Shown here: positions 1 through 64,000 of the stretch, in pieces
Numbering within the stretch: the stretch's first letter is position 1
Layout of the letters: each line of letters starts with the position of its first letter
Notes under the pieces: model-generated
The model's input: the letters and a program-made list of their open reading frames with translations, nothing else
Database searches by the model: none
What the model was told of the DNA's origin: nothing
NCBI RefSeq assembly: GCF_902168435.1
Contig: NZ_LR656165.1
Coordinates: 124,001-188,000, forward strand
Direction: 5' to 3'
Source of the DNA: Bacillus marasmi
GTDB taxonomy: Bacteria; Bacillota; Bacilli; Bacillales; Cytobacillaceae
Length of the DNA: 64,000 nucleotides
Position numbers and translations under genes: made by a program

Positions 1-1544
1 TGTTCTCGAGCTTCTTCTGGTGTAAAACCAAGAACGCTAAACATTTTTTCTTGAACTGGACGTTCGAAAATACGTAATGAACCTCCACCAAGCTCATATC
101 CGTTTAACACGATATCATATGCTTGAGCGCGTACCTTGCCAGGATCTGTTTCTAATAAATCCAAGTCCTCACGGAATGGCATTGTAAATGGATGATGCGC
201 ACTATAGTAACGGCCGTCTTCTTCTGAGTATTCAAGCAGTGGCCAATCAGTTACCCATAAGAAGTTGAATAGACTTTGATCGATTAGGTCTAATTCCTTA
301 CCAAGCTTCAGACGTAGTGCGCCTAAGCTATCAGCAACAATCTTTTTATTATCAGCCACAAATAGGATTAAGTCACCTAATTCAACATCCAATGCTGCTT
401 TAATTTGTGCTTGTTCTTCCTCAGATACAAACTTCGCAATCGGACCTTTTAAGCCATCCTCTTCAGCTTTAAACCAAGCTAAGCCCTTTGCACCATAAAC
501 TGCTGCAAATTCAGTTAGATGATCGATATCTTTACGTGAATAACGGTCAGCAGCACCCTTTACATTCAATGCTTTAACCTGTCCGCCTGCAGCAATTGGA
601 CCTGAGAATACTTTAAAGCCTGAATCCTTAAGGATTTCAGAAAGATCTACTAACTCAAGGCCGAAGCGAGTATCCGGTTTATCTGAACCGTAACGGCTCA
701 TTGCTTCATCATAGGTCATGCGTTGAATGGGTAGCGCGATCTCAACACCTTTAACCTCTTTCATGATTTTTGCCATCATTTTCTCAATAAGAGCAATGAT
801 ATCGTCCTGGCTCAAGAAGCTAGTTTCGATATCGACTTGCGTAAATTCCGGCTGACGGTCAGCACGCAGGTCCTCATCACGGAAGCAACGCGCGATTTGA
901 TAATAGCGCTCTACTCCACCAACCATTAACAGTTGCTTAAAGATTTGCGGAGATTGTGGTAATGCATAAAATTCCCCTGGATGTACACGACTTGGTACTA
1001 AATAGTCACGTGCACCTTCTGGAGTACTTTTTGTTAAGATTGGTGTTTCAATATCAAGAAAGCCTTCGCCATCTAAATAATCGCGAATTGCTTTTGTAAC
1101 TTGATGGCGCATTTTGAACGTCTCAAACATTACTGGACGGCGCATATCAAGATAACGGTATTTTAGTCTTAGGTCTTCTGATACATCTGTCTTATCTTCA
1201 ATTTGGAATGGTGGTGTTTTTGCTTCGTTAATAATGTTTACTTCATCCACCATTACTTCAATTTTACCAGTAGAAATGTTTTCATTGATGGTGCTTGCAT
1301 CACGAGCAACAACAGTTCCTTTAATATCAAGGACATATTCTGAACGAACCTTTTCCGCAATCGCTAATGCATCGCTTGAAGTTTCTTGATTAAATACGAT
1401 TTGAACAATGCCAGTACGGTCGCGAAGGTCGATGAAAATAACCCCACCTAAATCACGACGCTTTGACACCCAACCTTTAAGAGTTACTTTTTCGCCAATG
1501 GCAGTCTCTGGAACATCTCCACAAAAATACGTTCTTCCAAACAT
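1..1544 (-). CDS. aspS: Aspartyl-tRNA synthetase, C-terminal end cut by the window
   Basis: Class II synthetase that charges tRNA-Asp in the cytoplasm. The visible part is about 514 residues of a family usually near 590, so the C-terminus lies beyond base 1. The N-terminus [13 protein letters not shown] leads into the OB-fold anticodon-binding domain ([14 protein letters not shown]). Class II motif 2 follows as [17 protein letters not shown], and the bacterial GAD insertion domain lies between the catalytic motifs. The ATG at 1544 is preceded by a GAGGGGGATT ribosome site. The gene lies 19 bp downstream of hisS with no terminator between, so it is almost certainly cotranscribed under the same T-box leader, as in other Bacilli. 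Confidence 0.97.
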
Positions 1545-1563
1545 AGTTTTCTAATCCCCCTCT

Positions 1564-2835
1564 TTATTTACAAAAACCTGATAAAGTTTCAATGAATGAT
1601 GGTAAATCTACTTCAGTTTGTTCACCAGTTGCCATATTTTTTAGATTGATTTTATTAGCCTTCAATTCATCATCACCTAAAACGGCAACAAATTTTGCTT
1701 GGTGACGATCGGCAGCTTTAAATTGAGTCTTAATTTTACGATCTAAGTAATCGCGTTCTGATGAAAAACCAGCCTTGCGGAGTTGATGTAAAAGCGTAAC
1801 GGTATAATCCTTCGCTTCTTCACCAAGCGACACCAAGTAGCAGTCAATGCTTTCAGACAATGGAAGCTCGACCTTCTCGGCTTCTAATGCAGCTAAACAT
1901 CTTTCAATACTCATCGCAAAGCCAATCCCTGGTGTCTCTGGTCCGCCAAGTTCCTCAACGAGACCATTATAGCGACCGCCACCACATAAAGTCGTAATCG
2001 CCCCAAAGCCTTCCGCATTGCTCATAATTTCGAAAGCTGTATGATTGTAATAATCAAGACCGCGAACTAAATTTGGATCGATTTCAAATTCAACATCTAG
2101 TGCAGTCAAGTACTTTTGCACCTTCTCAAAATAGCTACGAGATTCATCATTTAAATAATCGATAATCGATGGAGCTGATTGCATTAGTTCATGATTACGG
2201 TCTTGTTTACAATCCAAGATTCTCATTGGATTTTTCTCTAAGCGGCTTTGACAATCAGAACAAAATTCCCCAATACGTGGTTGAAAATGCCCGATTAGCG
2301 CCTCTCTGTGTGCATTTCGGCTTTCTTTATCGCCAAGGCTATTGATCACAAGCTTTAACTTTTTTAAGCCAAGCTCTTGATAAAGCGACATCGCCAGTGA
2401 AATGACCTCTGCATCAATCGCAGGATCAGAGCTGCCAAGCGCCTCTACTCCAAACTGGACAAATTGACGGAACCGTCCTGCCTGTGGACGCTCATATCGG
2501 AACATAGGTCCCATATAGTAAAGCTTCACAGGTTGTGTGGCATTACCGAACATTTTCTTTTCAACATAAGCACGAACCGTTGAAGCAGTTCCTTCCGGAC
2601 GCAATGTAATACTTCGATCGCCACGATCTGTAAATGTATACATTTCCTTTTGGACAATATCTGTTGTATCCCCAACACTGCGTTGGAATAATTCTGTATG
2701 CTCGAAAATCGGTGTGCGAATTTCGTGGTATTGATATTTTTCGCAAAGCTCTCTAGCTTTCTTTTCAATCAACTGCCATTTCTCCACTTGACCTGGTAGA
2801 ATGTCCTGCGTCCCACGCGGAATTTGAATTGACAT
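1564..2835 (-). CDS. hisS: Histidyl-tRNA synthetase
   Basis: Class II synthetase, 423 residues, the normal length for the family. The N-terminus contains the HisRS signature [10 protein letters not shown]. Motif 2 and the histidine-binding loops are visible as [26 protein letters not shown] and [14 protein letters not shown], and an anticodon-binding domain forms the C-terminal quarter. The start is an ATG preceded by AGGAGGATATTTAACAC. It is the first gene of a hisS-aspS operon and lies behind a T-box leader, so expression should rise when uncharged tRNA accumulates. Confidence 0.98.
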
Positions 2836-2899
2836 GTGTTAAATATCCTCCTTAAAACCTACCTATTTCTTTAACAACGGGATTGATTGTCATTTTATG

Positions 2900-3180
2900 T
2901 AAAAATAAAAAACTCCCGTCCCCTTGTTAAAAATAACAAAGGGACGAGAGTTGTAGAATTTTCCCGTGGTACCACCCTAGTTGAAGCTAAAAATAGCTCC
3001 CGCTCTAACAGTTAACGCCTGCTTACGTCCTGCTCCTAGTAGGGCCATTTGCCGTTTCAGAGCGAAACCTCCTGGGTGTTCTTTCATCAAGGCACATGTA
3101 GAAATGCTTTCAGCCGCGACATTTCCTCTCTAATCATGTGTAATCTTCATTACTCTTCCCGATCACTGGTTTTCTATAAG
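2900..3180 (-). ncRNA. T-box riboswitch leader of hisS-aspS
   Basis: The conserved T-box AGGGTGGTACCACGGG lies at 2979-2961. It is followed by a strong intrinsic terminator at about 2952-2907 (complementary CTCTCGTCCC / GGGACGGGAG arms, then a T run). Stem I landmarks are readable upstream: GGGAAGAGTA at the base, an AGAGAG bulge segment, and GAACACCC on the 3' side. The CAC at 3078-3076 is the most likely histidine specifier. Uncharged tRNA binding should favour the antiterminator and readthrough into hisS. The class is clear; the specifier register is an inference. Confidence 0.93.
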
Positions 3181-3247
3181 TCATTTTATCTATATAATCA
3201 TAAAGAGCATTTTCGGGATTGTCAAGAATAAAAAGCGGAGGCGCCAT
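3134..3247 (-). CDS. Possible 37-residue small protein overlapping the hisS promoter
   Basis: An ATG at 3247 is preceded by AAGGAG with 7-nt spacing and opens 37 codons beginning MAPPLFILDNPE. It reads through the hisS promoter and ends in the first part of the T-box. It begins 19 bp after the stop of the YrzK-like gene, so it could be a second cistron of that transcript. Only the ribosome site argues for it. No family is recognised, and it may be chance. Confidence 0.2.
   Translation of the reverse strand: MAPPLFILDNPENALYDYIDKMTYRKPVIGKSNEDYT
3197..3225 (-). promoter_or_regulatory. Sigma-A promoter of hisS-aspS
   Basis: A perfect -35 TTGACA at 3225-3220 is separated by exactly 17 bp from -10 TATGAT at 3202-3197. 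It sits at the right distance upstream of T-box stem I. Confidence 0.88.
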
Positions 3248-3266
3248 GATAGTACTCCTTCAATCT

Positions 3267-3443
3267 TTACGAGCGCTCCATATGCTTTTTCAATTTTTTA
3301 ACATCCCCAAGAGTTAGACCAAATTCTGTTGCTAATTCATATACAGTTGCTTGCTGTTCTTGTTGAATAAAATCATGAAAATCAATCCCGAACAATTGAT
3401 TTTCTCCTGCAATGGCTGACATCGATTTCCCGCTATTTCTCAA
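3267..3443 (-). CDS. Small YrzK-like protein, function unknown
   Basis: A 58-residue protein starting at a TTG (3443) preceded by AGGAGGGG at good spacing. Upstream in-frame starts lack a ribosome site. The N-terminal part (GENQLFGIDFHDF) is followed by a helical segment, ATVYELATEFGLTLGDVKKL. That segment looks like a short helix-turn-helix of the sigma-region-4 type and ends in a basic tail. The position between hisS and the YrvJ amidase matches B. subtilis yrzK, which is the basis for the name. No function is asserted. Confidence 0.7.
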   Translation of the reverse strand: MRNSGKSMSAIAGENQLFGIDFHDFIQQEQQATVYELATEFGLTLGDVKKLKKHMERS

Positions 3444-3595
3444 ATTAGTCCCCTCCTGTTGGTTCATTGTTATTATCTTTCCCAATAGTGGCAAAAATGT
3501 TTCATTTAGGTGATAAATTCTAGAACGCTGAAAAAAAGGAATGAATTACATATTCTAGTCCGTTAAAATGGATATAGGTGAAAGGAGGACACTGC

Positions 3596-5146
3596 TTGCC
3601 GAAAAATACATATTTTATTTGGGTCTTTATTATCATTCTTTGTTTTACGACATTACACCCGATTAAGACTTCTGTTGCAGCCGCAACCAGCACTGTTACC
3701 ATCATTTCTAACCAAACCAATGTCCGTGAAGGACCAGGATTAAGCTATAAAAAAGTCGCACAGGTCGATAGCGGCGAAAAATTTTCAGTAATTAAAGAAA
3801 GCGGCGACTGGATTCAAATCGATCTTAGTAAAAATAAAAAGGGCTGGGTTGCTAATTGGGTCGTAAAGACTGATCAAAAGCAATCATCTGGCTCTTCTAA
3901 TTTGAGCAAAGGTAGTAACGCTCAAGTGACAACTGATGGTTTGCGAGTTCGTTCCGGCCCAGGTACAAACTATAAAGTGCTTGATACTTTAAGTAACGGG
4001 ACGACCGTTGAAATTACAAGCACGAGCGCTGACTGGGTAAAAGTATCCTATTCAGGTGGTCAAGGGTGGGTCAGCAAGCAATACATAAAGGTAAAAGCTG
4101 CTGCGGAAAAACAGCCCGAGCAGTCAAAAGAAAAATCCGATTCAAAACTGGAGAAGGGCTATGGCACAGTAACCGCATCCACTTTGTATGTCCGCTCTAA
4201 AAGTTCACTTGAAGGTACGATTATCGGAAAAGTAAGTCAGGGTGATAGCTTTAAAATTTTAGAAGTAGCCAACAATTGGATCAAAATCGAATACCAAAAG
4301 GGGGCCTATGGCTGGGTTGCCTCATGGTTTATTGAGCAAGGCGGAGCCTCTGAAACTCAGACTGTCGCGATTGCTACAAATAAATCGATAGAAATATTGC
4401 ATGACGGAACAAACATCAGAAAAAATCCGAACATCCAAGCTGATGTTGTTGACCGCGTCAATAAAGGTGAAGTATTCGAGAATGTGAAGCAAGTAAATGA
4501 CTGGTTTGAAATCCGTCTTAACAACGGAAATAAAGCCTATGTTGCAGGCTGGGTTGTAAAAGTGAAGGGCAGCGGCCAGCAAATTGAGAAATCTGGGGCA
4601 GAAATTCATTTGAAAAATAAAACCATCGTGATTGATCCTGGGCATGGCGGAAAGGATCATGGTACATCAGGCTACAGTGGAACATCTGAAAAATATATCA
4701 CGATTCAAACGGCACATCTGCTCGGTAAAAAATTAACCGCAAGTGGTGCTAATGTTATTTTTACCCGCTCCAATGATACCTTCCTATCCCTATCATCAAG
4801 GGTTCGTCTCTCCCATTATCATGCAGCGGATGCCTACATTAGCATTCATTATGATAGCAGTGAAGACAGACAGGTGCGAGGTACAACAAGCTTTTACCAT
4901 TATTCGTTTCAAAAGCCACTAGCCAGCGCGCTCCATCAAGCATTGGTTCAGAATATCGGTCTAAAAGACCGAGGCGTACGCCACGGTGATTACCATGTCA
5001 TCCGGGAAAATAAACAAAATGCCGCCCTGCTAGAATTAGGGTATTTAAGCAACAAAACCGAAGAAGGCATCATCACGACAAAAGGGTTTCAGGAAAAAGC
5101 CGCTACTGGAATCTATCAGGGATTAGTAAAATATTTTAGCAAATAA
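3596..5146 (+). CDS. yrvJ: N-acetylmuramoyl-L-alanine amidase with four SH3b domains (YrvJ type)
   Basis: Secreted cell-wall hydrolase, 516 residues from the TTG at 3596, which has AGGAGG 7 nt upstream. A hydrophobic signal peptide (FIWVFIIILCFTT) is followed by four bacterial SH3 domains at roughly residues 30-90, 105-165, 185-250 and 265-325. Each carries the pattern VR.GPG...DW.....GWV. The C-terminal third is an Amidase_3 domain. The zinc and catalytic residues are visible: His in DPGHGG, Glu in GTSEKY, His in SIHYDS, and Glu in LLELGYLSN. The SH3b domains probably tether it to peptidoglycan. It is divergent from the small YrzK-like gene and ends at a strong terminator. Confidence 0.93.
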   Translation: MPKNTYFIWVFIIILCFTTLHPIKTSVAAATSTVTIISNQTNVREGPGLSYKKVAQVDSGEKFSVIKESGDWIQIDLSKNKKGWVANWVVKTDQKQSSGSSNLSKGSNAQVTTDGLRVRSGPGTNYKVLDTLSNGTTVEITSTSADWVKVSYSGGQGWVSKQYIKVKAAAEKQPEQSKEKSDSKLEKGYGTVTASTLYVRSKSSLEGTIIGKVSQGDSFKILEVANNWIKIEYQKGAYGWVASWFIEQGGASETQTVAIATNKSIEILHDGTNIRKNPNIQADVVDRVNKGEVFENVKQVNDWFEIRLNNGNKAYVAGWVVKVKGSGQQIEKSGAEIHLKNKTIVIDPGHGGKDHGTSGYSGTSEKYITIQTAHLLGKKLTASGANVIFTRSNDTFLSLSSRVRLSHYHAADAYISIHYDSSEDRQVRGTTSFYHYSFQKPLASALHQALVQNIGLKDRGVRHGDYHVIRENKQNAALLELGYLSNKTEEGIITTKGFQEKAATGIYQGLVKYFSK

Positions 5147-5157
5147 AGTTGTTTGGC

Positions 5158-5184
5158 GGGCTCGTCTTTGGACGAGCCTTTTTT
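5158..5184 (+). terminator. Intrinsic terminator of the YrvJ-type amidase
   Basis: GGCTCGTC-TTTG-GACGAGCC followed by six T residues, 12 bp after the stop codon. Confidence 0.92.
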
Positions 5185-5218
5185 GCTGGGGATGTGGTGG
5201 TGTGGTGGTCGTGAGGAT

Positions 5219-5251
5219 TTATGGTTTTATGGTTTTGTGGTTTTGTGGTTG
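5219..5251. repeat. Short 9-bp tandem repeat
   Basis: Three to four copies of a 9-mer close to ATGGTTTT(A/G), just before the long 52-bp array. Low-complexity sequence without coding potential. Confidence 0.6.
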
Positions 5252-5279
5252 CTTTCGTTACTCTAAAGCAAGTTTTTTT

Positions 5280-6135
5280 ATTGTAGATGGTGCGATTAGC
5301 TTGTTTGCGTTACCCTAAGTCGATATTTTAAGGCCTAGATGGTGCGATTAGCCTTTATTCATTACTCTAAACCGATTTTTTCTGTCCTAGATGGTGCGAT
5401 TAGCCTTTATTCATTACTCTAAGTCGCGATTTTTTGTCCTAGATGGTGCGATTAGCCTTTATTCATTACCCTAAACCGATATTTTCTGTCCTAGATGGTG
5501 CGATTAGCCTTTATTCATTACTCTAAACCGATTTTTTCTGTCCTAGATGGTGCGATTAGCCTTTATTCATTACTCTAAACCGATTTTTTCTGTCCTAGAT
5601 GGTGCGATTAGCCTTTATTCATTACTCTAAACCGATTTTTTCTGTCCTAGATGGTGCAATTAGCCTTTATTCATTACTCTAAATCGATATTTTCTGTCCT
5701 AGATGGTGCGATTAGCCTTTATTCATTACCCTAAACCGATATTTTCTGTCCTAGATGGTGCGATTAGCCTTTATTCATTACTCTAAATCGATATTTTCTG
5801 TCCTAGATGGTGCGATTAGCCTTTATTCATTACTCTAAATCGATATTTTCTGTCCTAGATGGTGTGATTAGCCTTTATTCATTACTCTAAACCGATATTT
5901 TCTGTCCTAGATGGTGCGATTAGCCGGTTTTCATTACTCTAAACCGATTTTTTCTGTCCTAGATGGTGCGATTAGCCTTTATTCATTACTCTAAACCGAT
6001 ATTTTCTGTCCTAGATGGTGTGATTAGCAAATTTTCATTACTCTAAATCGCAAATTTTAGTCCTAGATGGTGCGATTAGCCTTTATTCATTACTCTAAAC
6101 CGATATTTTCTGACCTAGATGGTGTGATTAGCTAG
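5280..6135. repeat. 52-bp tandem array, 17 copies
   Basis: The motif GATGGTGCGATTAGC recurs with its GGTG at 5289, 5341, 5393 and so on to 6121. That is 17 copies at exactly 52-bp spacing with no indel. The rest of each unit is TTTATTCATTAC(T/C)CTAAA, then a T-rich stretch ending TCTGTCCTA. Single-base differences distinguish the units. The array fills the convergent spacer between the YrvJ-type amidase and dtd, outside both terminators. The 1.07-kb gap holds nothing else but the two terminators and a short 9-bp repeat. Confidence 0.97.
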
Positions 6136-6165
6136 ATCCCCGTTCCCCGCTCAATAGCCAGAATT

Positions 6166-6197
6166 CAAAAAACTCCCCACCATTAAGATGAGGAGCT
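6166..6197 (-). terminator. Terminator after dtd
   Basis: On the minus strand an imperfect stem AGCTCCTCA / TGGGGAGT is followed by a T run, just downstream of the dtd stop. Confidence 0.75.
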
Positions 6198-6216
6198 AAC
6201 AATCCAACAAAACAAT

Positions 6217-6657
6217 CTATTTACTTTCAACAATCAACGTAACGGGGCCGTCATTGACAAGCGCGACGTCCATCATCGCTCCGAATACACCCGTTTCAAC
6301 GTGAACACCCTTCTCACGCATTAGTCGATTAAACGCTTCATAGATTTCAATGGCATGCTCTGGTCTTGCTGCGTCCATAAAATTGGGACGACGACCTTTG
6401 CGGCAATCACCATACAAGGTAAACTGAGAAACGGATAACACCTCTCCGCCGACATCAAGTAACGATAAATTCATCTTATCAGAATCGTCTTCGAAGATTC
6501 GGAGGTTTGCTATTTTATCTGCCAAATAGGCTGCGTCCGCTTCTGTATCCTCGTGTGTTACACCGACTAACAAGACGAAGCCTTTATTTATTTTTCCAAC
6601 AACAGCTCCGTCCACAGTTACGCTTGCTGCTTTACTGCGCTGTACTACTACCTTCAT
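6217..6657 (-). CDS. dtd: D-aminoacyl-tRNA deacylase
   Basis: Cytoplasmic proofreading enzyme, 146 residues, the usual length, that hydrolyses D-amino acids from tRNA. The two active-site motifs that meet across the homodimer are intact: [15 protein letters not shown] near residue 80 and [11 protein letters not shown] at the C-terminus. The start [11 protein letters not shown] is typical of the family, and AAGGAGTTTTTACGGA precedes the ATG. It lies 14 bp downstream of relA, the conserved relA-dtd pair of Bacilli, and ends at a terminator. Confidence 0.97.
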
Positions 6658-6671
6658 TCCGTAAAAACTCC

Positions 6672-8867
6672 TTAATTCATAATCCGTCTGACGGCGTACA
6701 CATCAGGAATTTGTTTAATGCGATCAACGACCTTCTGCAAATGCGCCACATTGTGAATGGCGATTGTCATAATGATGGTCGCTGCTTTATTTCGATCAGA
6801 TTTACCGGTTACCGCTGAAATATTAGTTTTCGTTTCATTAACGGCTTGAAGCACTTCGTTCAATAAACCGCGGCGATCATAGCCGGTAATCTCAATATCC
6901 ACATTATATTCCTTCCGGTCATTAAGCGCGGTTTCCCACTCTACCGGAATCAGTCTTTCCTTGGCGTCCTCAGTATTGATATTTGTACAGTCGGCCCGAT
7001 GCACTGATACCCCTCTGCCCTTAGTAATGAAACCAACGATTTCGTCACCAGGAACTGGGTTACAGCAGCGCGACAAACGTATCAACAAATTATCGATCCC
7101 AGTCACACGAACACCTGACTCGCGCTTTTTGCTTGCAGGGAAGCCCTTCAACTCTGATACCGCAGTCTTAACATCAGTGACTTGTTCAAGATCACGTTTT
7201 TTACGCCATTTTTCAGTTAAGCGATTCGCCACCTGAAGCGCGGTTACGCCATTGTAACCTACGGCAGCATACATATCCTCGTCACTAGCAAAATTAAATT
7301 TCTCGGCAACACGTTTTAAGTTGTCAGCAGTTAGGATTTCCTTTACATCAAAATCCATATTGCGGATTTCTTTTTCAACAAGTTCCCGGCCTTTTTCAAC
7401 ATTTTCCTCTTTCCGTTGCTTTTTGAAAAAGGCTCTGATTTTATTTTTCGCCTGAGAAGTTTGAGCTAATTTCAACCAGTCTTGGCTTGGCCCATATGAA
7501 TGCTTTGATGTTAAAATCTCAATAATATCACCGGTTTTCAGCTTGTAATCAAGCGTAACCATCTTGCCGTTAACCTTCGCACCAATCGTTTTGTTTCCGA
7601 TTTCGGAATGGATTCGATAGGAAAAATCGATAGGAACTGAGCCAGCTGGCAGTTCAATTACATCGCCTTTTGGTGTAAAAACAAATACCATATCGGAAAA
7701 TAAATCGACTTTAAGCGATTCCATAAATTCCTCGGCATCCGTTGTTTCGTTTTGAATTTCAAGAATTTCTCTGAACCACGTAAGCTTTTCTTCATAAGTA
7801 CCAATGTCACTCGGCGCTTTACCTTCTTTATAAGCCCAGTGAGCAGCAATTCCAAATTCAGCAATCGCATGCATTTCAGACGTTCTAATTTGCACCTCAA
7901 GTGGCTCACCCTTCGGACCAATCACAGTCGTATGCAAAGATTGATACATGTTAGGCTTAGGCATGGCGATATAATCCTTAAACCTGCCTGGCATTGGCTT
8001 CCAACAGGTATGAATGATCCCTAATACTGCATAGCAATCCTTAATGCTATTTACAATGATACGTACTGCTAATAAATCGTATATTTCATTAAACTGCTTA
8101 TTTTGCAAATGCATTTTTCGGTAAATACTGTAAATGTGCTTTGGTCTACCAAAAATATCGGATTTTATCGAGACCTCTTCCATTCGTTCTCTTACTTCGG
8201 CAATGACCTCTTCAAGATATTGCTCGCGCTCGGCACGCTTTTTCTTCATTAAATTGACTATTCGATAGTACTGCTGAGGATTTAAGTAACGTAATGCCGT
8301 ATCCTCAAGCTCCCACTTAATTTTTGAAATCCCTAAACGATGCGCAAGTGGAGCGAAAATCTCCAATGTTTCGTTGGCAATTCTTCGTTGCTTTTCATGT
8401 GGCAAATGCTTAAGCGTTCGCATATTGTGAAGGCGGTCCGCCAGTTTTATTAAAATAACCCGCACGTCTTTGCCCATGGCAACAAACATTTTGCGGTGGT
8501 TTTCTGCCTGTTGTTCCTGATGGGATTTATATTTAATTTTTCCGAGCTTCGTCACTCCATCGACAAGCATCGCTACGTCCACATTAAATGCCTCTTTCAA
8601 ATCCTCTAAGGTAACGTCAGTATCCTCGACGACATCATGAAGAAAACCAGCAGCAACTGTATAAGGGTCCATTTCTAAATCGGCAAGTATTCCTGCGACT
8701 TGAATTGGATGGATGATATACGGCTCCCCAGATTTTCGGTATTGTTCACGATGGGCATGTTTTGCAAATTCATATGCCTTTTGAACTAGTTTAACATGCT
8801 CCGCATTTAAGTATGCTTTTGTTCGGTCGATGACTTGTTCGGCGCTAAGTACTTGATCGTTCGCCAT
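6672..8867 (-). CDS. relA: Bifunctional (p)ppGpp synthetase/hydrolase
   Basis: Long RSH stringent-response protein, 731 residues. The ATG at 8867 is chosen because AAAGGTGAT precedes it; an upstream TTG lacks a site. In order: an HD hydrolase domain with HDVVEDT intact; a synthetase domain with [13 protein letters not shown] and YQSLHTTV, where the RFKD form marks the bifunctional Rel type; a TGS domain ([16 protein letters not shown]); a cysteine-containing region ([14 protein letters not shown]); and a C-terminal ACT domain ([15 protein letters not shown]). It makes and degrades (p)ppGpp in response to amino-acid starvation sensed on the ribosome. A good promoter lies upstream. Confidence 0.98.
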
Positions 8868-9038
8868 ATAATCACCTTTATATTTCAACTTTTTTATACT
8901 TGAACCTTTTTACAAGATTTATTAAATAATAATGATTGTATTTATTATCGAAAAAAATACTGCAGATGTAAAGTAATAGGCAATTTTTTCTAACCACGCA
9001 GCGTTTTTTACAAATATTTTTTTGGGTTCTAATCATTA

Positions 9039-9067
9039 ATTATAGTATACTGACCCCTAACGTTCAA
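9039..9067 (-). promoter_or_regulatory. Sigma-A promoter of relA-dtd
   Basis: TTGAAC at 9067-9062, a 17-bp spacer, then TATAAT at 9044-9039. The predicted leader to the relA ATG is about 165 nt and AT-rich. Nothing else is visible in the 322-bp gap except the apt terminator. Confidence 0.8.
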
Positions 9068-9152
9068 AACCTTTATGTTATTTTTCGAAAAATTATTCTA
9101 AATAAGCACCCGATTCTCGATTTTTCGACAATATCATGGGTATATTTAACAC

Positions 9153-9179
9153 AAAAGAGCACCCAAATTGAGTGCTCTT
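9153..9179 (-). terminator. Terminator after apt
   Basis: AAGAGCAC-TCAATTTGG-GTGCTCTTTT on the minus strand, 11 bp beyond the apt stop. Confidence 0.9.
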
Positions 9180-9189
9180 CCCGTTATGA

Positions 9190-9702
9190 TTAAAATTGCA
9201 TTAATGTTAATAAATCGTAATCTCTTAGTTTGCTTCGACCTTCTAAATAAGAAAGCTCAATTAAGAAGGCGATTCCAGCAACCTTACCGCCTAGCTGTTC
9301 CACTAAACGAATCGTTGCATCAATTGTTCCACCTGTTGCCAATAAATCATCTGTAATCAATACTCTTTGTCCTGGTTTGATCGCATCTTTATGAATCGTT
9401 AGAACGTCCTTACCGTATTCCAGTCCGTATTCTGCCTTTACCGTTTCACGAGGCAACTTTCCTTCTTTACGAACAGGAGCAAAGCCTACTCCTAAAGAAT
9501 AAGCAACCGGACAGCCTATAATAAACCCACGTGCTTCAGGTCCGACAACAAGGTCGATTTGCTTTTCGCGAGCATATAAGACAATTTGGTCTGTCGCATA
9601 TTTATATGCTTCACCATTGTCCATCAATGTAGTGATGTCCTTAAATTGAATTCCTGGTTTTGGCCAATCTGGTACGGTTGTGATAAATTTCTTTAAATCC
9701 AT
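9190..9702 (-). CDS. apt: Adenine phosphoribosyltransferase
   Basis: Purine salvage enzyme, 170 residues, normal length, that converts adenine and PRPP to AMP. The PRPP-binding motif [13 protein letters not shown] is present, together with the family elements [13 protein letters not shown] and [14 protein letters not shown]. The ATG at 9702 is preceded by GGAGGAAATAAACGC. The first 10 bp overlap the end of recJ, whose stop TAA lies inside the apt reading, so the two are translationally coupled. This recJ-apt-relA order is standard in Bacilli. Confidence 0.98.
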
Positions 9703-12059
9703 GCGTTTATTTCCTCCTCATTATGAACAGACCCTTGAATCATTTGATCAAACCAGCCTTTTAATTGCTGATACGATGAGAATAATAAATCTTTTTCAAG
9801 GGAGAATTGCGCCAATTTCATTTGGTACGTCTTCGATTCTGATAAATCTCGTTTCTGTGTTGATTTTTGCAAGGAAATGAGTCCATTGTTTATTGTAACA
9901 AAGTCCAATTCAAAAAACACCTGTGACATAAATTCTATTGTTTCCTTTGACCAGCCGCGGTTTTTCGCGAGCAAATGCCCATGCTGAGTCATGTTCAGCG
10001 GCCCTTTCTTAGCCAGAAATGCATAAAACCATTTAAAGTGTTCCCGTGTTGGCACGGTGCTAAAAAAGTCGCTGTCTCGCTTATAAAATTGAACATACAC
10101 ACGGGCTGGTTTTTTCCCGATAAACAGCTGCTCAATTATCGCTTTTGTTGGTGGCATATCCACGACGACGATGTTTTGACCGTCAAGCTCGATTGTTTTC
10201 GCGTAATCCTCTGTTTCAACACAAATTACCTCTTCATTTTGGTGGTCAGGTATCAGTGCACAATGTGCGGAATGAAAAACAATCCATTTCCTTTGGTGCT
10301 TCGGCACCGATTCCACATATTGAATTTGCTTTTTATTACCGCGAAAATCAAACAACTGCCATGATGCCACTGCCATATCTGCCAGAAAGATTTGTGGTTT
10401 GCGCATATTATTCCACTCATTTATCGATAATTCTCCTATCACCGATAATTTCGCATTAGGCGCAATATGCTCAAATAGGTGACCAAGGCCAAAGCCAACA
10501 CCATCAAGCTTGGCCGAGCTTTCAGCTAAAGTAACCTTCAAATGATTTTGCTCAGAACCTATTTTTCTAATCGTCTCCAATTCAACCGAGTCAATTAGCA
10601 CCTTCGGCTTAGGATTATCAACTCCATATGGAGACAGCATTTGCATCTCCTCAATGGCTTTCAAATCAATATTGGTCAATGAAACGGCCGTATCAATATT
10701 TACAACTGGAATGAAGTCTTCCTCTGTCAATTGCTGCTTAGCCAGTGCGTTCAACCTTCCTCGCAGCTCGTCCACGTCCTCCATTTTCAAGGTCATCCCT
10801 GCTGCCATTGGATGCCCCCCGAAATGAGGTAATATTTCCCGACAGGTTGATAGATTTTGAAACAGATCGAATCCAGCGATACTACGGGCTGAACCTTTTG
10901 CCAGACCTTTCTCTAAGTCATAGCTTAAGATAATCGTTGGCCGGTAAAATCGTTCAACTAGCTTTGAAGCTACAATTCCGATAACCCCAGCATTCCATCC
11001 TTCTTTCCCTATCACCAAAACCGCATTTTCCGAGATTGGATAGTTTTCCTCCACCTCTTTTATCGCCTCTTCAGCAATTTGATTTACAATGGCTTGGCGC
11101 TCTTTATTCAGCTGCTCCATTTCCTCAGCTATCGTTATCGCTTCATTTTCATCTTCTGTTAATAATAAATCGACGGCAATATCAGCACTTTCTAGCCGAC
11201 CCGCTGCATTGATTCTCGGCCCAAGCGTAAATCCAATCGTCTCTTCGTTAATCATTGCAGGATTAACTGACGCCAACTTCAGCAAAGCTTGTAAGCCAAT
11301 ATTGGTTGTCGTTTTCATCTTTTGGATGCCGCGCGTGACAATGAGGCGATTTTCCCCTGTAAGCGAAACAAGGTCCGCTACCGTACCAATCAAGACAATC
11401 TCAAGCAGATGTTCAGGTACTTTTCCGTATAAGGCATGCGCTAGCTTGAATGCCACTCCGACACCAGCCAATTCGCGAAATGGATAGGTGCTATCCGGCA
11501 ATTTCGGATGGATTATCGCATAGGCTTCGGGGAGTGTTGGTCCCGGTTCATGGTGGTCGGTAATAATTAAGTCGACTCCTAAATCCTTAGCCACTTGAGC
11601 TTCATGCAACGCCGATATCCCTGTATCGACTGTGATGATTAAGCTTACCCCACTACTTGCTAAATTCTTAAATGCCGCTTCATTCGGTCCGTATCCTTCA
11701 GTAAATCGATTAGGAATATAGTAATGAACCTTCGCCCCTAAATCTTGGAGCGTTTTCATCATAACGGTCGTGCTGCTTACACCATCAGCATCATAATCTC
11801 CAAAAATATAAATTTGTTCCTGGTTCTCTATCGCATATTTAATTCTACTGACAGCCTTATCCATATCCTTGAGAAGATAAGGGTCGTGGAAGGATTGATC
11901 TTTTGTATATAAAAACTTTTGTGCCTCTTCAACACATTCAATGCCACGATTGACAAGAAGTGAGGCTACAAGTGGTGAAATTGCGAGTTCTTTCTGTATA
12001 TGTTGAACTTTTTCTTCATTAGTCTGCCGAACCATCCATCTAGATTTTGATTTTAACAT
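9693..12059 (-). CDS. recJ: Single-stranded-DNA-specific exonuclease RecJ
   Basis: 5'-3' ssDNA exonuclease of recombination and repair, 788 residues against 786 in B. subtilis. The start ATG at 12059 follows GAGGGGTG. DHH-phosphoesterase motifs are intact: [21 protein letters not shown] and TDHHEPG. The DHHA1 motif [11 protein letters not shown] and an OB-fold region follow. The C-terminal extension of about 200 residues is the Firmicute-specific RecJ domain. It is transcribed from its own promoter and overlaps apt by 10 bp. Confidence 0.97.
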
Positions 12060-12084
12060 TCGTTTTTCACCCCTCAACCTTCTT

Positions 12085-12113
12085 ATTATACAAAAGCAAG
12101 TCAGGGGTTTCAA
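12085..12113 (-). promoter_or_regulatory. Sigma-A promoter of recJ-apt
   Basis: TTGAAA at 12113-12108, a 17-bp spacer and TATAAT at 12090-12085, about 25 bp upstream of the recJ ATG. Confidence 0.82.
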
Positions 12114-12186
12114 TGAAAGTTCCCGTTAATGGAATATAGAGATGATTTGTAATTGACGGACATTTCACGCTTTGGGTATTGGGTGT

Positions 12187-12262
12187 TTATCCGCGAATTT
12201 CGGGATTTATCCGTGGATTTCGGAATTTATCCATGGATTTTTTAAAATTTATCCGTGGATTC
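12187..12262. repeat. 20-bp tandem repeat with a palindromic core, four copies
   Basis: Four units near TTTATCCGTGGATTTCGGAA, with CCGTGG-type cores at 12191, 12211, 12231 and 12253. In the standard form the core ATCCGTGGAT is an inverted repeat. Non-coding, in the recJ-secDF spacer. Confidence 0.85.
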
Positions 12263-12269
12263 GTAATAA

Positions 12270-12430
12270 GACAGCCCTAAGTGACCTATTTTGATGCCAG
12301 TACATAAACTGAGGGCACTAAGACTGCTCATAAGTGACCTGTTTTTTCGTCAACTCATAAATAAGGGTACTTTGAACAATCATAAGTACCCTAATTTCTT
12401 GTCAGCGCAAAATCGAGGGTACTTAACAAC
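12270..12430. repeat. 52-bp tandem repeats with hairpin arms, three units
   Basis: GGG(C/T)ACT recurs at 12313, 12365 and 12417, exactly 52 bp apart. Its complement AAGT(G/A)CC recurs at matching positions. In the best unit GGGTACTT pairs perfectly with AAGTACCC across an 11-nt loop. Together with the 20-bp repeat this fills the 450-bp spacer between recJ and the secDF terminator. Confidence 0.85.
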
Positions 12431-12461
12431 TCTACTATTAAAACAGTAAATTGCATTTAAA

Positions 12462-12503
12462 CAAAAAAACACTCCCAGCATTCCGACAAAAGCTGGGAGT
12501 GTT
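12462..12503 (-). terminator. Terminator after secDF
   Basis: On the minus strand AACACTCCCAGC and GCTGGGAGTGTT are complementary and are followed by seven T residues. Confidence 0.95.
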
Positions 12504-12511
12504 CAATATGA

Positions 12512-14776
12512 TTATACTTGTGGTTGATCGTTATTTTTGCGTTTTTCTTTGTAGGTGATTAACACACCTTTTTTCTTCAGTTCCTTATGCTTCCATTCCA
12601 CCCAGAGCTGTGCGGCAATGTAAATTGAAGAGTAAGTACCAACTACTAATCCAACGGTCAAGGCGATGGCGAACGGACGAATCGTTTCACTACCAAAAAT
12701 GAATAGTGCCACAACCGTCACCGTTACCATTAGCACCGTATTCAAGGAACGGCCTAATGTTTGACGAATACTTGTGTTGACGATATCCACGATTTCTTCA
12801 TAAGTCTTGATCCGACGGCGTTTTTGCATATTCTCACGCATCCGGTCAAACGTTACAATCGTGTCATTTATCGAGTAACCTACGATTGTTAACAGCGCAG
12901 CAATGAAGGTAATATCAACCTCCAGCCTTGTTAAGCTGAAGACCGGTATGACAAAGAACGTCGCGTACAATAGGGCAATAATCGCTGTGACTGCCATTGG
13001 CAACTCGAATCGGAAAGTTACAAAGATAATCAGCCCGATTGAGGAAAGAATCAAAGCGACAAAAGCATTTTTAGCTAACTCTTTACCGACGGTCGGAGTT
13101 ACGCTACTTACATTTGGTTCAGAACCAAATTCATCTTTAAAGTGAGTTTTTAACTCAGAGATTTCTTGTTTAGTCAGAATCCCCTTGAAGCGGGCAACGC
13201 CGACATTTTTATCCTCACCGGAAATGACGATATCGTCAGTTTTTAAGTCTAATTTTTCCAGCTCGTTTGAAAATTCTTCAGCAGTAATACGGTCTTTTGC
13301 TAGTACCTCAACACGTGTACCACTCGTAAAATCAATCCCTAAATTCAAGCGGAAGACAAGCAGGATTGCAATACCAGCAACTAACATCGCAGCGGAACCG
13401 ATAAAGAACTTGCGACGGTGCTTAACAAAATCAATCCGATCGAATTTTGTAGGTAAATCTAACGTATCAATATTATCGTTAAGGCTGTGGATATCACGCT
13501 TCTTAACACCGAACCAACCTGGTTTATTTTTCAGCCAATTGCTGTTGACCCAAAGTCCAAGCAACCATCTTGATAAATAAACGTTGGTAATAAAGCTGAC
13601 TAAAATACTGATGATAATCCCGGTGGCAAACCCTTTAACTGAGCTTGTACCGTAAATAAATAGGACAATACCAGCAAGTAGCATCGTTAAGTTGGCATCA
13701 GTTACCGTTGATAACGAGTTATCATTTCCGGCATTGAACGCCGACTTAATTGATTTACCAACTTTAATTTCCTCACGAATCCGTTCATAGGTGATGATAT
13801 TGGCATCTACGGCCATACCCACCCCAAGAATTAACGCTGCAATTCCTGGAAGCGTTAGAACAACGCCCATTAAATCAAAAATCAATAGTGTAATAAAACT
13901 GTAAACAGTTAGTGTAATAGTAGCGATAAAGCCTGGGAAACGATAGTAGGCAATCATATATAGGAATACTGCCAAAATACCAATAATCCCTGCAAAAACC
14001 GTCTCGTTCATCGCTTGTTCACCAAGCTTAGCGCCTACAGAGGTTGAATAAATTTCATCAAGGTTAACAGGCAACGCACCTGAGTTTAACAAAGCAGCAA
14101 GTTCTTTTGCTTCTTCAACTGTAAATGCCCCAACGATAGAAACTTCCTTCTGTGGAAAAACTTCATTTACGCTTGGTGCAGAAAGGTACTTAGGATTTTC
14201 CTTCGTAATTTCTGCCTTAAAGGAATCCTTACCTTCTTCAAAATCAAGCCAAATGATAAGCACATTATTAGGAGCCATATCGACAATTTCTTGGGTTACA
14301 TTACGGAATAAATCTGCATCCTTTAGTTTCAGCGAAACGCTAGGTTTTCCGTTTTGGTCAAAGGTTTGACTCGCTCCACCCTCAACGAGGTCAGCCCCGT
14401 CCAACATGACACGGTCATTGTAATCACGGAACGATAAATTTGCCTCAGTCGAAAGAATTTCCCGAGCTTTGTTTTGATCGGTAACACCAGCGAGCTGAAC
14501 GCGAATCCGGTTTTCTCCTTCAATTTGGATATTCGGCTCACTTACCCCTAATACGTTGACACGTTTATCTAACGCTTCAGCCGTATCAGCTAATACCTTA
14601 TCGGTAATTTTTTGCCCTTTTTTTGCTGGAGTTACTTCATAGAGAATTTCAAATCCACCCTGAAGATCTAAGCCAAGCTTAATATCCTCAATGATGTTTT
14701 TTGTTGTCGCCCCCATCACTCCACCGAACACAACGATGAAGATTAAAAAGGCAATAATGCGACTCCGTTTTACCAT
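12512..14776 (-). CDS. secDF: Fused protein-export membrane protein SecDF
   Basis: Accessory Sec translocase component that uses proton motive force to help late stages of protein export. At 754 residues it fuses SecD and SecF, as in B. subtilis (737). It has one N-terminal membrane segment, an extracytoplasmic SecD domain (LGLDLQGGFEILYEV), five membrane segments ending the SecD half (ALILGVGMAVDANIITYER), then the SecF half (LNLGIDFTSGTRVEV, LLTIVGYSINDTIVTFDR). The ATG at 14776 follows GGGAGGATTT. Upstream in-frame starts would read through a dispersed repeat and are unlikely. Confidence 0.97.
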   Translation of the reverse strand: MVKRSRIIAFLIFIVVFGGVMGATTKNIIEDIKLGLDLQGGFEILYEVTPAKKGQKITDKVLADTAEALDKRVNVLGVSEPNIQIEGENRIRVQLAGVTDQNKAREILSTEANLSFRDYNDRVMLDGADLVEGGASQTFDQNGKPSVSLKLKDADLFRNVTQEIVDMAPNNVLIIWLDFEEGKDSFKAEITKENPKYLSAPSVNEVFPQKEVSIVGAFTVEEAKELAALLNSGALPVNLDEIYSTSVGAKLGEQAMNETVFAGIIGILAVFLYMIAYYRFPGFIATITLTVYSFITLLIFDLMGVVLTLPGIAALILGVGMAVDANIITYERIREEIKVGKSIKSAFNAGNDNSLSTVTDANLTMLLAGIVLFIYGTSSVKGFATGIIISILVSFITNVYLSRWLLGLWVNSNWLKNKPGWFGVKKRDIHSLNDNIDTLDLPTKFDRIDFVKHRRKFFIGSAAMLVAGIAILLVFRLNLGIDFTSGTRVEVLAKDRITAEEFSNELEKLDLKTDDIVISGEDKNVGVARFKGILTKQEISELKTHFKDEFGSEPNVSSVTPTVGKELAKNAFVALILSSIGLIIFVTFRFELPMAVTAIIALLYATFFVIPVFSLTRLEVDITFIAALLTIVGYSINDTIVTFDRMRENMQKRRRIKTYEEIVDIVNTSIRQTLGRSLNTVLMVTVTVVALFIFGSETIRPFAIALTVGLVVGTYSSIYIAAQLWVEWKHKELKKKGVLITYKEKRKNNDQPQV

Positions 14777-14797
14777 TATGTATAAATCCTCCCTTAG

Positions 14798-14876
14798 TAG
14801 AAAAGCGCAAGCGCAAGCAGATCGGCTTAAGACTTCGGGCCGATGGCCGCCTTGGGCTAGACAAATAGAAAAGCGC
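14798..14876. repeat. Dispersed Bacillaceae GAAAAGCGC-type repeat
   Basis: The element begins TAGAAAAGCGCAAGCGCAAG, contains a GATCGGC/GCCGAT hairpin, and ends with a second TAGAAAAGCGC at 14866. It resembles a widespread intergenic repeat of Bacillus genomes (recalled, not searched). It lies inside the predicted secDF leader RNA. Confidence 0.6.
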
Positions 14877-14906
14877 AAAAAAAAATCAAGAAAAGTCAGT
14901 ATTGTC

Positions 14907-14935
14907 ATTATGAAACAGTTAAAAGTGGAAGTCAA
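14907..14935 (-). promoter_or_regulatory. Sigma-A promoter of secDF
   Basis: TTGACT at 14935-14930, a 17-bp spacer, CATAAT at 14912-14907. The -35 hexamer lies within a perfect inverted repeat (14921-14945). Confidence 0.72.
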
Positions 14936-14945
14936 TTCCACTTTT
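14921..14945. promoter_or_regulatory. Perfect 10-bp inverted repeat over the secDF -35 box
   Basis: AAAAGTGGAA-GTCAA-TTCCACTTTT. It could be an operator or the weak terminator of comN. The short T stretch after it argues for a dual or operator role. Confidence 0.6.
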
Positions 14946-14978
14946 AAAATGTCAACAAAAGTTAATATTCATTCATAT

Positions 14979-15275
14979 TTATCTAAGTAACGCTTTACGA
15001 TCCTCTTCATTTTCCAAATCAAATTCTGGCGTTCGGAACGCTTCCACGGTTGCATAGCTCATGTATTGACCAACCTGAACACCTAAAACATCTCGAATGA
15101 TTTCATAAAGATGGATATCTTCTTTTACTTTACGCCATTGTTTGTTTATTAAAAAGTCCCAGACTTCTTGCTCTGACACTGATTCATAACCAAGTATTTG
15201 AAACTCCGATACCTTACTTTTTAACGCTGGGCTTACTAATTCACGAAATCTTTCGTACTCATGAGTATTTTCCAT
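14979..15275 (-). CDS. comN: Post-transcriptional regulator ComN
   Basis: A 98-residue protein, the same length as B. subtilis ComN (formerly YrzD), a post-transcriptional regulator of the comE competence operon. The sequence is acidic and helical and lacks membrane segments. The ATG at 15275 is preceded by GGAGGCGGATATT; an upstream in-frame ATG coincides with that ribosome site and is rejected. It is divergent from spoVB and upstream of secDF, as in B. subtilis. Identification rests on sequence similarity, length and position. Confidence 0.87.
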   Translation of the reverse strand: MENTHEYERFRELVSPALKSKVSEFQILGYESVSEQEVWDFLINKQWRKVKEDIHLYEIIRDVLGVQVGQYMSYATVEAFRTPEFDLENEEDRKALLR

Positions 15276-15404
15276 AATATCCGCCTCCAAGCATAAGTCT
15301 CTTTTTTATTGTATCAGCGAAACAACTTGTCATGCTTTGTCCACTCTCTTGCATATAGTTAATTGTATATGATATCAGCATGTTTGAGAAGGTTGGGAGC
15401 CCAG

Positions 15405-16967
15405 ATGTCTAAGTTTTTAAAAGGAACTGTAATTCTTCTAATTTCGACCTTTGTGACCAAGGTATTGGGGTTTATCAATAGAATCGTCATAGCTCGTTTC
15501 ATTGGTGAAGAAGGTGTTGGCCTTTATATGATGGCTATACCGACCTTTACTTTAGTCATTACGATAACACAATTAGGGCTGCCTGTTGCCATTTCCAAAA
15601 GCGTCGCAGAAGCAGAGGCAAAAGGCGACAATAAAACAATAAAGAAAATCTTAATCGTATCCTTATCGATTACGCTTTTGTTATCAATCATTTTTACCCC
15701 TGCCCTATTATTGTTAACACCGTATCTCGCAGAAACTTTATTCACGGATTCGCGGACCCTTTATCCACTGCTTGCGATTGCACCAATTGTTCCGATCATT
15801 GCTGTGTCATCGGTGTTACGCGGTTATTTCCAGGGGAAACAAAACATGAAGCCTACTGCAATCGCTTTAGTACTCGAACAGTTGGTCCGCATTGCCTTAA
15901 TTGCAGCGTTTACTAAAGCATTTTTACCATATGGAATTGAGTATGCGGCCGCAGGAGCTATGTTTGCTTCCGTAATCGGTGAATTAGCATCACTGATTTA
16001 TTTACTAACTTCGTTTAAATTAAAAAAGCGCTTTAAGCTACGTACTAATTTTTTTAAATTTGTCCATTCAGGAAAACAAACCTTTCACGAGCTCATGAGT
16101 GTTGCTTTGCCAACAACCGGCAGCAGAATGATCGGGTCAATTGCCTGGTTTTTTGAACCAATCGTTGTCGCTCACAGTCTTGCTTTTGCAGGAGTTGCGA
16201 CGATTGAGGCAACAAAACAATATGGAGCTCTGACCGGATTCGCGATTCCAGTTCTAATGCTCCCCTCGTTCATTACATTATCGTTATCAACTTCACTCGT
16301 TCCGGCCATCAGCGAGGCAAATTCGAACAATAACAAAAAACTTATCGAGCATAGGCTACAGCAAGCCCTAAGATTGACCTTTCTGACAGGCGGAATATCA
16401 GTCGTTCTCTTGTTTGTGTTGGCAGACCCTCTGATGGAAGTTATGTACGGCTCAACAAGTGGCTCAGGTTTTATAAAAATCATGGCCCCGTTTTTCTTAT
16501 TTTATTATTATCAAGGACCACTGCAGGCTGTTCTTCAAGCGTTGAATCTGGCTCGTGCGGCAATGATAAACAGCTTAATTGGATCAGTTGTAAAAACCGG
16601 GGTTATTTTTCTATTGGCAAGTCAGCCAAGCTTCGGCATAAACGGGGCAGCCTTAGGAATTATTACTGGCTTCGTACTTGTAACCTTCCTGCACTTTGCC
16701 ACAGTTTTAAAGACTATTTCATTTTCATTTTATGTTCTCGAATATTTAAAAACATTTATTGTTATAGGTGTCACAGGCTGGTGCGGTTTCTGGCTCTTAG
16801 AGCACTTCTCCCTACAAGTGCCGCTTGGCTTAAAGCTGTTAATTACAGCTGGTGAAATGGCTTTATTTTATACGGTTCTCCTGTTTGTGTTTAAGTTGCT
16901 GCACAAAGAAGACATTCGTTGGATTCCAGTAATTGGTAAGCCTTTAGCTAATTGGGTCTTCAGATAA
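15405..16967 (+). CDS. spoVB: Stage V sporulation protein B, polysaccharide flippase family
   Basis: A 520-residue polytopic membrane protein of the MATE-like/MurJ-type lipid-linked polysaccharide exporter superfamily, with 12-14 hydrophobic segments. It begins MSKFLKGTVILLISTFVTKV, the typical SpoVB opening. SpoVB is needed for spore cortex synthesis, probably by moving lipid-linked precursors. B. subtilis SpoVB has 518 residues. The ATG at 15405 follows AAGGTTGGGAG. It is divergent from comN and convergent with the DUF421 gene. Confidence 0.95.
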   Translation: MSKFLKGTVILLISTFVTKVLGFINRIVIARFIGEEGVGLYMMAIPTFTLVITITQLGLPVAISKSVAEAEAKGDNKTIKKILIVSLSITLLLSIIFTPALLLLTPYLAETLFTDSRTLYPLLAIAPIVPIIAVSSVLRGYFQGKQNMKPTAIALVLEQLVRIALIAAFTKAFLPYGIEYAAAGAMFASVIGELASLIYLLTSFKLKKRFKLRTNFFKFVHSGKQTFHELMSVALPTTGSRMIGSIAWFFEPIVVAHSLAFAGVATIEATKQYGALTGFAIPVLMLPSFITLSLSTSLVPAISEANSNNNKKLIEHRLQQALRLTFLTGGISVVLLFVLADPLMEVMYGSTSGSGFIKIMAPFFLFYYYQGPLQAVLQALNLARAAMINSLIGSVVKTGVIFLLASQPSFGINGAALGIITGFVLVTFLHFATVLKTISFSFYVLEYLKTFIVIGVTGWCGFWLLEHFSLQVPLGLKLLITAGEMALFYTVLLFVFKLLHKEDIRWIPVIGKPLANWVFR

Positions 16968-17007
16968 CGTGATACAAGGTCTTGATTTCCCTTTTATTCA
17001 TCATGAA

Positions 17008-17670
17008 TTACTGCTCATCAATGATATCTATGAAAAATTCACCATCTTGGTAGCTGCAAAAAGAAATATCTTTTGGATTTTGGAAGCCACGCTTTCTTAA
17101 TTCCTGGCGGAGCCATAAATTCGTTTGATTTATTTTTCGGAGGTTTTCCTCAACGATTTCCCCATCAATGATTAATGGAATCGTAAAACCTCCTTCCTGC
17201 TCTCTCTGATCGCCTTGACCGTTCTTTTCGAGCACAGACAGCTTACCTGATGTCTCTAAAATCGCAAACTCAACATCAGCTATACTTCTGATATTCTGTT
17301 CTCTTAACTGCAACAATAAATCATCAAAATTATAGCGTTGCTTTCTCATCTCGCGTTCATCAATTTTGCCGTTATTTATGATAATTGATGGCTTACCATC
17401 GATAAGATCGCGGAACTTCTTACTTTTTAGTGATAAATAGGCAAAAACCATTTGTATTCCCATTAACAAAAGCATTGGGACAATAGATCGAAATACCGAA
17501 TCCTTTGTCTTGTCTATCGATAGTGCCGCCATTTCAGCAATCATCATGAAAACTACTAAATCTAATAAACTCAATTCACCAATTTCCCGCTTTCCCATTA
17601 AGCGAAACATCAATAAGATGAGCAAATAAAGTAGAATTGTGCGAACGATGATAATAAAATATTCTTCCAT
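17008..17670 (-). CDS. yrbG: DUF421 (YetF/YrbG family) membrane protein
   Basis: A 220-residue protein with three N-terminal membrane segments (residues 1-80) and a cytoplasmic DUF421 domain. The family hallmark GKREIGELSLLDLVVFMM is present near residue 27. The C-terminal domain contains PSIIINNGKIDEREMRK and a LWLRQELRKRGF segment. Function is not established for the family; some members are sporulation-linked. GGAGGGGCAAAGG precedes the ATG. The position after spoVB matches B. subtilis yrbG. Confidence 0.9.
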   Translation of the reverse strand: MEEYFIIIVRTILLYLLILLMFRLMGKREIGELSLLDLVVFMMIAEMAALSIDKTKDSVFRSIVPMLLLMGIQMVFAYLSLKSKKFRDLIDGKPSIIINNGKIDEREMRKQRYNFDDLLLQLREQNIRSIADVEFAILETSGKLSVLEKNGQGDQREQEGGFTIPLIIDGEIVEENLRKINQTNLWLRQELRKRGFQNPKDISFCSYQDGEFFIDIIDEQ

Positions 17671-17869
17671 CCTTTGCCCCTCCAGTCATAGTCAGACATA
17701 GTTTACGCAAACTGCGTCAAAACATAATGGAATTTGGGCTTTTCCATTTATTATCAGATTTATGAATCTCTGATTCTAATCCTATCGTTCGGCGAATATG
17801 CTTGTACTATCAAATACTGAAATCCAATAGACTCAAAATGAATTCTATTGGTATTTAAGAAGGGAGAGG

Positions 17870-18265
17870 ATGATCATCGCATCCAGAACATTTGGCTTAG
17901 CTGTATTACACGGCTTAATTGCCATTTTTCTATTGGAAATTGTAGGTAGCCTAATTTTTTCCTTCATTTTAAAATTAACGTCTGTCCAAGAATCTGGACT
18001 ACAGGTTGTCATTACTGCTGCTTCATTTATCGCTTTATTTGCAGGAGGATTTATTTCAGGAGGAAAAGGAAAAGAAAAAGGCTGGATGCTTGGGGGCTTG
18101 ACTGGGCTACTTTATTCCTTAGTCATCTTCTTATTCCAGTATCTTGGCTACGATCGACTCTTTGATCAGCAGCAAATCATCTATCATGTCTGCTTCATGC
18201 TCATCGCGATGATGGGTGGAATTTTAGGTGTCAACCTTACATCAAAATCAAGAACATCTGCTTAA
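17870..18265 (+). CDS. yrzE: Small four-helix membrane protein (YrzE, TIGR04086 type)
   Basis: A 131-residue protein with four hydrophobic segments (around residues 9-35, 45-65, 75-95 and 105-125) and a lysine/glycine loop, GGKGKEKGW. The topology, length and position between yrbG and yajC match B. subtilis YrzE. No enzymatic motif is seen. The purine-rich AGGGAGAGG touches the ATG, so the spacing is unusually short and the exact start is less certain. Confidence 0.82.
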   Translation: MIIASRTFGLAVLHGLIAIFLLEIVGSLIFSFILKLTSVQESGLQVVITAASFIALFAGGFISGGKGKEKGWMLGGLTGLLYSLVIFLFQYLGYDRLFDQQQIIYHVCFMLIAMMGGILGVNLTSKSRTSA

Positions 18266-18304
18266 CAGTGAGTGCTAAAGTCGCCCTTAAGCTAGACACA
18301 AGCA

Positions 18305-18338
18305 AAAAGGAAGCGAGCATAATAGCTTGCTTCCTTTT
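18305..18338. terminator. Bidirectional terminator between the YrzE-type gene and yajC
   Basis: AAAAGGAAGCGAGC-ATAATA-GCTTGCTTCCTTTT. A long stem flanked by A and T runs between convergent genes, so it can serve both strands. Confidence 0.92.
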
Positions 18339-18340
18339 AA

Positions 18341-18610
18341 TTAGTTATTTTCTGCTACTACTTCACGAATCGCATTGCGATCGTAAGTTAAACGGCTACC
18401 ATCGCCACACTTGATTACTACTGTTGCTTCATCTAGTGAATCAACAAATCCGTGGAGTCCACCAATTGTGACTACTCTGTCACCCTTTTTCAAATCGCTT
18501 TGCATCTGTGTTACTGCCTTTTGTCGCTTCTGCTGAGGACGAATCAATAAGAAGTAAAACAAAGCAAACATCAGAACTAATGGTCCAACTGTTCCAAGTA
18601 AGTTTTCCAA
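18341..18610 (-). CDS. yajC: Preprotein translocase subunit YajC
   Basis: An 89-residue protein with one N-terminal membrane helix followed by IRPQQKRQKA and a small cytoplasmic domain (GDRVVTIGGLHGFV), the YajC signature. It associates with SecDF/SecYEG. The start is a TTG at 18610 preceded by AGGAGCTGAAAGG. It is the last gene of the ruvA-ruvB-queA-tgt-yajC run. Confidence 0.96.
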   Translation of the reverse strand: MENLLGTVGPLVLMFALFYFLLIRPQQKRQKAVTQMQSDLKKGDRVVTIGGLHGFVDSLDEATVVIKCGDGSRLTYDRNAIREVVAENN

Positions 18611-18644
18611 ACCTTTCAGCTCCTTTCACTAGTTAGCAGTTTTT

Positions 18645-19796
<1,152 letters not shown>

Positions 19797-19821
19797 CTAT
19801 TATCCTTTTTTTATCATCAAA

Positions 19822-20850
19822 CTATAGTATCAACATCGCGTCGCCGAAGCTAAAGAAACGATAGCGTTCAGTAACAGCAAGCTTGTACGCCTCTAATACA
19901 TGTTCCCGTCCTGCAAGCGCACTAATTAACATAATTAAAGTGGATTTTGGCAAATGGAAGTTTGTTACCATGCCATCAATCGCCTTAAATTCATAGCCTG
20001 GGTATATAAATATATTCGTCCATCCATTCAACTCAGCAAATCCGCCATTATGAGCTGAGGCAATTGTTTCCAGCGTTCGAGTTGAGGTCGTCCCCACCGA
20101 AATAATTCTTCCGCCCGAAGCGCGCACCTCATTTAGCAGCTGCGCTGTCTCTTCTGACATTTGATAGTACTCAGAATGCATTTCATGCTCATGAATATCG
20201 TCAACACTGACCGGACGGAATGTACCAAGCCCAACATGAAGAGTAATAAATGCAAGCTTCACACCCTTTTGCTTTAGCTCTGCTAATAGCTCCTCGGTAA
20301 AATGGAGACCGGCTGTCGGTGCAGCGGCAGAGCCTATGTCCTTTGCATATACGGTTTGATAACGGTCACGGTCCTCGAGCTGCTCCTTAATGTATGGAGG
20401 AAGTGGCATTTCTCCTAAAGAATCAAGCACTTCATAGAAAATTCCTTCATACTGGAAATCTAGCTTTCGCCCTCCATGGTCGCTTGTCCCCACGCAGATA
20501 GCAGTAAGACGTCCATCACCGAAGCTGATTTTCGTCCCCTCTTTAATCCGTTTTGCCGGCTTAACCAAGGTTCCCCATTGGTCACCTTTGTCATGCTTTA
20601 ACAGTAAAACCTCAACATGAGCGCCCGTTTCTTCCTTTGTGCCGTAAAGCCTTGCAGGAAGTACCTTCGTATCGTTTAAAACAAGACAATCCCCTGGGCG
20701 AAAATACTCAGCAATATTTTTAAAAATCTCATGCTTAACTACACCTGTATTCTTATCTAGTACCATTAAGCGACTGTCGGTCCGATTTTCTAGCGGCACC
20801 TGCGCAATCAGCTCTTCTGGTAAATCAAAATCAAATAAATCAACTTTCAT
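19822..20850 (-). CDS. queA: S-adenosylmethionine:tRNA ribosyltransferase-isomerase
   Basis: Transfers and isomerises the ribosyl moiety of AdoMet onto preQ1-tRNA, giving epoxyqueuosine-tRNA. 342 residues, normal length. Family motifs visible are [51 protein letters not shown] and [12 protein letters not shown]. The ATG follows AAAGGTGACC. It is cotranscribed with tgt, 37 bp upstream of it. Confidence 0.98.
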
Positions 20851-20896
20851 ACTATGGTCACCTTTACCTATAACGTACTTTAATTCTTACTGCCAT

Positions 20897-21103
20897 TTAT
20901 CGAAAACGGCCAATCACATAAAAAACAATCGATAAAATAACGCTTAATAAAATCGACGTCACAACTGGAAAATAAAAAGTTGTGTTGCCCTTTTTAAAAA
21001 CGATATCACCAGGCAGTTTTCCTAAATGAATAAAATTCATGATGAATCCGATAACAAAAATGATTGCTCCAATCATCATAATGGTTTTCGCCATACCTGT
21101 CAT
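20897..21103 (-). CDS. DUF2905 small membrane protein (YrzS type)
   Basis: A 68-residue protein with two membrane helices and the family motif LGKLPGDIVFKKGN between them. Its ATG shares one base with the ruvB stop codon (TAATG), so translation is coupled to ruvB. The family is widespread in Firmicutes and has no established function. The position between ruvB and queA is conserved. Confidence 0.9.
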   Translation of the reverse strand: MTGMAKTIMMIGAIIFVIGFIMNFIHLGKLPGDIVFKKGNTTFYFPVVTSILLSVILSIVFYVIGRFR

Positions 21104-22104
21104 TAATTATCAGGCACCTCCAGATTAAAATGACGATAAACTAAATCAGTCACGATACGGCCGCGCGGTGTTCGCTGCAAAAAACCAATCTGCAGCAGGT
21201 ACGGCTCATATACATCCTCAATCGTCGTCGACTCCTCACCGATTGATGCGGCAATTGTGTCCAATCCGACTGGGCCTCCTCGAAATCTTTCAATGATCCC
21301 TTTAAGTAATTTATGGTCAATATGGTCAAGACCTAAACGGTCAACCTGCAATCTCTGTAGCGATTCATTAGCCATGGCTAAATCTATATGACCCGTTCCA
21401 CGAACTTGGGCAAAGTCCCGCACCCTTCTTAGAAGGCGATTGGCAATCCTTGGCGTTCCCCTTGAACGGCGACCGATTTCCTCAGCTGCCTGTGGTTCAA
21501 TTTCCGTATCAAGAATTTCTGCGGTTCTTGCTACGATATCCGTAAGCTGCGCCACATTATAGTATTCGAGTCGTCCATGAACACCGAAGCGATCCCTTAA
21601 CGGTGCTGAAATCGAGCCAGCTCTCGTTGTTGCCCCTACTAATGTAAATGGAGGTAAATCAAGACGTACTGAGCGTGCGCTTGGACCTTTGCCAATGACA
21701 ATATCGAGGCAAAAATCCTCCATGGCTGGATAGAGCACCTCTTCAATCGATCGCTGTAGTCGATGTATTTCATCAATGAAAAGGACATCCCCAGGCTCAA
21801 GAGAAGTTAGAATCGCCGCTAAGTCTCCTGGACGTTCAATTGCCGGACCAGAGGTAGTTCGGATATTAACGCCCATTTCATTAGCAATAATGGTTGCTAG
21901 TGTTGTTTTTCCAAGCCCCGGTGGACCATACAACAAAACATGATCCAGTGTTTCCTGACGAAGCTTTGCTGCTTTAATAAAAATATCTAGATTTTCTTTG
22001 ATTTTATTTTGTCCAATGTACTGGGTTAATGTTTGTGGCCGTAAGCTTTGCTCATAGGAATCATCCCGGTCGTCCGCTTCGGCAGAAATAAGCCTATCAT
22101 CCAT
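21103..22104 (-). CDS. ruvB: Holliday junction branch-migration ATPase RuvB
   Basis: AAA+ motor that drives Holliday-junction branch migration with RuvA. 333 residues from the ATG at 22104; an upstream GTG is within the GGGTGAG ribosome site and is rejected. Walker [12 protein letters not shown], Walker B FIDEIHRL, sensor 1 GATTRAG, an arginine-finger region (LRDRFG), and a C-terminal winged helix ([13 protein letters not shown]) are all intact. It overlaps the DUF2905 start by one base and follows ruvA by 32 bp. Confidence 0.98.
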
Positions 22105-22136
22105 GAGTTCTCTCACCCTTTTTGTGTATCAATCTT

Positions 22137-22745
22137 CTATCTTAACAGCTTTTGTAAGGCTTTCTTTATATATTGGTCAGTCGAAAGCTTTTCTTTTTGC
22201 AACTCAGGGGCAATTTTTCGAATTTCCTTATCAGAATAACCAAGCGCTTTAAGTGCAAGCTCAGCTTCCTCCCATTCTGCTAACGATGGCTGTTGGAAGC
22301 GGTCCTCACCCGCCGTAAATAAATCTGGGAAGTAGTCCGGAACAATCGCTTGTAGCTTTCCTTTTAAATCAAGAATCATTTGTCGAGCGGTTTTCTTGCC
22401 AACTCCTGGGAATTTAATCAAGAATGCTTCATCTTCGCTTTCAATTGCAGCAATCACTTGCTCAGGATTTCCAGATGCAAGAATCGCGAGCGCTCCCTTC
22501 GGTCCAATCCCCGACACATTAAGAAGTTTCGTAAATAGCGCTTTTTCTTCCTTCGCTTGAAATCCGTATAGTGCCATAATATCTTCGCGCACATAATGAT
22601 AGGTGTAGATTTTGATATATTGACCGATTTGTCTTGAAAAAACAAACGGATTTGGCGTGATAATTTGATAGCCAATCCCCTGATTCTCAACGACGATGTA
22701 CTCTGGTCCTACTGATTCAATGCTGCCTTTTATGTATTCAAACAA
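22137..22745 (-). CDS. ruvA: Holliday junction DNA-binding protein RuvA
   Basis: Tetrameric junction-binding partner of RuvB, 202 residues from the TTG at 22745. The conserved RuvA opening (F-E-Y-I-K-G) begins directly after this TTG, and GAGGAG precedes it at 9-10 nt. A GTG eight codons upstream has no site. An N-terminal OB fold (GIGYQI), two helix-hairpin-helix motifs ([32 protein letters not shown]) and the C-terminal RuvB-contacting three-helix domain are visible. Confidence 0.97.
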
Positions 22746-22782
22746 ATGCTTTCTCTCCTCAAATTTCACTGTTACTCATTGT

Positions 22783-22810
22783 ATCATATCATTTTTCGCA
22801 GCATGAACAA
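22783..22810 (-). promoter_or_regulatory. Candidate sigma-A promoter of the ruvA operon
   Basis: TTGTTC at 22810-22805, a 16-bp spacer, TATGAT at 22788-22783, about 40 bp upstream of the ruvA start. Confidence 0.5.
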
Positions 22811-22904
22811 AAATCTTAATGTCTGAAAATTGTTATGGGTGGGGGTATGAGGTAGAGTGTTGGTGAATGTGGTGAATTGAAGCGTTGGCTACGAAGATTT
22901 TGAT

Positions 22905-23015
22905 TACCTTTTTTTGGATTTTCGCTCTATCGTTACCGCTCAAGCACTTTTTCGAGGTTCACGGGCACGATTCTCGCTCTATCGTTACCGCTCTAGCATT
23001 TTACCGAAAATCTCG
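22905..23015. repeat. 52-bp repeat, two units
   Basis: TCGCTCTATCGTTACCGCTC occurs at 22922 and again at 22974, exactly 52 bp apart, followed by CTAGCA-type sequence and a T-rich stretch. It lies in the 343-bp ruvA-bofC gap, which otherwise holds only the bofC terminator and the ruvA promoter. Confidence 0.85.
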
Positions 23016-23044
23016 GGCACAAAAGTATCAAATTTCCAAATAGC

Positions 23045-23072
23045 AAAAGCTGAACCACATAGGAGTTCAGCC
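23045..23072 (-). terminator. Terminator after bofC
   Basis: GCTGAAC-TCCTATGTG-GTTCAGC followed by TTTT on the minus strand, 17 bp past the bofC stop. Confidence 0.85.
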
Positions 23073-23088
23073 TCGTCGCAAAGAATAG

Positions 23089-23604
23089 CTATTCATATTT
23101 TGTATATGGCTTAAAGGTTTCCAATACCTGTTGGTAGCGGTCCTTCGTTTTGATTGGGATGCCCTTCAAAAGCTGCTGTTTTTTTCGGCTTTCGAGTTTC
23201 CCGACATCAATTTGATAAAAAGAATGAATAATCTTTGAGTGTTTTGGCTTCCCGTAAAATATCGTCAGTATGCCCTCATCAGTTATCCCAAAATATCCGT
23301 TTGCTTTTAAAAGTGGAGAAATATCATCGATGACATATCGAAATACTAGCTTGTCACCTTTTTTGCTGATAAATTGCCATTGATCATACCTATCCTGAAC
23401 CTCGGCAATCGAGCTGGCAGTTTCCGTTACGACCTCTTCACTTACATCCCCATCTAAATACACTCGCTGCAAAATAATCGTAACCTTCTGCTCTGTTGCT
23501 GCCAAATGCCTTGGTAGATTCTCAGCTGCATCGATTTCTTGGTTGAAAAATAGCACCAAAAAACTCGTTGCGACGGCAATTAACACGGACATTCTGGCAT
23601 TCAT
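23089..23604 (-). CDS. bofC: Forespore intercompartmental signalling protein BofC
   Basis: A 171-residue secreted protein (B. subtilis 170) that acts in the intermembrane space of the sporangium. It inhibits SpoIVB-dependent activation of pro-sigma-K processing. The N-terminal signal segment (SVLIAVATSFLVLFF) is followed by the BofC domain with TVILQRVYLDGDV-like sequence (VTIILQRVYLDGDVSE) and the C-terminal DISPLLKANGYFGIT motif. The ATG at 23604 follows AGAGGTGATC. The upstream region has a plausible forespore promoter. Confidence 0.93.
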   Translation of the reverse strand: MNARMSVLIAVATSFLVLFFNQEIDAAENLPRHLAATEQKVTIILQRVYLDGDVSEEVVTETASSIAEVQDRYDQWQFISKKGDKLVFRYVIDDISPLLKANGYFGITDEGILTIFYGKPKHSKIIHSFYQIDVGKLESRKKQQLLKGIPIKTKDRYQQVLETFKPYTKYE

Positions 23605-23657
23605 AGTGATCACCTCTTTTAAAAATAGGAAACCAATAAACATGAACTTTACGTATA

Positions 23658-23686
23658 TAGCATGACCATACAAAGAAAAATTATCC
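23658..23686 (-). promoter_or_regulatory. Candidate sigma-G/sigma-F promoter of bofC
   Basis: CATGCTA at 23664-23658 fits the forespore -10 consensus CATnnTA. GGATA at 23686-23682 is 17 bp upstream and resembles the -35. B. subtilis bofC is expressed in the forespore. Consensus match only. Confidence 0.45.
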
Positions 23687-23726
23687 TTTCAAAAAATGAA
23701 CAATCATCAACAACACTGATAAACCT

Positions 23727-23770
23727 AAAAAACAAAGCAGAACCCTCTCAACTTGAAGGTTCTGCTTTGC
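23727..23770 (-). terminator. Terminator after the YhcN-type lipoprotein gene
   Basis: GCAAAGCAGAACC and GGTTCTGCTTTG arms with a short loop and a T run on the minus strand. Confidence 0.93.
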
Positions 23771-23779
23771 ATATAAAGA

Positions 23780-24673
23780 TTATCGAGCTTGATTAAAGTT
23801 ATTGGACTTCAGTATGTTTCTTAGGTCTTGGTCGTACTCATCACGGTAACCGTTCCGTTCCGTCATGCTGCGAACGCGTTGGAAACTGCCTTGGTCTGTC
23901 ACGATTGTAATCGTCCGACCATTGGTATATCCTTTGACTGCTTGCTCGATTTTTTGCCTTGTTTTTGCAGCATTATGGTAATTCGCTAAATCTACGGCAA
24001 TGACAACCTGATTGTTGTTAACAATCGATTGGACTTTTTTAACATTCTCCACGGCGCCAACCGTTTTATTGAGTTGATTAGTTAAGCTTACATTATTGGC
24101 CGGATTAGGGGTTCCCATAATACGTGTTTGATTTCCATCTGTTTTGCGATTATATCTAACGTTGTTTGTTCCATAGATATTGTTATTTGCTCCATCCCCG
24201 GTAATCACATTATTGTTATTACTTCCGTAAATTCCATCACGATTGTTATCCACTGTTGACCTTAACGTGCTAGCGCGGTTGCCATCTAGATGACCATGGT
24301 AGTTGGCATCACTGCGGCTAAAGCGATTATCCCTCTCAAAAAAATTTCGGTCGGAATTCGCCAAAGGTCTGGTTGGATTTTTTGGATTCCCATTTTCGTC
24401 CTTCTCATCGAGGTATTGCCCGCGGCCATTACGGCCTGTTGCTCCTTCTGTCCCAAGCGAATGATCCATTATTTCTGTTAATGGACCATCATTATCATTC
24501 TCGTCTAAAATCTGGACATTACCACCATTGTTGTGATTTTCATTGGAATAATATCCAAATGGCTGAACTCGTTTGGTATTGCGGTCTTGTACGGCAGACT
24601 CGTCATTACCGCAGCCTGCTAGCCCTATTGACAAGAAGCCAATAACCGGAATTAGGAAACGTTTTTTATTCAA
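23780..24673 (-). CDS. YhcN/YlaJ-family sporulation lipoprotein (CoxA-like)
   Basis: A 297-residue lipoprotein starting at the TTG at 24673, with AAGGGGG 8 nt upstream. The basic start NKKRFLIPVIGFLS leads to the lipobox LAGC, so the mature protein begins at that cysteine. Residues 30-180 are rich in Asn, Asp and Gly and probably disordered. The C-terminal 110 residues form the YhcN/YlaJ domain (VKKVQSIVNNNQVVIAVDL). In B. subtilis the YhcN-type spore cortex protein CoxA is also near safA, so this is the likely counterpart. The ribosome site is buried in a hairpin. Confidence 0.83.
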   Translation of the reverse strand: MNKKRFLIPVIGFLSIGLAGCGNDESAVQDRNTKRVQPFGYYSNENHNNGGNVQILDENDNDGPLTEIMDHSLGTEGATGRNGRGQYLDEKDENGNPKNPTRPLANSDRNFFERDNRFSRSDANYHGHLDGNRASTLRSTVDNNRDGIYGSNNNNVITGDGANNNIYGTNNVRYNRKTDGNQTRIMGTPNPANNVSLTNQLNKTVGAVENVKKVQSIVNNNQVVIAVDLANYHNAAKTRQKIEQAVKGYTNGRTITIVTDQGSFQRVRSMTERNGYRDEYDQDLRNILKSNNFNQAR

Positions 24674-24678
24674 ACGAA

Positions 24679-24742
24679 AAACCCCCTTGGCTAACATGTG
24701 AGCACGAGGCTCCCCATTAGTTTGTGTGCAAGTAGGGGGTTT
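24679..24742 (-). promoter_or_regulatory. Hairpin sequestering the ribosome site of the YhcN-type gene
   Basis: AAACCCCCT at 24742-24734 pairs perfectly with AGGGGGTTT at 24687-24679, which contains the Shine-Dalgarno sequence. The loop of about 46 nt has a small internal GAGC/GCTC stem. The arm ends in TTTTT, so it could also act as a terminator for nadE. Confidence 0.55.
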
Positions 24743-24756
24743 CATTACTGTTAATA

Positions 24757-24776
24757 ACTGCCCTATTAGAGGCAGT
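24757..24776 (-). terminator. Weak terminator hairpin after nadE
   Basis: ACTGCC-TCTAATAG-GGCAGT immediately after nadE, followed by only TTATT. Partial termination is likely. Confidence 0.45.
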
Positions 24777-24782
24777 ACCAAC

Positions 24783-25526
24783 TTAATTAAATTTTGGCGG
24801 TGCTGCAGCAAGATTGCGTTTATGCTCGGATATACGATGAAGTCGATCAATAATTTGTTGATCCTTTTCTGGAATGGCTTCTCCCTTCAAAAATCGATCA
24901 ATCATATCATAGGTCGTACCCATTTCATTTTCATCCGTTTGACCTTCCCAAAGCCCGGCGCTTGGAGCTTTCGTAATTACTTCCTCTGGAACACCTAAAG
25001 CTCTTGCCAGTTCGCGGACCTCACCTTTTGTAAAATGAACAAGTGGAACTAGATCCACACCACCGTCGCCATATTTTGTAAAATAACCAGTATGCCATTC
25101 TGCAGCATTGTCGGTTCCAACAACCAAATAACCAAAATTATTCGCTACAGCATACAGCGTTGTCATTCTAAGACGAGCCCGGGTATTGGCATCTCCCAAT
25201 TGAGCGCGATTCTCGTTCCAATCACCTGATTGCTTTAACTGCTCCTCAACAGTCGCAAATAATGCTTTATGAGTTTCAGTTAATTCTATCTCAACATGCT
25301 TGATACCACAGCTTTCAATTACTCTTAGCGCATCTTCGCGATCCTGTGGGTTACTTTTTAACGGCATAATCACACCTAGCGAGTTATTGGGAAACGCTCT
25401 TTTTATTAAATGTGCGACGACTGCAGAATCAATTCCTCCGCTAACTCCGACAATCAATCCATTTGTTCCGCTTTCTTTGACCTTTTGCTGTAACCATTGG
25501 ACTAATTTTTCAATCACCTGTTCCAT
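24783..25526 (-). CDS. nadE: Ammonia-dependent NAD synthetase
   Basis: Makes NAD from deamido-NAD with ATP and ammonia. 247 residues with no glutaminase domain, so the ammonia-dependent type. The PP-loop SGGIDSAVV is at residues 30-38. Further family elements are PLKSNPQDREDA, NTRARLRMTTLY, GTDNAAEW, FTKYGDGGVDLVPL and a C-terminal KRNLAAAPPKF. It is not at this position in B. subtilis. The NAD-related regulator niaR is 3 kb away on the other strand. Confidence 0.96.
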   Translation of the reverse strand: MEQVIEKLVQWLQQKVKESGTNGLIVGVSGGIDSAVVAHLIKRAFPNNSLGVIMPLKSNPQDREDALRVIESCGIKHVEIELTETHKALFATVEEQLKQSGDWNENRAQLGDANTRARLRMTTLYAVANNFGYLVVGTDNAAEWHTGYFTKYGDGGVDLVPLVHFTKGEVRELARALGVPEEVITKAPSAGLWEGQTDENEMGTTYDMIDRFLKGEAIPEKDQQIIDRLHRISEHKRNLAAAPPKFN

Positions 25527-25559
25527 ATTCTTCTTCCTTTCGATTGCAATGTTTAGTTG

Positions 25560-26534
25560 TTATTTTACCACAATCTTAAGTTCTTTAAGGAATTGTTGGC
25601 GCTGTTGGTATTGATTTGTTGTTAATTCAATTGTTTGAATCAGTTTTTTAGGTCGATAACAGGAACCATTTTTTATGATTCGATTCCATTCGCGGAAAAT
25701 ATCAGTAGGATACATCAATGCATATAAAAATGCCCGATGCTGTAAATAGTGCTGAAACAATGGGTGATTGGCCAAATTCTGTAATGACCAATTGAGATAA
25801 GGCAGGATCCGATTAGCATACTGAAGCAAATCAGCACTCTCATGTCCAATCGAAATGAGATCAAAATCAATTAAATTTAGTTTTCCCGATTTTGATTTTA
25901 AAAAATTATGATGGGCAACATCACCATGTAAAATGACAGGTTGGGAATCATCTCCAAACTCCATATTCTCTCGTTTCATCCCTGCTAATGCTAAATTCCC
26001 CCATTCTAACAATTCTCGGTACATCGAAACGGGAAGGTAATTTTCGATGACTGGTTTATTTTTCACAAATTGATGGAAGCGATCCTGCCATTTTTCCAAT
26101 AATTGAAACGGGGGGATAACCTGCTCAAAGCTTTTGGCAAACTGCTTTGTCGTTAAGTGAAAGGAATGCAAGAGCTCAAGGCCAGCTGTGCGATTAGCTT
26201 CACTCAAGTAAGAAAACGATTCTCGGTGCGGCTCTAGATATTCAATCCAACCCCAATATTTTTTATTAAAATAAACCGGATTTTCCGAAAAACGAAGGAA
26301 GGAATACGTTTGCAAAAAGCCATGTTTTTTCAAGGATGATGTAAAAGCTTCTTGTAAGTGCAAGCGGTGCAGCGATGAATAGCCTTTTAAAATATAAGCT
26401 CGGCGGTCTGTATCAATGTAGTAAACATTTTCTCGGATTTTTTTTACCTTAAAAACCGTAAACGGAACTGATTTGTTTAAAATGGAAAGGAGACGACTGT
26501 TAAATACATCGTCTCCAAATGTTTTAGCCTTCAT
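25560..26534 (-). CDS. Protein-kinase-fold protein (aminoglycoside phosphotransferase/CotS-like), probably spore-related
   Basis: A 324-residue protein. The APH-type catalytic loop HGDVAHHNFL and metal-binding motif LIDFDLI are intact, and an N-lobe strand (AYILKGYSSLHRLH) carries a candidate ATP-binding lysine. The gene starts at the ATG at 26534, overlapping safA by 11 bp with GAGGAAAG upstream, so it is translationally coupled to a spore coat gene. Bacillus CotS/CotI/YutH-type coat proteins share this fold. The substrate is unknown, and an antibiotic-resistance role is not suggested. Confidence 0.75.
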   Translation of the reverse strand: MKAKTFGDDVFNSRLLSILNKSVPFTVFKVKKIRENVYYIDTDRRAYILKGYSSLHRLHLQEAFTSSLKKHGFLQTYSFLRFSENPVYFNKKYWGWIEYLEPHRESFSYLSEANRTAGLELLHSFHLTTKQFAKSFEQVIPPFQLLEKWQDRFHQFVKNKPVIENYLPVSMYRELLEWGNLALAGMKRENMEFGDDSQPVILHGDVAHHNFLKSKSGKLNLIDFDLISIGHESADLLQYANRILPYLNWSLQNLANHPLFQHYLQHRAFLYALMYPTDIFREWNRIIKNGSCYRPKKLIQTIELTTNQYQQRQQFLKELKIVVK

Positions 26535-28317
26535 ATTCACTGCTTTCCTCACGACTTGGATAACCCATTTGACCCGATGCGAAAGGATTCACATATTGCT
26601 GCTGACCGTAAAATGGTGAATATACTTGCCCTGCCTGTGGAAAATATGGCGCTCCCCCATGTGGGTGCATTGGTCCTCCAGGCATCGGTGCGGCTCCCTG
26701 CGGGAATGATGGCATTCCTGCTTGAGATGGTTGTTGCATCGGTACGCCGCCTTGCTGGAATTCAGGTGCTCCTTGCTGGAACGGCATCCCTTGCGGAGCT
26801 CCTGGCATGCCCCCTCCTACTGGACCTTGTGGACCTCCACAACCACAATCCGCTGTTCCGGCAACAGGTGGTGGATTAGTCATCCCCATTGGCGCTGTTT
26901 GTGGAAATGGATTTTGCATCATATCAGGAGATTCCCACATTCCTTGCATTTGCGGCCCGCCATGCATTGGGAAAAATGGCATCCCTTGTGGTGCACCACC
27001 AAATCCAAATGGGAAATGTCCTGGAGGTAGCCCTGTTCCTGGTAATACAGGTGAAATTGGATATTGCGGTCCTCCAAATGGGATTCCTTGATGTCCTGCA
27101 AATGAAGGGTCCATCATTTGGCCAGCTTGTGGATATGCTGGAAAGTCCATTGGTTGGGTTTGCCCTGTTGGCATAAATTGTTCCATTGGCATCTGCTGCT
27201 GTGGTAGCATCGATTGGTCCATTGGCATTTGCTGCTGTGGTGGCATCGCCTGACCCATTGGCATTTGCTGTTGTGGAGCCATCGCCTGACCCATTGGCAT
27301 TTGCTGAAGTGGCGGCATCGCCTGGCCCATTGGCATTTGTTGTTGTAGCGGCATCGCCTGACCCATTGGCATTTGTTGTTGTGGTGGCATCGCCTGACCC
27401 ATTGGCATTTGTTGTTGTGGTGGCATCGCCTGACCCATCGGCTGTTGGAATGCTTGAACTCCAGCTACTTGACCACCTGGTTGCATTGGTGGCATAAAGT
27501 CCGATGACTCGTCAAAATCTGGTGCGAACGCTTGTGGCGCCATTCCAGCTTGTGGATTCATCATCCCTTGAGTTTGCGGGAATGGTGCTGCCTGGTGGAA
27601 TGGTGCTGCCTGGTGATACGGCGGACACGGTAATCCTGATCCCGGTAATACTGGTGAAATTGGATACATATAACCTGGTGGGCAAGGGAACATGGGTTGA
27701 ACACACTCCTCTTGAATTGGTTGTTGTTGTACAGGCGCTTGTATCGGACTTTCAACAACTTCTTCCTTTAGTGGCGGTGGCGGTGGCGGTGCAGGTTGTT
27801 CCACCTTTACGTTCGCCATGTTCATCATGTAATAGTTATTGATATCGATTTCTGGAATCTTTGGTAGAGGTATTTTTGGAATGAAAGGCTTCTTCGGAAC
27901 TTCCTTGATTGGAGCTTCTTTGATTGGCATTTCTTTGATTGGCATCTCTTTGACCGGCATTTCTTTGACTGGCATTTCTTTAATTGGGGCTTCTTTAACT
28001 GGTTGCTCCTTAACAATTGGCTGTTCCTTCATAATCGGTTGCTCTTTCACAATCGGTTGTTCCTTAACGATTGGCTGTTCTTTAGCGATTGGCATTTCCT
28101 TTTTAGCGCCCATATTGATTTTTGCCGGCGCTCCTCCGTACGGGGTTTCCTTTTTAATTGTTCCCCCAGTGGTCGGAACTTTAATTTTCATACCGGGCAT
28201 AATCATATCAGGGTTGCTGAGCTGGTTGTTTAATTTCTTCAGCTCTTCAAAATTCACGCCGTACTTCTTGGCGATTTTCCAAAGAGTATCACCTTTCTGT
28301 ACGATATGGATCTTCAC
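26524..28317 (-). CDS. safA: Spore coat assembly protein SafA
   Basis: Morphogenetic protein that localises at the cortex/coat interface. 597 residues from the GTG at 28317, preceded by AGGAGGGG. An N-terminal LysM domain (residues 1-50, KIHIVQKGDTLWKIAKKYG) binds cortex peptidoglycan. It is followed by lysine/glutamate/proline repeats (KEQPIV, KEMPIKE; about 75-135). A long Pro/Met/Gln/Gly-rich tail then has about eight 12-residue repeats near MGQAMPPQQQMP (about residues 280-375) and YPISPVLPGSGLP elements shared with B. subtilis SafA. It is larger than the B. subtilis protein (about 390). A sigma-E-like promoter lies upstream. Confidence 0.95.
   Translation of the reverse strand: MKIHIVQKGDTLWKIAKKYGVNFEELKKLNNQLSNPDMIMPGMKIKVPTTGGTIKKETPYGGAPAKINMGAKKEMPIAKEQPIVKEQPIVKEQPIMKEQPIVKEQPVKEAPIKEMPVKEMPVKEMPIKEMPIKEAPIKEVPKKPFIPKIPLPKIPEIDINNYYMMNMANVKVEQPAPPPPPPLKEEVVESPIQAPVQQQPIQEECVQPMFPCPPGYMYPISPVLPGSGLPCPPYHQAAPFHQAAPFPQTQGMMNPQAGMAPQAFAPDFDESSDFMPPMQPGGQVAGVQAFQQPMGQAMPPQQQMPMGQAMPPQQQMPMGQAMPLQQQMPMGQAMPPLQQMPMGQAMAPQQQMPMGQAMPPQQQMPMDQSMLPQQQMPMEQFMPTGQTQPMDFPAYPQAGQMMDPSFAGHQGIPFGGPQYPISPVLPGTGLPPGHFPFGFGGAPQGMPFFPMHGGPQMQGMWESPDMMQNPFPQTAPMGMTNPPPVAGTADCGCGGPQGPVGGGMPGAPQGMPFQQGAPEFQQGGVPMQQPSQAGMPSFPQGAAPMPGGPMHPHGGAPYFPQAGQVYSPFYGQQQYVNPFASGQMGYPSREESSEYEG
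27180..27450 (-). repeat. 36-bp in-frame tandem repeat within safA
   Basis: About eight units at exactly 36-bp spacing (for example 27247 and 27283) encode MGQAMPPQQQMP with small variation. Copy number is likely to vary among strains. Confidence 0.9.
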
Positions 28318-28352
28318 ACTGATTCCCCTCCTAAGGTGGCATAAGTCCATAC

Positions 28353-28378
28353 ATTGTATGTCGAAGTGGGCAATTTGC
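28353..28378 (-). promoter_or_regulatory. Candidate sigma-E promoter of safA
   Basis: CATACAAT at 28360-28353 matches the sigma-E -10 exactly, and an ATA core lies 18 bp upstream. It is about 36 bp before the safA GTG. safA of B. subtilis is known to be sigma-E dependent. Confidence 0.65.
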
Positions 28379-28529
28379 TATTCATCCACACAAAAAATTT
28401 AGATTTTAGTAAATCATATGAGTTAGTGCTTTTTTTCATTACTTTTTGAAGGAATCGTGTTGGATAGTTAGATGTCACAGTTAATGTATGATAAAATGGG
28501 GAATCATCAGAGGGGTAAGGTGAACGATA

Positions 28530-29069
28530 TTGAAAGAACAAAGAAGAAAAATTTTAGGCGATGAAAGACGGACCTTGCTTCTAAATCTCCTCAAAAATAG
28601 CACTCAACCCATCACGGGCAGTGAATTAGCCTCTAGAACCAAAGTTTCTAGACAAGTCATTGTTGGCGATATTACGATATTAAAAGCAAAAAAAGAACCG
28701 ATTATCGCTACTAGCATGGGTTATTTATACTTAAAACCGCAAGGCGTCGAGGAAGTCATTGAGCGAACTATTGCCGTATCTCATCCACCAGAACGCACAG
28801 AGGAAGAACTCAATATATTGGTCGATCACGGTGTTACCGTTAAGGACGTCCGCATCGAGCACCCTGTCTACGGTGATTTAACGGCCTCCATCATGGTCTC
28901 AAACCGTAACGATGTCAAGCATTTCATGGAAAAAGTCCGGGCAACGAAAGCTTCATACTTATCAGAGTTGACGAACGGAATTCATTTACATACTATTTCG
29001 GCTGCAACTGTGGAAACGTTAGATCGTGCAGAAGCAGCCTTGAAGCAGGGTGGATTTTTAATTGAGTAG
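28530..29069 (+). CDS. niaR: NAD biosynthesis transcriptional repressor NiaR (YrxA)
   Basis: A 179-residue niacin-responsive repressor. An N-terminal winged HTH (ERRTLLLNLLKNSTQPITGS, ELASRTKVSRQVIVGDI) is followed by a 3H domain with the conserved histidines visible in DHGVTVKDVRIEHPVYGD, IHLHTIS and HFMEKV. The start is a TTG at 28530 with AAGGTGA upstream. In B. subtilis it is divergent from the nadB-nadC-nadA and nifS genes and next to safA. Here safA is the direct neighbour and those genes are absent. Confidence 0.95.
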   Translation: MKEQRRKILGDERRTLLLNLLKNSTQPITGSELASRTKVSRQVIVGDITILKAKKEPIIATSMGYLYLKPQGVEEVIERTIAVSHPPERTEEELNILVDHGVTVKDVRIEHPVYGDLTASIMVSNRNDVKHFMEKVRATKASYLSELTNGIHLHTISAATVETLDRAEAALKQGGFLIE

Positions 29070-29129
29070 AGTGCAGCCAATGGAATTGTGCTCTTTTTGT
29101 TTGTGGTAGTTTTGGGAATCGAAAGTTTG

Positions 29130-29605
29130 AAGAGGTGCGTGTTTATTCATTACCCTAGACGCGTTTTTTGGAGTTTAGATGGGGCGATTACCCTCTAATC
29201 ATTACCCTAGATGTCTTTTTGGAGTTTAGATGGGGCGATTACTCTCTATCCATTACCCTAGATGTCCTTTTCGGAGTTTAGATGGGGCGATTACTCTCTA
29301 TTCATTACCCTAGATGCCTTTTTTGGAGGCTAGATGGGGCGATTACTCTCTATTCATTACCCTAGATGCCCTTTTTGGAGTTTAGATGGGGCGATTACTC
29401 TCTATTCATTACCCTAGAGCACTTTTTTGGGGTTTAGATGGGGCGATTACTCTCTATTCATTACCCTAGATGCCCTTTTTGGAGTTTAGATGGGGCGATT
29501 ACTCTCTATTCATTACCCTAGACGCCTTTTTTGGAGTTTAGATGGGGCGATTACTCTCTATTCATTACCCTAGATGTCCTTTTCGGAGTTTAATGGGGCG
29601 ATTAC
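29130..29605. repeat. 52-bp tandem array, nine copies
   Basis: TTTAGATGGGGCGATTAC recurs with GGGG at 29181, 29232, 29284, 29336, 29388, 29440, 29492, 29544 and 29595 (51-52 bp steps). Each is followed by TCTCTATTCATTACCCTAGA and a T-rich segment. The unit is clearly related to the 5.3-6.1 kb array. It fills the 618-bp convergent gap between niaR and pheA, along with the pheA terminator. Confidence 0.96.
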
Positions 29606-29644
29606 TCCTTCCACATACCTTACAAGCATTATTTTTACCAAAAA

Positions 29645-29684
29645 GATAAAAAGGGGATCGCACGAGGAGCGAACCCCTTTTATC
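29645..29684 (-). terminator. Terminator of the spo0B-obg-pheB-pheA operon
   Basis: GATAAAAGGGG and CCCCTTTTTATC arms on the minus strand, with T residues in the 3' arm. Confidence 0.85.
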
Positions 29685-29687
29685 ACT

Positions 29688-30539
29688 CTATTTAATATGA
29701 TACACCGGATAGCTTCCCAATAGGTTTACTCCGCAACCGACTGCTTCGAGCTCGGCAATGGCGCCCGGTAGAAGGACTTCATCCATTTTCATCGCAATAT
29801 CAATAATGAAAAAGTAATTCCCGAGACCGGTCTTGGATGGGCGTGACTCGATTTTCGATAAATTGAGCTTGCGCCATGCAAAAGCCGACAAGACTGTATG
29901 CAAAACACCCGGATGGTCAGATGGAAGCGTGACCATAAGCGTCGTTTTGTATCCGATAAAATACGGACGATCCTCGGATAGCTCCAAAGGCTGCTTCGCC
30001 ACCACGACAAAACTTGTGTGGTTAAATGGCAGATCATGAATATCTGGCTGGACGATAGTCAGACCGTACTCCTTCGCGGCCAACTCATTGGCGATTGCGG
30101 CTGCCTTAATTTCCGGATGCTCAATGATAAACTGAGCGGCAGCAGCTGTCGATGTCGTATTTTCACAGAAAACGCCTTTAAACTCCTTATGTAAAAACTT
30201 ATGGCATTGCGCAATAGCATGCGAATGGCTCATAATTCGGTCCGTTTCACGCCAGTTCTCAGCATTATTAGGATGAACCATAAAATGTTGGCGAATTGGT
30301 ACCCTGATTTCCCCAAGAATCGGCAAATCAACCTCATGCACTAAATAATCAAGCGTAATATTAACTGAGCCCTCAAGCGCATTCTCAAGCGGAACCACAG
30401 CTACTTCAACCTCTCCATCGACAACTGCATCCATACAAGATGGAATCGTTATGTACGGAACACCAGTGTCATTAGGAAACATGTTGCGCACCGCTATGTC
30501 AGTGAATGTCGCGCGCGGACCCAAATACCCTACCTTCAC
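29688..30539 (-). CDS. pheA: Prephenate dehydratase
   Basis: Converts prephenate to phenylpyruvate in phenylalanine synthesis. 283 residues. A periplasmic-binding-like catalytic domain (MKVGYLGPRATFTDIA, VVPLENALEGSVN, NHTSFVVV with the catalytic Thr) is followed by a C-terminal ACT domain with the phenylalanine-sensing ESRPSKTGLGNYFFIID. The start is a GTG at 30539 behind AAGAGGG. It is the last gene of the operon after pheB. Confidence 0.97.
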   Translation of the reverse strand: MKVGYLGPRATFTDIAVRNMFPNDTGVPYITIPSCMDAVVDGEVEVAVVPLENALEGSVNITLDYLVHEVDLPILGEIRVPIRQHFMVHPNNAENWRETDRIMSHSHAIAQCHKFLHKEFKGVFCENTTSTAAAAQFIIEHPEIKAAAIANELAAKEYGLTIVQPDIHDLPFNHTSFVVVAKQPLELSEDRPYFIGYKTTLMVTLPSDHPGVLHTVLSAFAWRKLNLSKIESRPSKTGLGNYFFIIDIAMKMDEVLLPGAIAELEAVGCGVNLLGSYPVYHIK

Positions 30540-30602
30540 GATTTTTCCCTCTTCCCCTTAAAAATCAAAATCAGGCGGAAATCCGGCCTAAGGCATGAAC
30601 GC

Positions 30603-31058
30603 CTATAAACCAGATCCCAACACCTCAACTTTTTCTACAAATTCTAGCCGCTTCAACTTAGTCAGCAGGTCATCGATTTCAATCCCCATATTCGCTACAT
30701 TTAGCGACAATGTGACGTTTGCCCGGCCTTGAATCGGTATTGTTTGGTGAATCGTTAATACATTACAGCCGGAAGTTGCCACTAAGCCGAGTAGCTCAGA
30801 CAGCGTTCCAGAACGATCCTCCAATTGGAAAAACAACGTAATCAGTCTTTCTTTTACAATCGTGTGAAAAGGAAAGACTGTATCACGATATTTATAAAAA
30901 GCACTTCTGCTTAGGTCGACTTTGTTAACAGCATCCCAAACCGATTCTGCTTTACCGCGTTCAATCATTTCCTTCGCCTCGAGCGTTTTCTTCATCGCTT
31001 CTGGCAAAACGTCTTCACGCACTAAGAAAAACTTCTTATCGAATTTATGTCCTCTCAT
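30603..31058 (-). CDS. pheB: ACT domain protein PheB
   Basis: A 151-residue UPF0735-type protein. An N-terminal helical region ([33 protein letters not shown]) is followed by an ACT domain ([20 protein letters not shown]). The ACT domain and its conserved place beside pheA suggest a regulatory role linked to phenylalanine, but no catalytic activity is established. GGGGTGGAGAA precedes the ATG. Confidence 0.93.
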
Positions 31059-31082
31059 TTCTCCACCCCGTCTTACGAAGCT

Positions 31083-32393
<1,311 letters not shown>

Positions 32394-32447
32394 TTATTTG
32401 TAACAAACTAGTTTCCTTCAAGACGAGAATCGCTCTTTTCATACCTT

Positions 32448-32987
32448 TTACACAAATGGCATAAAAACATCTATTGCGAGTTCCTGTTGAGAGAATTCCA
32501 AGATTTTCAGCGACGGTTGTGCTCCCCCATCGCCACCAAGGAATTGCTGTAATTTGTCTTTATCCTTTATTATTCCGCTAAAATCAAAAAAGAAACGAAT
32601 TCCATTTTTTTGTGTTTCAATTGCAATAGATAGAATGTTTTCACCAAAAGCATCTACCGCATTATGTAAGGTATTGAAAAAAGCTTGCGTCCAGTTAGCC
32701 ATTTGTGAATCGTTTATGTTTAATATTTCTGTTCCGTTAATAATTTCGTATTCGATAACGAACGGATATGACTCCCAATTTGCCGTCAACATAAGCGTTG
32801 CAAATTGAGGGATTTTCAAATTGGTTAATTTGGCCTCTTGCTGCGCTTCAATGACAATTTCTTCAATTAATTGCTTCACTCTGTCTGTTTTATTTAAGTC
32901 AAGATTGCCTTTGATTAATTGTATTTTATTTAACCAGTCGTGTCGTGCATGACGCATCACTTCGACCGTATTCCATTCTTTTTTCAT
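32448..32987 (-). CDS. spo0B: Sporulation initiation phosphotransferase Spo0B
   Basis: Relay phosphotransferase passing phosphate from Spo0F to Spo0A. 179 residues from the ATG at 32987 (GGGAG site). The phosphorylated histidine is in the helical-hairpin motif MRHARHDWLNKIQLIKGN. The C-terminal half is a degenerate histidine-kinase ATPase fold (NTLHNAVDAFGENIL) without ATP-binding G boxes, typical of Spo0B. First gene of the spo0B-obg-pheB-pheA operon. Confidence 0.95.
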   Translation of the reverse strand: MKKEWNTVEVMRHARHDWLNKIQLIKGNLDLNKTDRVKQLIEEIVIEAQQEAKLTNLKIPQFATLMLTANWESYPFVIEYEIINGTEILNINDSQMANWTQAFFNTLHNAVDAFGENILSIAIETQKNGIRFFFDFSGIIKDKDKLQQFLGGDGGAQPSLKILEFSQQELAIDVFMPFV

Positions 32988-33164
32988 ACATGCACTCCCA
33001 CACAGCCAATATAGTGTCAGCAACTGCTTGGTGTTAGTATATCAAAAAACGAACAAACCGTAAGCAAAAAATGAAAATTTTAGCAAAACTGATGTGATAA
33101 GGGTGAAATGATTGATGTTGTATTTGGTTTGATTTTGGCTTTTATTTTTTTGGTGAAACTTAAT

Positions 33165-33545
33165 CGTTGTGGTGACTTTATCGACTACTGCGTGACGTTT
33201 TGGTCACAGCAACCCGCCTTGTGACCATTTTATCGTATCCAGCCCAATGTTTTGGTCACAGGAACCCAACTTGTGACCATTTTATCGTATCCCGCCCGAC
33301 GTTTTGGTCACAGCAACCCGGCTTGTGACCATTTTATCCGCTTCGGCCCAATGTTTTGGTCACAGGAACACAGCTTGTGACCATTTTATCAGCTTCGACA
33401 CAACGTTTTGGTCACATGAACCATCCTTGTGACCATTTTATCAGCTTTGACACGACGTTTGGGTCACAAGAACCATCCCTGTGACCATTTTATCAGCTTT
33501 GGCACGACGTTTTGGTCACAGGAACCATCCCTGTGACCATTCATT
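33165..33545. repeat. 52-bp tandem array with perfect inverted repeats, seven copies
   Basis: TGTGACCATTTTATC recurs with GTGACC at 33221, 33273, 33325, 33377, 33429, 33481 and 33533, exactly 52 bp apart. In most units GGTCACA pairs with TGTGACC across an 11-nt loop (for example 33202-33226). A degenerate copy precedes. It fills the 645-bp gap between spo0B and rpmA, which otherwise holds only the rpmA terminator. Confidence 0.97.
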
Positions 33546-33582
33546 TAGGCATGGCATATAACAAATGCTGAACTATTTTTCT

Positions 33583-33622
33583 AAAAAAAAGAAAACCCTA
33601 ACCAACAAGGGTTAGAGTTTTC
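33583..33622 (-). terminator. Terminator after rpmA
   Basis: AAAACTCTAACC / GGTTAGGGTTTT stem and an eight-T tract on the minus strand. Confidence 0.95.
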
Positions 33623-33632
33623 TAACGAAAGC

Positions 33633-33935
<303 letters not shown>

Positions 33936-34268
33936 CTACTTTTTGAAGGTAATTTTTATGTGCTTTCCGTAATCTCTTTCAATCGTTTCTAAGGAAACAA
34001 CCATTGCCTCTAGAAGCAATTGAACTTTCTCTTGTACATCCTGTTGTAAATCAGTTGGGAATGTACATCGGAGAAAGCCGCCTTGACCTTGTTCAATTTC
34101 TGGTACGATACCAGTTAATGCCTCGATAGCATTGACAGAACCGAAGGAAACTGCGGATGCTCCCGCACAGACGATATCGTCGCCGTGACGAGCAAAATTG
34201 GCATGTCCATCCATAGTGAACGAGCGAATGAATCCGGATTCAGTACGATTAATCGTAATGTTAATCAT
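33936..34268 (-). CDS. prp: Ribosomal-processing cysteine protease Prp
   Basis: A 110-residue protease (B. subtilis YsxB) that cleaves the N-terminal extension of L27. The active-site histidine is in MDGHANFARHGDD and the cysteine in DIVCAGASAVS. It sits between rplU and rpmA, as in all Firmicutes with an extended L27. The ATG at 34268 follows AAGG; a TTG directly before it is less likely. Confidence 0.96.
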   Translation of the reverse strand: MINITINRTESGFIRSFTMDGHANFARHGDDIVCAGASAVSFGSVNAIEALTGIVPEIEQGQGGFLRCTFPTDLQQDVQEKVQLLLEAMVVSLETIERDYGKHIKITFKK

Positions 34269-34279
34269 CAAATCAAACC

Positions 34280-34588
34280 TTACGCGTTGATTGCTTCGAT
34301 TACAACTTTAGTGTATGGTTGACGATGACCTTGCTTTTTACGGTTGTTTTTCTTCGCTTTGTATTTGAAAACGATGATTTTTTTACCGCGGCCTTGTTTC
34401 TCAACTTTAGCTGTAACAGTAGCGCCTTCAACTAATGGGCTTCCTACTTTTACGTTTTCTCCACCAACGAAAAGAACTTTATCAAAAGTAACTGTTTCGC
34501 CTGCTTCTGCGTTAAGCTTTTCGATGTAGATAGCTTGACCTGCTTCTACTTTTAATTGCTTACCGCCAGTTTCGATAATTGCGTACAT
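34280..34588 (-). CDS. rplU: 50S ribosomal protein L21
   Basis: 102 residues from the ATG at 34588, behind AGGAGGTGCAGTTC. It begins [18 protein letters not shown] and contains the conserved C-terminal [20 protein letters not shown]. First gene of rplU-prp-rpmA, with a structured leader upstream. Confidence 0.98.
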
Positions 34589-34595
34589 GAACTGC

Positions 34596-34725
34596 ACCTC
34601 CTTAAAATTGGGGACTCGCCATAACCAGGCGTTTTGCTATGTATCGTAACGGCAAGTAACCGAACTCGACCATTCTGCAAAAGCTTACTACCTGAAATGT
34701 GCGGTATGCTATAAACATAACATTA
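34596..34725 (-). ncRNA. Probable ribosomal protein L21 leader
   Basis: The 130-nt 5' leader between the promoter and rplU contains complementary segments such as CGCCTGGTTATGGCG and ACTTGCCGTTACG. An L21 leader family is known at this position in Bacilli. Placement and partial structure support it, but the full fold was not computed. Confidence 0.6.
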
Positions 34726-34727
34726 AA

Positions 34728-34757
34728 ATCCTATCACAATCTGCCTAATAGTGTCAA
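34728..34757 (-). promoter_or_regulatory. Sigma-A promoter of rplU-prp-rpmA
   Basis: TTGACA at 34757-34752, an 18-bp spacer, TAGGAT at 34733-34728. Confidence 0.78.
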
Positions 34758-34799
34758 CAGAAAATCTTGACGTATAAAGTGACTTACTATTAATGAAAT

Positions 34800-36284
34800 T
34801 TAATGTTGATATTGTTTGATTTTTGCGATTAGGTCATCAACAGTGCCAAATTGCCGCACCCGATAATACGGCTTTGCCGCATCTGTCACGGTAAGGAAAA
34901 TTCGCAAGCCGAGCAGCTCCTGGAACCGCTCTAAATGAACGTCCTTCACACCAGCAAAAACATTGCGCACAGCTTCAGTCGTTTCCACCAAAACCGCATC
35001 ATAATCGGAATGGCGGTGCTCCCATAATTCGCGTTCTAGTCTAAACGCAACACTTTCTGGACTTAACACTTTGCCAGTCCCCTGACATGTTGGACACTCG
35101 ATCGACAACGCCTCAGATAATGCCTGCTTTGTTTTCTTTCTTGTTAGCTGCAGTATTCCTAATTCGGTAAAGCCAAGTACCTTCGTTGGCTTTTCGTCTC
35201 TAGCTAGTTCCGTTTCAATAGCTCGGCGGACCTCTTGCCGCTCGCCTTCATGCTTCATATCGATAAAATCAATCAGGATAATCCCACCAATATCGCGAAA
35301 ACGAAGTTGCTTGGCCACCTCAACTGCTGCAGCAAGATTGGTTTTTAAAACCGTTTCTTCCCGCTTCGTTTTTCCGGTAAATTTACCCGTGTTGACATCA
35401 ATTACTGTTAAGGCTTCCGTTTCATCGATGACCAAATAGGCGCCATTTGCGAGCTCTACCTTCCGCTGCATTGCTTTATCGAGCTCCTGCTCAATGTGAT
35501 AGCTCGAAAAAATGTTTTCCTTACCTTGATAGAACATGACAGAAAGTTCTGGAGTTGCAAAGCGCTCTAACTCCTGTTTTAACGCTAAATCATCGACCCA
35601 AATCTCACCAGCAACCAGATTCGCACATTCTGTTTTTATAAGCTCAAGGAAATGATTTCTTTGATGATATAGCCCAGGTTTCTTCTTATGGACAACCAAT
35701 TTGGCAAGCTCATGATATTGCTTTCTTAGCGCTTTAATTTCTGCTATGATGTCCTCTTGTTCTTCACCTTCAACTGCGGTCCGAAAAATAAAGCCTTCAT
35801 TTCCGACCTTTTGCTTCATTCCAAAATTAAACCATGCTTTGCGTTCGTTCTCATCAGTAATTTTTTTAGATACTGAAACGGTATTTTCGCTTGCTAAGTA
35901 GACGAGATGTTCACCATTAAGCTCGACTAGCCCAGATAGACGCGGGCCTTTATCACCGGTTTCATCCTTCACGACCTGAACAAGCAGTTTTTCTCCTTGA
36001 TAGGTAAAGGCTGTTACTGATTTATTTTTCCGATCAGAAAATGCTCCGGCGGCGTTCCTGAAGGACGCCAATTGGTCGCGATGCAAAAATCCTTGCTTCT
36101 CCTCACCAATATCAACAAATACAGCGTTCAAACCTGGCATTACTTTTGCTACCGTTCCCAAATAAATATGCCCCACCAAAGATTCATGTTGGGGCTGATG
36201 AATATTGATTTTTTCAAGCTTTGTACCATTTAAAACAGCATAGCGTTTTTCAGTTAAAGAATGATTAATAATGATTTTTTTCAT
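34800..36284 (-). CDS. rng: Ribonuclease G/E family endoribonuclease
   Basis: A 494-residue RNase G-type enzyme. An N-terminal S1 domain (GHIYLGTVAKVMPGLNAVFVDIG) is followed by an RNase H-like subdomain and the DNase I-like catalytic core with the metal-binding aspartates in VIDVNTGKFTG and ILIDFIDMKHEGER. The Zn-link CPTCQGTGKV is intact. No long RNase E scaffold follows. B. subtilis lacks RNase E/G; several other Bacillaceae keep a copy between spoIVFB and rplU, as here. Confidence 0.95.
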   Translation of the reverse strand: MKKIIINHSLTEKRYAVLNGTKLEKINIHQPQHESLVGHIYLGTVAKVMPGLNAVFVDIGEEKQGFLHRDQLASFRNAAGAFSDRKNKSVTAFTYQGEKLLVQVVKDETGDKGPRLSGLVELNGEHLVYLASENTVSVSKKITDENERKAWFNFGMKQKVGNEGFIFRTAVEGEEQEDIIAEIKALRKQYHELAKLVVHKKKPGLYHQRNHFLELIKTECANLVAGEIWVDDLALKQELERFATPELSVMFYQGKENIFSSYHIEQELDKAMQRKVELANGAYLVIDETEALTVIDVNTGKFTGKTKREETVLKTNLAAAVEVAKQLRFRDIGGIILIDFIDMKHEGERQEVRRAIETELARDEKPTKVLGFTELGILQLTRKKTKQALSEALSIECPTCQGTGKVLSPESVAFRLERELWEHRHSDYDAVLVETTEAVRNVFAGVKDVHLERFQELLGLRIFLTVTDAAKPYYRVRQFGTVDDLIAKIKQYQH

Positions 36285-36311
36285 AATAGGGCCTCTCTTT
36301 AGCTACGACTA

Positions 36312-37178
36312 TTAGTATATATAAAGTAAATCACGGATTTTGGCGGTTAACAATTTTTCAGCGAAAATAGCATGAAGAATTTCATTTTCATCTAGGATGC
36401 CCTTTTCTTTCCCATTTTCTTCAATAATGATTGGATGCTTGCAGCCGCGGCAAAACCGTTCAAGCACATGGACGATCAATTCCTCCTCAGCGACCTTTAA
36501 TGGCTTGAGGTTGCGCAAATCATTCCTTTTTCCATAGTAGCGTTCAAGCAAAAACCGCATGAAAATAAAGCGATGCTGCTTCCATTCATAATATAGGGAA
36601 AATAGTAAAAATGAAAGAATAATCCATACGTTTAAATTACTCGGCATGAGCAGGAGTGTAAAACCGGTAAACACAACAATAGACAAGAACGAAATGTAAA
36701 TCATCATGCGGTGGGCAATCGGAAAAGGTTTTACGTAGGACAAAAGTAAAAAGACGAGCTTGCCCCCGTCTAGCGGCCAAATCGGGAGCAAATTAAACAA
36801 TAAGACCATTACGTTCATAGATAAAAATAGTGAAAAATGATCAGGACTTAACCATGAAAACTGATAAAAACAAAAAGCAACCCCAATCAGCCAAACGTGC
36901 TGCAAAGGACCTGCCAAAATCACTATTGATTCTTCTAATAATGGACGATTTCCATGCTCATCCATTTCAACTACGCCGCCGAACGGGAGCAAGGTAATTT
37001 GTTTAATCCGCCATGAGAAATAGGACGCTGCCGCAGCATGCCCCAATTCATGAACAAGAACAATCAAGAATAGGATTGTAACTTCCCAAAATCGTGCAGT
37101 TAAAACAGCCAGTGCAATCACAAGCCACAGGAGCGGATGGACTTTTACTTGCCGGAGCAAGAACAAGAGCTTATTCAA
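36312..37178 (-). CDS. spoIVFB: Stage IV sporulation intramembrane metalloprotease SpoIVFB
   Basis: Site-2-type protease that cleaves pro-sigma-K in the outer forespore membrane. 288 residues. The zinc motif HELGH is in VLVHELGHAAAA, and the second metal ligand region is LLPIWPLDGGKL. There are about six membrane helices and a C-terminal CBS-like domain (KHPIIIEENGKEKGILDENE). It starts at a TTG that overlaps the spoIVFA stop by 8 bp, so translation is coupled to its regulator. Confidence 0.97.
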   Translation of the reverse strand: MNKLLFLLRQVKVHPLLWLVIALAVLTARFWEVTILFLIVLVHELGHAAAASYFSWRIKQITLLPFGGVVEMDEHGNRPLLEESIVILAGPLQHVWLIGVAFCFYQFSWLSPDHFSLFLSMNVMVLLFNLLPIWPLDGGKLVFLLLSYVKPFPIAHRMMIYISFLSIVVFTGFTLLLMPSNLNVWIILSFLLFSLYYEWKQHRFIFMRFLLERYYGKRNDLRNLKPLKVAEEELIVHVLERFCRGCKHPIIIEENGKEKGILDENEILHAIFAEKLLTAKIRDLLYIY

Positions 37179-37956
37179 ATTGAATCACCTGAATTGGGTC
37201 GATGAAGCTTTCATCCTTTTTAATAGCAAAATAAAATGAACCCTTTTCTCCTGAATCACCGTTTGTTACTGTGCCGACCTTTTTCCCTTTTTCGATAAAA
37301 TCATAAAGCGAGACAGAAATATCTCCTAAATTGCCGTACCAGGATTCACTTTTGTCTGCATGCTGAATGACCACTGTTTTCCCAAAGCCCTCCTTTTCAC
37401 CGACAAAGCGAACCATTCCTTCGCCCATCGCCTCTACAGCTGCGTCCTTTGAGGTTTCAAAAATAACTCGCTGCCCGCTTTCTTCAAAGTCCTCTAGTAT
37501 TTTTCCGGAGGCAGGCAAAGCATATTGCTGGTCGTTGGAGTTTTCCTTACTACCACCCTTACTATCAGGAACCGGAAATAGCGCAAGTGGCTTCCCAAAC
37601 TTATCCTCATACCAATTTGAAACTGTCGCAAACTGGAAGTCTTTTTCAAACGACTTCGTTACATAATTCCGCGCCGTATCAAGCTTTGGAGATTCATTTC
37701 GGAACAGTATCGCCATTACTAAAAATAAACAAGCTGCCGCCATCACCTTAAACAGAAAGACTTCTTTCCGAAAAAGTGGATGATTCCCTTCATCTGGACT
37801 TATTTCATAGGATGGAAAGCGGTCAAAGCCCTCTCGTTCTTCCTGTTCCTGATATAGAAAACTCGGCTTACTTGGACGCTTTTGCTCAGCCTGCTTTTCG
37901 CGCTCCTTCTTTCGTTTTGCAATCCGTTTCCTGATTTGATCCGCATTAGAACGCAT
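37171..37956 (-). CDS. spoIVFA: Stage IV sporulation protein SpoIVFA
   Basis: Partner that holds SpoIVFB and BofA together in the signalling complex and is cleaved during activation. 261 residues (B. subtilis 264), starting at the ATG at 37956 behind GGGGAG. A basic N-terminal cytoplasmic part (IRKRIAKRKKEREKQ), one membrane helix (FKVMAAACLFLVMAILF) and a C-terminal M23/LytM-like domain (DAAVEAMGEGMVRFVG) are visible. Confidence 0.95.
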   Translation of the reverse strand: MRSNADQIRKRIAKRKKEREKQAEQKRPSKPSFLYQEQEEREGFDRFPSYEISPDEGNHPLFRKEVFLFKVMAAACLFLVMAILFRNESPKLDTARNYVTKSFEKDFQFATVSNWYEDKFGKPLALFPVPDSKGGSKENSNDQQYALPASGKILEDFEESGQRVIFETSKDAAVEAMGEGMVRFVGEKEGFGKTVVIQHADKSESWYGNLGDISVSLYDFIEKGKKVGTVTNGDSGEKGSFYFAIKKDESFIDPIQVIQFE

Positions 37957-38030
37957 AATCTCCCCACCATTCTCCAAACATTTGTACAAGTCTATGAGAA
38001 GGCTATTAGGAATATTCATTAAAATATAAC

Positions 38031-38063
38031 AAGGCCTGTCCTCCATATAAGAAGACAGGCCTA
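38031..38063 (-). terminator. Terminator after minD
   Basis: AGGCCTGTC / GACAGGCCT perfect arms on the minus strand, followed by the imperfect T-rich TGTTATATTTT. Confidence 0.75.
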
Positions 38064-38075
38064 TACGTATTAAAG

Positions 38076-38879
38076 TTATTTTGCGCCAAAGAAGCGTTTG
38101 ATTTTGGAAAACATTCCTTTTTCATCTACTTCTAGAGATTGAAGCGGGATTGACTCACCTAAAATACGGCGAGCGATGTTTCGGTAAGCAATTGAGGCCT
38201 TGCTATTAGGATTTAGGGCAATCGGTTCACCATGATTGGAGGCTTTGATAACCTCATCATCATCGGCTACGATACCAAGCAAATCAACAGAAAGGTGTGC
38301 GGTCACTTCATCCACATCGAGCATGTCACCATTTTTCATCAGGTGATTGCGAATTCGGTTGATGACTAACTTCGGTGATTCAATACTTTCTTCTTTTTCT
38401 AAAAGGCCGATGATACGGTCAGCATCACGAACTGCGGATACTTCTGGTGTTGTGACAACAATCGCCTTATCTGCACCAGCAATGGCATTTTTGTAGCCAT
38501 GCTCGATTCCAGCAGGGCAATCGATAATGATATAATCATAATCCTGTTTTAGTTCTGTAACTAATGCTTTCATTTGCTCCGGCGTTACAGCTGTCTTATC
38601 TAGGGTTTGTGCTGCTGGCAGCAAATATAGTAAATCCTCAAAACGCTTGTCTTTTACAAGTGCTTGATGAATTTTACATTTCCCCTGTATTACATCTACT
38701 AAATCATAAATGATTCGATTTTCAAGTCCCATCACAACATCGAGATTTCTTAACCCGATATCGGTGTCAACTAAACATACACGTTTACCCTGCAATGCCA
38801 AAGCAGTGCCAAGGTTTGCAGAGGTGGTCGTTTTCCCTACCCCGCCTTTGCCGGAAGTAATAACTATTGCTTCTCCCAT
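38076..38879 (-). CDS. minD: Septum site-determining ATPase MinD
   Basis: Membrane-associated ATPase of the division-site system. 267 residues. The deviant Walker A is SGKGGVGKTTTSANLG; other conserved elements are VDTDIGLRNLDVV and IIDCPAGIEHG. The C-terminal amphipathic helix (GMFSKIKRFFG) is the membrane-targeting sequence. It starts 2 bp after the minC stop. Confidence 0.98.
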   Translation of the reverse strand: MGEAIVITSGKGGVGKTTTSANLGTALALQGKRVCLVDTDIGLRNLDVVMGLENRIIYDLVDVIQGKCKIHQALVKDKRFEDLLYLLPAAQTLDKTAVTPEQMKALVTELKQDYDYIIIDCPAGIEHGYKNAIAGADKAIVVTTPEVSAVRDADRIIGLLEKEESIESPKLVINRIRNHLMKNGDMLDVDEVTAHLSVDLLGIVADDDEVIKASNHGEPIALNPNSKASIAYRNIARRILGESIPLQSLEVDEKGMFSKIKRFFGAK

Positions 38880-38881
38880 TG

Positions 38882-39562
38882 CTAGAATCCCCCTTCCAAT
38901 CTTGTTAAATTTGGCCTAAGATGCATCAATACTTGTATTCTATCAACGACAATTTGTCGATTCTCATCAATATAAGCACATTCAAGCATCTTGATTTCGG
39001 AATCAGCACCTTTGTCTGGTGCGCGGTTGATGCAATCGCTGATCCGCAACTGAGATGGATTCATTACAGCTGCTGAAATAATAGCCTGATCATCACCATA
39101 GCAGCCTGCGTGGGCAATCCCCTTTAACGTTCCCATGATAAAAATATTTCCGCCAGCTTTCACTGTGCCCCCTGGGTTAACGTCACCCAACAATAATAAA
39201 TCTCCCGGTACTTCTAAAACTTGACCAGAGCGGATAATCTTCGAAACAGAAACAATTTCTGATTCTGCCTTGATTCGCTCCGCCTCTTCAATTGCCATCA
39301 CATTCGTAACGATTTCGTCTACGACCAAATTTTTCTTTTTTCGAATTATCTCTTTAATTTCTTCATGCATTTCGTCGGTTAAAAACCGATTTCCAACTTG
39401 AACCTTTACCGTTGTAAGCGGTTGACCATCATTGGTGCGAGAATTAGCAGACAGCTTAATATCGAGTTCTCTTTTCAGCTCGTCGTATGAGCAGGAATCA
39501 TCGAGATGTAATGTGATACCGTCTTTCGTTCCCTTTATGGTTACATTTTGCGATTTTTTCAT
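38882..39562 (-). CDS. minC: Septum site-determining inhibitor MinC
   Basis: FtsZ-assembly inhibitor targeted by MinD. 226 residues. An N-terminal FtsZ-interacting domain is followed by the C-terminal beta-helical dimerisation domain ([20 protein letters not shown], then [19 protein letters not shown] and HAG). Upstream of minD and downstream of mreBCD, as in B. subtilis. Confidence 0.97.
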
Positions 39563-39658
39563 GGTAGAAAGCTCACCTCAATGGAAAAAGAATTCGACAG
39601 GAACGTGAAAAATCCCTTTTAATAAAACAAATAAGAAAATATTTTTCCATACAAATAA

Positions 39659-40177
39659 TTAGTCATTTCGCAATTGATCCGCTAATTTCTCAAAATGCCG
39701 TTTCAGAGGATAAGCGAAAATTATCGTCAGTACTAAATTTAGTATTATTGTTGGTAGTAATCGATCGTTAAAAAAGGTGGAAGCATTCATGCCTGTTCGG
39801 TGGATGAGGACGCTCAAATAATACACACCGGTTTCAAGCAAGGCTATGCCGACGAGTGTAACGATTGTCATGATAAATAAGTTATTTTGCAGTACTTTCA
39901 TGATTTTAGAAATCACATAGGCGACGAAAGGAAAAAATACTAAATAAATTCCAATAACCTCAATGTAAATCACATCATAGAGCAGTCCAAAAACAAAACC
40001 ATAAATGAGACCAAAGTTCCGACTGCCATATATCGTTAAGAAAATAAGCGCTATCATTAACAGGTGCGGGACAAAAACATTATCGTGAGTATAATACTTC
40101 CCTGGTGTTAATTCTAAGAAAATACTTTCAAAAATAAAGCAAGATGTGAATAAGACAGGAAGAAGGAAGGTTCTCAC
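39659..40177 (-). CDS. mreD: Rod shape-determining protein MreD
   Basis: A 172-residue integral membrane protein with five hydrophobic segments, beginning MRTFLLPVLFTSCFIFES. It is a component of the elongasome with MreC and RodA. It starts at a GTG that overlaps the mreC stop by 4 bp (GTGA), so the two are translationally coupled. Confidence 0.93.
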   Translation of the reverse strand: MRTFLLPVLFTSCFIFESIFLELTPGKYYTHDNVFVPHLLMIALIFLTIYGSRNFGLIYGFVFGLLYDVIYIEVIGIYLVFFPFVAYVISKIMKVLQNNLFIMTIVTLVGIALLETGVYYLSVLIHRTGMNASTFFNDRLLPTIILNLVLTIIFAYPLKRHFEKLADQLRND

Positions 40178-41058
40178 AGTTCCTCCCCCTTATCATCTGC
40201 CATATCTTCTGCTTCTGGCTGAAGCATTCCTCTTTCAATTACCATCACATGCCGAATATCATAAAAGTCAGCACCCGGCTTCACATATGCCGTTTGCGTT
40301 AATCCATATTCGTCAGGGACAACTTCAACCACCTTACCAATCGGTAGTCCTGGTGGAAAGACGCCGCCTAAACCAGATGTTGTAATATTTTGATCCTTGC
40401 TAACCTTTGCGTCAGCAGGAATTTGTTTCATAAGTAATAATTCGCGTTTTTCATCATAGCCCATAATGAGACCATGGACCTCTACATCTCCCCCTAAAAT
40501 AACCGCAGAGATACGATTTTTAGGGTCGTTTGCACTCAGTAACTGAATTGTTGAAGTAAATTGATTTACCGTCTTAACCTTGCCAATCAGACCATTAGCA
40601 GTAATCACCGCCATGTTTTTGGCAATTCCGTTCGTTTTTCCCTTATCAATAATGACTTGTTCGTTCCAGCGATCCGGATTTCTAGCAATTACCGTCGCTT
40701 GAGTAGATTGATAATTTCGTAGAGTATCCTCTTTATCAAGGATTTCATTTAATCGCTTGTTTTCTTTTTCAAGCAACTGAACTTCCGCTTCTAAACGAGC
40801 AATTTGGTCAACACGTTTCTTTAATTCTTTGTTTTCATGGTACGTATCCTGCAAATCGTTCAAGTTTTCAAAGAAACCAGCAACATAATTAACAGGCCGA
40901 GACACGAGGGATTGAACTAAACCGGTCGTATCCTTCATGAATTGCTCTGGCCAACTAAGTTCTTCTCTCTCTCTTAAAGAAAAACCAATCAATGCCACGA
41001 GTATAATCATGCTGACAAGTAAGATAATCAGGCGTTTATTAAGAAAAAACGGTGGCAT
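40174..41058 (-). CDS. mreC: Rod shape-determining protein MreC
   Basis: A 294-residue bitopic protein of the elongasome. One N-terminal membrane helix (LIILLVSMIILVALIGFS), a coiled coil (LKKRVDQIARLEAEVQLLEK) and a C-terminal beta-barrel domain (VIARNPDRWNEQVIIDKG, SGLGGVFPPGLPIGKV). The ATG at 41058 follows AGAGGTGTACATC. Confidence 0.96.
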   Translation of the reverse strand: MPPFFLNKRLIILLVSMIILVALIGFSLREREELSWPEQFMKDTTGLVQSLVSRPVNYVAGFFENLNDLQDTYHENKELKKRVDQIARLEAEVQLLEKENKRLNEILDKEDTLRNYQSTQATVIARNPDRWNEQVIIDKGKTNGIAKNMAVITANGLIGKVKTVNQFTSTIQLLSANDPKNRISAVILGGDVEVHGLIMGYDEKRELLLMKQIPADAKVSKDQNITTSGLGGVFPPGLPIGKVVEVVPDEYGLTQTAYVKPGADFYDIRHVMVIERGMLQPEAEDMADDKGEEL

Positions 41059-41137
41059 GATGTACACCTCTTTTTTGGATTCTTGACTTTTGAATACTGT
41101 GAACGGAACAATAGCCCCGTTCACGAGTCACAAAAGT

Positions 41138-42160
41138 TTATCTGGAATCACGTGCTTTATTTTTAAATAAATGAATATGGTCAAGCGCTTTTCCCGTACC
41201 GATTGCTACGCAATCTAGTGGATTTTCCGCAATTAAAACAGGCATGTTCGTTTCTTCACTAATAACCTTGTCCAAATTACGAAGTAGCGCCCCCCCACCT
41301 GTTAAGACGATACCGCGGTCCATAATGTCCGCTGCAAGCTCTGGTGGAGTTTTCTCTAGTGTTACTTTTACCGCATCAACAATCGCATATACGGTATCAT
41401 GTAGTGCTTTCGAAATTTCTTCAGCAGTAATTTCGATTGTTTTTGGAAGTCCAGTTAACAGGTCACGACCACGAATTTCCATGTTGTCCACACCTTCTGG
41501 ATTACCAGCTGAACCAATTTCCATTTTAATGATTTCTGCAGTTCTTTCCCCAATCATTAAATTGTAATGCTTACGAATAAAATGAATGATTGCTTCATCC
41601 ATTTCGTCACCAGCGACACGAATCGATTGCGATGTAACGATTCCACCTAAAGAAATGATCGCCACTTCAGTTGTACCGCCGCCGATATCAACAACCATAC
41701 TTCCTGTTGGTTCCCAAACTGGTAAATTCGCACCGATTGCTGCTGCGAACGGCTCTTCGATTGTATAAGCATCGCGAGCTCCGGCTTGACGAGTCGCATC
41801 AATAACTGCACGCTCTTCAACCGCAGTAATTCCTGATGGTACACAAACCATGACATATGGCTTACCGGCAAAAATACTCTTTTGTTTTGTCGCTTGACGT
41901 ATGTAGTATTTCATCATCGTTGCCGTTGTTTCGTAATCGGCGATAACTCCGTCCTTCATTGGGCGTAAAGCCACGACATTGCCAGGTGTCCGGCCAATCA
42001 TATTTTTCGCATCATTTCCGACAGCAACAATTTGCTTCGAATCCGTTTGAAAAGCGACGACGGAAGGCTCTCTTAATACAACGCTTTTTCCTTTTACATA
42101 AACGAGCGTATTCGCCGTCCCTAAGTCGATTCCTAAATCTTTTGTTCCAAATCCAAACAT
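41138..42160 (-). CDS. mreB: Rod shape-determining actin homologue MreB
   Basis: Actin-like protein forming membrane filaments that guide peptidoglycan synthesis. 340 residues. Phosphate-1 motif [14 protein letters not shown], phosphate-2 motif [14 protein letters not shown], adenosine motif [28 protein letters not shown] precedes the ATG. It heads mreB-mreC-mreD-minC-minD. Confidence 0.98.
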
Positions 42161-42318
42161 GGTTGTATCTCCCCTTTTTTGTAAAGCAATGTAAAGACAA
42201 GTGCAATAATCTACACGAATGTGCGCACATGATTTTTAATTTTGATGGTAAAATCCGTTCCTTTTCGTCAAAAAATCATAACTAATATTATAGCTTAACG
42301 AAACCCAAAATCATAGTG

Positions 42319-43008
42319 CTACAAATAACCTTTTTCCTTCAAACTAACATATTTATTCTCACCAATAATAAGGTGATCTAATAAGTCAATGCCAATTATT
42401 TTTCCACATTCAACCAATCGCTTTGTTACATCAATATCCTCGCGGCTCGGTGCGGGATCTCCAGAGGGGTGATTGTGCAGACAAATGATCGATGCTGCTG
42501 AACGCCTCAGTGCTTCCTTGTATACCTCGCGCGGGTGCACGATTGAGGCATTAAGACTGCCAATAAAGATGGTTTGTTTATGAAGGACTTGGTTCTTTGT
42601 GTTCAGATACAAACAAACAAAATGTTCCTGGGTAAGAAAGCGCATCTCGTTCATCATTAGCTTAGCGCCGTCTTCAGGAGAGCGAATCACATAGCGGTCC
42701 TCGTGTACAAGATTTGCAATCCGTCTACCAATTTCAACCGCGGCCAATAATTGAATCGCCTTTGCCTTGCCTATCCCTTTAATAGACGTAATTTCTTCTA
42801 AAGTCGCATCCTTCAACATTCTTAAACCTTCAAATTGGTTCAGTAACCGATTAGATAATTGCAGCACTGATTCGTCCTTAGTTCCTGTACGGAGCATAAT
42901 CGCGAGCAGTTCATGATTGGATAAACTTCTCGGACCACTTTGAATAAACCGTTCGCGTGGTCGTTCATCCTGTGGAAAATCACGAATCATTAACGATTCT
43001 GGTTTCAA
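42319..43008 (-). CDS. radC: RadC-family JAB-domain protein
   Basis: A 229-residue protein starting at the TTG at 43008, with GGGAGGAG upstream. The N-terminal helix-hairpin-helix region (LEEITSIKGIGKAKAIQLL) is followed by a JAB1/MPN domain with the zinc motif HNHPSGDPAPSREDID. Despite the name, a direct repair role is not established for the family. It lies 55 bp downstream of maf. Confidence 0.96.
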   Translation of the reverse strand: MKPESLMIRDFPQDERPRERFIQSGPRSLSNHELLAIMLRTGTKDESVLQLSNRLLNQFEGLRMLKDATLEEITSIKGIGKAKAIQLLAAVEIGRRIANLVHEDRYVIRSPEDGAKLMMNEMRFLTQEHFVCLYLNTKNQVLHKQTIFIGSLNASIVHPREVYKEALRRSAASIICLHNHPSGDPAPSREDIDVTKRLVECGKIIGIDLLDHLIIGENKYVSLKEKGYL

Positions 43009-43011
43009 CAA

Positions 43012-43037
43012 AACTCCTCCCTTTTTGACGGGGAGTT
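43012..43037 (-). promoter_or_regulatory. Hairpin covering the radC ribosome site
   Basis: AACTCC (43037-43032) pairs with GGAGTT (43017-43012), with CC/GG adding two more pairs. The 3' arm contains the Shine-Dalgarno GGGAGGAG. Confidence 0.45.
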
Positions 43038-43063
43038 GAGATGCTTGATGAAGATTAGGGAGA

Positions 43064-43636
43064 TTAATAAGGCAGCCTAAAGCCAAGCTTTTGCAATTCA
43101 CGAACTGTCCGTGAAACAGGCAGGCCGACTACTGAAAAATAATCACCGGATATTTGCTTGACGAGCATGCTACCAAAGCCTTGAATTCCGTACGCCCCGG
43201 CCTTATCAAACGGCTCCCCGCTTTTTATATAAGCGTTTATTTCAAATTCTGTTAATTCCCAAAACGTTACATCTGTTTTTTCATAAAATTGAACTTGCGT
43301 TTCTCCGTTTACTATCGCCACTCCGGTATAAACTGAGTGCGTTTTACCAGAAAGCATGGTAAGCATTTCCATTGCTTCCGCTTCATCCTTTGGTTTTCCT
43401 AACACTTGATTACCCGCCACCACGATTGTGTCGGCACCAATGACAAATGATTCAGGATTTCGCTGTGCGACATCGCTTGCTTTTCGAATAGCTAGCTCCA
43501 TGACAATATCTTTTGGAGCCGTTCCTGGTACATAGCTTTCATCTGCTTCACTGCTGGAAATATCGAATGTTAAATGAAGAGTTTCAAGTAGTTCTTTTCG
43601 CCGTGGAGATGATGAGGCTAAAATGAGGTGTTGCAT
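43064..43636 (-). CDS. maf: Maf-family nucleotide pyrophosphatase
   Basis: A 190-residue house-cleaning pyrophosphatase acting on modified nucleotides such as dTTP/UTP analogues. N-terminal LASSSPRRKELLE is the substrate loop, and the catalytic Asp is in VIGADTIVV. KPKDEAEAMEML and SGEPFDKAGAYGIQGFG are conserved. B. subtilis Maf is linked to septation arrest and sits in the same radC-maf-spoIIB region. The ATG at 43636 is chosen for the GGAAAG site. Confidence 0.96.
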   Translation of the reverse strand: MQHLILASSSPRRKELLETLHLTFDISSSEADESYVPGTAPKDIVMELAIRKASDVAQRNPESFVIGADTIVVAGNQVLGKPKDEAEAMEMLTMLSGKTHSVYTGVAIVNGETQVQFYEKTDVTFWELTEFEINAYIKSGEPFDKAGAYGIQGFGSMLVKQISGDYFSVVGLPVSRTVRELQKLGFRLPY

Positions 43637-43760
43637 CAAAATCACTTTCCTTCCATTGCCTTCAAATTATGGGGAGATACAGTTCAATACTATCAAAATT
43701 TGGCTCTGTTAACAAATTGTATCCTGCAAAAATTGTTAAAGTTTATTGTAGCAAGAAAAA

Positions 43761-43806
43761 TAAATAAAAGCAGTTTCCCATCGAAACTTACCCTGGGAAA
43801 CTGCTT
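43761..43806 (-). terminator. Terminator after the O-antigen-ligase-like gene
   Basis: GCAGTTTCCCA / TGGGAAACTGC 11-bp arms followed by TTTTATTTATTTTT. Confidence 0.92.
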
Positions 43807-43810
43807 CTTA

Positions 43811-45091
43811 CTATGATTTTTGGACACTATTTAAAAGATGAGTCGAAAACGACATTGTAATTCCTAAAATAAACCAAAAAATCGGTGCAACTGGAACAAC
43901 ACTTATATTGAAAAAGGCTTGGACTAGATAACCACTTATTGCTGAAATCAAACCGTATAAAATGATTTGATTATTACCTTGTGCAATATTTACTGCTCTG
44001 AAGGCAGTTTTTAAGACTAAATATAGCAAATATAAATATATAACAAGTGCCGGAATTCCAAGGGTAACCGCTATTTGCAAATACTCATTATGGGCTTTAT
44101 CCACAATTAAATGACCAAAATACTTCTTTTTTTCTTCTGTATCTTGTGGAAAAACATATTCAAATGTGTCTGGTCCAGATCCGAACAAATAATATTCTTT
44201 TAATAACGGAACCGTATTTTTCCAAATGATTAATCTTGATGAACCTTCACCACCAGATGCGTTTCCAGATGTAACTTTATATGAATCAGAAATTAAAGAG
44301 GCGAATCTAGCAAAGTAAGTACCATTCTCCACAATATCTATCATTGCAAATATAAAAAACCATGTCGCTAATAATATAATCCATTTTTTCCATAAATATT
44401 TCCTTTTCCAAACAACAAAAACAGTTAAAAACAACACTCCAAATAAGACACCAAGCCACCCACTTCTGGTTCCAGAAAAAATTAACGCAATAAAAGATAA
44501 ACAAATTGTAATAAAATGAAATAATGTATATTTCTTGTTTTCATTATGTAAGAATACAATTACTGATATGAAAATTGTTAATACTAGATAAGAGCCATAG
44601 AAATTTGGATTATCGAAGAAAGAATAACTGCGGATTTCGTTTAGTTTGGTGCTGCTTCTTGGGAGAAAGTCGATAAAAAAGTGCTGTAGTATCCCATAAA
44701 TAGAGAGAAAGCCAGATGCAAATAACATCCCACGAAAAGTACTAAGTAGCTTATTCACGTTTGAAAAACGATAAGAAAACAGAAAAATACTTATGTAACA
44801 AAAAAGAGTAAGCGCTCCCTCATATCTTCCTGATGTTCCATATAAAGCTGTATCAATATTAACAGAAAACACAGATGAGAAGATTATTAATAAAAAAAAT
44901 AATCCAACAATAAATTCCATTGAAATTGTTTTATTTGTAAATTCAAATGAACCGTACTTTCGTTTTAAAATGACGAATAGCCAATATCCTAATACAAAAA
45001 CATACAAATATGCTACCTTTGGTTGAGTGTAGTATGGGTCAGGACCCCAAGGATAAATTAGAAATGGAAAAATTAAAATAAACCAATACAT
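43811..45091 (-). CDS. O-antigen ligase-like (Wzy_C family) polytopic membrane protein
   Basis: A 426-residue protein with about 11-12 membrane segments. The Wzy_C signature is visible: an arginine-containing loop (SGTRSGWLGVLFG) and the large extracellular loop ending in DKAHNEYLQIAVTLGIPAL, where His and Glu are typical. The family includes O-antigen ligases, polymerases and O-linked pilin glycosyltransferases (PglL/PilO type). It lies between maf and spoIIB, a few kb from the pilus genes, with its own terminator and a 168-bp upstream gap. A pilin glycosylation role is an inference from position. Confidence 0.85.
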   Translation of the reverse strand: MYWFILIFPFLIYPWGPDPYYTQPKVAYLYVFVLGYWLFVILKRKYGSFEFTNKTISMEFIVGLFFLLIIFSSVFSVNIDTALYGTSGRYEGALTLFCYISIFLFSYRFSNVNKLLSTFRGMLFASGFLSIYGILQHFFIDFLPRSSTKLNEIRSYSFFDNPNFYGSYLVLTIFISVIVFLHNENKKYTLFHFITICLSFIALIFSGTRSGWLGVLFGVLFLTVFVVWKRKYLWKKWIILLATWFFIFAMIDIVENGTYFARFASLISDSYKVTSGNASGGEGSSRLIIWKNTVPLLKEYYLFGSGPDTFEYVFPQDTEEKKKYFGHLIVDKAHNEYLQIAVTLGIPALVIYLYLLYLVLKTAFRAVNIAQGNNQIILYGLISAISGYLVQAFFNISVVPVAPIFWFILGITMSFSTHLLNSVQKS

Positions 45092-45175
45092 TATTAAAAG
45101 CTCCTTTAATAAACGCTATAACCCTCATTCTTATTTTAATATAACTTCTGCAAAAAACACTTATAAATATAAAAA

Positions 45176-45216
45176 TAAAAAAGCTGGATGGGAAAAAATT
45201 CCAAACCAACTTTTTA
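45176..45216 (-). terminator. Terminator after spoIIB
   Basis: Imperfect stem AAAAAGTTGG / CCAGCTTTTTT with internal GGAA/TTCC pairing and a T-rich tail on the minus strand. Confidence 0.65.
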
Positions 45217-45259
45217 TTACCCGAGAAATATTCGACATTAACAATGTTTAATGAGTGTT

Positions 45260-46474
45260 TTATTTAAGCGCTTGATAGTCTGATAAAATCGTTAATAGAT
45301 GTTGTTGAAGCTCATTACTCTGCTTTTTATCTGATTTCTTTGCGATCGAATTAATATTTTTAATGGCCGCTTCGCTGTGTGCTAATAATGATTTAATTTG
45401 TTTATTTTCTATTTTGCTATTTTTCTCAAGTTGTTTAGCGTACTCATTTACTTTTTGTTGATCTGAATCAACTATTGTTCCTGAGGAAGCACATTTTGTC
45501 ATGGCTGAGAATAATGATGGCAGCTTTTCGAGGAAGGCTTTCTCATCTTTATTGATTCCTTTTAATTCTTTGCCACCAGCACTGAGTTCTTTTGAGAAAG
45601 GATCTTCAATCCCCGAATCAGTCAGTTTCACACCTAATGCCTTGGCGCTATCCTTTGAGTCGGCTACCCCAATAAGAATAAAGGATTTTTCACCTTCGTA
45701 GATCGATGCACTGATTCCTTTTCCTTTTATTTCATCAACTACAGATTTTGCTGCTTCTGAATTGGAATAGGCGCTTTCTTGGATGACCCAGGTTGAAATA
45801 GTAGGGAGAGTATAGACGACTCCTCCAGTCTTTTCAGTCGTTGCTTGTTGTTCCTGAGGAATTGCGGTAACAGGTTGGGCAGTCTCCGATTCCATTGGTT
45901 TTTCAATGAAGACCAGCTTTAACATCGTTAAACCGAAGCTTGTCCCCAGAATGACTGCAAGAAAGACCGCAAAAAATATCGTCGCAAAGATACCGCGATT
46001 AATTTTCGTTTTGCCCGAGAACCATTTTGATGAAGATTTCTTAAGTTTAGACGGTTTTAGAGGTGATTTTTTTGTATCTGGGATTTCTTTAAACTCTTGA
46101 AACACACTTTCAGGGGATCGCTCTGGTAATATCCAATCAAATTGATCCTCTTTAGATTGTTCTGTTGCTGAGGATTCTTTTTTAGGTGAAGTTTGGGTTA
46201 CAATTGTCTCTTCTTTTTCTAGTGAGGTTTGGTTTACAATTTCTTGTTCTTTCATTGGTGATGTTTGGGGCACATTCGTTTTTTCTTTTTTTTGTAGTAC
46301 TTCCTCTACCTGTTTCGTATCTGTCTCGATAGACTTCATTTCGCTATCACTTTTTTTGATAACTTGCCCCTGTCTATTTTCTATACACTCAACCTTTTGC
46401 TGATTTTTATCAAAAGCTTGATGCTTTCCGTTAATTTTAATCGTAATCGTTTTTCCATGTTCTCGCTTTTCCAC
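45260..46474 (-). CDS. spoIIB: Stage II sporulation protein B
   Basis: A 404-residue protein that helps septal peptidoglycan thinning and engulfment. It starts at a GTG (46474) behind GGAGGAGGG. The N-terminal cytoplasmic part begins VEKREHGKTITIKINGK and has Glu/Thr/Lys-rich repeats (QTSPMKEQEIV, QTSLEKEETIV, QTSPKKESSAT). A membrane helix (FATIFFAVFLAVILGTSFGL) and a SPOR domain (TWVIQESAYSNSEAAKSVV) follow. Position beside maf matches B. subtilis. Confidence 0.9.
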   Translation of the reverse strand: MEKREHGKTITIKINGKHQAFDKNQQKVECIENRQGQVIKKSDSEMKSIETDTKQVEEVLQKKEKTNVPQTSPMKEQEIVNQTSLEKEETIVTQTSPKKESSATEQSKEDQFDWILPERSPESVFQEFKEIPDTKKSPLKPSKLKKSSSKWFSGKTKINRGIFATIFFAVFLAVILGTSFGLTMLKLVFIEKPMESETAQPVTAIPQEQQATTEKTGGVVYTLPTISTWVIQESAYSNSEAAKSVVDEIKGKGISASIYEGEKSFILIGVADSKDSAKALGVKLTDSGIEDPFSKELSAGGKELKGINKDEKAFLEKLPSLFSAMTKCASSGTIVDSDQQKVNEYAKQLEKNSKIENKQIKSLLAHSEAAIKNINSIAKKSDKKQSNELQQHLLTILSDYQALK

Positions 46475-46607
46475 CCTGGTCCCTCCTCCGTGCGTGCTGA
46501 GAATTGTAACCATCCTATCATAGTGGACAAAAAAAATAACAAGACTTTTGTCGTCTTGTTAAAGAAGGCTTTCGCCAAATTTTTTAATAGAGTTATTTAT
46601 TTGTTTT

Positions 46608-47438
46608 TTACAAATCCGGGAAACGATTAAAAGGATTCGTTTTATTTGCTGGCGGTGGAGCGACAAGTTCAGGGAGCTTGTCTTGAAGATCAGTTAATCC
46701 AGGCATAAAGAAGGCTGAAAGAGTTAAACTATAAGCTATCTTTTCATCATCTTGCTTCGCATTTGCTTCCGGCAATTCTGTTACCTCAGCGACACCAGAA
46801 AAACTAATCGTTTCAACAACAATCGTTCTTTGTAATCCTTCTACCGACTCGATGAATTTCTTTAATTCCTCATAATTAGATGATTCTACTGATAGAGTGA
46901 CCATTAAACGTTTAATACCACCTGGTAGTGGTGTCGGTTTATATGTATTCTCTTTTTCTTTATTATCATCTGCATTCTCATCATTTTCTTCTTTTGCTTC
47001 GTTATCTTTATCTTCATCAGCAGCATCGGCATTCTCATCTTTAGCCTCATCATCACCGTTTTCGTTTTCTTTATTAGTATCCTCCGGAGTCTCCGCTGGT
47101 GGTGGAGCAACATCGCCTTCAGAGAAAGACATGTTAATAATTTTTGTACCTGAAACGACCTCAGCTTGCTCTAAATCAAGAATTAATTGCTCCTGTTGTG
47201 GTTTAACAGGGACCTTTCGCTGTAATACCGCAAGACTTTCAGCTGTGATATTTGATTTTTGCTGCGACTGTTCCTGCAGTGTAGCAAGGAGTTCTTTTTC
47301 AGTTTTTAAAGACGCTGTTTGCGTGTCAATTAAATTATATTTTGGTTCCAAATAGAAATAATAAAGCGAGAAAATTGCAAGAATTGTTAGCAGTACGGTT
47401 AGCACTAGGATGATGGTTTCTTTCTTTGAAAAACTCAT
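46608..47438 (-). CDS. pilO: Type IV pilus inner-membrane protein PilO-like
   Basis: A 276-residue bitopic protein. Membrane helix (IILVLTVLLTILAIFSLYYF), a coiled-coil region (LIDTQTASLKTEKELLATLQ) and a ferredoxin-like C-terminal domain (KRLMVTLSVESSNYEELKKF). Between them is an acidic Asn/Asp/Glu/Lys insertion of about 50 residues not typical of PilO. The ATG overlaps the pilN stop by 4 bp. With PilM and PilN it should form the alignment subcomplex that couples the motor to the envelope. Confidence 0.82.
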   Translation of the reverse strand: MSFSKKETIILVLTVLLTILAIFSLYYFYLEPKYNLIDTQTASLKTEKELLATLQEQSQQKSNITAESLAVLQRKVPVKPQQEQLILDLEQAEVVSGTKIINMSFSEGDVAPPPAETPEDTNKENENGDDEAKDENADAADEDKDNEAKEENDENADDNKEKENTYKPTPLPGGIKRLMVTLSVESSNYEELKKFIESVEGLQRTIVVETISFSGVAEVTELPEANAKQDDEKIAYSLTLSAFFMPGLTDLQDKLPELVAPPPANKTNPFNRFPDL

Positions 47439-48064
47439 TGACCACCGCCCCCTTGTAATTCAGCTAACTCTTGACTATTAATAATATCTCGATTTAATGT
47501 GACTGAGTATTGTCCTGTATAACGCGGGACTAAATTCTCAGAAGTTGCTTCGATTTCATTGCCAGCAGCATCTACTTCTTTTACATCAGCTGTTGCAATG
47601 GATGATAATGTGGCAGCATTAATCCAATCAGCATCTAGTAAAGTTTTATAAAAGTAAGCCGCTTCTCGACTGCTATCAAACTGTACTGACATAGTAACTG
47701 TACCTGTTTCTGCATATGAAATATTCTGTATAAAGCCACGTTCAGGTAACAGTGCCACAACACGTTTTAAAATTGGAGCTGATTTTAACGGCTCATCATT
47801 TGACCATTTCACCGCACTGTCAAGTTGAGCATAGGACTCTGTACCAAGTTTATTTTTATCAAGTTTCGCCTGTTCAGCTTGGACGAGCTTTTGTGTAGCT
47901 GAAATTTGACTATTCAGGCTATTCAACTCATTCTTTAAGGAATTACCTTGCCAAAGGATGAGGAGTCCTGCTAAAAGCAAAATGACGAGTGCTGAACTGA
48001 TAATCACCAAAAACGCAGTACTTTTTGGGTCTTTTTTCGGCAGCAGGTTAATTTCTACTAGCAT
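47435..48064 (-). CDS. pilN: Type IV pilus protein PilN-like
   Basis: A 209-residue bitopic protein beginning MLVEINLLPKKDPKS. The INLLP motif at the cytoplasmic N-terminus is the known PilM-binding signature of PilN. A single membrane helix (FLVIISSALVILLLAGLLIL) and a coiled coil (LKNELNSLNSQISATQKLVQ) precede the extracellular domain. It ends in a glycine-rich tail. It starts 2 bp after pilM and overlaps pilO. Confidence 0.87.
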   Translation of the reverse strand: MLVEINLLPKKDPKSTAFLVIISSALVILLLAGLLILWQGNSLKNELNSLNSQISATQKLVQAEQAKLDKNKLGTESYAQLDSAVKWSNDEPLKSAPILKRVVALLPERGFIQNISYAETGTVTMSVQFDSSREAAYFYKTLLDADWINAATLSSIATADVKEVDAAGNEIEATSENLVPRYTGQYSVTLNRDIINSQELAELQGGGGQ

Positions 48065-48066
48065 GA

Positions 48067-49059
48067 CTACACCTCTTTTAATGCTAGTCCAAAGGCTAGA
48101 TAATGACTTCTAGGCAATGGTCTATTTTTCAAAGTTTCTAAATTATTGATATCGAGCATTTCAATCTTTACATCCAATCTTGCTTGGAGGGCCTGCTTAA
48201 TTTCCTCCAAAAATGGATTGTCACCAGTCATAACAATTTTGTTGATTTCATTTTTCCCTTGATGAAGAGAGAATTGATAAAAATCAATCAGTTTATTAAC
48301 TTCCTTAATCGCTTCATCAAATTGATCCTTTAATTCATCAACATCTCCAATAAAGGTTGGCTGTTGAAAACCGGTGCGACCAATGCGAATATCCCAATCG
48401 TTTTCATCATAGTGGAAATGATGATGCCTCATAAAGAATGGTATTTCATTTTCAAAAATACTCATGACAACTAAGTCCAAGTCAAATTGAAGCACTAATA
48501 TTTTTTCATCTTTTTTCTGCTTATTAATTAAATTGTAAAGCCGATATAATGCCAATGATGATAGGTCAACAGCAGAAGGATTCAATTTCAAATCAGAAAA
48601 TAAATCAGAATACTGCATCACATACTCCCGATTTGCCGCAAATAACAAAATTTCCCGCTTTTCAATATCCTTCGGAAGGGCAAGATAATCAAATATCGGG
48701 TCCTCAAAAGGTAGATGGATGCTTGCACCGATTTCTAGGTTTAAATAACCAGTGATTTCATCATGCTCAACATCATCAGGTAACGCGAGCTTACGGATAG
48801 TAACATAGGAATCCGGTGCTAAGAAACGAACCTTTCGACGACGTATTTTCCAAGCATCTATGCACTCATCCAAAATTACCGCTAATGTATCTTCATCAAC
48901 AATTTTGCCTTCCTTCACCAGTCCTGGTGGCAAATAACGTTCTCCCCATCGAACCGGAATTGGCGGGTTCCCAGGTTTTATTTCAATATAACGAATACAG
49001 TGATCATTTATTATAATATCTATCGGCCGACTACCAACCGATAGGCGGGGTAAACCCAT
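48067..49059 (-). CDS. pilM: Type IV pilus actin-like protein PilM
   Basis: A 330-residue cytoplasmic actin-fold protein of the PilM/FtsA class that binds the PilN tail. Family segments are IRYIEIKPGNPP, PPGLVKEGKIVDE, VRFLAPDSYVTIRKLALP, and a conserved PSAVDLSSLALYRL. The nucleotide-binding motifs are less canonical than in proteobacterial PilM, as in other Gram-positive forms. AAAGGGGGTTGG precedes the ATG. It is the first of the pilM-N-O set, separated from pilD by a dispersed repeat. Confidence 0.85.
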   Translation of the reverse strand: MGLPRLSVGSRPIDIIINDHCIRYIEIKPGNPPIPVRWGERYLPPGLVKEGKIVDEDTLAVILDECIDAWKIRRRKVRFLAPDSYVTIRKLALPDDVEHDEITGYLNLEIGASIHLPFEDPIFDYLALPKDIEKREILLFAANREYVMQYSDLFSDLKLNPSAVDLSSLALYRLYNLINKQKKDEKILVLQFDLDLVVMSIFENEIPFFMRHHHFHYDENDWDIRIGRTGFQQPTFIGDVDELKDQFDEAIKEVNKLIDFYQFSLHQGKNEINKIVMTGDNPFLEEIKQALQARLDVKIEMLDINNLETLKNRPLPRSHYLAFGLALKEV

Positions 49060-49101
49060 AATCCAACCCCCTTTGTTTTTATTTGAATAATGAATTCTAA
49101 C

Positions 49102-49233
49102 TGTTGATTTCCACTCCAGGCACTTCGCTTTCAGCGGGCGGTGCAGGGAGCCTCCTCGGTGCTTAGCACCTGCGGGGTCTCCCTATGCCCTCTACTCCCG
49201 CAGGAGTCTTCGTGCCTTCCGTTCCAATCAACA
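49102..49233. repeat. Dispersed palindromic Bacillaceae repeat, MITE-like
   Basis: A 132-bp element with inverted ends (TGTTGATT... and ...AATCAACA, with GGCAC/GTGCC just inside). Internal stems include GGTGC-TTA-GCACC and GCGGGGTCTCCC. It resembles an intergenic repeat seen repeatedly in Bacillus genomes (recalled, not searched). It splits pilD from pilM in the pilus gene run. Confidence 0.75.
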
Positions 49234-49264
49234 AATGAGTATTCAAAATCGACATTTCATACAA

Positions 49265-50011
49265 CTATGTAAAAAATAAATTTAAATACGTTTGAATAAT
49301 AGTATCCCCAAAGTAATAAGCCACTAACGTTCCTATCGCAATAAATGGTCCGAATGGAATCGGCTTGCCTTTTTTGACAAGTTTTAGCGCCATTCCGAGC
49401 AGCCCAAAAACTGCCCCAAATAAAGTTGATAAGAAAAATGATAATAATAATGTTTTGACCCCCACAACAAACCCAATCAGTGCGAACAGTTTAATATCTC
49501 CGCCACCCATACCGCCTTTGCTAACAATCGCGATGATGAGCAAAAGCCCAAAGCCGATTCCTGCCCCCAACAAGGAATCCCACCATGGAGACAGCGGAAT
49601 AAACAAACGTTCCAATAAAAAAATCCCTACGAAAACGAGTAATACTTTATCAGGGATAATCATATAAGCTGTGTCGGAAACAAGGATGATAATAAACAGT
49701 GAAATCAAGGTTAACGCAATAATTAATTCACTGCTCCAACCAACGACTAGTGGAGCTGTCGCAAACAAAACTCCAGTTAGGAACTCAATGATTGGATAAA
49801 CAGGAGAAATGCCCGTCTTGCAGACGCGGCATTTCCCCCCTTGCAAAAGATATGACAGAACCGGAATCAGTTCCAAAGCTCTAAGCTGATGCCCGCATGT
49901 CGGACATGCTGAGCGGGGTGAAACGATTGATTGACCTTGTGGCACTCGGAGTCCGACTACGTTATAAAAGGAACCTAGTAGGAGTCCATACATAAAAATA
50001 ATTATTGTCAT
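49265..50011 (-). CDS. pilD: Prepilin peptidase/N-methyltransferase (PilD/ComC type)
   Basis: A24-family aspartate protease, 248 residues and about eight membrane helices. It cleaves and N-methylates type IV prepilins. The cytoplasmic loop has a Zn site with CPTC and CRVC pairs. The catalytic aspartates are in VSDTAYMIIPD and the GxGD-type motif GGGDIKLFALIG. In B. subtilis the single prepilin peptidase gene comC occupies this neighbourhood near spoIIB, so this enzyme may serve both this pilus and any ComG pseudopilus. Confidence 0.95.
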   Translation of the reverse strand: MTIIIFMYGLLLGSFYNVVGLRVPQGQSIVSPRSACPTCGHQLRALELIPVLSYLLQGGKCRVCKTGISPVYPIIEFLTGVLFATAPLVVGWSSELIIALTLISLFIIILVSDTAYMIIPDKVLLVFVGIFLLERLFIPLSPWWDSLLGAGIGFGLLLIIAIVSKGGMGGGDIKLFALIGFVVGVKTLLLSFFLSTLFGAVFGLLGMALKLVKKGKPIPFGPFIAIGTLVAYYFGDTIIQTYLNLFFT

Positions 50012-50033
50012 CTTAACTCAAACTTCCATATAA

Positions 50034-50456
50034 TTAAGAACCTGTGACACGTTCAGCAGTATCAATAGTTTGCATTGTATCATCTTCAAACTTTACTTTT
50101 ACATCACCTTTTACACCAGTTCCTGAAATAGTAAGATTACCCCCAACCTCTTTCACTGTATAAGCAACACTTCCAGTTCCAGTAAAAGTGGTAACGTCAT
50201 CGATATATGGCCCTAATTCATCTTCATCTACTGCAGTTGCCCCGATATTATGACCTTCAGCTTCATATAGTTTAGCTGCGTTTAAAATTAATTTTGCATC
50301 AGCTTTAATTGCATTTTCCCTAGTATTATCAATAATTGATCCTATCGCTGGAATCGCAATCGCTGCAATAATCCCCAAAATAACGATAACAGCTAGTAAT
50401 TCGATTAAGGTGAAGCCTTTTTGATTTTTAAGACGTTGTTTTAATTTTTGTAACAT
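50034..50456 (-). CDS. pilA: Major type IV pilin (PilA/ComGC-like)
   Basis: A 140-residue prepilin. The leader MLQKLKQRLKNQKG is cleaved before FTLIELLAVIVILGIIAAIA, with Glu at mature position 5. The soluble domain (NAIKADAKLILNAAKLYEAE) has no cysteine pair. The ATG at 50456 follows AAGGGAG. It probably has its own promoter, which fits high expression. It is the only pilin inside the motor gene run, hence the likely major subunit. Confidence 0.9.
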   Translation of the reverse strand: MLQKLKQRLKNQKGFTLIELLAVIVILGIIAAIAIPAIGSIIDNTRENAIKADAKLILNAAKLYEAEGHNIGATAVDEDELGPYIDDVTTFTGTGSVAYTVKEVGGNLTISGTGVKGDVKVKFEDDTMQTIDTAERVTGS

Positions 50457-50514
50457 AATGTTTCTCTCCCTTTCATTATTATATTGATAGTATTTTTTGT
50501 CTTCTATCACCTAG

Positions 50515-50520
50515 ATTATA
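50515..50520 (-). promoter_or_regulatory. Candidate -10 box of a pilA promoter
   Basis: A perfect TATAAT lies about 60 bp upstream of the pilA ATG, in the 107-bp gap after pilC. No good -35 is visible at 16-18 bp. Confidence 0.4.
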
Positions 50521-50563
50521 CACAATGATTCGACAAAAATATATTGGCAAGTCAACGTATTTT

Positions 50564-51775
50564 TTACAACTGATCAACGTGCTGGAACATATCGAACATC
50601 GGCGTCATTATCGCTAATACAATGACCCCGACCATCCCCGCTAAAAAGACAATCATCAATGGTTCGATGAGCGCTTTAATTTGATCCGTTGCCGTTTCCA
50701 CCTCCTGCTCATAAAAATCAGCAACCTTAGATAGCATCGTATCAAGGGATCCTGTCGTTTCCCCAATGGCAATCATTTGTGTTACCAATGGTGGAAAGGC
50801 CCAGTGCTTAATCATTGGTGTCGTTAATGAATTCCCTTTGCCCAACTCATCCCTGGATTCGCGAACAACTTTGGAAATGACTTCATTTTCGACTACTTTT
50901 TCACAGGCAGCTAGCGCTTGTAGAATCGGAACCCCACTTGAAAATAGAGAGCTAAGTGTCCGACTTAACCTTGCTAGTGCTGCTTTTTGCTGCATTTTGC
51001 CAAATATCGGCATTCTTAGTGCAGCATAATCAAGATAGTATCTAGTTTTTGGATTTCCTCTCATGGCAACAAAACCAAAGATGATTCCAATAAATATGAG
51101 AAGGACAAGCCACCAAAACTTTTGCATGAATTTACTGGCGTCCAAAACAAACTGTGTAATAACTGGTAAATCAGCGCCCATATCTTCAAACATTGACACA
51201 AACGTTGGGACAACCGATGTTAATAGGAAAATCACAACACCAATCGCGATTATCCCAATAACCGTTGGATAAGATAGAGCAGATTTTACTTTTTGACGGG
51301 TGTGATGTTGTTTTTCGAAGAATACTGCTAAACGCTCTAAAGTTTCTTCCATATTACCGCCAACTTCACCAGCTTTTACAAGGTTAATAAACATCGAGGA
51401 AAATACCTTTTTATGCTTTTCAGCAGAATCAGAAAACGGACGTCCCATCCGTAATTCATTCTCGATATCCAATAGTGCTTTGCGAAGCGCTTTACTTTCG
51501 GTTTGTTCAGCAAGGATTGAAGTTGCATCAACAATCGTAACCCCCGCTTTTATTAGTGTGGCAAATTGCCGTAAATATATGACCATATGCTGAAGCTTAA
51601 CTGGATTACCAAATTGAATATCCTTCGTTAATGCCGTTTCCGGTACTTCCTTCATTTCTAGGACACGGATTCCATCGCCACGAAGCTTTTCAATTGCTTC
51701 ACGCTTTGATGGAGCATTCAGCGTCCCAGTCCTCTTCCCTTTTCGGTCTCGACCTGAATATTTATATCTCGCCAT
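50564..51775 (-). CDS. pilC: Type IV pilus inner-membrane platform protein PilC
   Basis: A 403-residue platform protein of the GspF/PilC family. There are two homologous cytoplasmic domains (FATLIKAGVTIVDATSILAE and LSSLFSSGVPILQALAACEK) and three main membrane segments (VIGIIAIGVVIFLLTSVVPT, LVLLIFIGIIFGFVAM, LAGMVGVIVLAIMTPMF). The N-terminus MARYKYSGRDRKGKR is typical. Its ATG directly follows the pilT stop codon. Confidence 0.96.
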   Translation of the reverse strand: MARYKYSGRDRKGKRTGTLNAPSKREAIEKLRGDGIRVLEMKEVPETALTKDIQFGNPVKLQHMVIYLRQFATLIKAGVTIVDATSILAEQTESKALRKALLDIENELRMGRPFSDSAEKHKKVFSSMFINLVKAGEVGGNMEETLERLAVFFEKQHHTRQKVKSALSYPTVIGIIAIGVVIFLLTSVVPTFVSMFEDMGADLPVITQFVLDASKFMQKFWWLVLLIFIGIIFGFVAMRGNPKTRYYLDYAALRMPIFGKMQQKAALARLSRTLSSLFSSGVPILQALAACEKVVENEVISKVVRESRDELGKGNSLTTPMIKHWAFPPLVTQMIAIGETTGSLDTMLSKVADFYEQEVETATDQIKALIEPLMIVFLAGMVGVIVLAIMTPMFDMFQHVDQL

Positions 51776-52816
51776 CTAAATCACCGGATCTTTCATATAA
51801 GGCTGAGCTTCTTCCCTTGAAATCGAACCGTTCAAGATGAGCTCCTTAATACTTGCATCAAGCGTCTGCATACCTTGTGCCCGTGATGTTTGCATGACAG
51901 ATTCAATTTGTGGAATTTTATCATTGCGAATTAAATTGGCAACTGCGGCATTATTTACGAGAATTTCCAGCGCTGCACGTCTTCCATTCCCATCAACCGT
52001 TTTAAATAAACGCTGAGAAATAATGGCAACTAATACAGTCGCAAGCTGGGTGCGAATTTGCGGCTGATGTGCAGGCTCAAACACGTCGATAATCCGCTCG
52101 ATTGACGCCGGTGCACTCGATGTATGTAAGGTTCCAAATACTAAGTGCCCTGTTTCCGCTGCGGTAATTGCGATTTGAATCGTCTCCAAATCCCGCATCT
52201 CGCCGACAAGAATCGAATCTGGATCTTGACGAAGCGCAGCTCGCAAAGCATTCGCAAAGTTCTTAGTATCAAAACCAACTTCTCGCTGGTCAATAATTGA
52301 AGTTCCATGTTTATGCAAAAACTCAATTGGATCCTCTAGCGTGATAATATGATCACGCTTCGTATGATTCATATGATTAATCATCGCCGCCAAGGTGGTC
52401 GATTTTCCACTACCAGTTGGACCTGTCACTAAAATCAGACCTTGCGGCTTTTCCGTTATTTTCGCGCAAATTTCAGGCAAATTCAGTTCTTCGATTGTTG
52501 GAATATTTGTTGGAATCGTCCGAATTGCTATCGCAATACAGCCCCGCTGTTTAAACGTATTCACACGATAACGAGAAACATCTGGAATCGCGTAGGAAAA
52601 GTCTAATTCTCCTAGTTCCATAAAGCGCTCCCACATACCCTCTGGTACAATTTCTCGCGCTAGTGCCTCTGTGTCCTCTGTACTTAGCACTTCTTTTCCA
52701 TAACGTTTTAATTCGCCGTGCAACCTGAAAATAGGAGGCACGCCAACCGTTAAATGAATATCAGATGCCTTAAGCTCAAAGGCAGCTCTTAATAAGTGAT
52801 CTATTCTCTCTTTCAC
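51776..52816 (-). CDS. pilT: Pilus retraction ATPase PilT
   Basis: A 346-residue hexameric ATPase that depolymerises pili. It starts at a GTG (52816) behind AGAGGTG. Walker A GPTGSGKSTTLAAMI, Asp box ITLEDPIEF, Walker B ILVGEMRDLETI, His box HLVFGTLHTSSA. The C-terminal AIRNLIRE-type motif is replaced by AVANLIRNDKIPQIES, as in PilT proteins. Its presence means the pilus is probably retractile. Confidence 0.96.
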   Translation of the reverse strand: MKERIDHLLRAAFELKASDIHLTVGVPPIFRLHGELKRYGKEVLSTEDTEALAREIVPEGMWERFMELGELDFSYAIPDVSRYRVNTFKQRGCIAIAIRTIPTNIPTIEELNLPEICAKITEKPQGLILVTGPTGSGKSTTLAAMINHMNHTKRDHIITLEDPIEFLHKHGTSIIDQREVGFDTKNFANALRAALRQDPDSILVGEMRDLETIQIAITAAETGHLVFGTLHTSSAPASIERIIDVFEPAHQPQIRTQLATVLVAIISQRLFKTVDGNGRRAALEILVNNAAVANLIRNDKIPQIESVMQTSRAQGMQTLDASIKELILNGSISREEAQPYMKDPVI

Positions 52817-52827
52817 CCCATGCACCT

Positions 52828-54486
52828 CTATTCAGAAATGGCTACTTTAAGGACTTCCTCGGTCGTGGTTAAACCTTGTTTCACCTTAAGTAAGCCATCA
52901 TCAATCAAGAAAATGGTTTTATTTTTGATCGCAATTTGTCTTAGCGTCGTTGCTGAATCATCCGTCATAATCGCACGGCGCATTTCCTCATTGATCGTAA
53001 CAATCTCATGAATCGCAAGGCGCCCTTTATAACCGGTCATATTGCAGGAAGCACAACCATGCCCACGCATTACCTTATCAATTTTTAAACCACGGCTCGC
53101 AAAAATTTCCTTTTCGCGCTCAGTCGCATCTTGTGGTTTTCCACAATCACGACACACTTTACGAATTAGCCGCTGTGCGACAATGCCTGCGAGCGAGGTT
53201 GCCACAAGAAATGGTTCCATCCCCATATCAATTAAACGGTTAATCGAGCTTAACGCATCATTCGTATGCAAGGTACTTAAGACCAGATGCCCGGTTAAAG
53301 AGGCTCGAATTGCCACTTCAACTGTTTCCTTATCACGAATCTCCCCGACCATGATAATATTCGGGTCTTGGCGGAGAATCGAACGTAACCCTGTTGCAAA
53401 TGTCATCCCGATATTAGAGTTAACTTGAATCTGACTAACACCTTCAAGCTGGAATTCTACCGGGTCCTCAATCGTAATAATGTTAACCTCTTCGCTGTTT
53501 AATTTATTTAAAGCAGCATAAAGTGTGGAGGACTTACCTGAACCAGTTGGCCCGGTGATTAAGACAATGCCATTAGGTCGTTCAATCATTTTATTAAAAC
53601 GATTAAGATTCAGCTTGTTGAAACCAAGTTTGTCTAAATCGATAAGAGCATTCCCTAAATCAAGAATCCGCATAACGATTTTCTCGCCATGAACGGTTGG
53701 TAATGTCGATACCCGCAAATCTACCGGATACACATTAAGATTAATCTTAATCCGTCCATCTTGTGGAACCCGGTTTTCAGTAATATCTAAATTAGACATA
53801 ATTTTTATTCTAGCAGTTAAAAAGCTTTGCATATTCTTCGGCAGAACACGCTCAACCCTTAAAATACCGTCAACACGATAGCGAACTAGCACTTTCGTTT
53901 CATGCGGGTCAATGTGAATATCACTAGCCTTTTGCATAACCGCATTGGAAAGAATTTGATTTACGAGTCTAACAATCGGAGAATCCTCGTCTGTTATTGT
54001 TTCGTCCTTATTGTCACCGTTTTTATTTCCTTCATTAAATTCATCGAATTCTTCATCGATATCATAGTACTTATTGATAGCGCGAACGATATCATCCTTT
54101 GTTGCAAGCACTGCTTCAACTTGGAAGCCCGTTGCTAGACGCAAATCATCAATCGCAAAGAAATCCATAGGATCTGCCATCGCGACAAAGAGCTTGTCCC
54201 CATCTTTTTTAATAGGGATTAATAAATTCCGCATCGCTGCTTCTTTAGGCACTAACGAGAACAAATTCGTTTCAAACGGATAGCCATATAAACTGATATG
54301 CGGAATGCCTAATTGCACTTCAAGAACTTCAATAAGCTGCTGCTCAGTAATATATCCTCGCTGTAACAATGCGTCGCCAAGCCGTTGTCCTTGAGGTTTT
54401 TCCTTCAAGGCCGTTTGCAGTTGCTCTTCTGTAATAAGCCCCGCCTCAACCAATAAATCACCTAGCCGCTTACGCGGTTGCTTCAT
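52828..54486 (-). CDS. pilB: Pilus extension ATPase PilB
   Basis: A 552-residue assembly ATPase. The N-terminal MshEN/GspE-N domain has two tandem RLGD(A/L)L...G.ITE.QL motifs (residues 7 and about 35). The catalytic core has Walker A GPTGSGKSSTLYAAL, Asp box ITIEDPVEF, Walker B IMVGEIRDKETV and a His box HLVLSTLHTND. The tetracysteine zinc motif CRDCGK...CASCNMTGYKGR distinguishes extension ATPases from PilT. It is 11 bp upstream of pilT. Confidence 0.96.
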   Translation of the reverse strand: MKQPRKRLGDLLVEAGLITEEQLQTALKEKPQGQRLGDALLQRGYITEQQLIEVLEVQLGIPHISLYGYPFETNLFSLVPKEAAMRNLLIPIKKDGDKLFVAMADPMDFFAIDDLRLATGFQVEAVLATKDDIVRAINKYYDIDEEFDEFNEGNKNGDNKDETITDEDSPIVRLVNQILSNAVMQKASDIHIDPHETKVLVRYRVDGILRVERVLPKNMQSFLTARIKIMSNLDITENRVPQDGRIKINLNVYPVDLRVSTLPTVHGEKIVMRILDLGNALIDLDKLGFNKLNLNRFNKMIERPNGIVLITGPTGSGKSSTLYAALNKLNSEEVNIITIEDPVEFQLEGVSQIQVNSNIGMTFATGLRSILRQDPNIIMVGEIRDKETVEVAIRASLTGHLVLSTLHTNDALSSINRLIDMGMEPFLVATSLAGIVAQRLIRKVCRDCGKPQDATEREKEIFASRGLKIDKVMRGHGCASCNMTGYKGRLAIHEIVTINEEMRRAIMTDDSATTLRQIAIKNKTIFLIDDGLLKVKQGLTTTEEVLKVAISE

Positions 54487-54509
54487 AGTGGCTCACCCCA
54501 CTTTGTTTC

Positions 54510-55862
54510 TTATTTTGTCTGCTCATTTGGTTTGCCAAATAAATCTTCGTCATCTCCGGTTTGCCCCGGAGTAGGTTGTGTAGGTGTCACACCATTATTA
54601 TTACCATCACCAGAAGGAGTAGTTCCCGGAGTTTGCGTACCCGGAGTAGTTCCCGGAGTTGTCCCAGGATTTGCATTCGGATCCCCGGTACCGTCTGACG
54701 CAGGTGGTGGCGGTGCCGTTAATTTATGAACTTCAATTCTATGAATTGGTGGATAAAAATCCTCTGAAATGAAATCATCTCGAAGCCATTGATTACTCTC
54801 GCCATATACAGAGCGATATACCTTAATCAATAACCCGTTCTTTCCATTTTGCTTAACCATCATTGAAGTATTCATATTCGGATGAAATTGAATAATCGTC
54901 TTCGGCTCAAACTCCTTACGATCAACTAATTTCACCTTATATTGATTAAGGAAAGTGCTACCTGTTAGTTTGGCCATTAAAGTATTGCCGTCTAATTGCA
55001 ATTCAATTTCATAATTGATCTCGTTCGGATTAGCGAAAATGAAATCAAGATGGTTTTGGTAATCCACTTTAGCTTCAAAACCTAATTCTAAATAATCAGG
55101 TAAAACCTGACCTGTATGCTTCTCGATAGTATTAAAATTGCTTGAAAGTATCGCTTGATACATAACCGAAGCAATCATACTAGCAGCTTCAGATGGGAAG
55201 GTTGTAAACTGTCTTTGTTCCATTAAGCTTAATAGAGAAACCTGTTTCCCAGCTTCTACTTTTATCGGTGAAAGCTCTTCTACCAACACCCCTAGTTCAA
55301 TTGGTAAATATTCAGGGGTAATTGAGGCTTCACTAATGATTTCATGATCATTTACAGCCGTACTCAAGTATTTTTCAACCTTTACGACCTGTTCCCCACT
55401 TTTGAAATTTGCTCCTATACTAACAAGTTCATTAAGCATCGGATCCGTTTTGACTTTTGAATTATCAAGTTCATTTGAAAGAGACTGTAGGTACTGATAC
55501 ATATCTCCTGACTTGAAGGTAACGGTCACTTCATTTTGCTGACCATCCTGTGCCATTTCGACACTGTTTTCCAAATCAAATAGGAATTGGGCATTATCAA
55601 CAGGTACAGAGTTTTCCTTATATTGCAAACTAATGTTAGTTTGGGAACGCCAGTTTTGCATTTTTTCAGAAAGTAATGCGATTGCCTCATCCTTTGTTTT
55701 TTCCGAAACATCAACAGGTCCAATCATTGTCCCTGCACCAAATTTAGCGCCATCCGTAGTAATTGCTTCATAGGCAGAAGCGCCAAAATGTGAAAAACTA
55801 AATATAAATGCCGTACAAATAAATAACACAATAAAGAGCTTAACCTCTTGTTTCTTCCTCAC
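54510..55862 (-). CDS. VanW-type exported protein with a Pro/Thr/Gly-rich tail
   Basis: A 450-residue exported protein. The start is a GTG at 55862 behind GAGGGTGGGG. A signal peptide (FIVLFICTAFIFSFSHFGA) is followed by a putative peptidoglycan-binding domain (GTMIGPVDVSEKTKDEAIAL) and a VanW-like domain (FTTFPSEAASMIASV, LPDYLELGFEAKVDY). A C-terminal Thr/Pro/Gly repeat tail (PGTTPGTTPGTQTPGTT) may span the wall. It lies within the pilus operon, 23 bp before pilB, so it may anchor the pilus or open the wall for it. That role is inference. Confidence 0.8.
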   Translation of the reverse strand: MRKKQEVKLFIVLFICTAFIFSFSHFGASAYEAITTDGAKFGAGTMIGPVDVSEKTKDEAIALLSEKMQNWRSQTNISLQYKENSVPVDNAQFLFDLENSVEMAQDGQQNEVTVTFKSGDMYQYLQSLSNELDNSKVKTDPMLNELVSIGANFKSGEQVVKVEKYLSTAVNDHEIISEASITPEYLPIELGVLVEELSPIKVEAGKQVSLLSLMEQRQFTTFPSEAASMIASVMYQAILSSNFNTIEKHTGQVLPDYLELGFEAKVDYQNHLDFIFANPNEINYEIELQLDGNTLMAKLTGSTFLNQYKVKLVDRKEFEPKTIIQFHPNMNTSMMVKQNGKNGLLIKVYRSVYGESNQWLRDDFISEDFYPPIHRIEVHKLTAPPPPASDGTGDPNANPGTTPGTTPGTQTPGTTPSGDGNNNGVTPTQPTPGQTGDDEDLFGKPNEQTK

Positions 55863-55917
55863 ATACCCCACCCTCTTACTTGCAGTTGATATAAGTTAAT
55901 CCGTAAACGAACTGTTA

Positions 55918-56958
55918 CTATTGCTTAACCATAGTATTATCTTCAACTGCCGGCTTATGTTTCTCTTTTCCTTTTTCTACACTTTCTGTTTCTACTGAAT
56001 CATTTTTTGCTAAATCCATTTCATCTAGCTCGAATTCGTCATTTAACCATAATGGTGGTGGAGCCTTTTCTAGATCAATACTTGTTTTTGATTCGAACTC
56101 TTCGTTTGACTCAAGCATTTCTTCTACGTTTAACATAGGTAGTTGCACGTCATTAATTGAAGCTTCTTGGTTTGGTTCTAGTTCTCCCGTCTCGATATCA
56201 TGCTCAATTTCACTTATGTATTGAAGAGAATCTTCTTGTTGATTTTGTGCCGTCTCCATTTCTTCAGCAATTTCCTCTGTTTTGTGAATGATTGCTTCAA
56301 TATCTGGATCAGCCACTTCTTCCTGTCCGTTATGTACAAACGCCTCAATTTCCGAATCCACATTAGCAAAATAATTCGTGTGTTCTGCAACAGGTTCTTC
56401 GGACTCTGGTTTATCCAGCTCCACATCCTGTTTAGAATCTTCTGGTTTTTCTTCGTGTGGCACGATATCTAGGACAATCTCCTCTAATTCATGTTCCCCG
56501 TGACTCACATCTGCTTTTTCTTGAGTTGATTGATCATTTGACACTAATTTTTCAAGCAATCCCAAATCTTGATTTTGCGCCAAATCTTCAAGCTTACCTT
56601 TTGGATTTTTTTCAGAAACAGCAATGTAGGTGTAGCTCGGCTTGATGTCATGCTTCGGAATCTCTTCCGCTTCATCTTCCTCTGCAATTGCAAAAGGGTC
56701 GACATCCACCTCTGGCACATACATCCATTCCTGATTTCGTTTACTCATTAAATAGGCTAATGAGCTAACGAACAGCAGCAAGATTAATGCTGTTTGCCAC
56801 ACCGGAAAAATCGCTACCGAAATTAACCCGAATACCCCGATTAACAATGATGCCAAAACAACAAAGACTTTCCCCTTAAAGGTAAAGCCCATTGGTAGAA
56901 AATACAGTATCGGAATCAAGATGAGCAATGCTATTCCAGCAAATACGTAACTCTCCAT
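55918..56958 (-). CDS. Membrane protein with long acidic cytoplasmic tail, pilus-associated, unknown
   Basis: A 346-residue protein starting at the ATG at 56958 (AGGGGTGG site). Three hydrophobic segments fill residues 2-70 (SYVFAGIALLILIPILYFLP, VFVVLASLLIGVFGLISVAI, TALILLLFVSSLAYLM). The remaining 270 residues are strongly acidic (EEDEAEEIPKHD, SKQDVELDKPESEEP) and probably disordered, ending GKEKHKPAVEDNTMVKQ. No family is recognised. It lies between minor pilins and the VanW-type gene, in the same direction. Confidence 0.72.
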   Translation of the reverse strand: MESYVFAGIALLILIPILYFLPMGFTFKGKVFVVLASLLIGVFGLISVAIFPVWQTALILLLFVSSLAYLMSKRNQEWMYVPEVDVDPFAIAEEDEAEEIPKHDIKPSYTYIAVSEKNPKGKLEDLAQNQDLGLLEKLVSNDQSTQEKADVSHGEHELEEIVLDIVPHEEKPEDSKQDVELDKPESEEPVAEHTNYFANVDSEIEAFVHNGQEEVADPDIEAIIHKTEEIAEEMETAQNQQEDSLQYISEIEHDIETGELEPNQEASINDVQLPMLNVEEMLESNEEFESKTSIDLEKAPPPLWLNDEFELDEMDLAKNDSVETESVEKGKEKHKPAVEDNTMVKQ

Positions 56959-57156
56959 TTTTCCACCCCTATCGAAAAATAGATTTGCCAATCCCATCCT
57001 TATTATTCAACGAAATATGACAATATATGACTTTCGTTATAATTGTATAATATTTGATATTTTTTTAAAAGAACTTTTAATAAAATAATTATTTTAATTT
57101 ACTAATAATGAGAATATTTAGCATTTATACTAAAATAACATTAAATACCAAAAATG

Positions 57157-58080
57157 TTATTTATATTCTGCTTTGATAATTATTTCATCGCGATTCCAGT
57201 TAGCACCTAAAGGCGTGTGGTAATATTCCTCAGCAATGATTCCTGTTGTTCCGTTATTTATTTCCGTTGCACAATCAAGTGGTTTTTTTATTTGTGGAAT
57301 CGGAGTAGGAGGATTAGGTCCATATACATACAACTTCCCCTTTACACACATAAGCGCGTTCTTCCCATCCTCGTGATGTAATTGAATATCAAACACATGA
57401 GCATCTTCGTTGATAGTAATATAAGTACCACTGTTGGTGGTTGTAATAGAGCCAAGCGATACAATCCCCTTTGAAAAACGCAATACATCTTTTTCATTTG
57501 TTCCTTTATATGAAAAACCATTGGCAAAATAATATTCCTCAGATTGGATCGTATCAGAATCCTTGTGTGTGTATGCTGGATCCTCATTTACATAAACATA
57601 TTCATCAGATCTATATTCAGGGAATTCATTAATCACAGCTACCGGAGCCTCAATTGTTCCTTCTATCGAAAATTCTTCATTATTGGTTAATCCAGTTGAT
57701 TTGAAGGCAATAGTCACTCTTTCAATTTTCCCAATGTCATTTAACGGTGTAGTGGTTACGATCAAATCACTAACTTTATAGCCAACTCCCTCACTTATCT
57801 CATATACTTGATTGTTGATACCTAAAAACTTAATTTCCAAAAGGGTTTTAACATTGGATGGCGTAATTACCGTATTATTTTCAACTAAAGTTTGATAAAC
57901 CATTTCTTTTAAGTGGAGTACTCCCATTTCTGCCAAATTCGTCGCTTGCAAGTTCTCACCAGTTTTCGAAAGTTGCAGTGTCGTCGTTCCATTTAATGCC
58001 ATCAGACTTAAACCGATAATCGAAAAACTAGCAATGATCAATAACACAAGTACTAAACTTGCTCCATGTTCATTACGCAT
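57157..58080 (-). CDS. Minor pilin-like protein X of triplet C
   Basis: A 307-residue PilX-like protein. MRNEHG-ASLVLVLLIIASFSIIG is a class III-type prepilin N-terminus without the usual mature Glu5. After it comes the marker LAEMGVLHLKE shared with the two other X proteins in the window. The C-terminal half has GSITTTNSGTYITINED and a cysteine motif, ALMCVKGKLYVYG, with a second Cys in KPLDCATEI. It ends IIIKAEYK. Last gene of triplet C, 6 bp after its W gene. Confidence 0.78.
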   Translation of the reverse strand: MRNEHGASLVLVLLIIASFSIIGLSLMALNGTTTLQLSKTGENLQATNLAEMGVLHLKEMVYQTLVENNTVITPSNVKTLLEIKFLGINNQVYEISEGVGYKVSDLIVTTTPLNDIGKIERVTIAFKSTGLTNNEEFSIEGTIEAPVAVINEFPEYRSDEYVYVNEDPAYTHKDSDTIQSEEYYFANGFSYKGTNEKDVLRFSKGIVSLGSITTTNSGTYITINEDAHVFDIQLHHEDGKNALMCVKGKLYVYGPNPPTPIPQIKKPLDCATEINNGTTGIIAEEYYHTPLGANWNRDEIIIKAEYK

Positions 58081-58086
58081 GATTTT

Positions 58087-58515
58087 CTACACTCCTCTTG
58101 ATAAGGTCGTCCTAAGCGTGTAGCTATCATTTCCATTTATTATCGTTAGCTTTATCATTACCGAAGCCATGCTGTTCACGATAACTTCCTGATTCGTTTC
58201 GTATATACCATCCTTAAACTGAATTTCCGCACTATAATCATATTTATCTGAGACCGTTACTCCGTTTAAAACAATTCTGTCTGCGTATACGGTTAAATTG
58301 TATGTAGTCGTTTCATTGTATTCATTTTTACTCAAATACTCTTTTCTTAGCAGCGTAGCAATATAATTAGCTTCCTGTTGGAGGCTAACATCCCTCTTTG
58401 TATCCTCGCCTTGTTTAAACCCAGTCATATAAATCGACGTCGCAATCGTAACAAATAAAGTCGTTAACAATAGACCTGCCAATAATTCAATGAGGGTAAA
58501 TCCATTCCGTTTCAA
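58087..58515 (-). CDS. Minor pilin-like protein W of triplet C
   Basis: A 142-residue prepilin. MKRNG-FTLIELLAGLLLTTLFVTI has the full class III signal with Glu5. The following VSLQQEANYIATLLRKEYL resembles the QQEAN segment of the other W proteins. The C-terminus (SYTLRTTLSRGV) matches the ETVLSRLKSGD-type ends of W proteins. It starts at a TTG overlapping the V stop by 4 bp. Confidence 0.85.
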   Translation of the reverse strand: MKRNGFTLIELLAGLLLTTLFVTIATSIYMTGFKQGEDTKRDVSLQQEANYIATLLRKEYLSKNEYNETTTYNLTVYADRIVLNGVTVSDKYDYSAEIQFKDGIYETNQEVIVNSMASVMIKLTIINGNDSYTLRTTLSRGV

Positions 58516-58970
58516 TTGAGTTCACCCACTTCTTTGTAACCGTATGTTCGATATACTTCATCGAGTTCTCCTTCTTTTTCTTCTTCAACGATTACCGTAA
58601 TAAGCCTAAGCTTATCTAAAGCATAGGGTGTACCTGTTTCAGTTTGTTGCTTTACTTCATTATTCGCTTGACTGATAAGTACTTTTGGGAAGTAGCGGTG
58701 ATTGTTTACAACGATTCCTTGTGTAGAATCAAATCCAATGAGGCCTTCTAATTGGGCTGAGGTTAGCGTCGTGTCAAAATCAGACTCTCGCACTTTTATG
58801 AGGATTTCTTGGCTTAATTGACTTGCTGTGCCAATGCCTTTATTAATTTCAACATGGGTTCTATTTTGGAGAAAGTAACCTAAAAATACCGAAAATACAA
58901 TTGATAAAATCGTAATTGATAGAAGGATTTCAAGCAGCAAATATCCGTTTTCATTTTTTAATGGACACAT
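58512..58970 (-). CDS. Minor pilin-like protein V of triplet C
   Basis: A 152-residue prepilin-like protein: NENG-YLLLEILLSITILSIVFSV. Glu5 of the mature protein is present. Length, order and a C-terminal ELDEVYRTYGYKEVGE resemble the V proteins of triplets A and B. The ATG has AGGAGGAAG upstream. It is first in a run that continues into pilB-pilT-pilC, so it may head the whole pilus operon. A 306-bp AT-rich divergent region separates it from triplet A. Confidence 0.82.
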   Translation of the reverse strand: MCPLKNENGYLLLEILLSITILSIVFSVFLGYFLQNRTHVEINKGIGTASQLSQEILIKVRESDFDTTLTSAQLEGLIGFDSTQGIVVNNHRYFPKVLISQANNEVKQQTETGTPYALDKLRLITVIVEEEKEGELDEVYRTYGYKEVGELN

Positions 58971-59276
58971 GACTACTTCCTCCTATTTATTTTCCTAAAA
59001 ATATATTTACCACTTTTATAATAGCAAATCCCGATAAAAAATAATCTACTTTAAACAATTTCTCTGACATAATATTTACTTAATTTCCATAACTATACGA
59101 AAAACTACCTCAACCTCTTACCTTACTATTAAAATAGTTAATCAAGTAGGACGTATGATATACTAACAAAAGGAAAGTAAGATTAATTTTGGTATTTTAA
59201 TATACATATTTTCAGCAACTTTAATATGATGAAATTCGTCAATGCAATTTGTTTCGCCTTTGAAAGGAATGATTTT
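58971..59276. other. Divergent AT-rich intergenic region between triplets C and A
   Basis: About 306 bp, very AT-rich, that must hold promoters for both directions. TATGATATACT near 59155-59165 is the best plus-strand -10, and TATTATAAAA near 59015-59030 the best minus-strand one. Neither has a convincing -35. No gene seen. Confidence 0.4.
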
Positions 59277-59741
59277 ATGATAATAATCCGTTCACAAAAA
59301 GGTGTTACCCTTATTGAAGTGATCGCATCCATTACAATCTTATCGATTGTGTTCATTAGCATTATTAACTTTTTTCCACAAATGGGCCTCATGAACACCC
59401 AAAATGAAGAAAAGATAGAAGGAGTTAATTATACGAAGCAATTATTGGTTAAATGGAAAAACTCCGAGGAAGTACGCGAGCTTGTTCCTGATAAGTTAGA
59501 AAATCTTGCAAAAACGAAGGAAAACTCTTCTGACTATATTTATTATGATGATGTTCTTAAAAATGAAGATTATATTACCTTTAAGACGACAAGGAATAAT
59601 TTGAACATAGAAATACACATTTATACAACTGATGAACTGAATACCTCATCTGGAGCCTATCAAATTCATGTTCTAGCCAAAGATAAAAGAGGAAATCTCA
59701 TGAGTGAATCATTTGGATATGTCATGTCAAAAATTAGGTGA
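59277..59741 (+). CDS. Minor pilin-like protein V of triplet A
   Basis: A 154-residue prepilin: SQKG-VTLIEVIASITILSIVFIS. It is homologous to the triplet B V protein: both have INxFPQMGxxNxQNExK at the end of the helix, a KQ(L/I)LV(K/E)W segment, and a C-terminal (Y/H)QIHV...ESFGY. The ATG at 59277 (GAAAGG site) is preferred over an ATG 17 codons upstream. First gene of the only plus-strand triplet. Confidence 0.85.
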   Translation: MIIIRSQKGVTLIEVIASITILSIVFISIINFFPQMGLMNTQNEEKIEGVNYTKQLLVKWKNSEEVRELVPDKLENLAKTKENSSDYIYYDDVLKNEDYITFKTTRNNLNIEIHIYTTDELNTSSGAYQIHVLAKDKRGNLMSESFGYVMSKIR

Positions 59742-59750
59742 TTATTAATT

Positions 59751-60188
59751 ATGAGAAATGAACGGGGTATCACACTAGTTGAAAGTCTTGCTGCACTTAC
59801 AATTCTCTCGATTATCGGGGTTATTATTTGGAATGTATTTTTCCAAGGCTATAATTTTTCCAAAAATGCAGCTTCAAAAAACATGATGCAGCAAGAGGCA
59901 AATATTATTATTGCCCATTTAAACCGAATCCATCAAACTGCTGTATCTTATAAAATTTCTATTCCTGAAAATGGCACTATAGAGATTACTGTAAATGAAC
60001 GGAATCACTCCACAAGGAAGGTTTTATTTAAAAACTCACAGCTCCTTTTTCAAATAAATAAGATTGGAAAAATAGATCCAAAAAACGATGATATTGATTT
60101 AATTATTACTATAAAAGATAAAAACAATCCTGATAATTTCGTAGAAGTTGAGACTTTATTGTATCGACTCAAAGGGGGCGGAAGCTAG
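59751..60188 (+). CDS. Minor pilin-like protein W of triplet A
   Basis: A 145-residue prepilin: MRNERG-ITLVESLAALTILSIIGVI. It aligns closely with the triplet B W protein: both have TILSIIGxxIWNVFFQGYxF, QQEAN and a C-terminal VE(V/T)xTLLYRLKGG / ETVLSRLKSGD. It lies 9 bp after V. Its stop overlaps the X start by one base. Confidence 0.87.
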   Translation: MRNERGITLVESLAALTILSIIGVIIWNVFFQGYNFSKNAASKNMMQQEANIIIAHLNRIHQTAVSYKISIPENGTIEITVNERNHSTRKVLFKNSQLLFQINKIGKIDPKNDDIDLIITIKDKNNPDNFVEVETLLYRLKGGGS

Positions 60189-61480
60189 TGAAGGAATCAA
60201 GTAACGAAAATGGCTACTCACTAATAACCATCCTACTATTCATAACGATATTCACAATTATTTTCCTATCCTTCATTGGATATTCTTTTAATACTGTTAA
60301 ACACAACAAAGTAGTGGAAACGCAAACTAAAACAGTTACATTAGCAGAAATGGGAGTCTCGTTTATTCAAACAGCCATTACTGACATATATCACGCCAGG
60401 CAAACTGAAGTAGACAACTATATATTAGCGGAAATCCAAAAGGATAACCCGGTAAAAACAAATGATGAATATACGAATTTAGCTATCAATAAAACCGCTA
60501 CCTACCTCCAAGAAGATATAAAAAATTATTTGGGATATGATCCTAACGTAAATCCAGTTTTACAAAAAGATATTAATTCAGATTCAGCTTACTTCATTAA
60601 TAACTTCACGATTAATAGCGACACCGATAAAAATGAAATAAGAATTAGTTTTGATAGCACAGGAACTGATGGAGAAAAAAAATCTCCTATTAATTCTGAA
60701 ATGATTATTCAGTTATCACCTAAAATGGATAATGATAGTGGTATCCACCTTGGGATCAAAATCCCAAATTTTAATCAGATTCTAAAACCCGATGGATGTA
60801 ATTCTGATGTTTGTGGCGACTTAATTGAACTTGTCGATGGAGTATTGGATTGGATTGTTAATAATTTAAACAATGTAACCAATAAAACGATTTACTCGAC
60901 TCATGGAATTGATTTAGATAAAAACGATAATATCAACAGTTCTGAGAATTTAAAAATGCATGCTGTTGGCACTATAAATATTGCTGGCAATATGAATAAC
61001 GCTTTAAATTTACTGCTAGAGACCCAGTCTGATGCCATATTTGGAAGTCAGTTACGTACAGAAGGAAATTCTAAGCTTTTCATTAAAAATAATATGATAA
61101 CACAAGGGAATACAGATATTGATCATAACAGCTTAGTTTATGTGGGAAATGATTTAACAAACAATAAGCACTTAAATCTTAAGGGGGATTCATCAACTTA
61201 TGTTGAGGAGACCGCAAAGGTAAATGATATGCTTAATATAAGTTCAAATGCAAAAATGTGCGTGAAAAACAATGTTGAATTAACAAATTTAAGCAATATC
61301 AATATTGATAGCAGTATAGGTTTAATTGTGAATGGAAAGATTTTATTAAACGGGTATGAGTACAAGGATTCTATTCGTGGGGTCAAGGTTGGACCAGAAA
61401 TATACAATCAATTATGTGAGCCCACTCTTCCGTATGAGTGGGCTAAAGAAATAGAGAATAATGTGAACTATTCCTATTAG
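60188..61480 (+). CDS. Large minor pilin-like protein X of triplet A
   Basis: A 430-residue protein starting at a GTG that shares a base with the W stop. The N-terminus NENG-YSLITILLFITIFTIIFLS is prepilin-like but lacks Glu5. It is followed by TLAEMGVSFIQTAI, the X marker. Residues 250-400 have repeated strand-turn units (SKLFIKNN, SLVYVGNDL, STYVEETAKV) suggestive of a beta-helix. Cysteines are in GCNSDVCGD, KMCVKNNVEL and YNQLCEPTLP. It ends NNVNYSY and is followed by a strong terminator. Confidence 0.8.
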   Translation: MKESSNENGYSLITILLFITIFTIIFLSFIGYSFNTVKHNKVVETQTKTVTLAEMGVSFIQTAITDIYHARQTEVDNYILAEIQKDNPVKTNDEYTNLAINKTATYLQEDIKNYLGYDPNVNPVLQKDINSDSAYFINNFTINSDTDKNEIRISFDSTGTDGEKKSPINSEMIIQLSPKMDNDSGIHLGIKIPNFNQILKPDGCNSDVCGDLIELVDGVLDWIVNNLNNVTNKTIYSTHGIDLDKNDNINSSENLKMHAVGTINIAGNMNNALNLLLETQSDAIFGSQLRTEGNSKLFIKNNMITQGNTDIDHNSLVYVGNDLTNNKHLNLKGDSSTYVEETAKVNDMLNISSNAKMCVKNNVELTNLSNINIDSSIGLIVNGKILLNGYEYKDSIRGVKVGPEIYNQLCEPTLPYEWAKEIENNVNYSY

Positions 61481-61482
61481 TT

Positions 61483-61522
61483 GAGGTTATGGACAAGAGT
61501 TATCCATAACCTCTTGTTTTTA
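61483..61522 (+). terminator. Terminator after triplet A
   Basis: GAGGTTATGGA / TCCATAACCTC arms followed by TTGTTTTT, directly after the X stop. Confidence 0.92.
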
Positions 61523-61537
61523 CATATTTTATTAATA

Positions 61538-61556
61538 TGTTGGTACAGGTACCACA
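61538..61556. other. Small palindrome between convergent triplets A and B
   Basis: TTGGTAC-AG-GTACCA(C)AA, an almost perfect palindrome downstream of triplet B on its strand. It lacks a T run, so it is a poor terminator. Confidence 0.4.
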
Positions 61557-61584
61557 ATTGCTTTTAGATATATTACTTTTATTA

Positions 61585-63036
61585 TTAATAGCTATAATCA
61601 AACTTCGGAGAAATTTCCAATGAACCCCAACTGATAATCTCTGTCATTGTTGGTGGAGGTGCGTTGTTACGTTTACATGCATTTTCAAAATCAGTTGGAT
61701 TGGTATTAACTGTTGATGCGCTTTTGGTGTATGTCGATGATTTAGCATATATTTTACTTGAAGTATCTTTATTGATGTTAACATTGTGTTTTGGATCAAA
61801 CTTACCATCTACACATAAAACCGCATTATTGTTTAAATTTATTGCATCATCAACGTCCGTATAACCCTTAATATGGAGAGTTGAATTATTTAATGTAAAA
61901 CCCTTTTTCAAATATGTGTCATCTTCAATATAAAGCTTCGAGTTATTACTAAGGTTTAACGTCTCATGGAAATTCACCTTCACGGTATTGCTCGGATCTC
62001 CTTTAATATATAGGAATGAATTATTAAGAGAAGTATTTTTCTTAAAGTCAGCATTTCCTACATATATCTTGGAATTCCCCTTAATATCCACAACCTTATT
62101 GAAATCGGCAAAACCTGTAATATAGAGGTTTGAATAGTTTTCAATCGTCAACCCGTCAGAATTTGAAAACTTAATATCGCCGCCAACAAATAGATTACTT
62201 TTTGTAATTTTTACTGATTTTTTAAAATCCACATCGTTTTCCACATAAACAGTCGACTCCGAGATTGGATTATTCATATTTCCATTAACGTCTAACGATT
62301 TAACTTTGACTGTCGATTTATTAAACTTCAAATCGTTGAAATTGTTTGGAGTTACAATATCACGTAAATCAAGGCAGGATTTACCGCTATAATCAAAGTT
62401 GTTCGAAAACGTACAGCCAATCGTAATCGTATCTGGAAAAGTAATTTTTAATGAAGGAGGAAGTTGAACGATATTTTCAGGTTGCCCAGTACCTTGTTCA
62501 ACACTTTGCACCATTGTAACAAAATTGGAGAAGTTAATTGTTACACTGGCAGTTATTTCTGAAGGTTTGCCATTGTTGTCACCAATGCTCTTAGCACTGA
62601 CAACTAGCTCCTGGCCTGATACGTTTTTTGTAAAAGTGATTGATTCAAGTTTAAATGAGGCATTTTCGTTATTTTTTATAGGAACAGTCAGTGGCTTAAT
62701 TTCATCATCCAATTTATCTATTAATATATCAATTGCGCGTTCTGTATAATGTCCTTCTGGGTTTTCGATATTGCCGTTGGTTGCATGCTCTGCTTCTACT
62801 ATTGTAGTTACTTGATTTATAAGGTTATTCGAGGCATTTTTTACAGCATGCTCAAAATACCTCGCTCCCATCTCAGCCAACTCAACTGATTGAGATTTGC
62901 TTTCTACAACAACGTTTTGCTTAGCACCTGTGAACGCGTTTGACACTAACGCTAAAGAAAGTACGCCAAAAACAATGATTGTCAATAAAACAGTTATCAG
63001 CGCATAACCTTGATTATTTTTTAAAATATCTTTCAT
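61585..63036 (-). CDS. Large minor pilin-like protein X of triplet B, beta-helix repeats
   Basis: A 483-residue protein. NNQG-YALITVLLTIIVFGVLSLA is prepilin-like without Glu5, followed by the X marker ELAEMGARYFEHAV. Residues about 240-450 contain eight to nine repeats of roughly 20 residues with the pattern NSxLYIxG.xDFxKxVxI (SNLFVGGDIKF, SNLYITGFADF, SKIYVGNADF, SKLYIEDDTY), strongly suggesting a right-handed beta-helix. Cysteines are in IGCTFSN, KSCLDLRD, VLCVDGKFD and ENACKRNN. It ends KFDYSY, like the triplet A protein. Confidence 0.82.
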   Translation of the reverse strand: MKDILKNNQGYALITVLLTIIVFGVLSLALVSNAFTGAKQNVVVESKSQSVELAEMGARYFEHAVKNASNNLINQVTTIVEAEHATNGNIENPEGHYTERAIDILIDKLDDEIKPLTVPIKNNENASFKLESITFTKNVSGQELVVSAKSIGDNNGKPSEITASVTINFSNFVTMVQSVEQGTGQPENIVQLPPSLKITFPDTITIGCTFSNNFDYSGKSCLDLRDIVTPNNFNDLKFNKSTVKVKSLDVNGNMNNPISESTVYVENDVDFKKSVKITKSNLFVGGDIKFSNSDGLTIENYSNLYITGFADFNKVVDIKGNSKIYVGNADFKKNTSLNNSFLYIKGDPSNTVKVNFHETLNLSNNSKLYIEDDTYLKKGFTLNNSTLHIKGYTDVDDAINLNNNAVLCVDGKFDPKHNVNINKDTSSKIYAKSSTYTKSASTVNTNPTDFENACKRNNAPPPTMTEIISWGSLEISPKFDYSY

Positions 63037-63039
63037 TCT

Positions 63040-63468
63040 TTAATCACCACTCTTTAATCTAGATAGGACTGTCTCTATGGTTACTTTATTTTGTTCATCA
63101 TTTTTATCTGCGGCAATTAAGGTAAAATTTAGATTTTCAATATCTGGATTGACGTTTTTATTACCGCTAAAGTTGGATTTTAAACAAATTTGCGGATTCT
63201 TTAAGACAAGTGTATCAGAACTATTCGCTAGCTTAATTTCGCAGTTCGATACAGTAATTTGATATGAATTTGCTGAACCTCTATGGAAATTCATCATCGA
63301 AGTTATCGCAACATTGGCTTCCTGCTGGATCTGACTTTTTTTAATAGTTTTGCTCGAAAATTGATAGCCTTGAAAGAAAACATTCCATATCCCCATACCA
63401 ATAATTGAAAGGATAGTGACAGTAGCTAATACCTCGAGAAGAGTAATTCCTTTTTCATTGTGATACAT
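63040..63468 (-). CDS. Minor pilin-like protein W of triplet B
   Basis: A 142-residue prepilin: NEKG-ITLLEVLATVTILSIIGMG. It is the clear paralogue of the triplet A W protein (IWNVFFQGYQFSSK, QQEANVAITSMMN) and contains one cysteine pair (SNCEIKL, PQICLKS) absent from its paralogue. It starts 3 bp after the V stop, and X follows 3 bp after it. Confidence 0.87.
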   Translation of the reverse strand: MYHNEKGITLLEVLATVTILSIIGMGIWNVFFQGYQFSSKTIKKSQIQQEANVAITSMMNFHRGSANSYQITVSNCEIKLANSSDTLVLKNPQICLKSNFSGNKNVNPDIENLNFTLIAADKNDEQNKVTIETVLSRLKSGD

Positions 63469-63471
63469 ATC

Positions 63472-63927
63472 TTATTCCCCCAAGACCAGATAACCAAAGC
63501 TTTCGCCAACCAAGACATTTTTATTATTTTTTAACTGCACATGGATTTGATGTACCTTTGTTGGACCTGATTTTGCAATGCTAGCATCGAGGTCTGAATC
63601 CTTAGCAATTTTTACAACGACTTTTTCGTCATCGCGTGTTGCTTCTGATATATAGTATGTATCCTTTTCCTCCAAATACGCTGGCTTCGAATACATTATT
63701 GGATTGCTGAGATAGTTGATTACTTCGGTGTCCTCTTGCCATTCAACAAGTATCTGCTTCGCTGTATTGATTCCCTGTAATTTGGTTTCATTTTGTTGAT
63801 TTAAAAAACCCATTTGCGGGAAAATATTCATTATTGAGATAAGAATGAGGATTAATATTGAAATGGAAATAAGGACTTCAAGGAGTGAAATTCCGTCTTG
63901 ATTCAATACCCCTATCAATTTTTTCAT
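63472..63927 (-). CDS. Minor pilin-like protein V of triplet B
   Basis: A 151-residue prepilin: NQDG-ISLLEVLISISILILILISI, Glu5 present. It is the paralogue of the triplet A V protein (NIFPQMGFLNQQNETK, VHQIHVQLK, GESFGYLV). The ATG at 63927 follows GAGGTGATG. It heads triplet B; the 73 bp to the window edge are AT-rich and probably contain its promoter. Confidence 0.85.
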   Translation of the reverse strand: MKKLIGVLNQDGISLLEVLISISILILILISIMNIFPQMGFLNQQNETKLQGINTAKQILVEWQEDTEVINYLSNPIMYSKPAYLEEKDTYYISEATRDDEKVVVKIAKDSDLDASIAKSGPTKVHQIHVQLKNNKNVLVGESFGYLVLGE

Positions 63928-64000
63928 CAGCATCACCTCACTATCTTTATTATTATTTCTTTTTAATTATTTTTTTAATATAACACTAATATATCGCTTT

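Follow-up and report, generated by a model that had tools for sequence, protein, structure and literature searches.

Five V-W-X minor-pilin cassettes alongside one pilus machine in Bacillus marasmi: candidates for alternative tip complexes

The window analysed here is a stretch of 64,000 nucleotides from Bacillus marasmi (assembly GCF_902168435.1, contig NZ_LR656165.1, positions 124,001 to 188,000). folC and the pil operon are both encoded on the minus strand; starting at folC and moving toward pil, one meets cassette B in the direction of pil, cassette A in the opposite direction and cassette C again in that of pil. Each consists of the genes V, W and X in this order, as an initial annotation of the same DNA had stated, and all nine frames were confirmed intact (Table 1); for V_B an alternative GTG start is also open at 63936. 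That A and B converge, also part of that annotation, is borne out by positions and strands. Between cassette B and folC, just past the end of the window, stands a direct repeat of three copies at 53-base spacing (L009:4361-4570; L-numbers designate individual loci and G-numbers genomes, G000 being that of the window). Cassette C is followed by TMac, VanW, pilB, pilT, pilC, pilA, pilD, pilM, pilN and pilO.

Table 1. Cassette genes, pil genes and control elements (positions in the window unless a locus is named).
Feature	Position	Strand	Remarks
PilM, PilN, PilO	46608..49059	-	putative, from order and sequence
PilD prepilin peptidase	49265..50011	-	putative, from sequence
PilA	50034..50510	-	sole major pilin of the pil locus
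PilC platform protein	50564..51775	-	putative, named from sequence
PilT retraction ATPase	51776..52825	-	PF00437
PilB extension ATPase	52828..54486	-	PF00437
VanW-domain protein	54510..55871	-	
TMac	55918..56997	-	membrane protein, acidic tail (by eye), first pil operon gene, no Pfam match
Promoter-like element CTTTTAAA-N11-TATTATACAAT	57042..57071	-	upstream of pil operon; family conservation
X_C	57157..58080	-	cap prepilin without Glu5; ORF, X tree, Glu5 count
W_C	58087..58515	-	minor prepilin with Glu5, putative role PilW/GspJ/ComGF mainly from position; ORF, W tree
V_C	58512..58970	-	minor prepilin with Glu5, putative role PilV/GspI/ComGE; ORF, V tree; orthologues in L014, L042, L047
V_A	59277..59741	+	putative role PilV/GspI/ComGE; ORF, V tree
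W_A	59751..60188	+	putative role PilW/GspJ/ComGF mainly from position; ORF, W tree
X_A	60188..61480	+	cap prepilin without Glu5, large C-terminal part; ORF, X tree
Inverted repeat with T-run	61483..61513	.	between convergent X_A and X_B; by eye, 11-bp stem, 9-base loop
X_B	61585..63036	-	cap prepilin without Glu5, C-terminal part predicted beta-helix; ORF, structure model
W_B	63040..63468	-	putative role PilW/GspJ/ComGF mainly from position; ORF, W tree
V_B	63472..63927	-	putative role PilV/GspI/ComGE; ORF, V tree
Cassette D (L010)	V 8431-7967, W 7968-7495, X 7472-6465		ORFs
Cassette E (L011)	V 8084-7653, W 7656-7093, X 7073-5244, second X 5154-3685		ORFs

The element CTTTTAAA-N11-TATTATACAAT occurs exactly in 10 of 20 family loci, with at most two mismatches in 16 and at most four in 19, and with at most two mismatches in 0 of 1000 shuffles, the pattern being derived from the same loci in which it was counted. 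Its sequence does not resemble an ordinary sigma-A promoter. In the window's own genome its exact form stands only before the pil operon, which makes a separate promoter for this operon probable, although transcription might also run through from cassette C. The inverted repeat between X_A and X_B is likely the terminator of A; a hairpin scan with a loop limit of 8 did not list it, its loop being of 9 bases, and G002 has a different stem at the same place. Elsewhere in the window (43811-45091), between a SPOR-domain gene and maf, a membrane protein resembles by eye an O-antigen ligase/Wzy and is possibly a pilin glycosylation gene; a similar ligase-like gene is found near valS in L028, L030 and L033.

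In the window cassettes the sole Pfam match over cut-off is the N-terminal methylation motif, seen in V_A and in all three W proteins; V_B, V_C and the X proteins have none. With the further cassettes D and E described below, PF07963 is over cut-off in V_A, W_A, W_B, W_C, V_D, W_D, V_E and W_E. V_B and V_C, below this cut-off, still have a visible class III prepilin motif, and the X proteins a hydrophobic segment after Gly. The NCBIfam matches of the window cassettes (ComGE, ComGF, PilV, GspI, GspJ) all lie under the curated cut-offs, those of V_A, V_B and V_C to PilV and GspI included. Over the family, V matched the PilV model in 30 of 36 cases and GspI in 18 of 36 at E <= 0.01; W matched GspJ in 2 of 37, and X matched PilX_N in 9 of 37, among the window X only X_C (E 0.38). 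Glu5 is found in all V (51/51) and all W (54/54) and in no X (0/59), a mark of the tip complexes of the PilI-J-K / GspI-J-K kind, with X as the cap. No H subunit (FimU/GspH) appears among the 12 methylation-motif matches of the genome; as the same search misses V_B and V_C, an H subunit could be missed likewise. Among the ORFs of cassettes A to E there is neither FimU nor PilY1: they encode only V, W and X, or V, W, X and X.

The motifs by which the initial annotation had paired A with B are confirmed: FPQMG, QNE, QIHV and ESFGY in V_A and V_B, IWNVFFQGY in W_A and W_B. LAEMG in X and QQEAN in W, proposed as markers linking all three sets, are indeed present in A, B and C but are not specific to them: counted over all cassette types, the first occurs in 24 of the 59 X and the second in 21 of the 54 W. 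When the first 30 mature residues were removed before blastp, so that homology was sought beyond the prepilin helix, A and B remained clearly related in V (1.7e-9), W (4.7e-8) and X (2.8e-9); the same comparison gave no significant pair between C and A or B (best 0.60, for X of A and C; W 4.4 and 4.5; V no match). Three homologous modules with C the more distant, as first annotated, thus holds pairwise for A and B and only at profile level for C.

These profiles were built from the soluble part of each cassette type and run against other types, other roles, controls and shuffles; the best background values for any model were 8.6e-3 (other role), 2.4e-3 (PilA/ComG controls) and 1.3e-3 (shuffled). 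W of C is connected with AB in both directions (AB model to C 1.5e-6, 4/4; C model to AB 5.8e-6, 7/18). X of C is found by the type G model (3.7e-11, 4/4) and the AB model (1.0e-4, 3/4), the C model reaching AB weakly (3.4e-2). V of C is linked through type D (1.3e-5, 3/3); some type pairs stay within the background, like V of C to AB (1.3e-3, 3/18; reverse 6.5e-2), which is comparable to the best shuffle scores (1.3e-3 over all models, 3.7e-2 for this model). Other links between types for the same role are V of E to H (1.5e-10), W of G to AB (1.2e-6, 16/18) and X of G to D (2.9e-18); type F, known from two genomes, has no profile match to any other type.

Searching the window's own genome for the N-terminal methylation motif gave 12 matches, of which eight are V/W genes, three ComG proteins and the last PilA. 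Among the V/W genes are two pairs on other contigs, away from the pil locus, that belong to the complete cassettes D and E, so that the three sets first described are part of a total of five. A W profile gives the same picture, with five full-length W genes and otherwise weak matches, the best of 2.9e-6 over 46 of 150 positions. Orphan E adjoins MCP and CheW genes (L011:818-3617, L020, L062, L063), with a CheB-like ORF in L020; further upstream are CheA-like, MCP and flagellar genes, named partly by eye. On the contig of D, the ORF L010:11738-13582 has a long Asp-Ala dipeptide run and an LPNTA-like end, and looks like a wall-anchored surface protein.

A W profile made from 37 diverse cassettes matched in 161 of 193 family genomes at E 1e-9, and three or more times in 8 of them; these counts are rough, since no more than 19 candidates per genome were scored and some matches may not represent a complete cassette. 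The window's genome has the most matches, six, which by exclusion are its five W genes and one cross-match. To this extent the claim that a triple set is unusual stands. An earlier profile drawn from this genome alone (158/193 at 1e-6), hence biased to it, served to pick loci. Among the 36 folC-pil loci read—L056 was left out as a different kind of locus—three or more sets occur in two (G000, G002), two sets in three (G010, G011, G108) and one set in 31, of which L017, L031 and L058 end at contig ends. In all 55 cassettes X follows W, and in 51 a V with intact start precedes W (short in L026), the other four being cut by a contig end (three) or broken (L015).

Across the family, the trees of V, W and X show at least seven cassette types as recurring clades; 48 of the 55 cassettes were typed, the remaining seven being in L019, L037, L043, L044 (minus strand), L045, L053 and L058. 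Orientation goes with type. In other genera all 12 AB-type copies lying in pil loci run opposite to pil (two further copies, L036 and L060, are orphans), and A is inverted in G000, G002 and G004, in the latter judged against folC. A, first described as the inverted module, is thus the ordinary one and B the flipped exception. Types G (5/5), H (6/6) and the untyped cassettes of pil loci (6/6, L058 judged against folC) are inverted too; B (2/2), C (5/5), D (1/1), E (2/2) and F (2/2) follow the direction of pil. D and E also occur as orphans, in two and six copies.

Within the genus, five genomes in this sample, the folC-pil interval holds F, B, inverted A and C in G002, F only in G001, and C only in G003, where its frames are broken and pilC and pilN are split as well; in G004 inverted A adjoins folC and the contig then ends. 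Orphans are E in G000, G002 and G004, D in G000 and G003, and an untyped one in G004. A GAF-GGDEF diguanylate cyclase gene lies between folC and the cassette in L024 (6635-8347, by Pfam) and, judged from a similar N-terminus, length and place, in many relatives; none was seen there in the window's genome. Two type H cassettes adjoin a large vWA and Big_2 protein (L054:12182-16318, L055:2706-5546), possibly a PilY1-like partner, and L041:5538-9017 has Big_2 without vWA.

The recurrence of the types in all three trees indicates that the triplet is mostly inherited as a unit. AB forms one clade of 19 in each (W 100/99, V 97/98, X 100/98); the support of other types is weaker for some, e.g. E 94/92 (V) and 84/94 (W), C 83/99 (W). 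The distances of V, W and X correlate over 49 triplets (0.80, 0.74, 0.79; 0 of 2000 permutations), and the agreement is incomplete, the nearest neighbour being the same in 26, 26 and 31 of 49. Within AB the distances track PilB moderately over 12 genomes (0.55, 0.60, 0.46; 0, 0 and 2 of 2000 permutations), which suggests some vertical descent of this type. When G000 is compared with G002, identity is 44 to 77% for cassettes A, B and C and 52% for PilA, and far higher for PilB (96%) and PilT (94%).

Structure predictions, made for single chains, give for X_B a helix (8-38), two more helices, strands (120-168), a low-confidence region (170-241) and beta-helix strands (242-434). The beta-helix, confident from about 270 to 450 in this model, has a structural match of Z up to 13.8; Foldseek returned nothing at E <= 0.001. 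The C-terminal domain of X_B is thus predicted to be a beta-helix, a fold common to adhesins and phage tailspikes. The X_C model was unusable (mean pLDDT 43.7). Matches of X between types extend into the C-terminal part, e.g. the D model on residues 184-254 of L032 (4e-11), in line with a common repeat fold.

We propose, with a probability of about 0.6, that the V-W-X cassettes are alternative tip complexes for one PilB/PilT machine, X being a grafted adhesin; the initial annotation had offered alternative tips, a plausible reading. The minor pilins of each cassette would assemble into a priming complex at the tip, similar in kind to PilI-PilJ-PilK / GspI-GspJ-GspK, the Glu5-less X capping the filament with V and W beneath it, while a single PilB/PilT/PilC machine with a single PilA would build the shaft under whichever tip is present. 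In two-membrane bacteria PilY1 does the work of contacting the target; here the large outer domain of X would do so and take it over. The repertoire would consist of three cassettes in the folC-pil hotspot (B, A and C) and two orphans, D and E. As each cassette has its own upstream region, the tips could be exchanged, and the grip of the pilus might change without rebuilding the machine. Tip location, adhesion and alternative use are what we infer from sequence comparison.

How the sets arose could be explained by one triplet repeatedly duplicated and inverted within the lineage, giving three sister sets, as was first suggested. A and B are indeed close in all three genes, the V tree joins those of the genus (90/75), and a tree constrained to keep A and B together is not rejected by the AU test (p 0.125 and 0.103). 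Yet the free concatenated tree places B with other genera (80/97), the likeness of A and B in DNA is limited to short stretches (best 86 bases at 72%), and inversion is the norm of the AB type. Moreover, in each of the three gene trees C shares a clade with C-type cassettes that other genera carry singly; D and E likewise fall in other deep clades common to other genera, and F shares one with G001. Repeated duplication within the lineage is improbable, though A and B alone may have arisen in this way: the cassettes are a repertoire of old, typed, self-contained units and not a local duplication series.

Old units might still be useless leftovers, acquired and then retained through chance in a recombination hotspot; their low G+C (0.30 to 0.36, against 0.37 to 0.44 in pil genes), their variable presence among the five congeners and the orphan sites changing between species go in this direction. 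It is nevertheless very improbable, every cassette ORF being intact in the window's genome, the order B, inverted A, C being kept in two species (G000 and G002), and dN being lower than dS between these two genomes in all of the cassette genes where it was computable (10 of 16), though most dS exceed 1 and are saturated. Perhaps the pil machine is primed by a single cassette, while D, E and maybe others serve another type IV filament machine such as ComG: D and E are far from pil, and alongside a ComG set the genome has one more ATPase of the family, on C30. But other genera have the D and E types within the pil locus (G010, G011 and G178; D in L031, E in L029 and L044) and ComG has minor pilins of its own, which makes this rather unlikely. 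Finally all sets might be produced at once, a mixed pool of tips for bet-hedging rather than a switch. As an incidental observation, neither an invertible promoter nor a recombinase caught the eye next to the cassettes; on the other hand their upstream regions differ, which leans to separate control without being decisive, and we consider a mixed pool unlikely.

Alternative tips for one machine thus remain our preferred reading, and we tentatively extend it, at a little under even odds, to an exchange system: at least seven cassette lineages, mostly inherited as units and with type-specific orientation, would move between the folC-pil hotspot and orphan sites in this Bacillaceae-like family, one machine and one major pilin fitting any of them. 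There the Glu5-less cap would itself carry the adhesin, so that PilY1 would not be needed. This bears on the open question of how one pilus type handles many tasks: five natural tip sets with one machine, and single-set relatives of the same types, lend themselves to a direct tip-swap test, and three-protein tip sets without PilY1 become available for structure work in a one-membrane bacterium.

With PilHIJK / GspHIJK the cassettes share the I-J-K order, the Glu5-less cap and the matches of V to the PilV and GspI models; they differ by the rarity of GspJ matches in W, and no H subunit was seen in the methylation-motif search. Taking the length of GspK as the standard, X is mostly much longer (mature median of 430 residues). 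The modular pilins of Streptococcus sanguinis form a single set, against five here. Those pilins, PilA-PilB-PilC, have an adhesive domain grafted on a minor pilin, and as here the HIJK subunits are replaced by fewer in a one-membrane species (PMC10191384); in the parts of that work consulted the domains are others, the likeness being one of description. Among Bacillales, the pil operons of Bacillus sp. NRRL B-14911 and Geobacillus adjoin com and resemble the present locus; several minor-pilin sets, present here, are not described for them in the sections consulted (PMC3244431).

The nearest parallel is Myxococcus xanthus, for which the sections consulted describe three homologous minor pilin/PilY1 clusters for one T4aP machine, two oppositely regulated PilY1 proteins and a proposed exchange of tip modules (PMC7541494, PMC9109919). 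As here, several minor-pilin sets go with one machine and PilX lacks Glu5; by contrast each cluster adds FimU and PilY1, and the present sets are distinguished by their Bacillus-like one-membrane host, their number, their type-specific orientation and the orphan cassettes. By analogy, the cassettes would work like the M. xanthus clusters, without FimU or PilY1 in the cassette.
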